A stretch of 64,000 bases of DNA from Rhodanobacter sp. L36 (GTDB lineage: Bacteria; Pseudomonadota; Gammaproteobacteria; Xanthomonadales; Rhodanobacteraceae): positions 519,693 to 583,692 of the forward strand of contig NZ_LMUV01000002.1 of the NCBI RefSeq assembly GCF_009765755.1. The letters run 5' to 3'. Position 1 is the first letter of the stretch. Each line of letters starts with the position of its first letter. Below, piece after piece: positions 1-64,000 of this stretch. A program made the translations under genes and the position numbers. The notes under the pieces are model-generated. The model had not been told where the DNA came from. It ran no database searches and saw only the letters and a list, made by a program, of their open reading frames with translations.

Positions 1-1315
1 GACCGATTACCTCGCCGCCGGCGAAAAGCCGCGCGAAGCATGGCGCATCGGCACCGAGCACGAGAAGTTCGGATTCCGTACCGACGACCTGCGCGCACCG
101 ACCTTCGAGGGTGATCGCGGCATCAAGCTGCTGCTGGAAACCATCGCCACGCGCTACGGCTGGGACGTCGCCCGCGAAGGCGAAAACCCGGTGGCGCTGT
201 CGCGCGACAAGGCGTCGATCACGCTGGAGCCGGCCGGCCAGCTGGAGCTCTCCGGCGCACCGCTGGAAACCATCCACCAGACCTGTTGCGAAGTGAATTC
301 GCACCTGGAGGAAGTGCGCTCGATCGCCGACGGCATGGGCCTGGGCTTTCTCGGCATGGGCTTCCAGCCGAAGTGGCGTCGCGACGAGATGCCGTGGATG
401 CCCAAGGGCCGCTACAAGATCATGCGCGAATACATGCCCAAGGTCGGCTCGCTCGGCCTGGACATGATGACGCGCACCTGCACCGTGCAGGTGAATCTGG
501 ACTTCTCGTCCGAAGCGGACATGATCAAGAAATTCCGCACCAGCCTGGCGCTGCAGCCGATCGCCACCGCGCTGTTCGCCGATTCGCCCTTTACGGAAGG
601 ACGTCCAAACGGCTATCTGTCGTATCGCTCGCACATCTGGACCGACACCGACAAAGACCGTACCGGCATGCTCGACTTCGTCTTCGCCGACGGCTTCGGC
701 TATGAGCGCTATGTCGACTACATTCTCGACGTGCCGATGTATTTCAGCTTCCAGGACGGCAAGTACATCGACCTGGCCGGGCAGGACTTCAAGAAATTCA
801 TGGCCGGCGAACTGCCGATGCTGCCGGGCACGCACGCCAGCATGAAGGACTTCGCCGACCACCTCACCACCGCATTCCCCGAAGTGCGCCTCAAGCAGTA
901 CCTGGAAATGCGCGGCGCCGACGGCGGCCCGTGGAATCGCCTGTGTGCGCTGCCCGCCTTCTGGGTCGGCCTGCTCTATGACGACGAGGCGCTCGACGCC
1001 GCGTGGGATCTGGTCAAGGACTTCAGCCGCGAAGAGCGTCACGCCTTGCGTGACGGCGTGCCGAAACACGCGCTGAAACTGCCGTTCCGCGGCGGCACCG
1101 TGCGCGACCTTTCCGAGGAGGCGCTGAAGATCGCCAGCCACGGTCTCAAGCGTCGCGCCAAGCTCAACAAGAACGGCGCCGACGAAAGCATCTTCCTCGA
1201 ACCGATGATCGAGATCGTGCAGGCCAACCAGACGCCAGCCGAACGCAAACTCGAACTTTTCCACGGCGTCTGGAACGGCAGCGTCGATCCGGTATTCCGC
1301 GAATTCGCGTATTGA
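1..1315 (+). CDS. gshA: glutamate-cysteine ligase, 5' end missing
   Basis: This catalyses the first step of glutathione synthesis in the cytoplasm, ligating glutamate to cysteine with ATP. The reading frame is already open at base 2 and runs 437 codons to a TGA at 1313-1315. It begins just before RIGTEHEKF, the conserved N-terminal glutamate-binding segment of the proteobacterial/plant-type (class II) enzymes, so probably only about 20 residues lie outside the window. Conserved family segments include [20 protein letters not shown] and [11 protein letters not shown]. The next gene, pyrC, is convergent. Identification is firm from family resemblance; the true start cannot be seen. Confidence 0.93.
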
Positions 1316-1329
1316 TCCTCAAGAGTTCG

Positions 1330-1415
1330 AGCGCTGAGGCCCGAACCGCTTAACGCCCAAGCTCGAAACATGTAACGCCGAAGCTCTAAACGCGTGACGT
1401 CTGAAGATCGAGCCG
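1330..1415. repeat. degenerate ~22-nt tandem repeat
   Basis: Just after the gshA stop the sequence repeats imperfectly with a 21-23-nt period. Units begin near 1330, 1350, 1371 and 1394 and share an (A)ACGCC-AAGCTC-AAAC core. The repeats are too degenerate to suggest recent slippage. No coding function is apparent. Confidence 0.35.
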
Positions 1416-1439
1416 AAAGTCCGAATGGACCAGCTTTTC

Positions 1440-1478
1440 TCCCCTCCCCTACTTGCAGGAGAGGGGATGGGTGGGGTC
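1440..1478. repeat. C-rich/G-rich imperfect hairpin repeat
   Basis: A CTCCCCTCCCC tract is followed within about 10 bases by GGAGAGGGGATGGGTGGGG, which can fold into an imperfect GC-rich hairpin between the convergent gshA and pyrC genes. A similar C-rich/G-rich arrangement occurs at 26255-26292. Such elements are widespread in xanthomonad intergenic DNA. It may help end transcription, but it lacks a clear T-run. Confidence 0.4.
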
Positions 1479-1514
1479 GCTCGTGGCTTTGCTTTATTCA
1501 GCTTCGATACCCGA

Positions 1515-2567
1515 TCACGCAATCGCGGTATCAACCACCGACCAAGCGACCGACTCCCCCGCCCGCATCGGCTTGCAGGTCGATCCTGCGAGCGGATATT
1601 CCTCCGGCACGATCCACGGCGTGCGCTCCAGCACGATGCGATCCGCGTTGCGCGGCAACCGATAAAAGTCCGGCCCGTGAAAGCTGGCAAATGCTTCCAG
1701 CTTGTCCAGGCGACCCGCCTGATCGAACGCCTCGGCATACAACTCCAGCGCCGCATGCGCCGTGTACAGACCCGCACATCCGCAGTCCGTTTCCTTTGCC
1801 TCGCGCGGATGCGGAGCGCTGTCCGTGCCGAGGAAGAAATGCGGATCGCCACTGGTCGCGGCCTGCAGTAACGCCGCGCGATGCGTCTCGCGCTTGAGGA
1901 TCGGCGCGCAATAGTTGTGCGGACGCATCCCGCCTTCGAACAGCGCGTTGCGATTGAGCAGCAGATGGTGCGCCGTGATCGTCGCCGCTACGTGCGTCGG
2001 AGCAGCATGCACGAACTGCACGGCATCGTGCGTGGTGATGTGCTCCAGCACCATGCGCAAGGCGGGGAATTTTTCGCGCAGCGGCATCAGGTGACGTTCG
2101 ATGAAAACGCGCTCGCGATCGAAGATGTCGATGTCCGGATCGGTGACCTCGCCGTGCAGCAGCAGCGGCAGGTCATGCTTCTCCATCGCTTCAAGCACCG
2201 GATACACGTGCGACAACTCGCGCACGCCCGATTGCGAATTGGTGGTGGCGCCGGCGGGGTAATACTTCACCGCCACGACGCTGTCGCTTGCCTTGGCGCG
2301 CACTATTTCTGCGGGCGGCGTGGTCTCAGTGAGATACAGCGTCATCAGCGGCTGAAAGCGCGAACCCGCAGGCAAGCTCGCGAGAATGCGCCGGCGATAA
2401 TCCTCCGCCTGCGCCACCGTCGTTACCGGCGGCTTCAGATTCGGCATCACGATCGCGCGTGCGAACTGACGCGCGGTGTGGCCAATCACCGAAGCCAGCG
2501 CATCGCCATCGCGAAGATGCAGATGCCAATCGTCGGGGCGGATAATTTCAAGACGCGAGAGTGTCAT
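1515..2567 (-). CDS. pyrC: dihydroorotase
   Basis: This cytoplasmic zinc enzyme of pyrimidine biosynthesis interconverts N-carbamoyl-aspartate and dihydroorotate. The 350-residue protein matches the class II (E. coli PyrC-like) form. It has the [10 protein letters not shown] metal-binding HxH motif near the N-terminus, the lysine of [14 protein letters not shown] that becomes carboxylated, LLLHGE, EHITT and GTDSAPH. The ATG at 2565-2567 was chosen because the family starts a few residues before [13 protein letters not shown]; the frame is open further upstream but without family similarity. It is followed downstream by convergent gshA and preceded by the SPFH gene on the same strand, 46 bp away. 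Confidence 0.96.
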
Positions 2568-2613
2568 GGATGGCAAACACATGTGGAGCGGAATGGGTGA
2601 AGAACTGCGCGCT

Positions 2614-3699
2614 TCATGCCGGTGGCAAAGGAGGCGGCAGCTGTGACAGCAACTGCGCGATGGCCGGCTCATCTGCACCGCGTGTCCATTCGCTCATGCC
2701 TGCGCGCCATACGAGCGTGTTGGCGGCGAGTTTGCGCTGCTGCACCAACGGCCCGAGCTGAGCCAGCGAATACGGACCCTGCTGCTGACCATCCAGCGCA
2801 ACGAAATAGCCGTCCGTCGGCGTCGAACTTGCTCCATGACTCGCGTTGCCGGCCAGTGCATTGCCGAGGTTGGAAGCCATCGCCAGGCCCATCGCGAGAT
2901 CACCGCCCATGCCGGCCGTGCCACCAGGCTTGAGGCTGATGTTCTCGATTGCCTTGGCCGAATTCAGCCGCGTCAACGCATCCACGTCCACGCGATTCAG
3001 ACGGCTATATTCGAAAATTTCATCGCGCAGCGCATCGGGCAGCGACATGTTCTCGACGGTGAACTGGCTGAGCGCGACGCCGAGCGCGACGAGGTCCGCA
3101 TTGATCTTCGACAGCATCGCCGCGGCCAGTTCGCCTTGCTGGCCGATCAGTTGCTCGACACCGATTTTCATCGCGCCCAGCGCGTCGCCGAAGTGCGTCA
3201 CGATCAGGCTGCGCAGTTGCCCCTGCACCGCATCGGTCTGCACCTTGTCGCTGGTGCCCACCACCTGGCGCAGAAATGCCGCGGCGTCGACCACCGAATA
3301 TGCGCAGGTGCCATAGGCACGCAACTGGACCAAACCGAAACGCGCATCCTGCAGGACGATCGGATTTTGCGTGCCCCATTTCTGGTCGAGGTACTGCCGC
3401 GTTCCGACAAAATACACCTCGGCCTTGAACGGGCTCTCGAATCCGTACTTCCAGCCCTTGAGGGTGGACAGCACCGGCAGGTTTTTCGTCTCCAGCGTGT
3501 ACGTGCCCGACCCGAACACCTCGGCCAACTTGCCTTCGTTGACGAAGATCGCCTGCTGCCCTTCGCGCACGATCAGCTGTGCGCCATACTTGATCTCGTT
3601 GTTGTAGCGTTCGAAGCGATGGACCAGGGTGTCGCGCGACGGATCGACAAACTCGATGATGTCGACGAGTTCTGCAGTGGCTTTGTTCCACAGGGACAT
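2614..3699 (-). CDS. SPFH-domain protein with C-terminal GYF_2 domain
   Basis: This 361-residue protein resembles the YdjI-like branch of the SPFH/band-7 family, which assembles on membranes. It starts [19 protein letters not shown] and has an SPFH core with [14 protein letters not shown] over about residues 1-250. A glycine/alanine-rich linker follows, then a C-terminal GYF_2 (DUF4339) module of the GPYSLAQL type with conserved tryptophans, and a proline-rich end. No signal peptide is seen. The start at 3697-3699 fits the family N-terminus. It is divergent from two zinc-ribbon membrane proteins. In Bacillus, YdjI works with YdjG and YdjH in membrane stress; a similar partnership here is inference. 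Confidence 0.82.
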
Positions 3700-3788
3700 G
3701 GCGGGCTCGCAGCCTTGAAGGACCGTCGAAGCATAACCGAAGCCGCCAGCGCATCGAACGATCCACCCGACGCCGGAACACGTGATTG

Positions 3789-4715
3789 ATGATCGACACC
3801 AAGACACTCACCTGCTCCAACTGTCACGGCGGCGATTTCATCCGCCTCGACACCAACGAATTCAAATGCACGCACTGCGGCTCGATCACGATCGTGCAGG
3901 ACGATGTTGCCGAGCGGCTTGAGCAGATTCTCAGCAAGCTGCAGATGCCGGCGGCAACCGCTGCAACGAACGCACCGCGACCCCAAGCATCGATCGCGTG
4001 GGTTTTTGTCGTTGTCGCCATGATCGCGCTGTTTGCTTTCTTCGCGAGCCTGCTGACCACCGGCGTGCGTCACGCGACGCGCACGGAATCGACGCATCAC
4101 GCGTTCGACAGTACCCGCGCGCGGCCAGACGTCGATCCGGGCCTGCTGAAGATCGAAGGCCTGCATCGCGTGGCGCAAGGCGACAAGCTCGTGGGCATGA
4201 TTCGCAACGACAGCGACCGCGTGGTCAACCGGGTCGAGCTCACGCTCAACGTCTACAGCGGCGGCCTGCGCAAGGACGATCAATCCACGTCGATGAGCGA
4301 GCGTCTGCTCCCCGGCGAAACATTGCCGATCGTTTTCTGGCCGTGGTCGCCCAAACCGGACGAACGTTTCGAGGTAGCCAGCAAGCGCGTCGACACCGAA
4401 GACGATTTCGACGGTCGCGCACAATTGCGTGCGGCACATGAACAGTTGGTGCGCGAGCACACGCGGCTGCGCTTCATCGGCCAGTTGACCGATGCCGATG
4501 CGCTGCCTGCCAAATCGATCAACCTGTCCATCAGTCTGTTCGACGCCGCCGGCAACCTCGTCGGATACGGCCACGGCTCACCGGATTCCTCCGAGCTCGC
4601 GCGTGGCGAAACCACCAACTTCGATGTGTCGATCGATCGCTACGACGAAGCCGACATCGCTTCGATGCAGTACCTCATCGATAGCGAGCGAGTCACCGCA
4701 AGGACGCCACGATGA
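3789..4715 (+). CDS. zinc-ribbon membrane protein (first of pair)
   Basis: The 308-residue product begins with a small zinc ribbon (C9-x2-C12 and C27-x2-C30). A single hydrophobic segment follows at about residues 69-91, then a roughly 215-residue domain that I do not recognise. It would sit in the inner membrane with the ribbon probably cytoplasmic. The ATG at 3789 was preferred over the TTG just before it. Its stop overlaps the next start (ATGA at 4712-4715), so the two are translationally coupled. The next gene has the same architecture, so the pair look like ancient paralogues. The likely partner is the divergent SPFH protein. Function is unknown. Confidence 0.75.
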   Translation: MIDTKTLTCSNCHGGDFIRLDTNEFKCTHCGSITIVQDDVAERLEQILSKLQMPAATAATNAPRPQASIAWVFVVVAMIALFAFFASLLTTGVRHATRTESTHHAFDSTRARPDVDPGLLKIEGLHRVAQGDKLVGMIRNDSDRVVNRVELTLNVYSGGLRKDDQSTSMSERLLPGETLPIVFWPWSPKPDERFEVASKRVDTEDDFDGRAQLRAAHEQLVREHTRLRFIGQLTDADALPAKSINLSISLFDAAGNLVGYGHGSPDSSELARGETTNFDVSIDRYDEADIASMQYLIDSERVTARTPR

Positions 4716-5755
4716 GCGACCAACCGGGCAACGGCAGCGTCGACAACAAGGTCATCTGCGAAAGCTGCGGCGCGCGCAACAGCGTGCCGCAAGGCGATGG
4801 CAGCTACATCTGCCAGAGCTGCGGCTGGGTGCAGCACGATCCAATCGGCACCAAGGCGAAGACGGCGCCCATCAAGCGCAGAATGTGGCCAGCGCTGGTG
4901 ATACTTGTCGCACTGATCGCTGGCGCCGTGATTGCATGGCGGCATCTGCACCACCACGCGTTGAGCGACACAAAAGTCGCGTCCTCTTCGGCACCCGCGA
5001 CCGCGGCCGTGGCAACACCAAATGGCAATGGCAACCGACAGGTCACCGTGCAGCATCCGAAGATTCGCGTGATCGACGAAGGGCTCGACTGGACGCTGGA
5101 CGAACTGTTCGCGCCACAGCTTCCGCTATTCGACCGTTCGAAACTCGAACTAGGCACGTTCGAACGCATCATCGATGAAACCGGCCTGCCGACTTTTCGC
5201 GCGCCGCTGAACAACCGAAGCACCGACGCGATCGTGATCAATCCGGTGATGGATTTGCGGCTTTACTCGACCGATGGCACCAGCCAGGTTCCCGCCAGCA
5301 TCGGCGGCCTTCCACCATCGCTGTATCCCGGCGAAAAAGCGTGGGTGAAAATCGGCGACGACGATGACATCAAACCGATCGCACGAATGGACGTCCATTG
5401 GCATCCGTCACGCGGCCTCTCCCTGCCCGGTCCGCGCCGCAAGGCAAACCTCGAGGTCAAGTCGCAGCAGATGCGCACCTGCCATGAGCGCATCATCAAC
5501 GGCCAAGGCGATTTCTCGTTCAACTATCAATGTGTCGACATGGTCGGCACGCTGCACAACACCGACACGCGCTCGATGAAGCTGATCGGCGTGGCCGTGA
5601 CCTATTACGACGATGACAACCGCTACGTCGGCTCGGATTCGACCGATCTCAACACAATCCTTCAACCCGGCGATCAGGTCGACTTCGAACTGCACACCAA
5701 GCTGCTGCGCAAACACGGCTACAAGCGATTCGAACTGCAGTACTACAACCAGTGA
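4712..5755 (+). CDS. zinc-ribbon membrane protein (second of pair)
   Basis: This 347-residue protein has an N-terminal zinc ribbon (C16-x2-C19, C34-x2-C37), one transmembrane segment at about residues 58-77, and a C-terminal domain with the same general order as its upstream neighbour. It overlaps that gene by four bases, which implies one operon. The C-terminal part is rich in beta-strand-like stretches (for example AVTYYDDDNRYVG) and resembles FxLYD/DUF3426-like domains that follow zinc ribbons in other proteins, but this is a weak resemblance. No enzymatic motif is visible. Confidence 0.75.
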   Translation: MSDQPGNGSVDNKVICESCGARNSVPQGDGSYICQSCGWVQHDPIGTKAKTAPIKRRMWPALVILVALIAGAVIAWRHLHHHALSDTKVASSSAPATAAVATPNGNGNRQVTVQHPKIRVIDEGLDWTLDELFAPQLPLFDRSKLELGTFERIIDETGLPTFRAPLNNRSTDAIVINPVMDLRLYSTDGTSQVPASIGGLPPSLYPGEKAWVKIGDDDDIKPIARMDVHWHPSRGLSLPGPRRKANLEVKSQQMRTCHERIINGQGDFSFNYQCVDMVGTLHNTDTRSMKLIGVAVTYYDDDNRYVGSDSTDLNTILQPGDQVDFELHTKLLRKHGYKRFELQYYNQ

Positions 5756-6001
5756 TCCATCGGCTTTGACGCGCTGGGAAAAATAAGTCGTTAGTTGGCG
5801 CTATCCGTGCACGTGTTTGTGCTTTGTGCTTTGCATGGCACTTTCATCGAGTGCGCGCCCGGATGGCCTGCTGCTTTACCCGGTGCCCTGTGCGGCGGTG
5901 AGTCGGGACGCACAGGCCGCGTAGCGGGCATCGACACGATGTGGATGCCTTTTCGCCAGCACATGGATGTGCTGTCGAAAGGCCCGGCACCGGCTCACGG
6001 A

Positions 6002-6027
6002 CTTGCCGGGCATGGATGCCCGGCAAG
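6002..6027. repeat. perfect 12-bp inverted repeat
   Basis: CTTGCCGGGCAT (6002-6013) is followed after GG by its exact reverse complement (6016-6027). It forms a nearly loopless hairpin in a gene-free spacer. No T-run follows, so it is not a classical terminator. Confidence 0.85.
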
Positions 6028-6058
6028 CGCCAAGCGGGTGTCATTTTCTCTGGGTTAC

Positions 6059-6084
6059 TTCTCTTTTGGACAAGCAAAAGAGAA
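6059..6084. repeat. perfect 9-bp inverted repeat, A/T-rich arms
   Basis: TTCTCTTTT (6059-6067) and AAAAGAGAA (6076-6084) are exact reverse complements around an 8-base loop. It belongs to the repeat-like spacer and is probably part of the same dispersed element as the hairpin at 6002-6027. Confidence 0.8.
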
Positions 6085-6218
6085 ATGACTCGGCTGCTGC
6101 AAGCAGACGAAAGCCCTTGCTCCTATTCGACACGCCGGCTTGCCACTAAGGACCAACGAATATTGGAGTTCGACCTAACCATCCCCATCTAGCGAACTTC
6201 ATCCCACGGAGAACAACC

Positions 6219-6599
6219 ATGCCCCTCGTCCGTATCTCCCTTCGCCGCGGCAAATCTCCCGCTCATCTCACTGCGATTCGCAATGGCGTCTACAAGGGGA
6301 TGCGCGAAGCTTTCAACGTGCCGGAGAACGACCGCTTCATCCTGGTCACCCAGCACGACGCCGAAGAGTTCGACTACGACCCAACCTATCTCGGCATCGC
6401 CCGCGGCGACGACCTCGTCATCGTGCAGATCACCTGCAACAGCGGCCGCACGATCGATCAGAAACAAGCGCTGTACCGAGGCATCGCGGAGAATCTTTCC
6501 GCCGATCCGGGCGTACGCTCGGAAGACGTATTCATCAATCTGGTCGAGGTGACAAAAGAGAACTGGTCATTCGGAAATGGTGTCGCGCAGTACGCGTGA
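6219..6599 (+). CDS. tautomerase family protein
   Basis: The 126-residue cytoplasmic protein begins Met-Pro, giving the N-terminal proline used as general base by the 4-oxalocrotonate tautomerase superfamily. The pattern MPLVRISL, a helix around AIRNGVYKGMREAF, and a second beta-alpha unit from DLVIVQITCNSGRT to the C-terminus fit the longer Tautomerase_2 type. The ATG at 6219 follows GGAGAACAACC, a good ribosome-binding site. The gene stands alone. The substrate cannot be predicted from the sequence. Confidence 0.85.
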   Translation: MPLVRISLRRGKSPAHLTAIRNGVYKGMREAFNVPENDRFILVTQHDAEEFDYDPTYLGIARGDDLVIVQITCNSGRTIDQKQALYRGIAENLSADPGVRSEDVFINLVEVTKENWSFGNGVAQYA

Positions 6600-6625
6600 G
6601 TTCGGCGGCCCACGAGCGGTTATTG

Positions 6626-7204
6626 CTATGAAACCCAGACTGGAAGATAAACCAGAATCTGCCAGGTCCCACCTACCTTTCGCAGATAAAAATACTGTCC
6701 CGTTCCACATAGTCGTCCACACCGAAAGCTGGTGTATACGACAGCAATATCGCCCGTCGCTGCGTAGCCGGGCAGACTGATTTTCAACAGGCCGGCCGAG
6801 CCCGGGAACGCTGAGTAAAATGACTCCCAGCCTTTGTGAATTGACGATGCTTTCGTCGACGTCGGGCGGGCGTCTTTCAAGGCCTGTTGAATCTCCCGAT
6901 CGTTCAGAAGATGGACATCGCCAGTGGCGAGACTTTCAGGCAACGCTGTCGGGATTTGCGCTCGGCGTTTCAGGTCGCCGACAGCCCCTGAATTGTCAGC
7001 GGCACCGATATCGGCGTTTGGACCAGGCGCCTCTGTCGTTGAGGAAAGAACGAGGAAACCGTCATCCGACATGTGCCGTTGCGCATTCAGAACGACTTTC
7101 AATACCGCGATATCCACAGCATCCACACGGCTCGCATCCCGACTTGCCAAAATGGTTGGCAAACACAACAGGAAAAACGCCATGCCGATGGTTCGAATGT
7201 TCAT
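6626..7204 (-). CDS. exported protein of unknown function
   Basis: The 192-residue product starts MNIRTIGMAFFLLCLPTIL, a plausible Sec signal peptide ending near residue 20, so it is probably periplasmic. Start 7204 was chosen over the in-frame ATG at 7216 because GAGGACG lies about 6 bases upstream. Near the C-terminus, FRCGRLCGTGQYFYLRK contains two cysteines four residues apart. The final segment (VGGTWQILVYLPVWVS) looks like a beta-strand end. I recognise no family. It lies 104 bp downstream of hemB on the same strand. Confidence 0.65.
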   Translation of the reverse strand: MNIRTIGMAFFLLCLPTILASRDASRVDAVDIAVLKVVLNAQRHMSDDGFLVLSSTTEAPGPNADIGAADNSGAVGDLKRRAQIPTALPESLATGDVHLLNDREIQQALKDARPTSTKASSIHKGWESFYSAFPGSAGLLKISLPGYAATGDIAVVYTSFRCGRLCGTGQYFYLRKVGGTWQILVYLPVWVS

Positions 7205-7308
7205 AGGCGTCCTCATATGATGTCTCGCCCGCAACGAACAGCGACACGCAAAGTCCTGCTGAACGTGTAGCCCTTGCAGCGCCCAACGAAAATAATCGAC
7301 CCAGCCGC

Positions 7309-8367
<1,059 letters not shown>

Positions 8368-8478
8368 TCACGCGGCCTGTGCGTTCGCTGCCGCACATTC
8401 CACGCCGTACGGTCCGTAGGACTGGACGTAGCGACGTTACGTCGGCAGGCTTGCCGTTCCATGCATTCAGGAAGATTC

Positions 8479-9495
8479 ATGAGTCAGTCCAATCGTGCCC
8501 CCACCATGCTCGTCGATCTCGGTGGCACCAACGTGCGTTTCGGCGTGGCCGACCCCTCGCTCGCCAAGCCGCTGCTCAACGAAAGCATCCGTCGTTATCG
8601 CGTGGCCGATTACGATTCGCTGGTATCCACGGCCAAGCATTACCTCGAGGAAACCGGCCTGGAAGTCCGCCGCGCGATCGTGGCCGCGGCTGGCCGCATC
8701 GACGACGGCGAGACGGTGAAGGTCACCAACAATCCGTGGGCGATTTCGGCGAAGCAGACGGCCGCGGCGTTGAATCTCGATTACGTGCATCTGGTCAACG
8801 ACTTCGCCGCGCAGAGCATGGCCGTGACGCTGCTGCAGTCGGAAGACCTGGTAACGGTGGGCACGTTGCCGCCACCGCTGATCGGCGCGGAGGACGAACA
8901 GACATTCGCCATCGTGGGCCCGGGCACCGGCCTCGGCGTCGGTGGATTACTCGTGCGCCAAGGCCATTGCAGCGTGCTGCAGACCGAAGGCGGCCATGCG
9001 GGATTCGCCGCGCATTCGCCGGAAGACATCGAGATCCTCAACTATCTCAACCAGAAGTACGGACGTGTGTCGAATGAGCGCCTGATCTGCGGCCAGGGCC
9101 TGGTGAATCTCTACGACGCGATCTGCCACATCGCCGGCGAAAAAGCCGAATGCATCCTGCCCGAAGACATCACCGCCCGCGCGAAAGCCGGCAGCGATGC
9201 GATGAGCGTGCGCACGGTGGAAACTTTCGCCGGCATCTTCGGCAGCATCGCCGGCGATCTCGTGTTGACGCTCGGCGCTTGGGGCGGCGTGTATCTCACC
9301 GGCGGGTTGATTCCGATCCTGCTGCCGTGGCTCACGAAGGGAAGCTTCCGCGAACGCTTCGAAGCCAAGGGTCGTTTCCGCGACATCATGGAAAAAGTGC
9401 CGACGCAGGCGATCATGAATCCCGAACCCGGCCTGCTCGGCGCAGCCGCGCTGGCGGTGATGGAATCGGGCGGCTCGCTGTTGAAGCCGCGCTAG
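8479..9495 (+). CDS. glk: glucokinase
   Basis: Phosphorylates glucose with ATP in the cytoplasm, feeding central metabolism (Entner-Doudoroff or pentose phosphate, compare gnd at 22441). The 338-residue protein has the ATP-binding LVDLGGTNVRFGV near the N-terminus, the catalytic region VNDFAAQSMAV, GPGTGLGVGGL and EGGHAGFA, typical of bacterial Glk (ROK-independent, E. coli type). The ATG at 8479 follows AGGAAG (8469-8474), so the long in-frame upstream extension is not used. It is transcribed away from hemB. Confidence 0.94.
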   Translation: MSQSNRAPTMLVDLGGTNVRFGVADPSLAKPLLNESIRRYRVADYDSLVSTAKHYLEETGLEVRRAIVAAAGRIDDGETVKVTNNPWAISAKQTAAALNLDYVHLVNDFAAQSMAVTLLQSEDLVTVGTLPPPLIGAEDEQTFAIVGPGTGLGVGGLLVRQGHCSVLQTEGGHAGFAAHSPEDIEILNYLNQKYGRVSNERLICGQGLVNLYDAICHIAGEKAECILPEDITARAKAGSDAMSVRTVETFAGIFGSIAGDLVLTLGAWGGVYLTGGLIPILLPWLTKGSFRERFEAKGRFRDIMEKVPTQAIMNPEPGLLGAAALAVMESGGSLLKPR

Positions 9496-9555
9496 AACGG
9501 AACCGAGAACGCGGTCGTTGTTTCCGACGTTCACGTCGGCACATGCGAGGTGATC

Positions 9556-10806
9556 ATGTCGCGTCATTCACCACGACACATTCTTTCCTTCCACGTCCTG
9601 CTGATGGGCGTTTCAATGGCAGCGATGGCGGCGCCGGCAAAAAGTGCGATGCCAACAGCGAGCGCCGGCATGACACCGGTCACGCCAATCGCGTTTCCTT
9701 CCAAACCTATCGCCACGCAGGAACAGCTCGATGTGTACCTGCGCGATACGCCGTCTTCCCGCTCGCCGTTCAGTGCGCTCACGCCCGGCGGCCAGCGCAG
9801 GTTTCTCGCCAGCCTGGTATTCCACGAGCGAGGCCTTAGTGGATTCAAAACCGACGACCTGCGCTACGACCTCACGCGGGATCAGGCCTTTGCGTTGTTG
9901 CGACTGTTCGGCGAGCAGGCGTTTGCGATCGGCATGGACGCGCGCTATACGCCGCTGTCCGACAGTGAGCGCCACGCAAGCGGCGAACTTGAAAGCCGCT
10001 ATGACACTCTGCTGAAAGCCGGCGAGAAAGACGATGAGAACGCGACACACATCTTGATCCAGCAATACGGTTCGGAATTCGCCGCGTACCAGACCGATTC
10101 GCAGCGACGAACACTCAGCGATCGCGATATGGAGTTCGTGTTTCGCGCAGCAAATATGTCGCTCGGCCGCACTGGCAACGCAGCTTATCTCGCGGACATG
10201 CGTGCGGATTTCGATGAACTCGATCGCCGGCACGTGGCGGAGCGTCCGGTCATCAGCGACTTCTACGATGCATTGATTCGAACCCATCGAACCGATGAAG
10301 CCCGCGCGCTTCTTGCCTCACATCGGCAACTGGATCGCGAACCACCGCCGGTGATGCGCAGCGGCCACGTCGCCAAGGGACAACCAAGTTTGTGGATCGC
10401 CAACGCTGCCAAGCGAGAACTTTTGCGTTTGCGTTTCAATATGCGAGCGCCCGCTCAGATCATCGTGTTCGCTGGAGTCGATTGCCACTTTTGCCACATT
10501 GCCGCAGGCGATCTGGAGCGGAATCCACTGCTGCGCGACATCTTTCGCGAATACGGACAGTGGGTCGCAGACAGCGAGGACGTCACCGCCTTTGATGCCG
10601 TGCGGCAGTGGAACAACTATTATCCCGACATGCGCCTCGGTATCGCGTACCGCGATGACGAACTACCGATGCTGAAGCATCAGGGCACACCGACGTTCTT
10701 TTTTCTCGACCACGGCGCGGTTATCGACACCGTGATTGGATGGCCCGACAAAGGCAACATCGAAGCGATACGTGATGGCCTGCGCAAGATTGATCTGTTG
10801 CGTTGA
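9556..10806 (+). CDS. exported thioredoxin-fold protein with C-terminal CHFC motif
   Basis: The 416-residue product has an N-terminal signal peptide ending around AMAAP, so it acts in the periplasm. Most of the N-terminal 280 residues are charged and helical-looking and unrecognised. The C-terminal ~110 residues are a thioredoxin-like domain: IIVFAGVDCHFCHIA with a CxxC at C310/C313, and the cis-proline region HQGTPTFFFLDHG. This resembles DsbG/DsbC or thiol-disulfide interchange domains, but the overall architecture is unfamiliar. Start 9556 (ATG) lies just after AGG; a GTG at 9550 is an alternative. It sits 60 bp after glk and may be cotranscribed. Confidence 0.72.
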   Translation: MSRHSPRHILSFHVLLMGVSMAAMAAPAKSAMPTASAGMTPVTPIAFPSKPIATQEQLDVYLRDTPSSRSPFSALTPGGQRRFLASLVFHERGLSGFKTDDLRYDLTRDQAFALLRLFGEQAFAIGMDARYTPLSDSERHASGELESRYDTLLKAGEKDDENATHILIQQYGSEFAAYQTDSQRRTLSDRDMEFVFRAANMSLGRTGNAAYLADMRADFDELDRRHVAERPVISDFYDALIRTHRTDEARALLASHRQLDREPPPVMRSGHVAKGQPSLWIANAAKRELLRLRFNMRAPAQIIVFAGVDCHFCHIAAGDLERNPLLRDIFREYGQWVADSEDVTAFDAVRQWNNYYPDMRLGIAYRDDELPMLKHQGTPTFFFLDHGAVIDTVIGWPDKGNIEAIRDGLRKIDLLR

Positions 10807-10888
10807 ACCTGCGCGGTATCACTCGGCGAACCAGACAATGAATACGCGCACGCGGCGATCTAGCGAGTTCGCTGACGATGCGGATGCT

Positions 10889-13800
10889 TTATGCCGGCGC
10901 CAGCAAAGCATCCAGGTCGGTTTGATCGAAGCTGAGTTTTTCGCGGCTGCCACCGCCTTCCAGAACAGCGGCGGCGAGTTCGGCTTTGCGCGCCTTCAGT
11001 TCTTCGATGCGTTCTTCGACAGTGCCTGAGGTGATCAGGCGGAACACGAACACGGGTTTGTCCTGGCCGATGCGATGCGCGCGGTCGCTGGCTTGCGCTT
11101 CGGCGGCGGGGTTCCACCACGGGTCGTAGTGGATGACGGTGTCGGCGGCGGTGAGGTTGAGGCCGACGCCGCCGGCTTTGAGCGAGAGCAGGAACAGCGG
11201 CACTTCGCCGTTCTGAAAACGCTGCACGGGTTCGGCGCGATCGCGTGTTTCGCCGGTGAGCGTGACGTAGCGAATGCGGCGGCGATCAAGTTCGGCGGCG
11301 ATCAGCTTGAGCATGCCGGTGAACTGCGAGAACAGCAGCACCTTGCGGCCTTCGTCGAGTAGCGCGGGAAGCATGTCCATCAGCAGTTCGAACTTGGCCG
11401 ACTCGTGCACGCCGCGTGCAACTTCAAGTTTCACCAGACGTGGATCGCAACAAACCTGGCGTAGCTTGAGCAGCGCATCGAGCACCACGATGCCGGAGTG
11501 CGCGATGCCGCGCTGGGCGATGACTTCGCGCAGTTCTTCGGCGAGCGAGAGACGCAGGCCTTCGTAGAGTTCGCGCTGTCGACCTTCGAGCACGACGCGA
11601 CGAGTGATCTCGGTTTTTGGCGGCAACTCCTTCGCAACCTGCGCCTTGGTCCGGCGCAGAATGAAAGGCGCGAGTCGCAAATTGAGTCGCTGCTGGCATT
11701 CCTCGTCGTGCTGCTTTTCGATCGGCACGCGGTAGTAGCGACGGAACGCGCCTTCATCGCCGAGCAGACCGGGCACGGCGAGATCGACCTGCGACCACAA
11801 CTCACCGAGATGATTTTCCAGCGGCGTGCCAGTGAGGCAAACGTAACGCAATGTGCGAAGGCTGAGCAGCGCTCGGCGTGCCTGCGTGCGCGGATTTTTT
11901 ACCTGCTGTGCTTCGTCCAGCACGATCAATGCAAACGGCTGCTTGCGCAGCGCGATCACATCACGCGGCAACAATGCGTAGCTGGTCAGCACGATGTCCT
12001 GCGCGCCGAGCTGCACGAATTCTTCCGCGCGTTGCGGACCATGCAGCGTGAGCACGCGAAGCATCGGCGCGAAGCGCGCGATCTCCGACTGCCAGTTCGG
12101 AATCAGGCTGGTGGGTACCACGATCAGTGCTGGCTGACTCAGCGCGCCGCCCTGCTTGAGCGACATCAGATGCGTGATGAGTTGCAGCGTTTTGCCGAGC
12201 CCCATGTCATCGGCAAGCACGCCGCCGACGCCGGCTTCGGCGAGCGCGTTCAACCAGCGCAGACCTTCTCGCTGGTACGGACGCAACTCGACGGTGAGCC
12301 CTTCGGGTACCGCGTCACTGGCGCGTTCGGCGGCATCGCGCAGGCGCGCGGCGAAACCGCGCAGCGGTTCGGATGCTTCGAGCGTGCTGCCGCTGGGCAT
12401 CGCTTCGACCAGCTCTTCAAGACGTCCAGCCTGCACGCGCGGCAGGTGGAGTTTCTTGCGCGGCTTTTCCAGATATTCGGCGAGCGGCGCGAGCAGGCCG
12501 CGCAATTCTTTCAGACGCACGGGCACGCGACGACGCGTGTCGACCGGCGCATACCACACGGCGTCTTCCGGTTCGTTGGGCGCCGGGCTCAGGTTCAACT
12601 GGTGCTCGGCCAGTGCCTGCGCGACGGCCGGCAGCAGGTTGTAGCGCTGGCCGTCGAGCTCAATACCGATCTCCAGATCGAACGCGTGATCGTCATCATC
12701 CTCCACCGCGTGGCCGTACCAGCGCACCGGACCTTCGAGCACTTCGAACGGAAAACTCGGCGCGTACTCGACCTGGAAATTTTCCTGCTCGAGTTTCGGT
12801 CGCAGCGCGAGCCAGCGCGCGGGCGTATTCACCTCGAGTGCGCCGGCATAACCGGTGCCGGGAAACAGCCATGCATCATCCGGCAAAGTGTCGGCGACAT
12901 CCCACGGCAGTCCTTCGGTATCGACGCCCGGCGTGAGGCCGGCGCGTTCGAGTTGTTCCATCGCCGAAAGTTCTTCCGCGCGACGACGCGTGATCTCGAC
13001 CAGTTGCCCGTTGCGCACGCGGCGCACCAGCGGCTCACCGCCGCGACCGGGCAAACGTTCGCCGGCGTAGTCGAACGCGAGCCGCGCATAACCCAGCGGC
13101 GGCGTGCCCGCGGCGAGTCGCGCGTGGCGGGTCAATGCATGCAGCGTCAACACCGGTTTCGGCGCGAGCTGCGATCGACGCAACTCACCGAAAAGATGCG
13201 GCAGCGGCAGGCGCGTGGCCAGTCGGCTTGCAGGCAAACGGTTGCGCAATCGACGGCCGTGCTCGTGCTTGAGCGCGGGCAGTTCGAGCCATTGCGTTTC
13301 TTCCGCCGCAGCGTCGAGCAGGCCAAGCGTGGCGCGCTCTGCATCGAGATACCAGAGTGCATCGATGCGCAGCAGGCGCTGGCTGTGCGGCAACAGCGGC
13401 AGCAGGCGCTGACTGCCGTCCGGTTCCATGTGCCAATGCCAGTTGAGCTGATGTGACTTGCCGCGGGAAAGACGCAGGCCGGCAAGCCCTCCGAGGAAGC
13501 ACGGCGCGGTATCGAGAACTTCGGCCAGCAACGTATCGCCGACGTGACCGCCCAGGCGCGCGTAGCTTCGACCCTTGCGCACGCTCTGCGGCAGGCCGAG
13601 CATCGTCGCTGCAAGACGTTGCTCGTGCGGTTGCAGCGAGAACTGCGCGAGATGCCGGCTGTCCAGCGGCACCGGCCGCGTGTAGCGACCATGTTCGATG
13701 GTGGAGAGCAATACCGGCGCGACGTCGAGGCGCGCGAACGCGGCGCCTTCTTCAGGCATCACTTCCAGAAAGAAACCGAGTACGCCGCGGTCGTCCGCCG

Positions 13801-13912
13801 TTGCCGGCTTCGGCGTGGCCAACAGCTTCCGCCATGCAAGCGGCAAGGTTTCTTCGTCACCCGATGGCGACGCTGCGACGTGCTGTTTCTCGTCCGGCTG
13901 CTGCATGCGCAT
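10889..13912 (-). CDS. SNF2/RapA-family DEAD-box-like helicase
   Basis: A 1007-residue cytoplasmic ATP-driven DNA translocase of the SNF2 class. The N-terminal half (about residues 1-540) is family-specific. The helicase core follows with Walker A MGLGKT, motif II VLDEAQ, LTGTPLENHLGELW, and the second RecA lobe with LKAGGVGLNLTAADTVIHYD and RAHRIGQ. Motif II reads DEAQ rather than DEAH. ATG codons at 13912 and 13906 are both possible, as is a TTG further upstream; no strong ribosome-binding site decides. A role in transcription recycling or DNA repair is unproven. Confidence 0.9.
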   Translation of the reverse strand: MRMQQPDEKQHVAASPSGDEETLPLAWRKLLATPKPATADDRGVLGFFLEVMPEEGAAFARLDVAPVLLSTIEHGRYTRPVPLDSRHLAQFSLQPHEQRLAATMLGLPQSVRKGRSYARLGGHVGDTLLAEVLDTAPCFLGGLAGLRLSRGKSHQLNWHWHMEPDGSQRLLPLLPHSQRLLRIDALWYLDAERATLGLLDAAAEETQWLELPALKHEHGRRLRNRLPASRLATRLPLPHLFGELRRSQLAPKPVLTLHALTRHARLAAGTPPLGYARLAFDYAGERLPGRGGEPLVRRVRNGQLVEITRRRAEELSAMEQLERAGLTPGVDTEGLPWDVADTLPDDAWLFPGTGYAGALEVNTPARWLALRPKLEQENFQVEYAPSFPFEVLEGPVRWYGHAVEDDDDHAFDLEIGIELDGQRYNLLPAVAQALAEHQLNLSPAPNEPEDAVWYAPVDTRRRVPVRLKELRGLLAPLAEYLEKPRKKLHLPRVQAGRLEELVEAMPSGSTLEASEPLRGFAARLRDAAERASDAVPEGLTVELRPYQREGLRWLNALAEAGVGGVLADDMGLGKTLQLITHLMSLKQGGALSQPALIVVPTSLIPNWQSEIARFAPMLRVLTLHGPQRAEEFVQLGAQDIVLTSYALLPRDVIALRKQPFALIVLDEAQQVKNPRTQARRALLSLRTLRYVCLTGTPLENHLGELWSQVDLAVPGLLGDEGAFRRYYRVPIEKQHDEECQQRLNLRLAPFILRRTKAQVAKELPPKTEITRRVVLEGRQRELYEGLRLSLAEELREVIAQRGIAHSGIVVLDALLKLRQVCCDPRLVKLEVARGVHESAKFELLMDMLPALLDEGRKVLLFSQFTGMLKLIAAELDRRRIRYVTLTGETRDRAEPVQRFQNGEVPLFLLSLKAGGVGLNLTAADTVIHYDPWWNPAAEAQASDRAHRIGQDKPVFVFRLITSGTVEERIEELKARKAELAAAVLEGGGSREKLSFDQTDLDALLAPA

Positions 13913-14016
13913 GCGATCCGTGGCGACAACCAAAACGTTGAGCTTAGCAGTGCCGATGCGCTTGCGACCGTCACCACGACGATGCGTTTCAACTTTGTTG
14001 AAAGAGCCGCGACGAC

Positions 14017-15042
14017 TCAGGCGTTGCCGAACAATCCGTGCGGATATTCCGGCTTCTGTTCGCGCGCCATCAGCGCCTTGAGCGCATCGACCGGCGTGAC
14101 TTCGCCGTGCAGAACGGCGTGCACACCGGCGCTGATCGGCAGGTCCAGTGCGTGCTTGTCGGCAAGCCGCGTGACTTCATCCGCGGTGAGCACGCTTTCG
14201 ACAACCTGGCCGATCTGGCGCACCGCCTCGTCGATCGCGATGCCGCGACCCAGCGCCAGACCGAGCCGGCGGTTGCGCGACAGATCGCCGGTGCAGGTGA
14301 GCACCAGATCACCGAGACCGGACAGTCCGATCAACGTTTCCGGACGCGCACCCAGTGCCACGCCCAGGCGCAGCATCTCGTTCATGCCGCGGGTGATCAG
14401 GCCGGCGCGTGCGTTGAGGCCAAGCTCCATGCCATCAGCGATGCCGGTGGCGACGGCGAGCACGTTTTTCATCGCGCCGCCGAGTTCCGCGCCGAGCACA
14501 TCGCGGCCGGAATACGCGCGCAGGTTTGGCGCATGCAGCAAGCTGGCGAGTTTGTGCGCGAAGGCGTCGTCGTCCGAATGCACGGTGACGGCGCTCGGCT
14601 TGCCGGCGGCGACTTCGCGCGCGAACGACGGCCCGGTAACCACGGCGGCGGCGCGACCCGGCAAGCGTTCGGCTACCAGTTCATGGAGGAATCGTCCCGT
14701 ACCCGGCTCGAAACCCTTGGTTGCCCAGGCGATGGCGGTGCCGTCGTCGAGCAACGAGGAAAGTTCCACCAGCATCGAGGCGAACGCGTGGCTTGGCACC
14801 ACGATCAACACGATGTCGGCGCCGCGCACGGCAAGCGCGAGGTCGCTCTGGAATGCCAGTGATGCCGGCAGCACGATATCCGGCAGGTAACGATGATTGC
14901 AGCGATCCGCAGCCATCGTCGCCAGCGCCTGCGGATCACGCCCCCACAACCGCGTCGCCACGCCGTTGCGCGCCGTCAATGCCGCCAGTGCGGTGCCCCA
15001 GGAACCAGCCCCGAGTACGGCGAGAGTCGGGCGTTCGGCCAT
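14017..15042 (-). CDS. gpsA: glycerol-3-phosphate dehydrogenase [NAD(P)+]
   Basis: Reduces dihydroxyacetone phosphate to sn-glycerol-3-phosphate, the backbone for phospholipids (compare plsB at 43605). The 341-residue protein has the nucleotide-binding motif [14 protein letters not shown] at the N-terminus, then [22 protein letters not shown], and the catalytic-lysine region [17 protein letters not shown]. It is 8 bp downstream of secB on the same strand, the classical secB-gpsA operon of proteobacteria. Confidence 0.97.
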
Positions 15043-15050
15043 GGGATGCC

Positions 15051-15554
15051 TCAGCTGTTGAGCGTTTGCGGAATCTCGTCACCACCCATCATGCGGCGCT
15101 GCTGTTCGGCGAACAGGGCATCGAAATTGATCGGCTGCAGCAGGAACGGTGGGAAACCGCCTTCCAGAACCAGCGAAGAAATGACTTGGCGCGCGTAGGG
15201 GAACAGCAGGTTCGGGCAATAGCTGCCGATGATGCCGGCGTGATCGGATTCACTGAAACCAGCGATGCCGAACAGACCCGCCTGCTCCACCTCTGCCAGA
15301 TACGCCGTGCGGGCGCCGACAGTGCAGGTCAGGGTGAGGCTGAGCACCACTTCGTAGAGGTTGTTGCCCAGGTCGGTGGCTTTCTGGCCCAGGTTAAGCT
15401 GAACCTGCGGCTGCTCGCGCTCGTCGAGGTCCTGGAAAATCTGCGGTGCGTTGGGCGCTTCGAAGGAAACGTCCTTCACATAGATCTTCTGCATCACCAG
15501 TTGCGGCTGGCCATCCTGGCCGTTGGCCTGGTCCTGGGTGATTACTTCTGCCAT
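15051..15554 (-). CDS. secB: protein-export chaperone SecB
   Basis: A cytoplasmic tetrameric chaperone that holds preproteins unfolded and delivers them to SecA. The 167-residue protein carries the family segments [17 protein letters not shown], the conserved beta-sheet around VVLSLTLTC, and [15 protein letters not shown]. It has the normal length. It is the first gene of the secB-gpsA pair. The many exported proteins in this window (two TonB receptors, lipoproteins) are the kind of client it serves. Confidence 0.97.
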
Positions 15555-15647
15555 CGGGTGTTCCTCGAGATGTTCGTGTCAAAAAAGAGGTCGATTGTTC
15601 CATACATCCCCGCGCCACGCACGCCGGGTGGCCGCTAGCGAGCCTTC

Positions 15648-15674
15648 AAAGATTGCGCCGCGGCTCGCTTTTCT
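15648..15674 (+). promoter_or_regulatory. possible sigma70 promoter for rpmB-rpmG
   Basis: TTGCGC followed about 18-20 bases later by GAGAAT/GAATAC lies roughly 180 bases upstream of rpmB in the 295-bp secB-rpmB gap. The match is partial and no other better pair was seen. Confidence 0.25.
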
Positions 15675-15849
15675 GCGAGAATACGCGGCTCGCTCATGTC
15701 GACCCGGAATTCCGGGCAGTCCGCCACGCGGTGCGGACTTCACGACTCACGGCGACAGCTGCAACCTCCAGCATCGCGTGGCGCCAAGCGCCGCTGGGCC
15801 GATATCGCCCTGGCCAACGGGTGGTGAACATCAAATTACGGAGGTCGTC

Positions 15850-16086
15850 ATGGCCCGTGTATGTCAAGTCACAGGTAAGGGTGTGCAGAGCGGCAACAAC
15901 GTTTCGCACGCCAACAACCGTACCCGTCGCCGCTGGTTGCCCAACCTGCACGAGCGACGCTTCTGGGTTGCCAGCGAAAACCGCTGGATCAAGCTGCGCG
16001 TTTCCAACCACGCGTTGCGTACCATCGACAAGAATGGCATCGAGGCCGTGATTGCCGACATGCGCGCCCGCGGCGACAAGGTCTGA
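15850..16086 (+). CDS. rpmB: 50S ribosomal protein L28
   Basis: A small, basic large-subunit ribosomal protein of 78 residues, starting [20 protein letters not shown] and ending DMRARGDKV, matching the proteobacterial L28 along its full length. The ATG at 15850 follows ACGGAGGTCGTC, a strong ribosome-binding site. rpmG follows 10 bp later, the usual operon. Confidence 0.98.
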
Positions 16087-16096
16087 GGATCAAACC

Positions 16097-16264
16097 ATGG
16101 CTAACAAGACCCAAGACAAGATCCGCATGATCTCCTCGGCCGGCACCGGCCACTTCTACACCACGCAGAAGAACAAGAAGAACACGCCGGAAAAGTTCGA
16201 GTTCAAGAAATACGATCCAGTCGTGCGCAAGCACGTGATCTACAAGGAAGGCAAGATCAAGTGA
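16097..16264 (+). CDS. rpmG: 50S ribosomal protein L33
   Basis: A 55-residue basic ribosomal protein, starting [18 protein letters not shown]. It has no CxxC zinc motif, so it is the cysteine-free (C-) type of L33. It follows rpmB within one transcript and is succeeded by a strong terminator at 16343-16371. Confidence 0.97.
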
Positions 16265-16342
16265 GATTCTGGCCTGTTCGCCCTTGATGCGAACGGCTTT
16301 GCCAGAATGTCATGCCGGCGCAGGCCGGAATCCGGCTTCCGG

Positions 16343-16371
16343 AAAAACCCGCCCATGTGGCGGGTTTTTTT
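16343..16371 (+). terminator. rho-independent terminator after rpmB-rpmG
   Basis: AAAAACCCGCC (16343-16353) pairs with GGCGGGTTTTT (16359-16369) around the 5-base loop CATGT, and the T-run continues to 16371. It ends the ribosomal-protein operon 79 bases after the rpmG stop. Confidence 0.92.
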
Positions 16372-16416
16372 ATGGCCGGTTGCCGTGACGAAAGAGATCC
16401 CGCCTATCATTCCGCC

Positions 16417-16965
16417 ATGACCACGACGGCCGCCCTGTTCCCAAGCCTGCTCGGCGACGCATGGTATCGGCTGGCCTCACCGGTCCAGGCCATGCATGGC
16501 GACACTCCGCGCTTGCTGGCGCGAGGCTCTGCGGACGTCGAAGGTGCGACGGGTTTTCTGGCACGCTGGAACCGCCGGTTGCTTGGCCTGCCGGAGCCCG
16601 GCCCGGCGCAGCCACTGGAAGTGTCGATCGAACGCAACGGTACGCGTGAAACCTGGACCCGTCGGTTTGCAGATGGACAGATGCAATCCGTGCTCGATCT
16701 CGTGAAGGGCCGACCGCTGCTGTGCGAGCGGTTGGGGCCGGCAGCGCTGCATTTCGAACTGCGCTTCGACGCGGGCGCGATCGACTGGCGACTTTATAGC
16801 GTGCGACTTCTCGGCGTGCCGATCCCGCGAGGACTGTTGGGCAGCGTCGTGTCGCGCAGCGGCGAAAGTAATGGTCGCTATGCCTTCCATATCGACGTCC
16901 GGCTGCCGCTGCTGGGGCGACTGATTGCCTATCGCGGCTGGCTGGAGATCGTCGATGGCGGATGA
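16417..16965 (+). CDS. DUF4166 family protein
   Basis: A 182-residue protein without signal peptide or clear membrane span. The order MTTTAALFPSLLG, FNRRLL-like (WNRRLLGLPEPG), a strand-rich middle (IERNGTRETWTRRF) and a C-terminal RLPLLGRLIAYRGWLE resemble the DUF4166 family. Function unknown. Start 16417 gives the family N-terminus; the frame is open upstream across the terminator, which is not plausible coding. Its last 11 bases overlap the next gene, so the two are coupled. DUF4166 and DCC domains are also found fused in other proteins, which supports a joint role. Confidence 0.75.
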   Translation: MTTTAALFPSLLGDAWYRLASPVQAMHGDTPRLLARGSADVEGATGFLARWNRRLLGLPEPGPAQPLEVSIERNGTRETWTRRFADGQMQSVLDLVKGRPLLCERLGPAALHFELRFDAGAIDWRLYSVRLLGVPIPRGLLGSVVSRSGESNGRYAFHIDVRLPLLGRLIAYRGWLEIVDGG

Positions 16966-17365
16966 CAACGCATCCGTGATCGTGTTCGACGGCGTCTGCC
17001 TGTTGTGCAGCCGCTGGGTCGACTTCATCCTTCGCCACGACCACGCACACCGCTACCAACTCGCCGCCATGCAGGGCCGTCACGGCAGCCGCCTGCTGGG
17101 CGAGCATGGCCTGTCGCCGGACGATCCGGCGTCGTTCCTGCTGGTGCAGGACGGACGCGGATACACCGATACCGATGCGATCATTCGCGTGCTGCGCGGG
17201 TTGGGTGGCCGCTGGATGTTCCTCGGCGGGCTTCTGCGCGTGGTGCCGGCGTTCCTGCGTGATCCGGCCTATCGATGGATCGCCCGGTATCGTTATCGAT
17301 TGTTTGGCCGGCGCGAGCAATGCCGTTTGCCCGATGCCGCGCATGTCACGCGTTTTCTGGATTGA
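16955..17365 (+). CDS. DCC family thiol-disulfide oxidoreductase (DUF393)
   Basis: The 136-residue protein has the family signature VIVFDGVCLLCSRWVDFI, in which Asp and the CxxC pair define the predicted thioredoxin-like active site. Later segments FLLVQDGRGYTDTDAI and the C-terminal YRYRLFGRREQCRLPD also fit. The ATG at 16955 lies inside the end of the upstream DUF4166 gene. It is likely cytoplasmic or membrane-associated. The substrate is unknown. Confidence 0.88.
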   Translation: MADDNASVIVFDGVCLLCSRWVDFILRHDHAHRYQLAAMQGRHGSRLLGEHGLSPDDPASFLLVQDGRGYTDTDAIIRVLRGLGGRWMFLGGLLRVVPAFLRDPAYRWIARYRYRLFGRREQCRLPDAAHVTRFLD

Positions 17366-17479
17366 TCGGGCAACTCGGCCTGATGCGTCCACGCCGATGC
17401 GCAGCATGGCCTTCGGAAGCGCGCTACCCGTTGATCGAGTCCGGACACGAAATCGTCGTATGCGGTGAAAGCCTTAAAA

Positions 17480-17505
17480 GAAAGCCCGCCATGCGGCGGG
17501 CTTTC
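17480..17505. terminator. bidirectional hairpin terminator
   Basis: GAAAGCCCGCC (17480-17490) and GGCGGGCTTTC (17495-17505) are perfect reverse complements around ATGC. It lies between the convergent DCC gene and desaturase. The T-tracts are short, so termination in either direction is likely but not certain. Confidence 0.75.
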
Positions 17506-17527
17506 CTGGAAATCACATCAATGCTGA

Positions 17528-18721
17528 TCACGCATTCGCCACGGAATAGCCCTTGAGCCGGGCAGCGAAATCCTGCAGTGCGCGAATGCCGCTTTCCTCG
17601 GCTTCGTGAATCCACTGCTGCAAACCTTTCAGGGCCTGATCGGCACCGCGCTGATCCATCAAGGCTGCGAGACGATTGCGGAAATCGCAGACGACGTTGA
17701 GGTTCGGGCGCTTGGCGAGCACGGCCTGAAGCTTCACGCTGCTTTCGTTGTCCAGCCAGCGGCCACCATCGGCCAGCGCCAGACGCATGCGACGCGGAAC
17801 CGCCTTGAGGCTTTCGCCCGCGTGCTGCGCTTCGTCGCGCAGGGTCGGCATGATCACGCCGCGGTAGTAGTCGGTCATTGCCTGGAAGCGATGCGTCAGC
17901 ACGGCTTTCAGCGTTTCGGCATCCGGCAGCGGCACATTGGGGCGAACGTCGAGCGACGGCGCCACGCGCAATACCTTGGCCAGGCCGACTGCGCGGAACA
18001 TGCAGATCGCCGCCCAGCCGATGTCGAATTCCCATTTGCGCAGCGCGAACTTGGCCGAACTGGGGAACGCATGATGATTGTTGTGCAGCTCTTCGCCGCC
18101 GATCCAGAAACCCCAGGGAATCAGATTGCGTGCGGTATCGGCGCTTTCGAAATTGCGATAGCCGGCCCAGTGGCCGATGCCGTTGACGAAACCAGCGGCC
18201 CAGAACGGAATCCAGACCATCTGCACCGCCCAGATGGCCGCGCCGATCACGCCAAACAACGCGAGGCTGATCAGCAACATCAGGGTTGGACCCCAATACG
18301 GATGCGCGCCGTAGACGTTGCGCTCGACCCAGTCGTCCGGCGTACCGCGGCCGTACTGCTCCATGTCCTGCTTCGATTCGCAGGCGTCGCGGTACAGCGA
18401 GACGCCGTCCCAGAACACCTTCTTGATGCCGTAGATCATCGGGCTATGCGGATCTTCTTCGGTCTCGACCTTGGCATGGTGCTTGCGATGCACCGCGACC
18501 CATTCGCGCGTGACCATGCCGGTGGTGAGCCAGCCCCAGAAACGGAAGAAGTGCGCCACGGCCGGGTGGAAATCCACGCCGCGATGGGTCTGGCTGCGAT
18601 GCAGATACAGCGTGACCGTGAAGATGGTCAGCTGGGTCACGATCAACAGGTAGACCAGCTTCTGGCCCCAACTTGAGTGGGTCAGGCCATCACTGAGAAA
18701 ATTGAGCACTGCGTCGAGCAT
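17528..18721 (-). CDS. acyl-lipid/acyl-CoA fatty acid desaturase
   Basis: A 397-residue inner-membrane di-iron enzyme that introduces a double bond into fatty acyl chains. The three histidine boxes are present: HRSQTHR, HRKHH and LHNNHH, set among hydrophobic segments (VYLLIVTQLTIFTVTLYL near the N-terminus and LMLLISLALFGVIGAAIWAV in the middle). A C-terminal helical extension of about 120 residues follows the catalytic domain. The ATG at 18721 is taken; a GTG three codons upstream is possible. Position of desaturation cannot be told from sequence. Confidence 0.92.
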   Translation of the reverse strand: MLDAVLNFLSDGLTHSSWGQKLVYLLIVTQLTIFTVTLYLHRSQTHRGVDFHPAVAHFFRFWGWLTTGMVTREWVAVHRKHHAKVETEEDPHSPMIYGIKKVFWDGVSLYRDACESKQDMEQYGRGTPDDWVERNVYGAHPYWGPTLMLLISLALFGVIGAAIWAVQMVWIPFWAAGFVNGIGHWAGYRNFESADTARNLIPWGFWIGGEELHNNHHAFPSSAKFALRKWEFDIGWAAICMFRAVGLAKVLRVAPSLDVRPNVPLPDAETLKAVLTHRFQAMTDYYRGVIMPTLRDEAQHAGESLKAVPRRMRLALADGGRWLDNESSVKLQAVLAKRPNLNVVCDFRNRLAALMDQRGADQALKGLQQWIHEAEESGIRALQDFAARLKGYSVANA

Positions 18722-18926
18722 GGAATGCACCGGCTATGTGGGATGAGGCAGATTAGTCGAGGGTGTCCGTACCCGCCAGCATGGAATCTGCGCCACGCCA
18801 GTGTATATGCACCAAGGGTTCCGACATGTGTACGGACCGCGGAACTGAGGCCTGGTTCGCACGACCGATTCACGGGCTGCTCAAAGGCCTGTTGTCTATC
18901 CATGGGGGCGCCGTGACAATCGCACA
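18722..18926. other. divergent intergenic region
   Basis: 205 bases separate the desaturase start from the ABC operon start. It must hold promoters for both directions. No clear operator or hairpin was seen. Confidence 0.4.
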
Positions 18927-19682
18927 ATGACTCCAGCCCGCCCCGCGTCGCCGCACCCCGTATTGCAACTGGACCAGGTCAGCCGCAAACGCGCCGGCCG
19001 GCCGGCCGTGCAGACTCTTTCGCTGACCCTGCAACCCGGCCAAGTGCTAGGGCTGCTCGGTGTGAACGGCGCCGGCAAATCCACCACGTTGTCGATGGTT
19101 GCCGGCGCGCTGCGGCCGGACAGCGGCAGCATCAAGCTGAACGGGGAGGATTTTCTGGAGCATCCCGAGCTCGCTGCCCGGTCGATCGGCTGGCTACCGG
19201 AACGCGCGCCACTGTGGCCGGAACTGACTGTGCGCGAGCATCTCGACGCACACGGTCGCCTGCGCGGAATGCATGGCGCTTCTCTGAAACAGTCACGTGA
19301 AGCGATCATCGAACGACTGGAGCTGCAGCCTCTGGTGCGACGCCTGGCGGGCGTGTTGTCGCAAGGCCAGCGCCAGCGCCTCGGGCTCGCCTGCGCACTG
19401 CTGCACCGACCGGTGTTGCTGGTGCTGGACGAGCCGGCCAACGCGCTCGATCCGGTGCAGGTCACGGCGTTGCGCGCGGTGATTCGCGAACAGGCCGCGG
19501 CAGGCACGGCGGTGATCCTGTCCACGCATCTGCTGCCCGAAGTCACTGCCGTCTGCGATCGCGTAGCGATCCTGCATGAAGGCATGCTGCGTCACGAGGG
19601 AAACGTACACGCGGACGATCACGCAGCGCTCGAACATGCATTCTTCGAGGTCGCCATGGGCGGCACGGCGCGCGCGGCATGA
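18927..19682 (+). CDS. ABC transporter ATP-binding protein, GldA/NatA-like
   Basis: The 251-residue cytoplasmic ATPase subunit has Walker A GVNGAGKST, signature LSQGQRQRL, Walker B VLLVLDEP and the switch histidine in LSTHLLPEV. It opens a four-gene operon: its stop overlaps the permease start (ATGA at 19679-19682). The companion genes (permease, GldG-like auxiliary protein, DUF4340-like protein) define the Gld-type subclass. In Bacteroidetes such complexes serve gliding motility; the role in this lineage is unknown. Confidence 0.92.
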   Translation: MTPARPASPHPVLQLDQVSRKRAGRPAVQTLSLTLQPGQVLGLLGVNGAGKSTTLSMVAGALRPDSGSIKLNGEDFLEHPELAARSIGWLPERAPLWPELTVREHLDAHGRLRGMHGASLKQSREAIIERLELQPLVRRLAGVLSQGQRQRLGLACALLHRPVLLVLDEPANALDPVQVTALRAVIREQAAAGTAVILSTHLLPEVTAVCDRVAILHEGMLRHEGNVHADDHAALEHAFFEVAMGGTARAA

Positions 19683-20464
19683 TTTTTCTTGCCGTAATGC
19701 GCCTTGAATTGCGCCGCCTGCTTGTCCGCCCGCTGGCTTGGGTTCTCGCCGCACTCACTCTTGCTGAATTGGCTTGGCGTTTCGTGCTCCTTCTGGGGAA
19801 TTTTCTGGGCTCGCAGGTTCGCCTGGCGGCTTTGCCAAGCGGGCCGGGCTACACGGACATGGTCAGCGTGCCGCTCCTCAGCAGCCTGCTGACCGGCAGC
19901 TTCGTTCCTTTCGGACTCACCGAACTGGCCTTGTTCATGGTGCCGCTGTTGACCATGTCGACGCTGGCGGGCGAACGCAATCAGGGAACGCTGCCACTGC
20001 TGTTCGGCTCTGGCCTCACGTCATCATCGATTGTGCTGGGCAAATACCTGGCCTTGATGGTCTGGCTGCTGCTGTGGCTGATGCTGACCTTGGCGATGCC
20101 GTTGTCACTGGCACACGCGGCCCACTTTGACTGGGGCAAGCTGGCATCCGCCAGCCTGGGAACCTTGCTGCTGCTCGCCACACTGGGCGCGATCGGCGTG
20201 GCCTGTTCGGCATACACAACGCACCCCGCTATCGCCGCTGTCGCCGGCATCATGATGGCGCTCGCTCTCTGCATCTTGCAGATCGGCGCGCAGACTGCTG
20301 GGGTGAGCAATGGCGTCATCAACTGGATCGCCATGCCCACGCATCTCGAACCCATGCTGCGCGGCTTGGTTTCGACCAGCGACATCGCGTGGTTCCTGTT
20401 GCTGATCGCGCTGGCGCTGGCGCTCGCCACTCGCCGCTTGTCGGCGGACAAGGAGCGCGGTTGA
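19679..20464 (+). CDS. ABC-2 type permease, GldF-like
   Basis: The 261-residue inner-membrane protein has about six hydrophobic segments, including the N-terminal one after MIFLAVMRLELRRLL and a C-terminal FLLLIALALALATRRL. The loop MSTLAGERNQGTLPLLFG is the ABC-2/GldF signature. The gene overlaps the ATPase gene by four bases and the next gene by one (TGATG at 20462-20466). It presumably pairs with the preceding ATPase. Confidence 0.9.
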   Translation: MIFLAVMRLELRRLLVRPLAWVLAALTLAELAWRFVLLLGNFLGSQVRLAALPSGPGYTDMVSVPLLSSLLTGSFVPFGLTELALFMVPLLTMSTLAGERNQGTLPLLFGSGLTSSSIVLGKYLALMVWLLLWLMLTLAMPLSLAHAAHFDWGKLASASLGTLLLLATLGAIGVACSAYTTHPAIAAVAGIMMALALCILQIGAQTAGVSNGVINWIAMPTHLEPMLRGLVSTSDIAWFLLLIALALALATRRLSADKERG

Positions 20465-21819
20465 TGCGGAACATATATGGACGTCTGGATGGCTGGTTGT
20501 TCGCGATCCTGCTGTTAATCGCGGTCGGTGCCGCCGGCTTCCTCACTCACCGTTATTCTCATATCGCCGACTGGACCGCCAACGGCCGCACCAGCCTTTC
20601 GCCAGAAAGCCGCGCGGTGCTGGCGCAGTTGAACGGACCGGTGGATATCGTCAGCTACGCCAATCCGCAAGGCGACCTGCGCCAGGACCTGGCCGGTTTC
20701 GTTCAGCGCTATCAACAGGTGAAGCCCGATATCAACCTGCGCTTCGTCGATCCGCAGCTGGATCCGGCCCGCATGCGCGAGCTCGGCATCACCGTCAACG
20801 GCGCGCTCATCCTGCACTACAGGGACCACGAACAGCGCCTGGATGAATTGTCCGAGCGCAGCCTCACCAACGCACTGGAAAAATTGGTCCGCGGCAGCGA
20901 TCGCATCGTCGCATTCGTCACCGGTGACGCCGAACGTCGCGCCGATGGCCAGGCCAACGCCGATCTCGGCACGTTCATGGCACAGCTTGAAGGGCGCGGC
21001 ATGCGCGCGGTGCCGCTGAACTTTGCGCAAGTAAGCGCGGTGCCGGAACACACCGACCTCGTTGTGTTGGCCAGCCCGACGCTGGCACTGCCGCCGGGTG
21101 CGGTGCATGCGTTGATCACCTATGTGCAGAACGGCGGCAACCTGCTCTGGCTCACCGAGCCTTCCAACGACGACCTCGGGTTGAAACCGCTGGCCGATGC
21201 GCTCGGCGTGCGCGTGTTGCCCGGCGTGCTGGTGGATGGTTCCGGCACGGCGCTCGGCCTGCACGATCCGCGTCAGCTGGCGCTGGGCGATTACCCGCCG
21301 CAGGCGATCACGCAAGGCTTCACGCTGACCACTTTGTTTCCGCAGGTTTCCGCCTTGGCACAGGTGACACAAGCCGACTGGGCGACGCAGCCATTTCTGC
21401 GTTCGAGCGTGCAGAGCTGGACCGAATTCAAGCCGATCAACAACTCGAAGACGTCGGACATCCGTTTCGATGCGACAGCGGGCGAGCTGAAAGGCCCACT
21501 CGATTTCGGCTTCGCGCTCAGTCGCCTTTCGCCGAGTCCCGACAAGAGCGAACAGCGCGTCGTGGTGATCGGCGACGGCGATTTTCTTTCCAACACGTTC
21601 CTCGGCAACGGCGGCAATCGCGCACTTGGCGAACGCGTGTTCGACTGGCTGCTCGGTGACGATAAGCTGGTGAATCTGCCGCCACGCGGTGCGCCGGATC
21701 GCCTGTTGGCGATCTCGCAGACCGAACTCGACATTGTCAGCTTCAGCTTTCTCATCGCCCTGCCGCTACTGCTGCTGGTCATCGGCGGCCTCATCGTGTG
21801 GCAACGGCGGCGGCGTTGA
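20464..21819 (+). CDS. GldG-like ABC auxiliary protein
   Basis: This 451-residue protein is anchored by an N-terminal transmembrane helix (about residues 10-27, LFAILLLIAVGAAGFL) and a C-terminal one (FSFLIALPLLLLVIGGLIVW) followed by RRRR. The intervening ~390 residues form the ABC_transp_aux/DUF4350-like domain, with YANPQGDLRQDL near its start and WLTEPSNDDLGLKPLADALG. It would place a large domain in the periplasm next to the GldA/GldF-like transporter. Start 20464 overlaps the preceding stop. Confidence 0.85.
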   Translation: MRNIYGRLDGWLFAILLLIAVGAAGFLTHRYSHIADWTANGRTSLSPESRAVLAQLNGPVDIVSYANPQGDLRQDLAGFVQRYQQVKPDINLRFVDPQLDPARMRELGITVNGALILHYRDHEQRLDELSERSLTNALEKLVRGSDRIVAFVTGDAERRADGQANADLGTFMAQLEGRGMRAVPLNFAQVSAVPEHTDLVVLASPTLALPPGAVHALITYVQNGGNLLWLTEPSNDDLGLKPLADALGVRVLPGVLVDGSGTALGLHDPRQLALGDYPPQAITQGFTLTTLFPQVSALAQVTQADWATQPFLRSSVQSWTEFKPINNSKTSDIRFDATAGELKGPLDFGFALSRLSPSPDKSEQRVVVIGDGDFLSNTFLGNGGNRALGERVFDWLLGDDKLVNLPPRGAPDRLLAISQTELDIVSFSFLIALPLLLLVIGGLIVWQRRRR

Positions 21820-21822
21820 TCG

Positions 21823-22314
21823 ATGCGCCGCGCCGCGCGCCAGCGCTCAATCCTGTTGCTCATCGTGGCAGTCCTGCTGGTCGCCGCCGTATGGCAATCG
21901 CGGCGCGACGAGCAGGATGAAACCGGCACGCTGACCGCGCTCGATCCTTCCACTATTTCGCGCATCACGCTGGCGCTGTCGGGTGCGTCCACGCTGCATT
22001 ACGAAAAGCGTGATGGCCATTGGTGGCGTGTGGACGGTGCGCCCGTTCGAGCCGTTGACGGGCGCCTCGCCGAGCTGGCCGACACCGCCGCCGCGCACGT
22101 GCTGAGCTGGCGTCCGGCCAGCGATTTCAAACTTGCGAAAATCGGCCTGTCGAACCCGCAAGCTGTATTGACGCTGGACGGCCAATCGCTCGCGTTCGGC
22201 GAAAGCTCGGTCACCGGGCCGCAGCACTATGTACTCGTCGGCCAGCGTGTGGCCCTCATATCGGATCGCTACATGCCGCATTCGCCCGCGGCGGCCGTGG
22301 TGAATCTGCACTGA
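21823..22314 (+). CDS. DUF4340-like membrane-anchored protein
   Basis: A 163-residue protein with an N-terminal membrane anchor (RSILLLIVAVLLVAAVW) and a periplasmic domain with ISRITLALSG, YEKRDGHWWRVDG and ADFKLAKIGL-type (SDFKLAKIGLSNPQAV) segments typical of DUF4340. It begins 3 bp after the GldG-like gene and completes the operon. The domain is shorter than in many DUF4340 proteins, which often contain tandem copies. Confidence 0.82.
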   Translation: MRRAARQRSILLLIVAVLLVAAVWQSRRDEQDETGTLTALDPSTISRITLALSGASTLHYEKRDGHWWRVDGAPVRAVDGRLAELADTAAAHVLSWRPASDFKLAKIGLSNPQAVLTLDGQSLAFGESSVTGPQHYVLVGQRVALISDRYMPHSPAAAVVNLH

Positions 22315-22440
22315 TGTCGCCCGTGCCGCCACGCCACTCGATTTAACCTTCTTCATGCACTACTGCGGCGTACCCTTGCAGCTTTGTCGTTGCGCCTCCA
22401 TCCATGAGTCCGCCGCGTCGCACATCAGGAGCAGATCGAG

Positions 22441-23850
<1,410 letters not shown>

Positions 23851-23856
23851 CGCTGC

Positions 23857-24684
23857 GTGCCCGAACTGCCTGAAGTCGAAACCACGCGACGCGGTATTGC
23901 GCCGCATCTGATCGGTCGGCGCATCGAAGGTGTCACGCTGCGCCGACCGGATCTGCGCTGGCCGATTCCGCGCGAGATCAGCGAACTGCTGCCCGGTCAA
24001 CGCATCGGCGCAGTCGAGCGGCGCGCGAAATACCTATTACTGCATACGGAAATCGGCAGCGCATTGCTGCACCTTGGCATGTCCGGGGTGTTGCGCGTGT
24101 TGCCGCCGGATGCGCCCGTAGGCAAGCACGATCATGTCGACATCGCGATTGAACCCGAAGGTAGCAAGAAAGCGCGCGTGCTTCGATTCACCGATCCGCG
24201 TCGCTTCGGTTGCCTGCTATGGCAACCGCGCGGCGAGACGCATGAGCTGCTGGCGAACCTCGGCCCGGAGCCGCTTACCGATGCGTTCGATGGCGACCTG
24301 CTGTGGCATCTGTCGCGTGGACGCAAGGCGGCGGTGAAACTGTTTTTGATGGACAACGCAATCGTGGTCGGCGTGGGCAACATCTACGCCAGCGAAGCGC
24401 TGTTTGCCTCCGGCATCGATCCGCGCCGTGCCGCCGGCAACGTGTCGCGTGCGCGCTACGCGAAACTCGCTACGGAAGTGAAACGCATCCTGGCCTGGGC
24501 GATCGAACGCGGCGGCACTACGCTGCGCGACTTCCTCAACCCCGACGGCCTGCCTGGCTACTTTTTTCGCGAGCTCAACGTGTATGGCCGCGCCGGCGAA
24601 CCATGCCGCGTGTGCGGCACCCCGATAAAACAAGTGACGCTTGGACAGCGCTCGACCTTCTGGTGTCCGACCTGCCAGCGCTGA
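23857..24684 (+). CDS. mutM: formamidopyrimidine-DNA glycosylase (Fpg/MutM)
   Basis: A base-excision repair enzyme that removes 8-oxoguanine and cleaves abasic sites. The 275-residue protein starts PELPEVE after the initiator, giving the catalytic Pro and Glu. KYLLL carries the conserved lysine, and the C-terminus has the zinc finger CRVCG...CPTCQR. The start codon is GTG at 23857, fixed by the strict need for Pro at position 2. It lies directly behind gnd. Confidence 0.97.
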
Positions 24685-24700
24685 TAGACCCCCACATCCT

Positions 24701-24777
24701 GTAGGAGCGCGCCCTGTGCGCGATGTCTTTCATTGCGTCCCAAGACCAAGAGCGTCGCGCACAGGGTGCGCTCCTGC
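24701..24777. repeat. REP-like long inverted repeat
   Basis: Arms of 23 bases at 24701-24723 and 24755-24777 are reverse complements except for two positions, around a 31-base loop. The outer sequence GTAGGAGCGCGCCCTGTGCG is of the type seen in REP/BIME elements of pseudomonads and xanthomonads. It lies between the convergent mutM and the next gene and may also stop or protect transcripts. Confidence 0.8.
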
Positions 24778-24785
24778 GATGCCAC

Positions 24786-25553
24786 TCACTTGGGCCAATC
24801 GAATTCCACGAACGTGTTGTTGAACTGCGGGTTTTCCAGCCCACCACCGAGGCGAACCTGCACGCCGGCGGGAATGCCCTCGATATCCAGCGTCTGGCCG
24901 TTGACGAAATGCACGCCCAGCGCCTGCAGCTCGCAAAGTTTTTCGCACAACATGCCCGCGCTATCGACAGAGTGATCCGGCACGCTGTGGATGCTGATGT
25001 CGGGGCGGCCGAACTTGCGCATGCCACGTGTGTGGATCCACGAATGATCGGGCGCTGATTCACCATCGCGCAAGATCAGCAGGTGATGGCGGATCGGTGC
25101 GCCATCTCGGATCAGGTATCTGCGACGCCACGCATCGGCGTCGAGCAGACTCAGAATCTGCGGATCAAGAATCGCCACGCCGCCGATGTCGAGCATGCCG
25201 GCCAGCACGCCGAGCGTATCGCGCAAGTAGCCGGTGGACTGGCTGTCCTTGAGCGTGCCGCGCACCACCATCACTTCGGGCGCGTCGAGTGCGCGCTGGT
25301 ACGCCTCGGGCGAATCGATCTTGAACATGCGGCCCATCGCGCCTTTCAGCGGATAGCCTTCCCACTGGCGCAGCGCGCCGTGGAAATGGCTGGTCGATTC
25401 GATCTGCGTCGGCAAGCCAGGGCTGCCGTAATCACGCGAGGGCACGCGCACGGTGTCGAATTTTCCGAACACATAGAACTGCAGCAGGATGTCTTCGTCG
25501 CTGGCGTGCCAGTGCGGGCGTTGCCAGGCGGGAATGGGAATCGGGTTGTTCAT
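24786..25553 (-). CDS. protein of unknown function
   Basis: A 255-residue, probably cytoplasmic protein with no signal peptide or membrane span. The start at 25553 (MNNPIPIPAWQRPHW) is supported by AGGA a few bases upstream (in CAAGGACATCC). Notable stretches are SWIHTRGMRKFGRPDISIHS, SAGMLCEKLCELQALGVHF and a C-terminal NNTFVEFDWP. I cannot assign a family. It is separated from tdk by 20 bp on the same strand and so may share its transcript. Confidence 0.7.
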   Translation of the reverse strand: MNNPIPIPAWQRPHWHASDEDILLQFYVFGKFDTVRVPSRDYGSPGLPTQIESTSHFHGALRQWEGYPLKGAMGRMFKIDSPEAYQRALDAPEVMVVRGTLKDSQSTGYLRDTLGVLAGMLDIGGVAILDPQILSLLDADAWRRRYLIRDGAPIRHHLLILRDGESAPDHSWIHTRGMRKFGRPDISIHSVPDHSVDSAGMLCEKLCELQALGVHFVNGQTLDIEGIPAGVQVRLGGGLENPQFNNTFVEFDWPK

Positions 25554-25573
25554 GGATGTCCTTGGTGAATGGC

Positions 25574-26206
25574 TCAACGATTCTCGCCCAACGGCAACAC
25601 CGGCTGCTGCAATTCGATGCGCCCGCTGCCCTCGCTGATCTTCTTGAATTCCGCGCGGCTCACCGAGACATAGCGCTCGTTGCCGCCGATCTCAACCTGC
25701 GGCCCTTCGGTAACCGCGCGGCCATGCTCGTCCACGCGCACCACCATCGTCGCCTTGCGACCGGTGTGGCAGATCGTCTTGATCTCTTCGAGGTTGTCGG
25801 CCCAGGCCAGCAGATAACGGCTGCCTTCGAACAGCTCGCCGCGAAAATCCGTGCGCAAACCGAAGGCGAGCACCGGAATATTGAGACGATCGACCACATC
25901 GCTCAGCTGCCATACCTGCGCTTTGCCGAGAAACTGCGCCTCGTCGACGAACACGCAATGCAGCGGACCGCGTTCGGCGATGTCGCGTTCGACAAGGGCG
26001 AGCAGATTCTCGTCGCCACCGAAACGGCGCGCGTTGGCCTTCAGCCCGATGCGCGATGCCACCACGCCTTCACCGAAACGGTTGTCCAGCGCCGGCGTGA
26101 GGATCAGCGTGCGCATGCCGCGCTCGTGATAGTTGTACGCGCTCTGCAGCAGCGTGGTGGTCTTGCCGGCATTCATCGCCGAATAATAGAAATAGAGCTT
26201 GGCCAT
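25574..26206 (-). CDS. tdk: thymidine kinase, zinc site degenerate
   Basis: Phosphorylates thymidine with ATP in the salvage pathway. The 210-residue type II enzyme aligns throughout with E. coli Tdk: the P-loop [21 protein letters not shown] with the catalytic Glu89, and [12 protein letters not shown]. The structural zinc site is not conserved. E. coli has ICFCGRK and YVSVCRKHY; here these read ICHTGRK and YVSVSRAEF, so only Cys146 of four ligands remains (positions 148, 183 and 186 are Thr, Ser and Glu). The alignment otherwise shows no frameshift, so the protein is probably functional. Confidence 0.95.
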
Positions 26207-26254
26207 GGCATGGGTTCAGTTCGTGACCGTGCATGGTAACGCGACCACGACCTG

Positions 26255-26292
26255 ACTCCTCCCCCTGCCTGCAGCGAGAGGCCGGGAGGGGG
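26255..26292. repeat. C-rich/G-rich imperfect hairpin repeat
   Basis: CTCCTCCCCCTGCCTGCAG is followed by GAGAGGCCGGGAGGGGG, an imperfect hairpin upstream of tdk resembling the element at 1440-1478. It is probably another copy of a degenerate intergenic repeat. Confidence 0.35.
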
Positions 26293-26338
26293 CCGTTAGG
26301 GCTTGCGGGGAGGATCAAGAGCATCCCAACCTAACCAC

Positions 26339-27670
26339 TCAAGCCTTGTCCAGCGGCGTGGTCCCACCACTGAACTGCAGCCGCGCCTGCTCCAGTCGAT
26401 AGCGTCGCTCCGCGCGCCAGCGGCGCCAGTCGAGCAACCCGCAAAATGCATAGACCAGTTTGAACATCTGCAGCCGCCACAGCACTTGCGGCGTGTCGAA
26501 CAGATCACCGGCGAGCATCGAGATCACGCCTTCTTCCAGCCGGAACGCATTGCGTGGCTCACGGAACATCTGCTGCATCACCGGTCCGTTGAAGCGATAG
26601 ATGAAGAACGAGAAACGCGCCATGCCCGCACGCTGGCGTTTTTCCAGCTTGCGCAAAAGTGCAGCCTCGCGCGCAGGTTCGCGCAATGCGCGATCCACCA
26701 CGTCGACCGCTTGCTCCGCGCCACTCATCGCCAGGTAAACACCAGAGGAAAACACCGGATCGAGAAACGCGAACGCGTCGCCTACCAGCACCCAGCCCGG
26801 GCCACCCATCGTCGTCGAGTCATACGAATAATTGCCAGTGACACGCACGTCGTTGTCGATCAACTCCGCGTGCTCGATGCGTTTCCATAACGCCGGGCTT
26901 GCCTTCAGCGTGTCGAGCAGAAACTCCACCGTGCGGCCTTTGCGCTGCTTGAGATATTCCGGCCGGCAGACCGCGCCCACACTCATCACGCCGTCGGGCA
27001 GCGGGATCATCCACATCCAGCCATGCGCGAAGCTGTAAATGCTGATGTTGCCGGCGTCTTCTCCCGCGCGCGTTTCGGCACCGCGAAAGTGACCGAAGAT
27101 CGCCGCGCTCTGATGCTGATCGTTCTTGCGGCGCAATTTGAGCTTGCCCGAGAGAAACGCGTCGCGACCGCTGGCGTCCACCACATAGCGCGCCTGCACG
27201 CGGTATTCGCGGCCATCGTCGCTGCGCACGTCGAGCAGGGTTTCACGCGAATTGATCTGCTCGACGCGCAGTACTTCCTGCCCCTCGCGCGCATCCGCAC
27301 CGCTGTCGCGCGCGTGGTCGTACAGCATCTTGTCGAAATCCTGCCGCCACACCTGATACGCATGCGGCGGGCTGTTGCCGATCGCGCGTGCGAACGCATA
27401 CGTGTTGTAGCCGCGCTCATTGTTGGCCTCGAAGTCCGCGCCGGCCTTGAACACACCCAGCGCGCGCACTTTATCTAGCACGCCGAGTCGCTCGAAGATC
27501 GGCAGGTTCATCGGCAGCAGCGATTCACCGATGTGGAAGCGCGGATGTCGCGCTTTTTCCAGCGCGATTACCTTGTGCCCACGCCGCGCGAGCAGCGTCG
27601 CTGCGGTGCTGCCTCCGGGGCCGCCGCCGATCACCACCACATCGCACTGTTCGACGCTCTGTTCCGTCAT
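26339..27670 (-). CDS. flavin-dependent halogenase-like FAD enzyme
   Basis: The 443-residue protein belongs to the FAD-dependent monooxygenase superfamily, closest in motif pattern to flavin-dependent halogenases. It has the FAD fingerprint GGGPGGST (15-22), HIGESLLP (46-53), a lysine at position 75 in FKAGADF where halogenases carry their catalytic Lys, the halogenase WxWxIP motif as WMWMIP, and FLDPVFSSG matching the reported FxxPxxSxG motif. The start at 27670 follows GGAGGATGC, an excellent ribosome-binding site. It is transcribed away from rep; no biosynthetic cluster surrounds it. Halogenation is inference; it may be a non-halogenating relative such as a geranylgeranyl-reductase-like enzyme. 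Confidence 0.8.
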   Translation of the reverse strand: MTEQSVEQCDVVVIGGGPGGSTAATLLARRGHKVIALEKARHPRFHIGESLLPMNLPIFERLGVLDKVRALGVFKAGADFEANNERGYNTYAFARAIGNSPPHAYQVWRQDFDKMLYDHARDSGADAREGQEVLRVEQINSRETLLDVRSDDGREYRVQARYVVDASGRDAFLSGKLKLRRKNDQHQSAAIFGHFRGAETRAGEDAGNISIYSFAHGWMWMIPLPDGVMSVGAVCRPEYLKQRKGRTVEFLLDTLKASPALWKRIEHAELIDNDVRVTGNYSYDSTTMGGPGWVLVGDAFAFLDPVFSSGVYLAMSGAEQAVDVVDRALREPAREAALLRKLEKRQRAGMARFSFFIYRFNGPVMQQMFREPRNAFRLEEGVISMLAGDLFDTPQVLWRLQMFKLVYAFCGLLDWRRWRAERRYRLEQARLQFSGGTTPLDKA

Positions 27671-27791
27671 GCATCCTCCGTTTCTGCCGCACGCCGCGGC
27701 CATGGCATCGGCGGATTATGGCGCACGCCGCGCAGCTTGCCAGAGTGGCTCTGTTACCATCGCTCGCCGCCTCACGCATTGCCCCGCTTTC

Positions 27792-29774
27792 ATGCTCAAT
27801 CCGCAACAACTGGCCGCCGTCGAACATTGCGACAGCCCGCTGCTGGTGCTCGCCGGTGCAGGCTCGGGCAAGACATCAGTGATCACTCAGAAGATCGCGT
27901 ACCTGATCGCGCGCCGAAAACTGCCGCCCTCGAAAATCGCTGCGATCACCTTCACCAACAAGGCCGCGCGCGAAATGCGCGATCGCGTCGCCAAGCTCGT
28001 CACCGAAGAAGACGCGCAAGCGCTCACCGTGTGCACGTTCCACGCGCTGGGCCTGAAATTCCTGCAGATCGAACACGCACGCGCCGGGCTACGTCGCGGT
28101 TTCTCCGTACTCGATGCAGACGACAGCGGCGGCATCATCAAGGAACTCGCGCCGAAAGGCGTCAAGCCCGACGTGCTGTTCGGCATCCGCAACCTGCTCG
28201 GTCGCGCGAAGAACGGCGGCCTCTCGCCGGAGGAAGCGCTCGCCGCTGCGCGCAGCCCACGAGAGCTCGAAGCAGCGACGATCTACGAGATGTATCAACA
28301 ACGCCTCGCTGCATTCAACGCGGTGGATTTCGACGACTTGATCCGGCTGCCATTGCGCATTCTCGAAAGCGACGCCGAATGTCGCGACGCGTGGCGCGAT
28401 CGATTGCGCTATCTGCTGGTGGACGAATACCAGGACACCAACGACGCGCAATATCGATTGCTCAAGGCACTTACCGGCGAGCGTGGCGGCATCACCTGCG
28501 TCGGCGATGACGACCAGTCGATCTACGCATGGCGTGGCGCGAATCCGGAAAACATCGACCAGCTCGGACGCGACTGGCCGAGCCTGCGCGTGATCAAGCT
28601 GGAGCAGAATTATCGCTGCGGCAAACGCATCCTGCGCGCGGCCAACCAGCTGATCGCCAACAACCCGCACCTGCACGAAAAGAAATTGTGGAGCGAGCAT
28701 CCGGAAGGCGCGCCGATTCGCGTGATCGAATGCAAGGAGGCCGAGCACGAAGCCGAACGCGTCGCCTCCATCGCCACCACGCTGGCGGAAAAACACAAAG
28801 CGCGTTGGCATGACATCGCCATTCTTTACCGCGGCAATTTTCAGGCGCGTCCGCTGGAAAAAGCCCTGCGACTCGCGCGCGTGCCGTATCACCTCACCGG
28901 CGCGCTGAGCTTCCTCGATCGCGCTGAAGTGAAAGACCTGCTGTGCTATCTGCGCTTGCTGACCAACCCGAGCGACGACGCCGCGTTCCTGCGCGTGGTC
29001 AACGTGCCCAAGCGTGAAATCGGCGCGACCACGCTGGAGAAACTCGGCCAGTTCGCGCAACAGAAACACAGCTCGCTGCTCGATGCCGTTCGCAGCGACG
29101 GTGTGCTGCGTCAGCTCACGCCGCGGCCAGCGGCTGCGCTCGCCTCATTCGCCAGCCTGCTCGACGAACTCCGCAGCGCATCGTTGCATCAGGGCGCAGC
29201 CGAGCTGGTGGAAACGATTCTGCAGCGCACCGGTTACGCCGCGCAGATTGCCGCTAGCACCAGCGATGCCGCCATGCGTGAACGCAGGCTCGGAAACCTC
29301 AAGGAACTCGCGGACTGGTTCCGCGCCATGCAGAAAGGCGGCAACAGCGCTGGCGATCTCGCATCGCAACTGGCGCTGCTGAGTTACGCCGATCGCGACG
29401 ATCCCGGCAATGCGGTGCGCATGATGACGCTGCACGCGGCGAAAGGCCTCGAATTCCGCTTCGTCTTCATCGTCGGCTGTGAGGATGGCACGCTGCCGCA
29501 CGAAGGCGCGATCGACGAAGGTCGTATCGACGAAGAACGCCGTCTCATGTACGTCGGCATCACCCGCGCCAAGGAATTGCTGACCCTGTCATGGTCGGCC
29601 AAGACCAAACGCTACGGCGACGTCCACAGCAACCAGCCCAGCCGCTTCCTGCACGAGCTGCCGCAAGCCGACCTGCACTGGCAAGGCAAGGATCCCGAAG
29701 CCGACAAGGAAGCCGTGCGCGAAAGCGCGGAGTCGCACATGGCGAGGATCAAGGCGATGCTCGGAAGCAGCTGA
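27792..29774 (+). CDS. rep: ATP-dependent DNA helicase Rep
   Basis: A superfamily 1A 3'-5' helicase that helps replication past bound proteins. The 660-residue product matches E. coli Rep (about 673): MLNPQQLAAVEH start, Walker A AGAGSGKT, TFTNKAAREM, LVDEYQDTND, GDDDQSIYAWRGA, QNYRC, and motif V/VI segments TLHAAKGLEF and YVGITRAKE. The ATG at 27792 gives the family N-terminus. The last ~45 codons (about 29638-29774) recur as a separate copy at 35070-35204; see findings. Confidence 0.96.
   Translation: MLNPQQLAAVEHCDSPLLVLAGAGSGKTSVITQKIAYLIARRKLPPSKIAAITFTNKAAREMRDRVAKLVTEEDAQALTVCTFHALGLKFLQIEHARAGLRRGFSVLDADDSGGIIKELAPKGVKPDVLFGIRNLLGRAKNGGLSPEEALAAARSPRELEAATIYEMYQQRLAAFNAVDFDDLIRLPLRILESDAECRDAWRDRLRYLLVDEYQDTNDAQYRLLKALTGERGGITCVGDDDQSIYAWRGANPENIDQLGRDWPSLRVIKLEQNYRCGKRILRAANQLIANNPHLHEKKLWSEHPEGAPIRVIECKEAEHEAERVASIATTLAEKHKARWHDIAILYRGNFQARPLEKALRLARVPYHLTGALSFLDRAEVKDLLCYLRLLTNPSDDAAFLRVVNVPKREIGATTLEKLGQFAQQKHSSLLDAVRSDGVLRQLTPRPAAALASFASLLDELRSASLHQGAAELVETILQRTGYAAQIAASTSDAAMRERRLGNLKELADWFRAMQKGGNSAGDLASQLALLSYADRDDPGNAVRMMTLHAAKGLEFRFVFIVGCEDGTLPHEGAIDEGRIDEERRLMYVGITRAKELLTLSWSAKTKRYGDVHSNQPSRFLHELPQADLHWQGKDPEADKEAVRESAESHMARIKAMLGSS
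29638..29774 (+). repeat. 3' end of rep, left copy of a direct repeat
   Basis: This 3'-terminal part of rep, including the stop codon, is repeated at 35070-35204. Over the last 30 codons the copies agree at 81 of 90 bases by hand alignment. The two copies bracket the first sulfotransferase/receptor pair. Confidence 0.88.
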
Positions 29775-29848
29775 GCGATTGGCAGGATGCAGGAATGCCC
29801 GCCAATGCTTCGATTTCGATATCTTTGTAAGAAACTTTTGAGGTGGCC

Positions 29849-31450
29849 ATGTCCGATACTGCCGCACTTCTTTCCACGCTGACGCTCGCCTTCAATCAAC
29901 ACGACTGGCGGCGAGCATGGGTTGTTGCGAACGAGTTGCTGATGTTGTCGCCTAGGCATCCAGCCGTGCACTACGTCGCTGGCGTATCCGCCCTGGAGCT
30001 CCAACTGATGCCCAAGGCTCTTTCGCATCTGCACCAGGCTGCCGACCTGGATCCAGATAACATTGACGTCTTGACGCATTTCGCCAAGGCGCTGGCCATC
30101 GTCAAGATGTCGCCGGAAGCACGCAAGGCGGCAGATCGCGCAATGGCTTTGTCGCCTGGAGACGCGATCACCTACGACACACTAGGTGTGGTTTACACGC
30201 AGATTCACGCTCACGTCGAGGCAAGAAACGCATTCGAGCGAGCCGTCGCACTTGATCCGAATCAAGCATCGTATCGGTTCAATCTCGCCACCTCACTGTT
30301 GGCTACTGGTGAAATCAGCGGAGCAAGAGAACAGCTTGAGCATTGCATCAGGCTCGATCCGCAATATTGGAAAGCTCATTCGACGCTGGCGCAGCAAAGC
30401 AGACAGACAGTGGAAGACAATCACATCAGCAGACTTGAGTCGTTGCTGTCGGAACATCAGGGAAATAGCGAAGCGCAAACTTATTTGCACATGGCATTGG
30501 GAAAGGAGCATGAAGATTGCGCCGAGTTTCTCGAGGCTTTCGAGCACTACACGCTGGGCAAGTCAGCTGCTGCTAAAGGGACTGGTTACTCCATCGCACA
30601 AGACGAGGCCCTGTTCGCAGAAATCATGGCGGCTTTCCCAGCCGATCAATTACTGACTGGCTTACATGAAGCCGGCTCAGGGTCGGATGAACCCATATTT
30701 GTGATCGGAATGCCACGTAGTGGAACGACCCTTGTCGAACGCATTATTAGCAGCCATCCGGACGTTTACTCAGCTGGGGAATTGCTGAACTTCGGTCTGA
30801 CTCTCAAGCATCTTTCGGGCACCCGCACGCCAATGCTGCTGGACCTGGAAACCATCAAGCGCGCATCCGGCCTTGATGGAGTGTCGCTCGGCACGCAATA
30901 CATCGCGAGTACACGCCCTGCCACCGGCAAGAAGCCGCATTTCATTGACAAGCTGCCACATAATTTTCTTTACGCGGGATGGATTGCCCGCGCATTGCCG
31001 AACGCCAAGATCATTTGCCTTCGGCGAGATCCTGTAGATACATGCCTCAGCAATTTTCGGCAATTGTTCGCTCGGCATTCGCCGAATTTTGGTTATGCGC
31101 TAAATCTGGTCGATACCGGGCGCTACTACATAATGTTTGACCGCTTGATGGTTCATTGGCAGCGGGTGCTGCCTGGCCGCATCCTTGAAATTTCATATGA
31201 GGCGCTGGTTCAATCACAGGAAAATCGAACACGCGAATTGCTTGAGTTTTGCGGTCTACCCTGGAATGACCTTTGTCTGCAGTTCGAACACAACTCTGCT
31301 CCGGTCAATACTGCCAGCGTCGTACAAGTTCGCTCGCCGATTTATCGCACCTCCCTCAAACGCTGGAAAAAATACGAATCACAGCTAGGTGAACTGCTGG
31401 CCTTGCTTCGCGCAGGCGGCATCGCGATTGAAGCCGAGACATCGCGCTGA
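29849..31450 (+). CDS. TPR-repeat sulfotransferase (copy 1)
   Basis: A 533-residue protein with several tetratricopeptide repeats in the N-terminal ~230 residues and a sulfotransferase domain thereafter. The 5'-phosphosulfate-binding loop IGMPRSGTTLVER is near residue 286, and the 3'-phosphate motif is in NAKIICLRRDPVDTCLSNF. It would transfer sulfate from PAPS to an unknown acceptor. No signal peptide. Start 29849 (ATG after GAGGTGGCC) lies 74 bp behind rep. It is convergent with a TonB receptor, an arrangement repeated by the second pair. Its codons are visibly more A/T-rich than neighbours (31 of 60 G+C at 30661-30720), suggesting transfer. Confidence 0.9.
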   Translation: MSDTAALLSTLTLAFNQHDWRRAWVVANELLMLSPRHPAVHYVAGVSALELQLMPKALSHLHQAADLDPDNIDVLTHFAKALAIVKMSPEARKAADRAMALSPGDAITYDTLGVVYTQIHAHVEARNAFERAVALDPNQASYRFNLATSLLATGEISGAREQLEHCIRLDPQYWKAHSTLAQQSRQTVEDNHISRLESLLSEHQGNSEAQTYLHMALGKEHEDCAEFLEAFEHYTLGKSAAAKGTGYSIAQDEALFAEIMAAFPADQLLTGLHEAGSGSDEPIFVIGMPRSGTTLVERIISSHPDVYSAGELLNFGLTLKHLSGTRTPMLLDLETIKRASGLDGVSLGTQYIASTRPATGKKPHFIDKLPHNFLYAGWIARALPNAKIICLRRDPVDTCLSNFRQLFARHSPNFGYALNLVDTGRYYIMFDRLMVHWQRVLPGRILEISYEALVQSQENRTRELLEFCGLPWNDLCLQFEHNSAPVNTASVVQVRSPIYRTSLKRWKKYESQLGELLALLRAGGIAIEAETSR

Positions 31451-31503
31451 TCGAAAAAAAACTGGGGCGACAGCCTAATGGGAGATCTCTCTTTCGTATA
31501 ACG

Positions 31504-31536
31504 CAAAAAAAGTGACCCCGTTGGTACGGGGTCACT
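31504..31536 (-). terminator. rho-independent terminator of TonB receptor 1
   Basis: AGTGACCCCG (31511-31520) and CGGGGTCACT (31527-31536) are perfect 10-bp arms around TTGGTA. On the minus strand the hairpin is followed by a run of seven T (complement of 31504-31510). It therefore ends the receptor transcript. Confidence 0.9.
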
Positions 31537-31567
31537 CGGATAACAGTTAAATCAACTCAGAAGCGTG

Positions 31568-34492
<2,925 letters not shown>

Positions 34493-34678
34493 TTTGAATT
34501 TTCCCCTAGCAACTACAGGTGAGCCCAACGACACGCGGGCCATTAGAGACACTCACGAACCCTTTGGTTAGTTCAACAAAAGCCCGAATCGGTTCATGGT
34601 GGGTTATGTTTTTAACATATGACGCAAAATCCTTGCAACGTCCTTTTACGAAAATCGCTGTGTCTTACGCCATGAAAG

Positions 34679-34694
34679 ACGTAAATATTTGCGT
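34679..34694. promoter_or_regulatory. candidate operator palindrome, TonB receptor 1
   Basis: ACGTAAATATTTGCGT is a near-palindrome about 187 bases upstream of the receptor start. Its core CG(C/T)AAAT-three bases-TGCG is shared with TCGCAAATTAATGCGA at 40121-40136, upstream of receptor 2. Recurrence upstream of paralogous genes suggests a common regulator; no regulator gene is adjacent. Confidence 0.45.
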
Positions 34695-34962
34695 TTTTGG
34701 CAAAAGGCTTGCGTCGGATAGGCGGCTTGCGGAATCGATAGATGGACCGCACTCGCACGTATGGCATCGCGCGATCGGGGCGATGTTGGCGGACCAGCGA
34801 TTGACCTGACGGATGTCTCGTGCTCGTGGCCCGATGCCGAACATGTGGCGTACCGTTGACAATGTTTGATTGTCTGTTGAGCGCTGCATTTTCGCGATGG
34901 GCGCGACCCGACGCATGTCGGTGAGACGCTGCTGTTGCGTAGGTAGCGACCGAGGATCGTCA

Positions 34963-34978
34963 TCGACTGATCAGTCGA
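34963..34978. repeat. perfect 16-bp palindrome
   Basis: TCGACTGATCAGTCGA is fully self-complementary. It lies in non-coding DNA about 90 bases before the rep-derived junction. No gene starts close by. Confidence 0.8.
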
Positions 34979-35069
34979 CAAGGGTTGGCGCGGATCAGAC
35001 GATATGCGTGACTGTTAAGCAGCCACGCGAAGAACGGCTATGCACAATGGCAGAGTCATTTTCCCATGA

Positions 35070-35204
35070 TCCAGCCGCTTCATGCGCCTGTCGCAGGCCA
35101 ACCTGCACCGGCATGGAACGGATCCCGAAGCCGACAAGGAAGCCGTGCGCGAAAGCGCCGAATCGCATATGGCGAGGATCAAGGCGATGTTGGGGAGCGG
35201 CTGA
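35070..35204 (+). pseudogene. second copy of the rep 3' end (gene fragment)
   Basis: This fragment matches the last ~45 codons of rep (29638-29774) in the same frame and ends at the same stop codon. Over the final 30 codons, eight codons differ: six synonymous and two changing (Lys to Thr, Ser to Gly). Upstream, one codon (Glu) is missing without shifting frame. An in-frame TGA at 35067-35069 and loss of similarity mark the left edge. It could express at most a ~40-residue peptide from ATG 35082, which I consider unlikely. It is followed 98 bp later by TPR-sulfotransferase 2, mirroring the 74-bp spacing behind intact rep. Confidence 0.88.
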
Positions 35205-35302
35205 TTGTTCGCACGCCGCACGCGCGTGTAATCGCCAACGCATGACAGTCGCGCCCGTGCATGATGAAATCCGGGCAGTTCGCACCATCCATCCGGAACG
35301 AC

Positions 35303-36907
35303 ATGACTGACGCAACCGCCCTGTATGCGAGGCTCACAGAAGCGTTCAACCGGCGTGCGTGGCAGCAAGCGGAGAAAATGGCGGACGAGCTACTGAGCAT
35401 CGCCCCGCGTCACCCTGGCGGGTTGTACATCGCAGGGCTGACCAAGTTGGAACTGGGTCAGATGCCGAAGGCGCTGGAGTATCTGCGCAAGGCCACCATC
35501 GTCGAACCGACTCGCGTGGATTTCGCCGTGCAGCTGGCGAAAGCTTTTTCGCTCGTGAACAGAAATAGCGAGGCCGAAGTTGCTGCGAACGCCGCAATGG
35601 CTTTATCTCCCACTCACCCGGCGATGCTGGACACGCTGGGCGTGATCTTCAGTAACGTCGGCGCCTACGCATCCGCAGCCGCCGCATTTCGCGTTGCCGT
35701 CAAATCGGCACCGGCGCACGTGTCCTATCGCTACAACCTGGCGACCGCCCTGGTCGCCGCCGGCGATATCGACGAGGCCGAGACCGAGATCGAAACCTGC
35801 ATCGATCAGGATCCGACCTATTGGCGGGCGCACCTGACACTCGCACAATTGAAGCGGCAGACAGCCGCGAGCCATCACGTCGAACGATTGGAATCGCTGT
35901 TATCAGACGTCAGCGAAACACCCGTCGAAAGACCGGCAAGAATGTGGCTCAACATGGCCATCGCGAAGGAATACGAAGACCTGGCCGACTACCCTAAAGC
36001 TTTCGATCACCTCGTTCTGGGGAAGAATGCTGCGATTGCCGATCGCAGCTATTCCATCGAGCAGGACGAAGCCTTGTTTGCCTCCATCATGCATGCGTTT
36101 CCGCAACCGCAGGCACCGGTCGACGGTTATCCGACACACGAGCCCATCTTCATCATTGGCATGCCGCGCTCCGGCACCACGTTGGTGGAACGCATCATTT
36201 CGAGCCATCTGGATGTGCAATCGGCAGGCGAGTTGCTCAACTTCGCCATGTCGTTGAAATTCGTGTCCGGCAGCAAGACGGAAAAGATGATCGACCCCGA
36301 CATCGTATCCCGCGTGCACGACACCGACTGGAACAGGCTTGGCGAAATCTATCTGTCCAGCACGCGGCCTGCGACGGGACAGCGGCCACGTTTCATCGAC
36401 AAGCTGCCGCACAACTTTCTGTATGCAGGTTTCATCGCCAAAGCCATGCCGAACGCGAAGATCATCTGCCTGCGAAGAAACCCGATGGACACCTGCCTCA
36501 GCAATTTTCGCCAGTTGTTCGCTCCAAATTCGCCGTTCTTCGATTACTCATTCGACCTGCTCGACACGGGCAGGTACTACGTCCTGTTCGATCGACTGAT
36601 GGCTCACTGGCAACGCGTTTTTCCGGGACGCATCCTCGAAATCGACTACGAAGACCTGGTGGATTCGCAGGAAGAAAACTCGCGTCGACTGCTGGAATTC
36701 TGCGACCTGCCATGGAACGACGCGTGCCTGCGCTTCGAGGAAAACTCTTCGCCCGTTGCCACCGCCAGTTCCGTGCAGGTGCGCGAGCCACTTTATCGAA
36801 GCGCCATGGAGCGTTGGAAGAAATATGGATCCAGGCTGGATGAGCTACAAGCCCTCTTGACAAGCGCCGGCATCAAAATAGAACGCCAAGTCGTTTTGAA
36901 CTATTAA
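35303..36907 (+). CDS. TPR-repeat sulfotransferase (copy 2)
   Basis: A 534-residue paralogue of the gene at 29849-31450: N-terminal tetratricopeptide repeats, then the PAPS-binding loop IGMPRSGTTLVER near residue 284 and NAKIICLRRNPMDTCLSNF. The C-terminal domain is about two-thirds identical to copy 1 by eye, the TPR part less so. Start 35303 corresponds to the start of copy 1; GGAACG lies just upstream. No signal peptide. Base composition here is closer to the rest of the window (37 of 60 G+C at 36121-36180). It is convergent with TonB receptor 2. Confidence 0.9.
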   Translation: MTDATALYARLTEAFNRRAWQQAEKMADELLSIAPRHPGGLYIAGLTKLELGQMPKALEYLRKATIVEPTRVDFAVQLAKAFSLVNRNSEAEVAANAAMALSPTHPAMLDTLGVIFSNVGAYASAAAAFRVAVKSAPAHVSYRYNLATALVAAGDIDEAETEIETCIDQDPTYWRAHLTLAQLKRQTAASHHVERLESLLSDVSETPVERPARMWLNMAIAKEYEDLADYPKAFDHLVLGKNAAIADRSYSIEQDEALFASIMHAFPQPQAPVDGYPTHEPIFIIGMPRSGTTLVERIISSHLDVQSAGELLNFAMSLKFVSGSKTEKMIDPDIVSRVHDTDWNRLGEIYLSSTRPATGQRPRFIDKLPHNFLYAGFIAKAMPNAKIICLRRNPMDTCLSNFRQLFAPNSPFFDYSFDLLDTGRYYVLFDRLMAHWQRVFPGRILEIDYEDLVDSQEENSRRLLEFCDLPWNDACLRFEENSSPVATASSVQVREPLYRSAMERWKKYGSRLDELQALLTSAGIKIERQVVLNY

Positions 36908-36935
36908 TCGTCGTTGTTATTGGCGACGGACAAAC

Positions 36936-36966
36936 AAAAACGGCACCGTGATAACGGAGCCGTTTT
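36936..36966. terminator. bidirectional terminator between pair 2 genes
   Basis: AAAACGGC-A-CCGT and ACGG-A-GCCGTTTT form a stem with one A:A mismatch and a 4-base loop, flanked by A and T tracts on either side. It lies between the convergent sulfotransferase 2 and receptor 2, in the same place as the terminator of pair 1. Confidence 0.75.
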
Positions 36967-37027
36967 CGATCAAGCCAGATGAATCAGATGCCGTCAGCAG
37001 AAGATCGATTGCGGCATCAAGGTTTGC

Positions 37028-39955
37028 TTAGTTCTGCGCGCCACCGAATCGGTAGTCGGCCTGTAACATCAGCTGACGACCGTAGATGTTGTAGTTCAAC
37101 GTGTTGTAGTACGGGAAGCTTGCCAGCCAACCGGAATCCTTTGGCGGCATCTTGTTGGCAATGTTGTTGGCCAGCACCGACAGATCCAGACCCTTGATCG
37201 GTGTGAACGTCACGCTCAGGTTGGCGGTGATCCAGGGCGACACCTTGCCGGCACCTGGCGAGCCATAACCATTCACCTGCGCCAGGTAATTCGGCGTCGG
37301 TCCATAGCGGTGCAAATAGAGCGTGCTCGACCACCGATCGTGCAGCGACCACGTGAGTGCGCCACTCACGATGCTCTTGAACTCCGAGCTCTGCAGCGGG
37401 TTGGTCAGCTCATTGATCGCGGGACTACCCGGATAATTCACGTAGCTGTGCTTGATCATGTCGTTGTAATCAAGTTGCAGGCCGAACGTGCCGATGGCCG
37501 TGGGCTTGAACACGTACTTCGCTTCGCCGGTCACCGACTCGGTGGACTCGCTCGCGATATTCACGTTGTAGAGTTCGATGTTGCTAAGTTGACCGGTAAG
37601 TGGGTCACGCTGCACCTGCGCGAATGCCGCCACGCAATCCGGCGAATCCGGTGCCAACTGCGGGGGATTTTGTCGGCACTGCGACTCCGTCTTCAGCAGC
37701 TGATCGACATCCTGGACTTGAATCTCGTTGGCGATATCGATATGGAGATAATCCAGCGAGATGCTCATCCGCTCCAGTGGGGCCCATACAAATCCCGCCG
37801 TCCAGCTCTTGGCGGTCGCCGGCTTCAAATCGGGGTTAGAGAGAGTCGTGCCTAACACCTGTGCCGGGAAATTCTGGCTGCAATCCTTGTTGCCGTTCTG
37901 CGAGCAGGTGTAATAGTCGGTTACCTGCTCGTAAAAACCACTGGGCCCGAGGAAAACCGACGACATGTCGGGAGCGAGGAAGGCCGTGGAATAGCTGCCA
38001 CGAAGCAACAGCGTGTCGAACGGACGATATTCCAGCCCCGCCTTGTAGGTGAACCGATGATCGGATGCCTGGTCAGTGTCGTAGTAGTCGTAACGACCCG
38101 ACAAATCAAGCGTCAGCTGTTTCAGCAGCGGCAGGTTGAATTCGAAGGCGCCAGCGTCATGCGTGCGGGTACCACCGCCCGACGTTGCGGTTTGTCCCCA
38201 CACCGCCCCGCTGGTGATTAACGGATTTGCCGGCTGATACCACGCCTGACTGCCGCCCTCGGCCAAGATGGCGAGGGAGGCATCGCCGCCCGGCAGGCTG
38301 AACAAGCTGCTGTTCGTCACCTGTGCGTGTGTGTTGTTGATCCAGGTATTTGAGAAGCTGTTGATGTTCTGCGTGAAGCTCGCAAACTGCGCTGGGGTAA
38401 TCGGTGAGTAGAGCGCCTGATAATTCGGGTTGACCTTTTCCAGACCCAACGCGTCGTAGCCGTCTGGATTACCCGGGTCGACTGGACGCAGAATCTTGTC
38501 GAAGAAGGCATCCATCGGCGCTGCCATGCGACTCGGAGTACTTGTGCTGGTGCGATCACCAGAACGCAGGAAGTAGACATCCCAGTCCCAGTTCGACTCG
38601 CCGAAGGTGCCCTTCGCTCCGATATCGGCCTGGTACATCAGGTCGTCCTGCCGTCCCAACTGGCTGTAGTAATCGTCGCCCACTTCCTCGGGCCCGAAGA
38701 TGCGTTCGGGAAGTATGATCGTGCCGCCACCGGACGGACCCACGCCCTTGCTCACGTCATCGAGATAGGTACCCTCATCGGAGGCTTCCCAGAAGTTGTA
38801 ATCCGACCCCGGGGTGAGCCGTTCCTGCTGCCAGTCGACCAGTACATCGCTGTAGAGGCGGACATGATCGTTGATGTCGTACTTCAGCTTGAGCATGCCG
38901 TCGTAGCTGCGCGAGGCGTTGCCCAGGGTGGTGTAGCCAAGAACGTTTGGCGACCCGCAGTACGTTCCGGTGCGCGACGCTACCGAGGAATGCGAAGCGA
39001 CCGTCGTGCCATGGAACAATACGCTGTCTGCAGCGCAGTTGTCGGGCGCGGAAAGGTAACCACCCTCGACTAAGTTGTAGTTTGTAAGCCCGTTCAAGAA
39101 ATCATCCACGGTACCGAACTGGGCGACCAACGCGGCAGGTTCGTTCGTGCTGCCGCTAGGCACTTGTCGGGTCAGGGAACGCTGATAAGCCCAGATCGGG
39201 CTGGCATTGTCGAACTCGAACGAACCCAGCACATTGAGTTTGCCGAAGTCATGACCGAAGGTGATGCTCATGGTCTGATTCGCGCCGCCGCCGTCCTTGT
39301 AGTTGCTGGTGCGGGCAAACACCTCGACGCCGTCCATGTGCTGCTTGGTGATGATGTTGATGACACCTGCAATGGCATTGGAACCGTAAATCGACGACGC
39401 ACCGCCAGGCAGGATGTCGATGTGATCGACCATGCTGAGCGGGATATTGGAAATGTTGGTGAAGTTGCTCTGTCCGTTATAGAGCTGGCCGAACTGGGTG
39501 ATCGGCTTGCCATCGATCAGGGTCAACGTGAATTCGGGATTTAACCCATACAGGCTTACCGCCTGGGCGCCTTGGGTGAAACTGGCGCTTGACTGCGCGC
39601 CCTGCACCGCGCCGGTGGCCTGCACCGCGCCCTGCAATGCTTCCGCTACGGTGGTGAAGCCCCTGGCCTTGATGTCTTCAGCCGTGATCGTATAAACCGG
39701 GGCTGCCGTCTGAATCTGCGCATTGTTGATCAGCGATCCAGTGACCGTGACTGCGTCGAGGCGCTTGGCCTTCTTTTCGGCATCCGTGGTCTGGTCGGTT
39801 GTGTCCGACGACTGGCTGTCCTGTTGCGTGGATGAGGACTGATCCGTGGCGGTCTGAGTGGTGGCCTGCGTCGTTGTCGCGGCGGCCTGAGCAATGGAGC
39901 CCAGACCCAACGCCAAAGCTGCAAGCACTGCAGCAGCGAGCTTGGATTTCAACAT
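37028..39955 (-). CDS. TonB-dependent outer-membrane receptor (copy 2)
   Basis: A 975-residue receptor paralogous to that at 31568-34492. It has a signal peptide (MLKSKLAAAVLAALALGLGS, cleavage near IAQA-A), a long Thr/Gln/Ser/Asp-rich linker of about 45 residues, plug segments LDAVTVTGSLINNAQIQTAA, SMVDHIDILPGGASSIYGSN and AIAGVINIIT, then the barrel. The C-terminus reads QADYRFGGAQN. The start 39955 follows GGGGAAAGTC, matching the copy 1 leader; an in-frame ATG at 39967 is less likely. The low-complexity linker is longer than in copy 1. Confidence 0.93.
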   Translation of the reverse strand: MLKSKLAAAVLAALALGLGSIAQAAATTTQATTQTATDQSSSTQQDSQSSDTTDQTTDAEKKAKRLDAVTVTGSLINNAQIQTAAPVYTITAEDIKARGFTTVAEALQGAVQATGAVQGAQSSASFTQGAQAVSLYGLNPEFTLTLIDGKPITQFGQLYNGQSNFTNISNIPLSMVDHIDILPGGASSIYGSNAIAGVINIITKQHMDGVEVFARTSNYKDGGGANQTMSITFGHDFGKLNVLGSFEFDNASPIWAYQRSLTRQVPSGSTNEPAALVAQFGTVDDFLNGLTNYNLVEGGYLSAPDNCAADSVLFHGTTVASHSSVASRTGTYCGSPNVLGYTTLGNASRSYDGMLKLKYDINDHVRLYSDVLVDWQQERLTPGSDYNFWEASDEGTYLDDVSKGVGPSGGGTIILPERIFGPEEVGDDYYSQLGRQDDLMYQADIGAKGTFGESNWDWDVYFLRSGDRTSTSTPSRMAAPMDAFFDKILRPVDPGNPDGYDALGLEKVNPNYQALYSPITPAQFASFTQNINSFSNTWINNTHAQVTNSSLFSLPGGDASLAILAEGGSQAWYQPANPLITSGAVWGQTATSGGGTRTHDAGAFEFNLPLLKQLTLDLSGRYDYYDTDQASDHRFTYKAGLEYRPFDTLLLRGSYSTAFLAPDMSSVFLGPSGFYEQVTDYYTCSQNGNKDCSQNFPAQVLGTTLSNPDLKPATAKSWTAGFVWAPLERMSISLDYLHIDIANEIQVQDVDQLLKTESQCRQNPPQLAPDSPDCVAAFAQVQRDPLTGQLSNIELYNVNIASESTESVTGEAKYVFKPTAIGTFGLQLDYNDMIKHSYVNYPGSPAINELTNPLQSSEFKSIVSGALTWSLHDRWSSTLYLHRYGPTPNYLAQVNGYGSPGAGKVSPWITANLSVTFTPIKGLDLSVLANNIANKMPPKDSGWLASFPYYNTLNYNIYGRQLMLQADYRFGGAQN

Positions 39956-40120
39956 GACTTTCCCCATGAATTTAGAAATTAATTGACGCCAGCGACCAGC
40001 TGTCATTACTGCGGACCAGATGTTTCCCCATTACTTCCGCGATTGGCACTAAATGCGAATCCGGCCTGAATTTTTAGCATGAACGTATTATTCACGCAAC
40101 AAATACACCTGCCCAGAAAA

Positions 40121-40136
40121 TCGCAAATTAATGCGA
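40121..40136. promoter_or_regulatory. candidate operator 1, TonB receptor 2
   Basis: TCGCA-AATTAA-TGCGA is a palindrome 166 bases upstream of the receptor start. It shares the CG(C/T)AAAT...TGCG core with the site upstream of receptor 1. Confidence 0.5.
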
Positions 40137-40158
40137 CATCTTGCGTAAATTAAGATGT
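40136..40158. promoter_or_regulatory. inverted repeat between the two candidate operators
   Basis: ACATCTT (40136-40142) and AAGATGT (40152-40158) are perfect 7-bp arms around GCGTAAATT. It directly abuts candidate operator 1. Confidence 0.4.
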
Positions 40159-40173
40159 TGAATACACACTAGG

Positions 40174-40195
40174 AAATCGCAATTTGATGCGATTT
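40174..40195. promoter_or_regulatory. candidate operator 2, TonB receptor 2
   Basis: AAATCGCA-ATTTGA-TGCGATTT has perfect 8-bp arms with the same TCGCA-N6-TGCGA geometry as the site at 40121-40136. The two centres are 56 bases apart. Confidence 0.5.
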
Positions 40196-40287
40196 CATTC
40201 TCTCGCACTTAATCCAAATCTGGATTCGAGACGGACTGGCAAGTCATGCGTAGCGGGGGGGTCCGGAAAAGCAACTCGACCACCGAC

Positions 40288-41316
40288 TTAGATCAGCTTT
40301 TCGGACTCGAGCTCGCTCTTCAGATACGCGTAGTAGATCGGCGCTGCAATCACGCCGGACAATCCGAAGACCGCTTCCATCACGACCATGGCAATCAGGA
40401 GTTCCCAGGCGCGGGCGTGGATTTGCGTGCCGACGATGCGGGCGTTGAGGAAGTATTCGAGCTTGTGGATGAGCACCAGGAAACACAGGGCGGCGATGCC
40501 CACGCCAAGCGATACCGACAGGGCGGCGATGGTGACGGCAGTGTTGGAAAGCAGGTTGCCCACCACGGGCAACAGGCCAACGATGAAGGTCAGCACGACC
40601 AGCGTTTTGGACAGTGGTACGTGAATGCCGAACAGCGGCAGTGCGCCGAACAGGAAGATTGCGGTGAACACGGTATTGATCACGGAAATCTTGATCTGCG
40701 CGAAGACGATATTGTGGAAGGCTTCTGCCAGTCGTTGCGAGCGCTGGCCGAGCGCGGCTGCCAGGGGCCCGACCTGATGTGCGGGTCGGGCACGGCTTAA
40801 TGCGACGATCGCGCCGAGAACCAGCCCGATAAGAATGTGCACGAAAGTACGTGCGGTTTCCTTGCCGATGTGCTGCAGGCTGAGCGCATGTTTGTGCGTG
40901 AGTTCGACGGCCATCACGCGCAATTCGTCGACGCTGTCGGGCAATGAGCCCACCAGTGCGGCCGGAAGTTGCTGGCGCGCGCGATCCACCAGCGGCATCA
41001 GGTGGTTTTGCCAGAGTTCCTCGGGATTGCCGATTTCATTGCGGACGAAGCTGATGGCCGCGAGCGTCAGCAAAATCAGTAAGCCCACCACCAGCACGCC
41101 CAGAAAAGCCACCACCAGCATTCGCGCGCGCGCGCCGGCGAGTCGACGTCCTAACAACGGACTCACCGTGTGCACCAGTTCGTAGACGAGCAGGCCTGCC
41201 AGCAGCACCGGCAGCAGTCTCAACCCGAGTATCAGAAACAGGGCCGCGCCGGCCAGCATATAGCTGACGATCTGGATGGTGCGGGTGGGTTGGTTGAAGC
41301 CTGTTGTCGATTGCAT
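40288..41316 (-). CDS. AI-2E family transporter (PerM/UPF0118)
   Basis: A 342-residue inner-membrane protein with about seven or eight hydrophobic segments, including VSYMLAGAALFLILGLRLLP near the N-terminus and VVLTFIVGLLPVVGNLL. The C-terminal pattern (VGTQIHARAWELLIAMVV, FGLSGVIAAPIYYAYLKSEL) is the AI-2E/PerM signature. Members export small molecules or act as Na+/H+ antiporters; the substrate here is unknown. The ATG at 41316 was chosen by family length; an in-frame ATG at 41364 with GGCGAG upstream is possible. Confidence 0.88.
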   Translation of the reverse strand: MQSTTGFNQPTRTIQIVSYMLAGAALFLILGLRLLPVLLAGLLVYELVHTVSPLLGRRLAGARARMLVVAFLGVLVVGLLILLTLAAISFVRNEIGNPEELWQNHLMPLVDRARQQLPAALVGSLPDSVDELRVMAVELTHKHALSLQHIGKETARTFVHILIGLVLGAIVALSRARPAHQVGPLAAALGQRSQRLAEAFHNIVFAQIKISVINTVFTAIFLFGALPLFGIHVPLSKTLVVLTFIVGLLPVVGNLLSNTAVTIAALSVSLGVGIAALCFLVLIHKLEYFLNARIVGTQIHARAWELLIAMVVMEAVFGLSGVIAAPIYYAYLKSELESEKLI

Positions 41317-41460
41317 GCGCGGCCACGTTCGAGGGATTGCGGCCAGTCTGTCAGCAGGCAGCATGGCTCGCCAGCGTGAGTGCGTGAAAGTCGCCGCGAC
41401 ATCGCGCTGTCGTAAACTGCGGCGATTCTGTGCCGTCTTTCCTCAAGCCAAGGGGTATTC

Positions 41461-42357
41461 ATGTCCAATCGACTGCCGGCAGTCGTCGCTGCCCTGGCGC
41501 TGCTCGCCAGCTGTTCCTCCGTGCCGCCGACCCGGGTTGCCACGCCCGCGTCTGCCGTCACAGCACCGCCCGTCATTGCCGGGCCGCATGGCGACGACAA
41601 CCTCAACGCGACTGCATGGGCCCAGACGGCGATCGAACACGATCTGATCTATCTGCAGACCTACCGCGATGCCCAATCGCGCCTGCTCGCGGCTCTGAAG
41701 GATCGGCAGTGGGATGCCCTGCCGAAAGATGATCGCCTCACGCCGCTGAAGAACCTCAAGCCCGCGGTCATCCTCGATATCGACGAGACCGTGCTGGACA
41801 ACTCGCCGTATCAGGCGCGCGTGATCAAGGGCGGAGGCGAATTCAACGAGGCGGACTGGGCCGCCTGGTGCAAGGAACAAAGGGCGCGCGCCCTGCCCGG
41901 CGTGGTCGAATTCACCCAGTTCGCTGCAAGGCACGGCATCGCCGTGATCTATGTATCCAATCGCGCCAAGGATCTGGACCAGGTCACGCTGGCCAATCTT
42001 CGCCAGGTCGGCGTACCCGTTTCCGGATCGCAGGCGTTCCTCGGGCTGGGAACGTTCGTCGACGGCTGCGAGCAGGTCGGAACTGAAAAGGGCTGTCGGC
42101 GGCAGTTGATCGGCGCGCATTACCGCGTTCTGATGCAGTTTGGCGACCAGATCGGCGATTTTGTGACCGTGCTCGCCAACACCTCAGCCGGCCGCGAGAC
42201 GGTGATGGCGCCTTATCTGCCGTGGATCGGCACGCGCTGGTTCGTGTTGCCCAACGCCACCTATGGATCTTGGGAGCCGGCGCTGTTCAACAACGACTGG
42301 AGTGCGCCACGCCAGCAGCGTCATCAGCAAAAGATCGATTCGCTCCGTTTTCAGTAA
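41461..42357 (+). CDS. HAD-type acid phosphatase lipoprotein (e(P4)-like, class C)
   Basis: A 298-residue outer-membrane or periplasmic lipoprotein: signal MSNRLPAVVAALALLASC with lipobox LLASC. The HAD phosphatase motif I is VILDIDETVLDN, with two catalytic aspartates; YVSNRAKDLDQVTLANL carries motif II and motif III/IV residues lie toward GDQIGDF. This matches HAD subfamily IIIB acid phosphatases such as Haemophilus e(P4), which dephosphorylate nucleotides. The ATG at 41461 follows AAGGGG. A terminator at 42502-42536 follows. Confidence 0.93.
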   Translation: MSNRLPAVVAALALLASCSSVPPTRVATPASAVTAPPVIAGPHGDDNLNATAWAQTAIEHDLIYLQTYRDAQSRLLAALKDRQWDALPKDDRLTPLKNLKPAVILDIDETVLDNSPYQARVIKGGGEFNEADWAAWCKEQRARALPGVVEFTQFAARHGIAVIYVSNRAKDLDQVTLANLRQVGVPVSGSQAFLGLGTFVDGCEQVGTEKGCRRQLIGAHYRVLMQFGDQIGDFVTVLANTSAGRETVMAPYLPWIGTRWFVLPNATYGSWEPALFNNDWSAPRQQRHQQKIDSLRFQ

Positions 42358-42501
42358 TTATTTATTTTGTAAATCATCAGCTTATGAGATAAAAGAAAAG
42401 TGTTGCCTCAGCTTTGATCTGCCCGTACCATCTCCTCGCCAACACCTGCTGACCTAAAGATTTGCAGGCAAGGCCATTTCCCTTCCGGCTTTGCCGGATT
42501 T

Positions 42502-42536
42502 CCCCGCGAGGCTCACGCCAGCGGGGTTTTCTTTTT
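42502..42536 (+). terminator. rho-independent terminator
   Basis: CCCCGC (42502-42507) pairs with GCGGGG (42521-42526) around a 13-base loop, followed by TTTTCTTTTT. It sits in the 283-bp gap between the acid phosphatase and the next lipoprotein gene. Confidence 0.8.
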
Positions 42537-42640
42537 CAGGGCCGTGAAAAGTTGCGCGAGGCCTTGTCCCGGCGCGTGCACGGCACGTACCCTGCCCGAT
42601 CAAGACGCGACAAGCGTCCCCACTTTCCGAGAGCTTCCCG

Positions 42641-43579
42641 ATGCGATCCACGACTTTCCGTCGCGCCGTTCTTCCATTGATCGCCGCGCTGGTGTTGAGC
42701 GCCTGCCATGGCAAGGACGATCCTTCCCAGCCCGGCGGCAGCACGCCGGAGTCGGCGCTGCAAGGCTCGGTCGACCTACTCAAGGCCGGCGATTTCAATA
42801 CCCTGTGGAAACATGCGCTGCCGCCGGCCGATTACGCCACGATGCGCGCGGACTGGACGCGTCATCAGCAGTCGCAGCCGCCGGTCAGCGCGGACGATCG
42901 CGCCAAGTTCGACGAAACCATCCAGAAAGTCACCGGGCCGGATGCCGAGAACAAGCTATACGCCGAACTGCAGCCCAAGCTGACGACGCTGGAGCAGCAG
43001 TACAAGGATCAGTTGCCGATGCTGATCAGCGTCGGGCAGGCGTTCGCCAAGAACGGCATTGCGCAGAACAAGACCCTGAGTGCCGACCAGAAAACCCAGG
43101 CCGGCAACGTCCTCGATGTGCTTGGCCCGTGGGCGCAACAAACCACCTGGTTCGACCAGACCAAGGCGAAGCAGGCGATTGGTGTTGTCGTGGCAACCGC
43201 GCGCAAGCTCGATCTGAAAAGCCCGGATCAGATACGCGCGATGGATTTCGATACCGCGATGACGAAATATTCGACCGGTTTCGCGGGCGCCAGGCAATTG
43301 CTTGCGATCTACGGCCTGTCGGTCGACGACACGCTCAACTCCATCAAGCTGACGCCGGTTTCCAATAGCGATGGCCACGCGGTGGTGAAGGTCGATTACA
43401 CGCTGCTCGGCAAACCGCTTTCGACCGAAGCCAAACTGGTGCAGCAGGACGGCCGCTGGTACACCGAAGACATGCTCGACAACGTCCGCCAGTCGCACAA
43501 GCAACTGAGCGAACAGGCCGCGCAGGCAAGCAGCGCCAGTGCGCCGGCGCCGGCTGCCACGGCGCCTGCAAAAGACTGA
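42641..43579 (+). CDS. lipoprotein of unknown function
   Basis: A 312-residue predicted lipoprotein: signal MRSTTFRRAVLPLIAALVLS with lipobox LSAC. The mature part is helical and charged, with KAGDFNTLWKHALPPADYA and a C-terminal strand region (HAVVKVDYTLLGKP, QQDGRWYTEDML), then an Ala/Ser/Pro-rich tail. The overall pattern resembles DUF4878/NTF2-like lipoproteins only loosely. It lies 25 bp before plsB and could share its transcript. Confidence 0.8.
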   Translation: MRSTTFRRAVLPLIAALVLSACHGKDDPSQPGGSTPESALQGSVDLLKAGDFNTLWKHALPPADYATMRADWTRHQQSQPPVSADDRAKFDETIQKVTGPDAENKLYAELQPKLTTLEQQYKDQLPMLISVGQAFAKNGIAQNKTLSADQKTQAGNVLDVLGPWAQQTTWFDQTKAKQAIGVVVATARKLDLKSPDQIRAMDFDTAMTKYSTGFAGARQLLAIYGLSVDDTLNSIKLTPVSNSDGHAVVKVDYTLLGKPLSTEAKLVQQDGRWYTEDMLDNVRQSHKQLSEQAAQASSASAPAPAATAPAKD

Positions 43580-43604
43580 ACATCGCAGCCGTTAGAATAG
43601 GCGG

Positions 43605-46277
43605 ATGCAGAACACTTCAAGCGCGGATATCACCGCACGCCAGCGCGCTCCCTGGTGGTTCAACCTGGCCGGGCAATTGCTGCAGCCCTGGGTCAAGATC
43701 CGCCGCGATCCGGCGGAGCCGGCCGCGTTGCTCAAGGCGGGCGTCACCGTCTGCTATGTCATCGAGCGCGATGGTTTTTCCGACGCGCTGATTCTTCAGC
43801 GGGCTTGCCGCGAAGCAGGTCTGCCCAATCCGATGCAGCCGCTGGCCGGCACGCGGCGGCGACGCTCGGTGTTCGCGCTGGCTCGCCGCGTCGGCTGGGT
43901 GTTCGGACGCAACCGTAAACGCGCGCCGAACGAACCGTTGCGCCAACTTGTGCGTTCGCTGGAAGGCGTGCCGGAGCACGACATCCAGCTGGTGCCGGTA
44001 TCGATCTACGTTGGCCGCGCGCCGACGCGCGACAGCGGCTGGTTCCGCGTGCTGTTTTCCGAAAACTGGGTGATGGTCGGTGGCTTTCGCCGCCTGCTGG
44101 CACTGCTGTTGAACGGCCGCGACACCGTGGTGCATTTCTCTGCGCCGGTATCGCTGCGCAGCGTGCTGGACGAATCCGGCGACATGAATCCGGAGCGCTT
44201 CACGCGCAAGATTGCCCGCGTCCTGCGCACGCATTTCCATCGCATTCGCGCGGCAGTAATTGGCCCGGATCTTTCGCATCGACGCACGGTGGTGGACGCG
44301 GTGCTCAACGCCGAACCGGTGCGCAGCGCCATTGCCGCCAGCGCCGCGAAGGAAAAGATCAGCCAGGCCAAGGCGTGGCGCAAGGCACACAAGCTGGTGA
44401 TGGAAATCTCCGCCGACTATTCGCATCCGGTCGTGCGCTCGGTGTCGTTCCTGCTCTCGAATTTCTGGAACAAGCTCTACGACGGTATTGCCATGCATCA
44501 CTTCGACAAGGCCCGCGCCGCGGCGCCGGGACACGAAGTGGTGTACGTGCCGTGTCATCGCAGCCACACCGATTATTTGCTGATGAGCTACCAGCTGCAC
44601 ATGTCCGGCGTGGTGGTGCCGCATATCGCTGCCGGCGTGAATCTCAATCTGCCGGTGATCGGGCCGATCCTCCGACGCGGCGGTGCATTCTTCATGCGCC
44701 GCAGCTTCAAGGGCAATGCGCTGTACTCGGTGGTGTTCAACGAATACCTGGCGCAGTTGATCGACCGTGGCGTGCCGATCGAATACTTCATCGAAGGTGG
44801 TCGTTCGCGCACCGGCCGGTTGCTGGCGCCGCGCGCCGGCATGCTGGTGATGACGATCCGCGCGTTTCTGCGGGCGCCACGTCGTCCGGTGCTGTTCCAG
44901 CCGGTGTATATCGGCTACGAAAAGTTGATGGAAGGAAAATCGTACGCCGGCGAACTCAGCGGCCAGCCGAAAGAAAAGGAATCGCTGCTCGGCCTGTTGC
45001 GGGGCCTGAAAGTGTTGCGCCAGCGCTACGGTCACGTCGCGCTGAATTTCGGCGAGCCAATCGAACTCAACCCGATGCTCGACGAAGCGAGCGCGGACTG
45101 GCGCACGCTCGGCGACGATCCGGACGCCAAGCCCGAATGGCTCGGCACGCTCACCGACCGCGTCGCCGAACGCATCCAGATCAACATCAATCGCGCCGCC
45201 GACGTCAATCCGATCAACCTCCTCGCGCTCGCGCTGCTGGCCACGCCCAAGCACGCGATGGCGGAAACCGATCTGCTCACGCAGCTCGAACTGAGCAAGG
45301 CGCTGCTGGAAGAACTGCCGTATTCCGATCGCGTCACGCTGACCCCGATGAACCCCGCCGGGATCATCGCCTACGGCGAACAGATGGCGTGGATCCAGCG
45401 CGTGCAGCATCCGCTCGGCGACGTGCTCACGGTCGCGCCGGAGCAGGCGGTACTGCTCAGCTACTTCCGCAACAACGTACTGCATCTCAACGCCACCGCC
45501 GCGTGGGTGGCATGCTGTTTCCTCAACAACCGGCGCATGTCGCGCTCGTCGGTATTGCGGCTGGGGCAGATCATCTACCCGTTCATCCAGAGCGAATTGT
45601 TTTTGCCGTGGGATGCCGACGGATTCGCGGTGCAGCTGCAGGCCACCATCGACTTCTTCGTGCGTCGCGGGCTGCTCGAATCCACCGGCGACGGCCGCGT
45701 GCTGGAACGCAGCCCGGGCCAGGACGATGGCGCGTATCAGCTCAAGACGATCGCGCGCAGCCTGATCCAGGCGTTCGAGCGTTACTACATCACCATCGCC
45801 GCGCTGGTGAAAAACGGTCCACACACGCTCACCGGCACCGAGCTCGAGAACGCCTGCACGCTTACCGCGCAACGGCTCAGCTTGCTCAACGAATTGTCCG
45901 CACCGGAATTCTTCGACAAAGCGTTGTTCCGCGGCTTCATCCAGAAATTGCGCGAGCGTCGCGTCGTGTGGACCGACGACAACGGCAAGCTCGATTACGT
46001 CGGTGCGCTGGAAGGCATGGTGCGCGACGCGCGCTTGATCCTGTCGCGCGAAGTACGTCACTCGATCCTCAAGATCACGCCCGGCAGCAGCGAAAAGGAA
46101 ATCTCCGTGACCGAAACGCCAACGCCCGCGCCAACAGTCGTTCCGAGCCATCTGCCTGCCGATGTTTCCGACGAAGCGATGCACGATCGCCACGTGGCGA
46201 ACGAACATCGCGCACATTCATCCACGCCATCGACGCCGGTTGCTTCCGGTTCCGACGACAACGATGCCATCCGGTAG
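43605..46277 (+). CDS. plsB: glycerol-3-phosphate 1-O-acyltransferase
   Basis: An inner-membrane-associated enzyme that acylates sn-glycerol-3-phosphate, the first step of phospholipid synthesis, using the product of GpsA (14017). The 890-residue protein has the four acyltransferase motifs: VPCHRSHTDYLL (H318-x4-D323), GGAFFMRRSFKGNALY, FIEGGRSRTGRLL and PVYIGYEKLMEG. It is longer than E. coli PlsB (about 807); the last ~60 residues are a Pro/Thr/Ser-rich tail not expected to be catalytic. ubiE follows 9 bp later. Confidence 0.96.
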   Translation: MQNTSSADITARQRAPWWFNLAGQLLQPWVKIRRDPAEPAALLKAGVTVCYVIERDGFSDALILQRACREAGLPNPMQPLAGTRRRRSVFALARRVGWVFGRNRKRAPNEPLRQLVRSLEGVPEHDIQLVPVSIYVGRAPTRDSGWFRVLFSENWVMVGGFRRLLALLLNGRDTVVHFSAPVSLRSVLDESGDMNPERFTRKIARVLRTHFHRIRAAVIGPDLSHRRTVVDAVLNAEPVRSAIAASAAKEKISQAKAWRKAHKLVMEISADYSHPVVRSVSFLLSNFWNKLYDGIAMHHFDKARAAAPGHEVVYVPCHRSHTDYLLMSYQLHMSGVVVPHIAAGVNLNLPVIGPILRRGGAFFMRRSFKGNALYSVVFNEYLAQLIDRGVPIEYFIEGGRSRTGRLLAPRAGMLVMTIRAFLRAPRRPVLFQPVYIGYEKLMEGKSYAGELSGQPKEKESLLGLLRGLKVLRQRYGHVALNFGEPIELNPMLDEASADWRTLGDDPDAKPEWLGTLTDRVAERIQININRAADVNPINLLALALLATPKHAMAETDLLTQLELSKALLEELPYSDRVTLTPMNPAGIIAYGEQMAWIQRVQHPLGDVLTVAPEQAVLLSYFRNNVLHLNATAAWVACCFLNNRRMSRSSVLRLGQIIYPFIQSELFLPWDADGFAVQLQATIDFFVRRGLLESTGDGRVLERSPGQDDGAYQLKTIARSLIQAFERYYITIAALVKNGPHTLTGTELENACTLTAQRLSLLNELSAPEFFDKALFRGFIQKLRERRVVWTDDNGKLDYVGALEGMVRDARLILSREVRHSILKITPGSSEKEISVTETPTPAPTVVPSHLPADVSDEAMHDRHVANEHRAHSSTPSTPVASGSDDNDAIR

Positions 46278-46286
46278 CATGCCGCC

Positions 46287-47051
46287 ATGAACAGCGAACA
46301 GCCCAAGCCCGACTCGACCACCCATTTCGGTTTTCGCGACGTGCCGATCGGCGAGAAGCAGAAACTCGTCGGTCAGGTTTTCACTTCGGTGGCGCGCAGC
46401 TACGACTTGATGAACGACCTGATGTCGTTCGGCGTGCATCGGTTGTGGAAGCGCCATTTCGTCGGCATCAGCGGCGTGCGTCGCGGCGATCGCGTGCTCG
46501 ATCTCGCTGGCGGTACGGGCGACATTGCCGCGCTGCTCAAGCCGGTCATCGGCGACGAGGGCGAAGTCGTGGTTGGCGACATCAACGCAGCGATGCTCGG
46601 CGTCGGTCGCGATCGCATGACCGATCGCGGCCTGGTTTCCGGCCTGCGCTGGGCGCAACTCAATGCCGAAGTGCTGCCGTTTCCCGACAACTCGTTCGAC
46701 GCGGTGACGATGGCCTTCGGCCTGCGGAATGTCACCGACAAGGACAAGGCGCTGGCCGATATCCATCGTGTGCTCAAGCCGGGCGGTCGCTTGCTGGTGC
46801 TGGAATTCTCGAAGGTACAGAGCGAGCTGTTCGGCAAGCTCTACGATTTCCATTCGTTCAAGGTGCTGCCGAAGCTGGGCCAGCTTTTTGCCGGCGACGC
46901 GGACAGTTATCAGTACCTCGCCGAATCGATCCGCAAGCATCCGGACCAGCAGACGCTGAAAGGCATGATGGAGCGCGCCGGCTTCGATCGCGTCGAAGTA
47001 CGCAACCTCACCAACGGCATGGTCGCCATCCATCGGGCGTACAAGTTCTAG
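46287..47051 (+). CDS. ubiE: ubiquinone/menaquinone methyltransferase UbiE
   Basis: A SAM-dependent C-methyltransferase acting in ubiquinone (and, where present, menaquinone) synthesis. The 254-residue protein has [20 protein letters not shown], the SAM-binding motif [33 protein letters not shown], and the typical C-terminus [16 protein letters not shown]. The ATG at 46287 is 9 bp after the plsB stop. Confidence 0.97.
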
Positions 47052-47101
47052 CAGGCGTTTGACGTCGTCATTCCACGAAGGGAAATCCAGGCAGTGATCG
47101 C

Positions 47102-47809
47102 ATGAGCAACAACGCCACGCAACTCGAACGCCTGACCTTCTTCTCCGATGCGGTGTTCGCCATCGCGATCACGCTGCTGGTCATCGAAATCCACGTGCCG
47201 CGACTGGGCGTGGTGGATGACCAGGTTTTTCTGGCCGCGCTCGCCTCGTTGCGCCCGAGCATCTTCGGGTTCGTGCTGAGTTTTCTGGTGATCGGCTCGC
47301 TGTGGGCTGCGCACCATCGGGTGTTCGGCATGCTTGTCGGTTACAGCCGCAGCGTGATGGTGCCCAACATGCTTCTGCTGCTGGTGATCGCCTTCATGCC
47401 GTTCGCCACCGCACTCATGAGTGCGAACCCGTTGTCGCGCGTGGCCGAAATGTTCTACGCGGCGACGCTGCTGTTGGCGGCATTGATTCAGCGCTTGCTA
47501 TTCGGTCGTGCGTTGCAGCCGGGTTACCTGCAGGCGGAATTGACGCCCGGGGATGTTGCTGCTGTCCGCGGACGTGCATGGGGACTGCCGGTTGCGGCAG
47601 CGCTGTCGCTGTTGCTGGCGTGGTTCGTCCCGGCATGGAACAACATGGTGTTGCTCGCCATTCCGTTGCTGACGCGATGGTTCGCGCACATCGCCCGCGT
47701 CCGTGCGGAAAAGACATCCATGGCGGTGAAAGACATTCCTGCAACGTCCACTCTGCAAAGAGTCGAACTCCATGAACCCGTCATCGCCGCTTCCGAACCT
47801 ACCGCGTAG
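47102..47809 (+). CDS. TMEM175-family potassium channel-like protein
   Basis: The 235-residue membrane protein has the family signature near the N-terminus, RLTFFSDAVFAIAITLLVIE (FSD motif lining the pore in bacterial TMEM175 channels), and about six hydrophobic segments such as FGFVLSFLVIGSLWAAHHRV. Bacterial members form K+ channels; selectivity here is inference. The next gene overlaps its 3' end by 38 bases. Confidence 0.88.
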   Translation: MSNNATQLERLTFFSDAVFAIAITLLVIEIHVPRLGVVDDQVFLAALASLRPSIFGFVLSFLVIGSLWAAHHRVFGMLVGYSRSVMVPNMLLLLVIAFMPFATALMSANPLSRVAEMFYAATLLLAALIQRLLFGRALQPGYLQAELTPGDVAAVRGRAWGLPVAAALSLLLAWFVPAWNNMVLLAIPLLTRWFAHIARVRAEKTSMAVKDIPATSTLQRVELHEPVIAASEPTA

Positions 47810-48449
47810 TCCGCTTCTTGCCGCTGCAGCCTTGCTCGGCTGGTTCGCGCTGGCGTTGCAGCTATGGCTGTCGATCCGCATGACTACGGCTGATGGACGA
47901 TCGGTGATCTCGGCCGTCTGGATCTACCTGGGATTCTTCACCGTCCTCACCAACCTGCTTGTCGCCACAGCGCTGAGCGCAGACGCACTCGGCATGGACG
48001 ATCGCCTCGGCCGTTTCTTCCGACGCCCCGGCGTAACCACTGCCATCGCGGCGAACATCGCTGTGGTCATGCTCACTTACAACACGCTGCTGCGACAACT
48101 CTGGCAACCGCAGGGTTGGAATCTGGTCGCGGACTTGCTGCTGCACGACGTGATGCCGGCGGTGTTCCTGCTGTTCTGGTGGTTCGCGGTGCCGAAGGAT
48201 ACGTTGCGGCTGCGCCAGCTTGGCGGCTGGCTGCTGTATCCACTCGGCTACCTGCTCTACGCGTTGATCCGCGGCGCCGTCACGCGCTGGTATCCGTATC
48301 CGTTTCTCGACGTGAACACGCTTGGTTATCCGAGCGTATGGCTCAATGCCGCCGGCGTGGCGCTCGTGTTCATCGTCATGGCGCTGTTGTTGCTCGGGCT
48401 TGCGCATTTGCAACGACGCGGATCGAAGCGGCCTTCCATCGCGCGTTGA
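47772..48449 (+). CDS. Pr6Pr family membrane protein
   Basis: A 225-residue inner-membrane protein with about six transmembrane segments. LRQLGGWLLYPLGYLLYALI, RWYPYPFLDVNTLGYPSVW and the early YLGFFTVLTNLLVA pattern fit the Pr6Pr (FAR-17a/AIG1-like) family of unknown function. It starts 38 bases inside the preceding channel gene in another frame, so the two are coupled. Confidence 0.82.
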   Translation: MNPSSPLPNLPRSPLLAAAALLGWFALALQLWLSIRMTTADGRSVISAVWIYLGFFTVLTNLLVATALSADALGMDDRLGRFFRRPGVTTAIAANIAVVMLTYNTLLRQLWQPQGWNLVADLLLHDVMPAVFLLFWWFAVPKDTLRLRQLGGWLLYPLGYLLYALIRGAVTRWYPYPFLDVNTLGYPSVWLNAAGVALVFIVMALLLLGLAHLQRRGSKRPSIAR

Positions 48450-48470
48450 GTGGTCGATCTCGGCATCACT

Positions 48471-49160
48471 TCAAGTCGCGCGCAAATCCTCGACGATCTC
48501 GCCCAGGCTTCTTATCTCGTCCTCATGTTCCGGATCGCGCCAGCGTTCCGCCAGCGCGTCGGCAAGCCACCGTTGCATCGACGGCAAATCGCACAGTCGC
48601 CGTGCATAACCAGCAGCGTCGCCATCGAGCTGAAGACCGAAGGTGCGCACGCGAAACGCAACCGGCGCATAGAACGCATCGACTGCGCCGAATGTTTTTC
48701 CAGCAAGGAACGGACCGCCGAAACGACGCAGCCCTTCGTTCCACAGTTCGGCGAGTCGCTCGATGTCCTTCTTCAGCGATGCGGAGACCTGGTGCAGCCG
48801 CACGCGCAATCCGCAGTTCATCGGACACTCGTTGCGCAGCGCGCCGAAGCCCGAATGCATTTCCGCCGAGGCACTGCGCGCCCACGCGCGGGCATGTGCA
48901 TTGGACGGCCAAACGCCAGCGTGATTTTCAGCGAGGTATTCGGCGATCGCCAGTGAATCCCACACCACTTCGCCGTCGGCGTGCAGACACGGCACGCGGC
49001 CCGTCGGCGAAAACGCGCGGAACGCCGTCCAGCTGGAACCCGATCCGGGCAGGAACGGTGCCAGGCGTTCCTCGAAAGGAATGCCCAGCTCGCTCAGCAG
49101 CACCCACGGGCGCAGCGACCACGACGAATAATTCTTGTTGGCGATGTGCAGCGTGTACAT
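48471..49160 (-). CDS. glutathione S-transferase
   Basis: A 229-residue cytoplasmic protein with the N-terminal thioredoxin-like glutathione-binding domain: IANKNYSSWSLRPWVLL, FSPTGRVPCL with the cis-proline, and DSLAIAEYLAE. The all-helical C-terminal domain follows (for example GGPFLAGKTFGAVDAFYAP). The NKNYSSWS start is typical of a YfcF/GstZ-like subfamily. It lies 27 bp downstream of the EamA transporter gene on the same strand; substrate unknown. Confidence 0.92.
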   Translation of the reverse strand: MYTLHIANKNYSSWSLRPWVLLSELGIPFEERLAPFLPGSGSSWTAFRAFSPTGRVPCLHADGEVVWDSLAIAEYLAENHAGVWPSNAHARAWARSASAEMHSGFGALRNECPMNCGLRVRLHQVSASLKKDIERLAELWNEGLRRFGGPFLAGKTFGAVDAFYAPVAFRVRTFGLQLDGDAAGYARRLCDLPSMQRWLADALAERWRDPEHEDEIRSLGEIVEDLRAT

Positions 49161-49187
49161 GCGTTTGCTTTCCTGATGATCGATCGG

Positions 49188-50114
49188 TCAATGTTGTTCG
49201 CAGGTTTCGGCTTCCAGCATCGGCGCTGCCGGCAATATCGCACGACGACGCGCGTTGGCCAGCACCACGCCGCTCACCGTGATCGCGCCGCCGACCAGGG
49301 TCAGCCAGCCGGGCTTTTCATCCAGCCAGAGCCAGCCGATCAGCACCGCGATCGGCGGCGAGAAATAGATGAAGCTCGATACCTGCGATGCGGACGCGCG
49401 ACGCAACGCGGCGTTCCACGCGAGATATCCCACGAAGGTAGGCGCCAGCCCCAGCCACACCAGCGCCGCGATGTGCGACCACGGCGCAGCCACCAGCGCC
49501 TGCGGCAAATGCAAACCGAACGGCAACGCGCCCAGTGTGCCGGCGAAAAAAGTGAACGAGGTCACGCCGATCATGTTGTTGCGCACGAACAGCGGTTTTT
49601 GTCCGACGAAGTAGATCGCCGACACCACCACGCTGATCAGCACCAGCGCCGCCATCGGTTCGAACTTCACCTGCTTGCCGCTGGCCAGCACCACCATCAC
49701 CACGCCGATCAGCGCGATACCCAGACCGGCGAGCGTGCGCGTCGACAATCGCTCGCGCAGCCATATTGCCGATACCGCAGCGGTGGCGGCAGGCACCAGT
49801 GAAATCAGGATGGCCGCGGTGCCGCTGGCGATGCGTGTCTCCGCGTGATTCAGCGCGAGGTGATACACCGTGAGCCCAAGCACGCCGAGCAACGCCAGTT
49901 GCGGCCAGTCGCGACGCTGCGGCAGTGGCGTGCGACGCACCAGCATCAGCACGCCGAAACACAGCGAGCCGATCGCCAGTCGCGCCAGCGCCACCTCGCC
50001 CGGGGTAAAAGACGCGAGTGCATACGCGATCGCCGCGTATGCCGACGACCATGTCAGCAAGGCGATGGCGATAAGAACGAGTGCGCGGCTGTCGAGCCGC
50101 TCCGCGGTATCCAT
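49188..50114 (-). CDS. EamA/DMT-family transporter
   Basis: A 308-residue inner-membrane exporter with two EamA repeats and about ten transmembrane segments (for example ALVLIAIALLTWSSAYAAIA and FGVLMLV early; AVLIGWLWLDEKPGWLTLVG late). Members export amino acids or metabolites. Start 50114 (MDTAERLDSR) was chosen over an in-frame ATG at 50144. It is divergent from an Lrp/AsnC regulator, a common arrangement in which the regulator controls the exporter. Confidence 0.9.
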   Translation of the reverse strand: MDTAERLDSRALVLIAIALLTWSSAYAAIAYALASFTPGEVALARLAIGSLCFGVLMLVRRTPLPQRRDWPQLALLGVLGLTVYHLALNHAETRIASGTAAILISLVPAATAAVSAIWLRERLSTRTLAGLGIALIGVVMVVLASGKQVKFEPMAALVLISVVVSAIYFVGQKPLFVRNNMIGVTSFTFFAGTLGALPFGLHLPQALVAAPWSHIAALVWLGLAPTFVGYLAWNAALRRASASQVSSFIYFSPPIAVLIGWLWLDEKPGWLTLVGGAITVSGVVLANARRRAILPAAPMLEAETCEQH

Positions 50115-50251
50115 GGAATATGTCCGGAAGGAGGAAGTGCGCATCCTAGTCTTGGCGACGATGCCGTTGAATAATGCATCGAAAGATCCGCCCGGCGTTT
50201 CGCCGACGATCGAATCAATCAGCGAACGTTGCCACCTTGGAATCGAAAGTC

Positions 50252-50749
50252 ATGGACACAAGGCCTGATCTGGACAGCAAAGACTGGCAATTGCTCGAAG
50301 CGCTGCAGGCCGATGCGCGCACCGGCTACGCCGAGCTCGGCCGCAAGGTGCGATTGTCCGCGCCGGCAGTCGCCGAACGGGTGAAGCGGCTGGAAGAAAC
50401 CGGCGTGATCACCGGCTATCGCGCCAGCGTCAATCCGAAACGGCTGGGTTACGGCATCAACGCGATGGTGCGATTGCGCTGCGACGGCGCCACCTGCGCG
50501 CGCATCGGTGCCTTGGTCGAGGACATCCCCGAAGTGCTCGAATGCCGCCGCCTGGCCGGCGAGGATTCGGCGTTGCTGCACGTGGTGGCGATGTCCATCA
50601 GCCATCTCGAATCCGTGCTCGATCGCCTGCTCAAGACCGGTGCCAGCAACAGCACGACCACGCTGATCGTGTTGCAGGCTCCGCACGAAAACCGTCCGCT
50701 GACGCGAGCGATGTGGAATGCCGCCCGCGCGTTGTCGCGCGATGAGTAA
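50252..50749 (+). CDS. Lrp/AsnC family transcriptional regulator
   Basis: A 165-residue DNA-binding protein: N-terminal winged helix-turn-helix (LDSKDWQLLEALQADARTGY, LSAPAVAERVKRLEETGVI), then the RAM ligand-binding domain (YGINAMVRLRC, CRRLAGEDSALLHVVA). The ATG at 50252 gives the family N-terminus. The 137-bp gap to the divergent EamA gene is the probable operator region, where an amino acid would tune export; that link is inferred. Confidence 0.93.
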   Translation: MDTRPDLDSKDWQLLEALQADARTGYAELGRKVRLSAPAVAERVKRLEETGVITGYRASVNPKRLGYGINAMVRLRCDGATCARIGALVEDIPEVLECRRLAGEDSALLHVVAMSISHLESVLDRLLKTGASNSTTTLIVLQAPHENRPLTRAMWNAARALSRDE

Positions 50750-50893
50750 GATCGAACGCTTCAACACTCCGGTGCGCGAACGATGCTGTCACGTGCATGT
50801 CAATACAGCTCACGAAGCATGGGCGAACGTCGACAATGATGGCCTTTCAAAATATCCGCGGCGAATGACACGCCACCTGCAACGGTTGAATCG

Positions 50894-52591
50894 ATGACCA
50901 CGAAATCTCCCGACACGCCGGCCTCGTTGCCGGATGACACACCACTGAATCCCGAACGTCGTCGCCTGCTTGGCGGCCTCGCGTTTGCCGGCGCGGCGAT
51001 GACGGTGGGCGGTTGCCAGCCGATCGGCAATCGCGTATCCACCGCCGGCCCATCGGCGTTGTCCACCGACGCACTCGACGCGTTGTTGCGCAAACACATC
51101 CAGCATGTGGTGGTGCTGTATGCGGAAAACCGCAGCTTCAACAATCTGTTTTCCGATTTCCCCGGCCTGCAGCAGCCGTTGAAAGACGTATCCGTGGAAG
51201 CCTCGCGGCAGCTCGATCGCGACGGCACGCCGCTCACCACGCTGCCACCGATCTGGGGCGGGCTCGCGCCGCATGCGCAGGTGGTCGACCACCGCACTTA
51301 CCATATCGATCAGCACGCGATCACCGGCTTGCCGAATCGCCCGTTCGCGCTGCGCACGCCGGATGGTTCGCCGTTGCCGCACGGCGTGGTGACGCGCGAT
51401 CTTGTCCACCGTTTCTACGAACACCAGCTGCAGATCAACGGCGGAAAAAATAATGGCTTCGTCGCCTGGGGCAACACCGGCGCGATGGTGATGGGCCACT
51501 ATGCCGACACCAGCGTCAACCTGCGGCTGTGGCAGATCGCGCGGCAATACACGTTGTGCGACAACTTCTTCATGGGCGCGTTTGGCGGCTCGTTCCTCAA
51601 CCATCAATACCTCGCGGCCGCGCAACCACCGTTCTATCCGAACGCAGATCAAAGACCGGGCAAGTTCCAGCTCACCGTGCTCGATGGCGACGACCCGACC
51701 GGCATTCACCCTAAGCTCGCCGACGATTCTCCGCCGAGTGCGATGCAGGGACGTTCGAAATTCTATGCGCCCGACGGGTTGACGCCGGACTTCTGGGCGG
51801 TGAACACGATGAGCCCGCCGTACGCGCCGTCGTCCACGCAGGACAAGAACGATCCGCGCCTCGCCGATGCCACCACCCCCAACACGCTGCCGCCGCAAGT
51901 GCACCTCACCATCGGCGACATGCTGAGCGAACGCGGTATCGACTGGGCGTGGTATGCGGGCGGCTGGCAACTCGCGCTGGATGGAAAAGGCGACGGCGAC
52001 GAACGCGTGTTTCCGGAAACGCCGAACTTTCAGATTCATCATCAGCCATTCAATTTTTTCCGCCAGTTCGCGCCCGGTACCGCTGCGCGACAACAACATT
52101 TGCGCGATGCCGGCATCGGCGAAACCGCGGCGACCAACCATTTCATCGCCGCGATCGAAAACGGCACGCTGCCGCCGGTGTCGTTCTACAAGCCGCAGGG
52201 CGATCTCAACATGCACGCGGGTTACTCCGATGTGCAGGCCGGCGATCGTCACCTCGCGCAGATCGTGGATGCGCTGCAGAAAAGTCCGCACTGGGCGACC
52301 ACGCTGGTCGTGGTGACCGTCGACGAAAACGGAGGATGGTGGGATCACGTGGCGCCACCGAAGGGCGATCGCTGGGGGCCGGGTACGCGCGTGCCGGCGA
52401 TCATCGTGTCGCCACATGCGAAGAAAGGTTTTGTCGATCACAGCATCTACGACACCGGCTCGATCCTGCGCTTCATCACGCGGCGATTCGGCCTGCGAAA
52501 ACTGCCGGGCCTGCAGATGCGCGAGGACGCGATGATCGCCGCGGGTGGGCCGCCGCCCGGCGATCTCACCGCTGCGCTGCAATTCGATTGA
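50894..52591 (+). CDS. AcpA-type acid phosphatase / phosphoesterase
   Basis: A 565-residue exported phosphoesterase (phospholipase C/AcpA superfamily). Near the N-terminus RRRLLGGLAFAGAAMTVGGC looks like a Tat-type signal with a possible lipobox. The active-site region is VVLYAENRSFNNLFSDFPGL. Other conserved parts are FMGAFGGSFLNHQYLAAA, PVSFYKPQGDLNMHAGY and VVTVDENGGWWDHVAPP. It is more similar to acid phosphatase AcpA than to haemolytic phospholipase C by motif spelling. pip follows 61 bp later. Confidence 0.88.
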   Translation: MTTKSPDTPASLPDDTPLNPERRRLLGGLAFAGAAMTVGGCQPIGNRVSTAGPSALSTDALDALLRKHIQHVVVLYAENRSFNNLFSDFPGLQQPLKDVSVEASRQLDRDGTPLTTLPPIWGGLAPHAQVVDHRTYHIDQHAITGLPNRPFALRTPDGSPLPHGVVTRDLVHRFYEHQLQINGGKNNGFVAWGNTGAMVMGHYADTSVNLRLWQIARQYTLCDNFFMGAFGGSFLNHQYLAAAQPPFYPNADQRPGKFQLTVLDGDDPTGIHPKLADDSPPSAMQGRSKFYAPDGLTPDFWAVNTMSPPYAPSSTQDKNDPRLADATTPNTLPPQVHLTIGDMLSERGIDWAWYAGGWQLALDGKGDGDERVFPETPNFQIHHQPFNFFRQFAPGTAARQQHLRDAGIGETAATNHFIAAIENGTLPPVSFYKPQGDLNMHAGYSDVQAGDRHLAQIVDALQKSPHWATTLVVVTVDENGGWWDHVAPPKGDRWGPGTRVPAIIVSPHAKKGFVDHSIYDTGSILRFITRRFGLRKLPGLQMREDAMIAAGGPPPGDLTAALQFD

Positions 52592-52652
52592 CGCAATACT
52601 GATTCGACCTCCCTGCCTGTAGTGAGGTGTTTTTCTTTTCGAGACCATCGCC

Positions 52653-53606
52653 ATGCGCACGCTGTATCCCGCCATCGAGCCTTATCACACGCATCGCATG
52701 CGCGTCGATGCATTGCACACGCTGCATGTCGAGGAATGCGGAAATCCGGCCGGCATTCCGGTGGTGTTTCTGCATGGCGGACCCGGTGCCGGCATCGCGC
52801 CTTACCATCGGCGCTTCTTCGATCCGGCGCGCTATCGCATCGTGTTGTTCGACCAGCGCGGCGCCGGACAATCGACGCCGTTCGCGGAGCTCACCGACAA
52901 CACGACCTGGCATCTCGTCGCCGACATCGAAACGATTCGCGAGCAGCTCGGCATCGAAAGCTGGATCGTGTTTGGCGGCTCGTGGGGATCCACGCTTGCG
53001 CTCGCGTACGCGCAGCGACACGTCGAGCGCGTGGTCGCGCTGGTACTGCGCGGCATCTTTCTCGGCCGGCCACAGGAGTTGCGCTGGTTCAACGAAGCCG
53101 ACGGCGGTGCTTCACAGATCTTCCCCGAGCGATGGGCGCGATTCCTGCAGCACATCCCGCCAAACGAACGCCATTCGATGCTGGATGCGTACTGGGCTCG
53201 ACTGACCAGCAACGACGAAAGCGTGCGACTCGCCGCCGCGCGCGCATGGAGCGCATGGGAAGGCGGCAGCACCACCTTGCTGCACGATCCACGCGGCAGC
53301 GGTGATTTCGACGATCCGCACAGGGCGGTCAGCCTCGCGTTGATGGAGGCACATTATTTCCGCCACGCGATCTTTCTCGAACCTGATCAGCTGCTGCGCG
53401 ACATCGACCGCATCCGGCACATTCCAGCCACCATCGTGCACGGTCGTTACGACATCATCTGCCCGGCGATAAGCGCCTGGGATCTGAGCCAGGCGTGGCC
53501 GGAAGCAGAACTGCACATCGTGCTCGCCGGCCACAGCGCGCTCGACCCGGCCATCGTCGACTGGCTGGTCGAGGCGACCGACCGGCTCGCCGATATGGAC
53601 GTCTGA
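52653..53606 (+). CDS. pip: proline iminopeptidase
   Basis: A cytoplasmic serine peptidase that removes N-terminal proline. The 317-residue alpha/beta hydrolase has VVFLHGGPGAG (oxyanion hole), LFDQRGAGQSTP, the nucleophile elbow GGSWGS with Ser110, and late VHGRYDIICP and GHSAL carrying the Asp and His region. Length and order match the PIP family. It converges with a large AsmA-like gene, only 6 bp away. Confidence 0.94.
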   Translation: MRTLYPAIEPYHTHRMRVDALHTLHVEECGNPAGIPVVFLHGGPGAGIAPYHRRFFDPARYRIVLFDQRGAGQSTPFAELTDNTTWHLVADIETIREQLGIESWIVFGGSWGSTLALAYAQRHVERVVALVLRGIFLGRPQELRWFNEADGGASQIFPERWARFLQHIPPNERHSMLDAYWARLTSNDESVRLAAARAWSAWEGGSTTLLHDPRGSGDFDDPHRAVSLALMEAHYFRHAIFLEPDQLLRDIDRIRHIPATIVHGRYDIICPAISAWDLSQAWPEAELHIVLAGHSALDPAIVDWLVEATDRLADMDV

Positions 53607-53612
53607 ACGCCG

Positions 53613-55793
53613 TCAATGCGCTGACGTGGCCGCGGGCGGCAGCAGATCCGGTTGCGATTCGTACCAGCGATGCGCGTTGAGCAGATGAAACGTGCGCTTG
53701 CCGTCGTCCATCGCCACGCCCAATCCGAGGATGCCCCAGCGTGCGTAAAGATCGCCGCTCGGTTTACCGTCGCGGATGCGCAGGTGGGCGAACAGGTCGA
53801 TGCGCTTGTTGCTCGCCACCAGATGATCGAGCACGAAATCACCGTGTTGTGCCTCGACCTGCGCGTGTGCGGTGGCTTGCCCATCGTTGATGATCCGCGC
53901 GATCCATTTCGGGAACGCACTGCGATCCGCGTACAGCGAAAGCAGCAGGCTCACGTCTTTCATCACCATGGTGGCGCTGCCGCGAAGCCGCATCGGACGA
54001 TCCCAGTCGAGCCGTCCGTGGTCGATGGTGAAGCGCGCCCACCACGGCGGATCGCGCGAACCTTCCACGCGCACGCCATCCATGTTGAGGCTGAAGTCGC
54101 GCAGGTCGAACGTGTGGCCGGCCGCGCGCTGCGCAAGCCTGATTTGCGTGTCCATGCGCAGGTTGCCGACGAGTCGTGACACGCCGAGCGCGATGCGTGA
54201 TGCGTCGCTGTTCATCTGCAGGCGGCCAGCACTCACGTCGCCTTTTCCATCGACGGTGAGGTCGCCGCTCATGTGTCCGCTGCCGGCGAGAAAGTACAGA
54301 CTCTTCCCCGGGAGATATCGGTTGTACGTGCGCAGGTCGGGTACGTCGGCGTTGGCGAATTGCAGATGCGCGACGAGCGCGTCGCGCAGGTGTGCGAGGT
54401 TGGCCGATGACTGCACATTCATCGTCAGCGCGCGACCGCGCAGATACGGCGGCATCGATGAGCCTTCCGGCGCGAGCGTGAAACGGTCGACGGCGAGTTG
54501 GGTCGCGATCTTCGCGCCTTCGACGAGTGCATGCGCACTGGCATCGCCGGCGAACACGTTGTCGAGCACGCTGGCGCGCAGCTGCACGGTCGGCAGATCG
54601 ACGCGACTGCCCGACGCAAGCTGACCCGCGTCGATGCGCAACGCGGCGTCGATATCGCCTTCGCCATCCAGGTGCAGCCACGGCTTCGATGCCGTCAGCG
54701 GCGTCAGCCATTGCAGCGATTCGAAATGCCAGCGCGCATCAGCGGTGCCGGAAAGCAATCGCAGATCGTCACCAGCTGCGCGCAGCGGCAACACGCGGCG
54801 GCTGGCGAAATGCAGGTTCGCCTCGAGCTGATTCATGGCCTTCACGGCATCGGCGCCGGGCGGCGGCAGAATGCGTGCGTTGAGCATCACGCCATCGGGT
54901 TGCACCGCGAGATCGAGCTGGCCGCGACGACTTTGCTGGCTGCCATCCGCATCGGTGATCGCCACGGGCGCGTTCCACTGCAGGCGACCACCGGGCGCCA
55001 GTTCGCCACGATCGAATGACACGTCCGCACTCAAGTGACCATCGAGCGGCGCCGTCATCACCTTGCGCGTGCCGCTTCGATTCGCACCGAGCGCCAGCGG
55101 CATGGTGGCGGCCTCGATCGTCAAACTTCCCACGGCCTTTTCGGCTTTCAGCCAGCCGGGCGGCTGCTCGTGGGTAAACGGATCGAACGCAAATTTGAAT
55201 TCGAACTTTGCCGCGTGCAGCAACGGCCACTGTCGAAATGTCACGCGCGCATCGGGCATCGCGATGCGCGACGGAAACACCTGCGTCGGGCCGCCGCGCA
55301 GCTGATGCGTAAAACCCGTATCAGCCGAACCCATGCCATCGACCACGAAATCGCCCCAACGCAACTGCTGCAGCGACGATGTAGAGACGCGGTCGACCGT
55401 GATGCGCCAGGCATCGGCGCGCATCGGCGGCGGCTTGTGATCGATCGCGGTCGGCTGCACGTCGATCGTCACCGCCGTGGTGAACACCGTGCCGAAGCGC
55501 AATTCGCGCCGGAACAATGGCCACAACATCACGCGGCCGTTTGCCGAGTCCCCATGCGCACTCCAAAGCAGCAGGCGTGCGTGCCCATGCAAGGTCAGGT
55601 CGTGCAAGCAGATCTGCCCCGGCCACAACGTCCACGCCCACGACCACTTCGCCTGAATCGTTTCGGGCACGCGATTGACCTGCGCGCTGGCCAGCGACGT
55701 ATTGATGAAGATGTTGGCGACAATCAGGTAAAGCGCATACAGCACGCCCAGTGGCCACAGGATCCAACGCAGAATGGGAGGCAGTTTGCGCAT
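53613..55793 (-). CDS. large AsmA-like membrane-anchored protein
   Basis: A 726-residue protein with an N-terminal transmembrane helix (LRWILWPLGVLYALYLIVA) and a very long periplasmic region of repeated beta-strand character (for example KSLYFLAGSGHMSGDLTVDG, MDGVRVEGSRDPPWWARFTI). This layout resembles AsmA/DUF748-type proteins of the envelope, some of which move phospholipids between membranes, but I recognise no precise family. The start 55793 (MRKLPPILRW) is supported by GGAA just upstream; an earlier ATG at 55826 is possible. Confidence 0.65.
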   Translation of the reverse strand: MRKLPPILRWILWPLGVLYALYLIVANIFINTSLASAQVNRVPETIQAKWSWAWTLWPGQICLHDLTLHGHARLLLWSAHGDSANGRVMLWPLFRRELRFGTVFTTAVTIDVQPTAIDHKPPPMRADAWRITVDRVSTSSLQQLRWGDFVVDGMGSADTGFTHQLRGGPTQVFPSRIAMPDARVTFRQWPLLHAAKFEFKFAFDPFTHEQPPGWLKAEKAVGSLTIEAATMPLALGANRSGTRKVMTAPLDGHLSADVSFDRGELAPGGRLQWNAPVAITDADGSQQSRRGQLDLAVQPDGVMLNARILPPPGADAVKAMNQLEANLHFASRRVLPLRAAGDDLRLLSGTADARWHFESLQWLTPLTASKPWLHLDGEGDIDAALRIDAGQLASGSRVDLPTVQLRASVLDNVFAGDASAHALVEGAKIATQLAVDRFTLAPEGSSMPPYLRGRALTMNVQSSANLAHLRDALVAHLQFANADVPDLRTYNRYLPGKSLYFLAGSGHMSGDLTVDGKGDVSAGRLQMNSDASRIALGVSRLVGNLRMDTQIRLAQRAAGHTFDLRDFSLNMDGVRVEGSRDPPWWARFTIDHGRLDWDRPMRLRGSATMVMKDVSLLLSLYADRSAFPKWIARIINDGQATAHAQVEAQHGDFVLDHLVASNKRIDLFAHLRIRDGKPSGDLYARWGILGLGVAMDDGKRTFHLLNAHRWYESQPDLLPPAATSAH

Positions 55794-55953
55794 CAGTTCC
55801 GTTGACCGGTGGCGATAACGCAGCATGACGGGATTTTCGTGATGGCGCAGTGGAACGTGGCCACGGCGTCTTTCGCGTCACTTGTCGCAAGAAGCGGATG
55901 GTTCCGACCGTGACGGTGCGGCAGCATGTCGTATCTCACTCGGGAACACAGCC

Positions 55954-56595
55954 ATGCTCACCCTCTTCGATTATCTGCCCTCGCAGAACGCCTGGAAAAT
56001 TCGCTTGCTGTTGAACCATCTCGGCCGTCCGTATCGATCGGTGATGCTGAGTATTTTCGAAGGCGAGGGAAAGTCCGATTCGTTTCGGCGCATCAGCCCG
56101 ACCGGCACGGTGCCGGCGATCCAGCTTGAGGATGGACGCGTGTTGTCGGAGTCGAATGCGATTCTCGCGTTTCTCGCCGAAGAAACGCCGTATCTGCCTG
56201 CCGATCCGTTCGATCGCGCGAAGGTGCAGCAGTGGTTGCATTTCGAGCAGGAGCGAATCGAGTCGGTGATCGGTTCGCTGCGTTATTGGACCATGACCGG
56301 CAAACTTGCGCGCCGTTCGCCGGATGTGATCGAGGGCAAACGCAAGGCTGCGTTGAAGGCACTGGACATCCTGGAACGCGAACTGTCGACGCGCGCCTTC
56401 ATCGCCGGCGATGAATACACCATCGCCGACATGGCGTTGTTCGCATACGGAAGCCGCGCAGAAGAGGGAGGCTTGTCTCTGCAGAGTTATCCGCATGTTC
56501 GTGCGTGGATCGCGCGTGTCGAGGCGCAGCCGGGCTTTCTTGCGACCATGCATCCGTACTCGATCGATCCGCATTCCGCCAACGAATTGCCCTGA
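55954..56595 (+). CDS. glutathione S-transferase family protein
   Basis: A 213-residue cytoplasmic protein. The N-terminal domain LFDYLPSQNAWKIRLLLNHL, ISPTGTVPAIQLEDGRVLSE and SNAILAFLAEETPYLP is the GST thioredoxin-like fold. The C-terminal helical domain follows (FIAGDEYTIADMALFAYG). The ATG at 55954 has GGGAA upstream. It is unrelated in sequence detail to the GST at 48471. Substrate unknown. Confidence 0.92.
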   Translation: MLTLFDYLPSQNAWKIRLLLNHLGRPYRSVMLSIFEGEGKSDSFRRISPTGTVPAIQLEDGRVLSESNAILAFLAEETPYLPADPFDRAKVQQWLHFEQERIESVIGSLRYWTMTGKLARRSPDVIEGKRKAALKALDILERELSTRAFIAGDEYTIADMALFAYGSRAEEGGLSLQSYPHVRAWIARVEAQPGFLATMHPYSIDPHSANELP

Positions 56596-56661
56596 CCCCG
56601 GCCTTCTGTCACGGGCGAGGCTGGCGGAGGCAATGGCATACTCGGCGTTTTCCGGTTCGGG

Positions 56662-58527
56662 ATGCCTGCTTCCATGCGACTTTTGCCCGCCCTGGCCATC
56701 GGCATGCTGTCGCTGCCGATGGTAGTGTTCGCCGCCGATCCGCATTCGTACGCGCAGCCCGACCAGGTGCGCGTGACGCATCTGGATCTCGACCTGACGA
56801 TTGATTTTCCGCATCGGCAGCTCGATGGCCGTGCCACGCTGAAACTGGACTGGACGAATCCGAAAGCATCGTCGCTGGTACTCGACACGCGCGATCTGCA
56901 CATCGAGTCGGTCGAAGCCGTCGATGCGAGCGGCAAAGCCACGGCGCTGAAGTACGCAATGGCGGCTGCGGAGAAGCAGCTCGGCAGCAAGCTCACCATC
57001 GCCGCACCGGCACATCCGGCGCAGGTACGCATCGTGTACACGACCTCGCCGCAGGCATCGGGCCTGCAATGGCTGACGCCGGCGCAGACCGCCGACAAGA
57101 CGCAACCTTTCATGTTTTCGCAATCGGAATCGATCCACGCGCGCTCGTGGGTGCCGCTGCAGGATTCGCCGGCAATCCGCTTCACGTACGACGCGCAAGT
57201 GCATGCGCCAAAAGACGTACGCGTGGTGATGAGCGCGATCAACGACGCAAGGCATCCGTTGAACGGCGATTTCAGTTTCGACCAGCCGCATCCGATTCCG
57301 TCGTATCTGCTGGCGATCGGTGCCGGCGATATCGCGGTGAAGGAAACCGGCCCGCGTTCGGCCGTCTATGCGGAACCGTCGGTGGTCGGCAAGGCCGCTC
57401 ACGAGTTTGAAGACACCGAAAAAATGATCGCCACGGCGGAGCACCTTTACGGGCCGTATCGCTGGGGCCGTTACGACATTCTGGTATTGCCGCCGTCGTT
57501 TCCGTACGGCGGCATGGAAAACCCGAACATGACGTTCGCCACGCCGACCGTGCTGGTGGGCGACAAGAGCCTGGTGTCGCTGGTGTCGCACGAGCTGGCG
57601 CATTCGTGGTCGGGCAACCTGGTGACGGCTGCGAGCTGGCGCGACATCTGGCTCAATGAGGGCGTGACCACGTATGTGCAGGGCCGAATCACCGAAGCGC
57701 TGTACGGCAAGACGCTGGCCGATGAGGAATCGCTGCTTTCGGCGCGCGGCCTCGAGAAGGAACTTGCCACGATGCCGGCCAACTCGCAGAAGCTCGCGCC
57801 GGACCCGCGCGGCATCGGCGCGGACGATTCGCTTTCCGATGTCGCCTACGACAAGGGCTCGTGGCTTCTGCGCACGCTGGAGCAGCGCTACGGCCGCGAC
57901 ACTTTCGATCATTATCTGAAAGGCTACTTCGACCATTTCGCGTTTCGCAGCATTACCACCGAGCAGATGCTCGCGTACCTGAAGCCAAACCTGATCGAGA
58001 AATATCCCGGCAAGATGCGCTGGGCCGAAGTGCAGAGTTGGGTCTACGGAACCGGCGTGCCGAAAAATGCACCGCTGCCTGATTCGCCACGCTTCAACGC
58101 GATCGACAAGGAGCGTGCGGACTTCCTCGCCGGCACGCTGGCTGCCGACAAGCTCGACGCAAAAGGCTGGAATACGCAGGAGTGGATGTACTTTCTCGAT
58201 CGCCTGCCCGACGTGTCGCCGCTGCAGAAAATGCAGCAGCTCGATGCCGCCTGGCACCTCACCGGTACGCCAAACGCCGAGATCGGCATGCGCTGGTACA
58301 GCCACGCGATTGCCGCTGGCGATAAGGCCGCATGGACGGCTGCGGCGGAACACATGACCCGGATCGGTCGGATGTATCTCACGCTGCCGTTGTATCAGGC
58401 ATTCGCCAAAACGTCGGACGGACTTGTGTATGCGAAACAGGTTTACGCCAAGGCGAAGGCCGGCTATCACCCGTTGACGCAGCAGGCAGTGGAAGCAGTT
58501 TTTGCCTCGGCAAAAACTGCGCAATAG
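56662..58527 (+). CDS. M1 family metallopeptidase (leukotriene A4 hydrolase-like)
   Basis: A 621-residue exported zinc aminopeptidase. The signal segment MRLLPALAIGMLSLPMVVFA follows the start; the mature protein begins near ADPHSY. The exopeptidase motif YGGMENPNMTF and zinc site HELAH...NEG (H310, H314, E333 counting from 56662) are intact. A helical C-terminal domain completes the LTA4-hydrolase-like layout. The ATG at 56674 is an equally good start for the signal peptide. Confidence 0.93.
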   Translation: MPASMRLLPALAIGMLSLPMVVFAADPHSYAQPDQVRVTHLDLDLTIDFPHRQLDGRATLKLDWTNPKASSLVLDTRDLHIESVEAVDASGKATALKYAMAAAEKQLGSKLTIAAPAHPAQVRIVYTTSPQASGLQWLTPAQTADKTQPFMFSQSESIHARSWVPLQDSPAIRFTYDAQVHAPKDVRVVMSAINDARHPLNGDFSFDQPHPIPSYLLAIGAGDIAVKETGPRSAVYAEPSVVGKAAHEFEDTEKMIATAEHLYGPYRWGRYDILVLPPSFPYGGMENPNMTFATPTVLVGDKSLVSLVSHELAHSWSGNLVTAASWRDIWLNEGVTTYVQGRITEALYGKTLADEESLLSARGLEKELATMPANSQKLAPDPRGIGADDSLSDVAYDKGSWLLRTLEQRYGRDTFDHYLKGYFDHFAFRSITTEQMLAYLKPNLIEKYPGKMRWAEVQSWVYGTGVPKNAPLPDSPRFNAIDKERADFLAGTLAADKLDAKGWNTQEWMYFLDRLPDVSPLQKMQQLDAAWHLTGTPNAEIGMRWYSHAIAAGDKAAWTAAAEHMTRIGRMYLTLPLYQAFAKTSDGLVYAKQVYAKAKAGYHPLTQQAVEAVFASAKTAQ

Positions 58528-58586
58528 GCAACTTCGCTCTTTGCTTGTCGGCAAAGTAGAACGCAAACACCGCATCAAAAAATCAA

Positions 58587-59585
58587 ATGAGTCCCATGCC
58601 TCCATCGACGAACACGTCCACCACGCCACTCTGGAAACGCATGCTGTTTCGCCGGCTGAAATTCATGGCGTGGCTGCTTGCGATCATCGTCGTGCTCGGT
58701 GGCGGCGCCTACCTGCTTGCGCCGCAATGGCTGATGCGCGCTAATTTCGCGCGGCAGGCAATGGAAGCCCATCTGGACAAGCATTCGGTGCTGGTTGGCG
58801 ATACGCGCTGGGTGTACTACGAAGGCGGTGAAGGCCCGAACATCATGCTGTTGCACGGCTTCGCTTCCAGCAAGGAGGTGTGGTTGCCGACGGCGAAGAT
58901 TCTCTCGGCGCATTTCCACGTGATCATTCCGGATCTGCCCGGCTGGGGTGAATCCACTCGCGACGCCGGCGCGAGCTACAACATCGATGCGCAGGCGATA
59001 CGACTTGATGGCTTCGTGCAGACACTGGGGCAGCAACGGTTCGTGCTGGTCGGCCATTCGATGGGCGGCGCGGTCGCGGGTGTCTACGCCGCCCAGCACC
59101 CCGAGCATGTCGCCGAGCTGGCGCTGGTCGATTCGTTCGGCCTCAAGTACAACGAGAACGCGTTCGCGAAAGCAGCGATGGCTGGCAAGAATCCGTTCGT
59201 GTTCGACGATCGCGCCGGTTTCGCCACCGCGACATCGCTCGCGTTCGAAAAGCCGCTCAATCTGCCCGGCCGCTTCATCGACGTGCTGGTCGATCGCAAC
59301 CGGCAGGATCACGCCTTCATCCAGCACACGTTCGAGGAGCTGCGTGATCCGTCGCAGTACCTCGCCGTGCAGAGCCGGCTGGATCATCTGACCATGCCGG
59401 TGATGGGCCTGTGGTGCCACGACGACAAGATCATCGACGTCTCCGCGCAAGACAGCCTGCGCAACGGCCTGGCCCACGCTGCCGCGATCAGCATGAGCAC
59501 GATCAATGGCTGCAATCACATGCCGATGCTCGAAAAGCCGGAGGACACGGCACAGATCCTGACCGGCTTCACGCTGTCGCACTGA
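58587..59585 (+). CDS. membrane-anchored alpha/beta hydrolase
   Basis: The 332-residue protein has a hydrophobic anchor near the N-terminus (FMAWLLAIIVVLGGGAYLLA), then an alpha/beta hydrolase domain: NIMLLHGFASSKEVW, IPDLPGWGEST, the nucleophile elbow LVGHSMGGAVAG, an acidic residue around LWCHDDKIIDV and a late histidine in NGCNHMPMLEKP. Probably a periplasm-facing esterase/lipase. It lies 59 bp downstream of the metallopeptidase, in the same direction. Confidence 0.88.
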   Translation: MSPMPPSTNTSTTPLWKRMLFRRLKFMAWLLAIIVVLGGGAYLLAPQWLMRANFARQAMEAHLDKHSVLVGDTRWVYYEGGEGPNIMLLHGFASSKEVWLPTAKILSAHFHVIIPDLPGWGESTRDAGASYNIDAQAIRLDGFVQTLGQQRFVLVGHSMGGAVAGVYAAQHPEHVAELALVDSFGLKYNENAFAKAAMAGKNPFVFDDRAGFATATSLAFEKPLNLPGRFIDVLVDRNRQDHAFIQHTFEELRDPSQYLAVQSRLDHLTMPVMGLWCHDDKIIDVSAQDSLRNGLAHAAAISMSTINGCNHMPMLEKPEDTAQILTGFTLSH

Positions 59586-59739
59586 ACATGAGCCAGGCAA
59601 TATCTGTGGTGCGCAACCTGTACAAAACCCGGGCGAATGGCCGGCCCTCAGCACACGGTTGTGAATTGATGATGACAACATGGGACAATGCGGTTCTCAG
59701 CCTGGACCCCGGCATGCTCTCGTGCAAGAAACCCCAACC

Positions 59740-60339
59740 ATGCAGCAAGCGATGAAGCCAAGCCTGGTGCGCTCAGGTGTGGACGCGATTGTTCGCATGT
59801 CCGGCACGCGTACCAATTACTGGGTCGAGGTCGCGGTGGATTTCGCGCTGGGCACGACGCTGCTGGCCGAAGGCTGGCGCCACCACACCGGCGGGCCGCT
59901 CAGCGCCACGGCGGCGATCGTGCTGGGCCTGCTGGCTTTCAGTTTCATCGAGTATTTTTTCCACCGCTGGATGTTCCACACGCGGATTCCGCTGTTCGAA
60001 CAGGGCCACCGGCTGCACCACGAGCGTCCGCTCGGCTACGACTCACTGCCGTTTTTTCTGCCGGCCGCGGTACTGCTGGCCATTGCAGGCGTCTGTGTGC
60101 TGATCATGCCGACCGGCTTTGCGCTGCTGATGACCGGCGCGGTGACGTTCGGCTACATCGCTTACGGACTGAGCCATTTCACGATCCACCACGTGCGCTT
60201 CAAGCATCCGGTGCTGCGTCGCTGGGCGGGGGCGCATCACGTGCACCACTACCACCCCAACAGCAATTTTGGCGTCACCACGCCGCTGTGGGATGTGTTG
60301 CTCGGCACGCGCTACGTGCGGCAGTCGCGCAGCCGCTGA
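59740..60339 (+). CDS. fatty acid hydroxylase superfamily (sterol desaturase-like) protein
   Basis: A 199-residue membrane protein with histidine clusters HRWMFH, HRLHH, HHVRFKH and HHVHHYH that would bind a di-iron centre, set among four hydrophobic segments. This is the fatty-acid hydroxylase/carotenoid-hydroxylase-like superfamily. The ATG at 59740 was chosen; another lies at 59752. It could hydroxylate fatty acyl chains or a carotenoid; no pathway genes are adjacent. Confidence 0.88.
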   Translation: MQQAMKPSLVRSGVDAIVRMSGTRTNYWVEVAVDFALGTTLLAEGWRHHTGGPLSATAAIVLGLLAFSFIEYFFHRWMFHTRIPLFEQGHRLHHERPLGYDSLPFFLPAAVLLAIAGVCVLIMPTGFALLMTGAVTFGYIAYGLSHFTIHHVRFKHPVLRRWAGAHHVHHYHPNSNFGVTTPLWDVLLGTRYVRQSRSR

Positions 60340-60418
60340 TCGGCGCATCTCCGCCTTCCGAGGAAGGCCTGGCATCGCTCCATTCAGTCGCGCCTGCCAT
60401 CCGACGCCTGCTGATTCG

Positions 60419-61369
60419 TTACTGTGCGCAGTCCTGAGTTACCGCGAAGCGGGACACCATATTGTCAAGGATAGGCTCGATGGCGAGGACGTGGTAAACG
60501 CCAAACTGCACCGCGACCCGGCTGTATTCGTGCCATCCGTGACGGATGGCCGTGAGCAGCGATTGGTCCCGAATACGATCGGATGCCCTGGCGAGTTCAT
60601 TGAGCGGACCGCCATTCACGGTCGGGTCAAACTGGCGACCCGACCAGGTTGACGATGCTAGAGGTCTGCCAGTCAGCGCCTCATATGCACTTACAAATCC
60701 TTTCCACTTTCTCCAAGAGGGATCGATGGGCAGTCCGTTGCGTTGGAGATAATCGCCTAGAAAGGTGGGATAGGCCGCGGCTGTTGCAGAAAGATCCGGG
60801 TGCGATGCACTGCCGACGAGGCGCTGGGCAGTCAGGAAGACGAACACGTCGCGTGTTGCGTGATCGGCAAGGAGTGCTGCGATTTCTGTGTTTATCGGCA
60901 CATCGGCCGAGCGAAAAACGATGCCATGCTGGCTCGCATAGTGGGCAATGAAACCCAGGTCGGCGGCGCGCCGAATCGCCTGAGATGCCGTTTCCAACCC
61001 TAGCCCTGGCGGCGCATCACCTTCGTGGAGAATCAACTCCGGACGCGCTGCATCGAGCGCCACAGTGATTAAGCGATACATCGGCGACTTTGCGTTACTG
61101 ATATGGCGCGTACCAATGACCGTAAGCCGCTTGTCGCCAACGGTATGTTTCAAGATGAGAGGCTCGGCATGAAAGCCGGGCGCATTGCGGACTGTTAAAT
61201 AACTTCGCGATACATCCTTCAGTGGAGGGATTTTGTCAACGGCTCCGATTGGCTTGCGCGGGCAAACTTCATCCACCTGTCCCAACGCCATTGGAACCGC
61301 GCACACAGTGGAAGGCAGGAATAACAGCAGGGCAATTGTGGCGATGAACAAGCCTTGAGGTGACTTCAC
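60419..61369 (-). CDS. exported TraB/TIKI-like superfamily protein
   Basis: A 316-residue protein. The GTG at 61369 is chosen as start because AGGA lies 6 bases before it and translation then begins MKSPQGLFIATIALLLFLPS, a clean signal peptide; the open frame extends further upstream without similarity. LTVIGTRHIS, a downstream acidic ILHEG and a late GVYH resemble the GxxH/E/H pattern of the TraB/TIKI/EreA-like superfamily, whose members include metalloproteases and esterases. The resemblance is by motif only and moderate. An Ala/Thr-rich TGRPLASSTWSGRQF segment is unplaced. Confidence 0.6.
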   Translation of the reverse strand: MKSPQGLFIATIALLLFLPSTVCAVPMALGQVDEVCPRKPIGAVDKIPPLKDVSRSYLTVRNAPGFHAEPLILKHTVGDKRLTVIGTRHISNAKSPMYRLITVALDAARPELILHEGDAPPGLGLETASQAIRRAADLGFIAHYASQHGIVFRSADVPINTEIAALLADHATRDVFVFLTAQRLVGSASHPDLSATAAAYPTFLGDYLQRNGLPIDPSWRKWKGFVSAYEALTGRPLASSTWSGRQFDPTVNGGPLNELARASDRIRDQSLLTAIRHGWHEYSRVAVQFGVYHVLAIEPILDNMVSRFAVTQDCAQ

Positions 61370-61483
61370 AATTTTCCTGGATGGATCGATCTTGCCGTCG
61401 GCGCAGACACGTTCATTCTGAATAAGCGTGCAGGCTCTAGCGAAACGTGGATCAAGATGAGCTGTCACCTGACGATTCGCCTT

Positions 61484-62065
61484 CTACAGGACGCCGGGCA
61501 CGAGTGCTTTCACCCGGCGCATATAGTCCGCATACGCATCGCCGAACTGCTCGCCCATCCAGCGTTCCTCCAGCCGCAACTTGCGCCAGAACGATACGGC
61601 GACAATGGCCACGGCCAGAAAGCCGCGCAGTTCGCCGATCGCCATCGCGGTGCCGAGAAACGCCATCAGCAGGCCGGTGTAGATCGGATGACGCACGTAG
61701 CCATACGGCCCGCGCTCGATCAATTCGTGATCCCGCTTGACCTGCACGACGCCGCTCCAGTTGGTGCCAAGCACCACGCGCGCCCAGCAGGCGAACAGCA
61801 CGCCGGCCAAGGTCATCAGCATGCCTAGAACAGCGACGGCTTCGATGCTCGGATAGAGACGCCAGCCAAGCGCTGTGCCTGCGTACATCTCGCCCGGACC
61901 ACCAAGCAACACGCCACCGATGAGCACTGGCAACCAGTGCTTGAGGAAACGCAACCACATCGGCTCGGTGCGTACAGCCTGCTTGACCTTGAACGCACTG
62001 ACGATCCAGAACAGCGCGAAAAAGATCCAGAACGACTTGATCAGCGTGTCGATCGGCAAGGCCAT
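61484..62065 (-). CDS. isoprenylcysteine carboxylmethyltransferase family protein
   Basis: A 193-residue inner-membrane protein with about five hydrophobic segments. The C-terminal signature ERGPYGYVRHPIYTG and LRLEERWMGEQFGDAYADYM is that of ICMT/NnrU-like methyltransferases. In bacteria these methylate unknown small molecules or lipids. It precedes the TraB/TIKI-like gene by 114 bp on the same strand. Confidence 0.9.
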   Translation of the reverse strand: MALPIDTLIKSFWIFFALFWIVSAFKVKQAVRTEPMWLRFLKHWLPVLIGGVLLGGPGEMYAGTALGWRLYPSIEAVAVLGMLMTLAGVLFACWARVVLGTNWSGVVQVKRDHELIERGPYGYVRHPIYTGLLMAFLGTAMAIGELRGFLAVAIVAVSFWRKLRLEERWMGEQFGDAYADYMRRVKALVPGVL

Positions 62066-62404
62066 TTGGTTTTCCCCGAATCAATCAGAACAAGTCAGGC
62101 TCGCCCTTGCGGTGCGCGAGAGACGAGCGCGCAGGCGCCCACATCAACACCACCGTAGCAGACTTGCCCACTGCCATCCCCTCGCAATGGCCGACAACCG
62201 GCGAGATCTTTCGCGACGTGATCGTCGCCGAACCGGCACCTTGGTGGCCCGACAACACGAGCGCGAAAAGCGCGCCGATCCGCGTTATCGACTTGGTGTA
62301 CTGAGCTCTCCACGCATCGCCGCTACGTGTCTGCAGGAGGATCATCGCGGACGAACGATCGGTGCTACGGTGAAAGTCCAACCCAACGACATCAGGTAGT
62401 TCCG
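62066..62404. other. 339-bp spacer, possibly holding a coding remnant
   Basis: No complete gene is recognised between the ICMT gene and the divergent GH43 gene. A frame on the plus strand, about 62107-62304, has G/C at most third codon positions and ends with TAC-TGA (peptide end APIRVIDLVY), which is the pattern of real coding DNA in this genome. It has no ATG start and no family that I know. It may be the decayed 3' end of a lost gene. Confidence 0.4.
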
Positions 62405-64000
62405 GTGGACCGTCGCACTGCTCTCAAGACCTCCGCAACGCTACTCATCGGCTCGGCAGTCGGCTCCAGTCTGGGCGCGCCGTTGTCCTCGCGCCCTTCG
62501 GCATCGGCGTTACCGGACCAAGGATCGCGCGCCGATCCAGCGCCCGAGCGACCCGTTCCCGTCATGGGGGTTCAATGGGACTGGATGCGCTGGCCACAGG
62601 GCGTGGAGGGACAGCGAAAAGCGGATCGAGGAGACGGCACTTACCTCAATCCCATTTTTGCCGGTGATCATCCCGACCCGTCCATCCTCAAAGATGGTCG
62701 GGATTACTACATGATCTTCTCGACCTTCGACGCCTATCCCGGGTTGACCATCCACCACAGCCTGGATCTGGTGAACTGGCGTCCTGTGATTGCACCGCTC
62801 ACGACGCCGATCGGATCGGTGTGGGCATCGAACCTGTGCAGGCACGAGGGTCGCTATTGCATCTACATCTCGAACGCCGGCGCATATCGATCCATTTTCG
62901 TCATCCATGCCGATCGCATCGATGGGCCGTGGAGCGAACCGGTGGATCTGAAGATCACCGATCACATTGATCCCTGTCACACAATCGATGAAGCAGGCAG
63001 ACGCTGGCTGTTCCTGTCTGGCGGCGACCGTGTGCCGCTCGCGCCCGATGGCCTGTCGACCGTGGGGAAGGTTGAGCACGTCTATGATCCCTGGCGCTAT
63101 CCGGCTAACTGGAGCGTGGAAACTTTCGCGGCGGAAGGTCCCAAGGTCTTTCGTCGAAACGACTGGTTCTATCTCGTATCCGCGGTCGGTGGCACGGCGG
63201 GTCCACCGACGGGGCACATGGTCGTCGTCGCGAGGGCGCGTTCCCTTGCAGGCCCATGGGAACAAGACCCCGGCAATCCAGTCGTGAAGACGTGGTCGGC
63301 TGCGGAGAAATGGTGGTCGCGCGGCCACGCCACGCCTTTTGAAGGGCCGGATGGCGACTGGTGGATGATCTACCACGGCTATGAAAACGGCTACTGGACG
63401 CTGGGCCGCCAGACGCTGCTCGAACCGATTGTCTGGAACTCCGATGGATGGTTCCGGCCCAAAGGTGGCGACTTGTCCAAACCGTTGCGGAAGCCGCGTG
63501 GCGCACCGGCTGGTCCGCATGGACAAGCGCTATCCGATGACTTCCGTTCGCCACGTTGGGGAACGCAATGGAGTTTCTACGACCCAGGCCAAAACGAGCA
63601 GGCACGTGCACGCTTCGCCAACCGAACGTTGCACTTGCGCGCGAAAGGGCACTCTCCGGCTGATGCCTCGCCGCTCACGTTCATCGCGGGCGACCAACGC
63701 TACGAAATGGTCGTAGAAATTGAAGTCGATGAAGGTGCGGAAGCGGGGTTGCTGGTTTTCTACAACCGCCGTCTTTACGCAGGGTTGGGTATCAATGCGA
63801 GTGGTAGCGTCATGCACCGATTCGGGCAAAGCCAGTCCGGTAATACGTTGCCGAACATCGCGCGACGTGGCTTTATCCGTTTGCGAAACGACCGCAATGC
63901 CGTGGTGCTTTCCACGAGTCCCGACGGCCTGACGTGGAGCAAATACGATCTGGAGATGGAGACTTCCGGCTACCACCAGAACGTGGCAGGTGATTTTCTC
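62405..64000 (+). CDS. glycoside hydrolase family 43 enzyme, 3' end missing
   Basis: The frame opens with GTG at 62405, 8 bases behind AGG, and stays open for 532 codons to the window end. The start MDRRTALKTSATLLIGSAVG is a Tat-type signal, so the enzyme is exported folded. The GH43 catalytic triad is visible: general base D91 (GDHPDPS), pKa-tuning D189 (HIDPCHT), general acid E244 (AAEGPKVF). A second domain from about residue 380 (LSDDFRSPRWGTQW) fits the GH43 C-terminal concanavalin-like module. Members cleave xylose or arabinose from plant polysaccharides; which one is unknown. Confidence 0.9.
   Translation, partial: MDRRTALKTSATLLIGSAVGSSLGAPLSSRPSASALPDQGSRADPAPERPVPVMGVQWDWMRWPQGVEGQRKADRGDGTYLNPIFAGDHPDPSILKDGRDYYMIFSTFDAYPGLTIHHSLDLVNWRPVIAPLTTPIGSVWASNLCRHEGRYCIYISNAGAYRSIFVIHADRIDGPWSEPVDLKITDHIDPCHTIDEAGRRWLFLSGGDRVPLAPDGLSTVGKVEHVYDPWRYPANWSVETFAAEGPKVFRRNDWFYLVSAVGGTAGPPTGHMVVVARARSLAGPWEQDPGNPVVKTWSAAEKWWSRGHATPFEGPDGDWWMIYHGYENGYWTLGRQTLLEPIVWNSDGWFRPKGGDLSKPLRKPRGAPAGPHGQALSDDFRSPRWGTQWSFYDPGQNEQARARFANRTLHLRAKGHSPADASPLTFIAGDQRYEMVVEIEVDEGAEAGLLVFYNRRLYAGLGINASGSVMHRFGQSQSGNTLPNIARRGFIRLRNDRNAVVLSTSPDGLTWSKYDLEMETSGYHQNVAGDFL

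What the first reader, a model, noticed from the sequence alone, without database searches (positions are those of the whole stretch)
29638..35204. A sulfotransferase/TonB-receptor cassette bracketed by two copies of the rep 3' end
The last ~45 codons of rep (29638-29774) recur in the same orientation at 35070-35204, between two tandem TPR-sulfotransferase/TonB-receptor pairs. Seen directly: the copy ends at the same stop. In the final 30 codons eight codons differ, six synonymously, and one upstream codon is lost in frame. A useless remnant should not change this way, so the fragment was probably part of a working rep until recently. The simplest reading is that a ~5.3-kb block (29775-35069) entered by recombination within rep, bringing its own rep 3' end and displacing the resident end together with pair 2. 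The spacing behind each rep end (74 and 98 bp) is also similar. No integrase is present, so homologous recombination with a relative's locus is more likely than a site-specific element.
Basis: partly seen in the sequence, partly recalled or inferred. Interest (0 to 1): 0.75.

Follow-up and report, generated by a model that had tools for sequence, protein, structure and literature searches.

The report
Helicase-gene scar from one-sided recombination
A second, decaying copy of the end of the rep helicase gene most likely marks where a foreign pair of genes was spliced in beside rep, by matching DNA on one side and joining without a match on the other; a related bacterium shows the same kind of scar at the same spot, so it is a good example of a known process.

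Summary
The repeat is real: window 35071-35204 matches rep 29638-29774 at 86% (E 5e-40) and ends at the same stop. No copy of comparable length was found in 97 other loci of the family. The genus is Rhodanobacter.

The interval between rep and an AI-2E-transporter gene is an accessory hotspot holding zero to several TPR-sulfotransferases (S) and TonB receptors (T), other cargo, or almost nothing. S1/T1 are sister to one adjacent pair in Rhodanobacter sp. B05; S2/T2 belong to other clades. The nearest sampled species has only an S2-type gene behind rep. So S1-T1 probably came later, and duplication of one pair is contradicted. Both rep ends carry RES...MLGS, seen in no other rep end, and group together (99.8/99), so the anchor came from a close relative.

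The fragment is not a recently working rep end: its first third has lost residues near-invariant in congeners.

The best evidence for mechanism is Rhodanobacter sp. T12-5: rep, a gltS tail matching other species' rep-gltS allele, and, where that match stops, a rep 3' scar 122 bp before S-T. A third scar, in G064, is weak.

Reading: homology-facilitated illegitimate recombination anchored in rep, as proposed for Vibrio T6SS arrays.

The parts
27792..29774 (+). rep (DNA helicase Rep, 660 aa), intact; carries the present 3' end
   Evidence: Pfam UvrD-helicase/UvrD_C; best NCBIfam hit TIGR01074 rep, 871 bits, below that model's 951-bit cut-off; 94% identical to G004
29638..29774 (+). rep 3' end, the copy still part of rep (inferred to have arrived with the block)
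   Evidence: pairs with 35071-35204
29849..31450 (+). S1: TPR + tyrosylprotein-sulfotransferase-like protein, 533 aa, GC3 58%
   Evidence: PF13469; PDB protein-tyrosine sulfotransferase match over residues 280-484, E 1e-10; composition
31510..31537 (-). hairpin with T run between the convergent S1 and T1 genes (terminator-like)
   Evidence: 7 such sites in the region against 5.9 expected in shuffles, so weak on its own
31568..34492 (-). T1: TonB-dependent receptor, 974 aa
   Evidence: PF00593/PF07715
34493..35070 (.). T1 upstream region running to the right-hand joint; no clear homologue found, so the joint cannot be read base by base
   Evidence: 197 family genomes: outside the window's own genome only short matches, best E 2e-4
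35071..35204 (+). rep 3'-end scar (displaced resident end), decayed in its first third
35303..36907 (+). S2: TPR + sulfotransferase, 534 aa
   Evidence: its 12-row clade includes the S gene of G004
37028..39955 (-). T2: TonB-dependent receptor, 975 aa
   Evidence: clade with T of G029, G044 and G065
40288..41364 (-). AI-2E-family transporter gene, usual right border of the variable interval
   Evidence: PF01594; found downstream of rep in 42 of 45 congener pieces, the other 3 being cut before it

Best explanation
In an ancestor with rep-S2-(T2)-transporter, a linear DNA piece from a close relative carrying rep's 3' part followed by S1-T1 paired with the resident rep. Its left side recombined homologously within rep, so rep stayed whole but now ends with the incoming 3' end. 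The resident's last codons were left as a scar (35071-35204) at the normal distance from S2. Shown: the repeat, its kinship to this rep, the decay of its first third, the separate histories of the two pairs, the variable locus. Inferred: the order of events, the linear donor piece, and the illegitimate joint, whose donor flank is unknown here. The clearest footprint of the same route is in Rhodanobacter sp. T12-5.
For: Fragment is rep's 3' end. RES and MLGS are in both window copies and in 0 of 60 other rep ends and 0 of 80 named loci, the two sets overlapping. Trees of the last 44 codons (49 rows) join fragment and window rep: IQ-TREE 99.8/99, FastTree 0.953. S1 is sister to G003_3715 and T1 to the next gene G003_5487, both 100/100; S2 and T2 fall in other clades. 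G004, the nearest sampled species (0.987 and 0.985), has rep, one S2-clade S, transporter. S1 GC3 58% against 77% in rep. T12-5 (G031): behind rep a gltS 3' relic (PF03616, E 2e-16), 85% identical over 269 nt to the region behind rep of G021, alignment ending at locus position 2290; a rep-3' match of 33 columns at 91% fills 2292-2323 up to the stop, 122 bp before S. G064: rep-3'-like 59 nt at 75%, 67 bp before a second S. Of 5 places in 97 loci matching rep ends at E<=1e-3, 2 lie within 200 nt upstream of an S on its strand; such windows are 0.45% of strand-bases, P 2e-4 (window left out).
Against: Neither the pre-insertion state of this very lineage nor the donor is sampled. No breakpoint is visible inside the window's rep; over the last 44 codons the window rep is by plain identity nearer to L081 (90.2%) than to the fragment (86.0%). 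The right-hand joint cannot be mapped because 34493-35070 has no clear homologue. G004 could have lost S1-T1 rather than never had it. Composition sets off S1 only: T1 (GC3 70.5%) is like S2 (71.6%), and the B05 homologues of S1-T1 are at 82-83%, so B05 is not like the donor. The G064 scar scores 23.1 bits where chance matches elsewhere reach 26.5, and a profile gives the T12-5 scar only E 1.9; both rest on position as well. The placing test was framed after the hits were seen.
Confidence: 0.72

Rival explanations
1. Unequal crossover between two chromosomal alleles (rep-S1-T1 and rep-S2-T2): one illegitimate exchange joins the region behind T1 of one allele to the rep end of the other. rep is then wholly from the first allele and no piece entered rep.
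For: Gives the same final map in one step; single-pair loci of both T types exist in relatives (G031 and G028 with T1-type, G029 with T2-type; G028 and G029 pieces are cut); the two rep ends are close kin.
Against: Needs both alleles side by side in one cell; explains the truncated gltS tail in T12-5 less simply. Not separable from the main reading with present data.
Confidence: 0.16
2. Tandem duplication of a rep-3'-S-T unit in this lineage, followed by divergence of the two pairs.
For: Same order and orientation, similar spacing. In G064 the two S genes are sisters, so there a duplication is possible.
Against: S1/S2 56% and T1/T2 40% identical in protein while the scar is 86% identical to rep in DNA; each pair has its own closest kin in other species.
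Confidence: 0.04
3. The scar is kept because it does something: its last 26 codons hold a promoter or leader for S2, or a 40-codon ORF starting at its new ATG is translated.
For: Fragment-side changes are fewer in codons 17-42 (2-3 in 78 nt) than in codons 0-16 (8 or 10 in 48 nt, by gap placement); Fisher P from 0.001 to 0.02. A stretch of nearly 40 nt is identical to rep.
Against: No sigma-70-type promoter match near it (consensus scan only). The test was chosen after seeing the data; the difference may be chance, clustered change near the joint, or patchy conversion by rep.
Confidence: 0.07

Closest known systems
Homology-facilitated illegitimate recombination as proposed for T6SS effector-immunity arrays in Vibrio cholerae (PMC5361080; passages seen)
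   Same: A conserved upstream stretch anchors the incoming module; the far end joins without homology; the old material is shifted downstream, and one proposed step there shifts back the 3' end of an effector gene.
   Different: The anchor here is a housekeeping helicase gene outside the module, the whole resident pair is kept, and the cargo is a sulfotransferase/TonB-receptor pair. Inferred from sequence in both cases.
Homology-facilitated illegitimate recombination seen in experiments (PMC3240628, title and start of abstract seen in the listing; Acinetobacter, Pseudomonas and Streptococcus work seen only as mentioned in the passages)
   Same: One homologous end, one illegitimate end, linear DNA.
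   Different: Those are laboratory events; here only a footprint is seen.
Hotspots of horizontal transfer between conserved genes (PMC5635113, start of abstract seen)
   Same: A fixed interval with different cargo among species.
   Different: Here one-sided joints appear to leave scars of the left border gene.

Membership tests
Homology-facilitated illegitimate recombination footprint | One side of the insert lies in sequence homologous between donor and recipient | tested here: met
   The rep 3' end at the left of the block is kin of the scar; in T12-5 rep and the following gltS tail align to the rep-gltS allele
Homology-facilitated illegitimate recombination footprint | The other side is a joint between non-homologous sequences | tested here: inconclusive
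   T12-5: donor-like alignment ends at 2290 and the rep scar starts at 2292. Window: donor flank unknown
Homology-facilitated illegitimate recombination footprint | Incoming block has a history separate from the resident module | tested here: met
   S and T trees; GC3 of S1, not of T1
Homology-facilitated illegitimate recombination footprint | Resident material is displaced downstream with a remnant of the anchor gene | tested here: met
   35071-35204 ahead of S2; T12-5 and, less surely, G064
Site-specific mobile element | Integrase or transposase, or terminal inverted repeats around the block | tested here: not met
   No such domain in the seven proteins scanned (smaller ORFs not scanned); the four inverted-repeat pairs in 29500-35400 do not bracket the block
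Tandem duplication | The two units are sisters | tested here: not met
   S1/T1 and S2/T2 in different clades
Tyrosylprotein sulfotransferase (TPST-like) | Sulfotransferase domain of TPST kind with PAPS-binding loop and activity | tested here: inconclusive
   PF13469 E 2e-49 and PDB TPST matches, best E 1e-10; the sequence shows PRSGTTL in S1 and S2 (meaning of the motif recalled, from no call); activity not testable here

The most novel reading that the evidence does not exclude
In Rhodanobacteraceae the 3' end of rep is a standing recombination anchor: cargo at the rep-transporter hotspot is stacked by repeated one-sided events, each leaving a rep-end scar before the displaced module, so that scars give the order of insertions; S-T pairs would be an exchangeable surface module stacked this way.
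Probability: 0.4. Interest if true: 0.5.

Novelty: new member of a known kind. Interest (0 to 1): 0.36.

Why it matters
It gives a readable footprint of one-sided recombination next to a core gene, with a second case in another species where the donor allele is recognisable. It shows how a locus can stack receptor modules with no integrase in sight, and it marks the rep-to-transporter interval of Rhodanobacter as an accessory hotspot that carries a Zorya defence system in one species.

Tried and rejected
Tandem duplication: contradicted by the trees. Donor search: 34493-35075 against 197 family genomes gave, outside the window's own genome, only short matches (best E 2e-4). Mosaic breakpoint in rep: sliding identity for the window and T12-5 showed no clean switch. 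Promoter in the scar: none by consensus scan. Profile of rep ends (46 of the 61 then in hand) over 233 family genomes: among the matches listed (down to about E 2e-18) second copies appear only in the window's genome and in G017 and G266, where both copies are near full length and on separate contigs; weaker matches were cut from the list and 8 of 233 genomes had none. With laxer filters on 38 of these genomes (37 picked from those with two or more matches, plus G031) chance matches reached 26.5 bits. In G041, another array with an S behind a T, no scar was found. In G064's genus only that genome is held. No paper on the TPR-sulfotransferase/TonB-receptor pair came up in three searches of the held library, which is not proof of absence. 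Corrections on the way: codon polarisation off by one, redone, gap placement bettered, which weakens that test from P 0.001 to 0.007-0.02; T2 query out of frame, redone; one search stopped on an error and was redone; supports of the rep-end trees re-read as splits, because re-rooting had moved the IQ-TREE labels. Rows dropped before counts: S matches under 400 aa and T matches under 700 aa for the trees, so the broken S of G016 is not in; loci with PlsB matches of 700 aa or less, among them B05, in the rep+PlsB tree; L077 in the rep trees; hits within 60 nt of the rep stop in named loci.
Full report
Observation. The last part of rep (29638-29774) recurs at 35071-35204 on the same strand: 86% over 137 columns, one codon lost in frame, same stop (E 5e-40). 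This is not chance.

Where it is. From this I take the genus to be Rhodanobacter in the sense of the collection.

The locus in relatives. I fetched the stretch behind rep for 60 genome pieces: 45 pieces of 44 congeners (G017 gave two) and 15 of other genera of the family, out of more family genomes held. Counting S matches over 400 aa and T matches over 700 aa and 35% identity, of the 45 congener pieces 24 have neither before the transporter gene, 8 S only (one of them, G016, broken), 1 T only, 3 S-T (two cut before the transporter) and 9 longer arrays (SST, SS'T, SSST, SSSTT, SSTST, SSTT three times, and SSSS cut short). Some of the 24 hold other cargo: gltS with gamma-glutamyltranspeptidase and a weak receptor match (G022), a prolyl-oligopeptidase-family peptidase with a receptor (G027; alike ORFs in G005, G006), Zorya genes (G008). 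Eighty named loci (43 share a rep word with a genome piece, 37 are new) show a like range. With the window's rep end and fragment as queries, no second copy was found in the 60 pieces (E 1e-3) or the 80 named loci (E 1e-2, beyond 400 bases from the rep end).

Two pairs, two histories. S1/S2 are about 56% and T1/T2 about 40% identical. In trees of 39 S and 26 T proteins, S1 is sister to one S of B05 (72%) and T1 to the T next to it (77%), both 100/100; S2 lies in a 12-row clade with the single S of G004, and T2 with T of G029, G044 and G065. The T tree has two very long branches, and the program warned that joins near the T2 group may be false. In rep+PlsB (36 rows, B05 not among them) and in rep DNA (48 rows) the window's sister is G004 (0.987, 0.985), which has rep, one S2-clade gene and the transporter. 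GC3 is 58% in S1, 70.5% in T1, 71.6% in S2, 75% in T2, 77% in rep; the B05 homologues of S1-T1 have 82-83%. So S1-T1 is the likelier newcomer, from a donor unlike B05 in composition.

The rep ends. Both window copies read RES and end MLGS. None of the other 60 rep ends and none of 80 named loci has either run; the serine itself occurs once (G023, QES), and G004 ends MLGNR. In trees of the last 44 codons fragment and window rep form a group (IQ-TREE 99.8/99, FastTree 0.953). By identity the fragment is nearest to the window rep (86.0%, next 82.2%; last 27 codons 91.4%, next 85.2%), while the window rep over all 44 codons is nearer to L081 (90.2%), as the fragment has decayed. Polarised on 45 congener loci, the fragment side has 10 changes (8 with the better gap) in codons 0-16 and 2-3 in codons 17-42, while 3 of the late differences lie on the rep side. 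So the fragment has lost a stretch near-invariant in rep and is a decayed remnant. Why its last part is better kept is unexplained.

The same footprint elsewhere. In T12-5 (L048) the rep-S distance is 462 bp, the one outlier of 20. Behind rep lies the 3' end of a gltS in the opposite direction (PF03616, E 2e-16), 85% identical over 269 nt to the region behind rep in G021; G035, G009, G022, G019 and named locus L115 match too. The alignment with G021 stops at 2290; 2292-2323 is 91% identical to rep ends over 33 columns, ends at the stop, and S starts 122 bp later. This is what would remain if a rep-gltS piece entered at rep of a rep-S-T locus and joined illegitimately inside the resident rep. 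G064 (L084) has a 59-nt, 75% rep-like stretch 67 bp before its second S (nhmmer E 2e-5). In 97 loci (window left out) 5 places match rep ends at E<=1e-3; 2 of 5 lie within 200 nt upstream of one of 52 S genes on its strand, 0.45% of strand-bases, P 2e-4. That test was framed after the hits were seen. Against it: with another profile the G064 stretch scores 23.1 bits where chance matches elsewhere reach 26.5, the T12-5 stretch gets only E 1.9 by itself, and G064's two S genes are sisters, so a duplication is possible there.

Whole-genome check. Among the listed matches of a rep-end profile over 233 family genomes the window's fragment is the only second copy apart from G017 and G266, which have two near-complete copies on separate contigs; weaker matches were not listed.

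Reading. A piece with rep's end, S1 and T1 recombined homologously in rep on its left and illegitimately on its right, leaving the resident rep end as a scar before S2. The order of events and the right-hand joint are inferred; the donor flank is unknown. One unequal crossover between two alleles would give the same map. A route of this kind was proposed for Vibrio T6SS arrays (PMC5361080, passages).

What the cargo is. S1 and S2 are TPR proteins with a TPST-like half (for S1); T1 and T2 are TonB receptors that reach no curated cut-off naming a ligand. The genome holds six further S-like and two further T1-like matches at the thresholds used, none of these T near an S. That the pair serves a common partner is a guess.

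Noticed in passing
L050 (G008, R. fulvus Jip2) 3016-10540: Matches to all four Zorya type I proteins (ZorA, ZorB, ZorC, ZorD) sit between rep and the AI-2E transporter gene.
   Followed up: partly
L047 (G022); also L042, L046, L051, L070, L115: gltS behind rep in the opposite direction (Pfam checked in G022, the others by DNA match); in G022 with gamma-glutamyltranspeptidase further on.
   Followed up: partly
L071 (G027), L057 (G005), L056 (G006): A weak receptor match next to an S9-type peptidase ORF in the same interval (Pfam checked for the peptidase of G027 only).
   Followed up: no
L035 (G016) 2056-3638: Its only S gene matches in five pieces, so it looks like a broken gene.
   Followed up: no
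L073 (G010), just behind rep and about 13 kb further: Copies of a repeat of about 30-36 nt in both orientations.
   Followed up: no
window 35082-35204: The scar happens to hold a 40-codon ORF from a new ATG to the old rep stop; nothing shows that it is translated.
   Followed up: no
window 35071-35204: First third much more changed than the rest on the fragment side; unexplained.
   Followed up: partly
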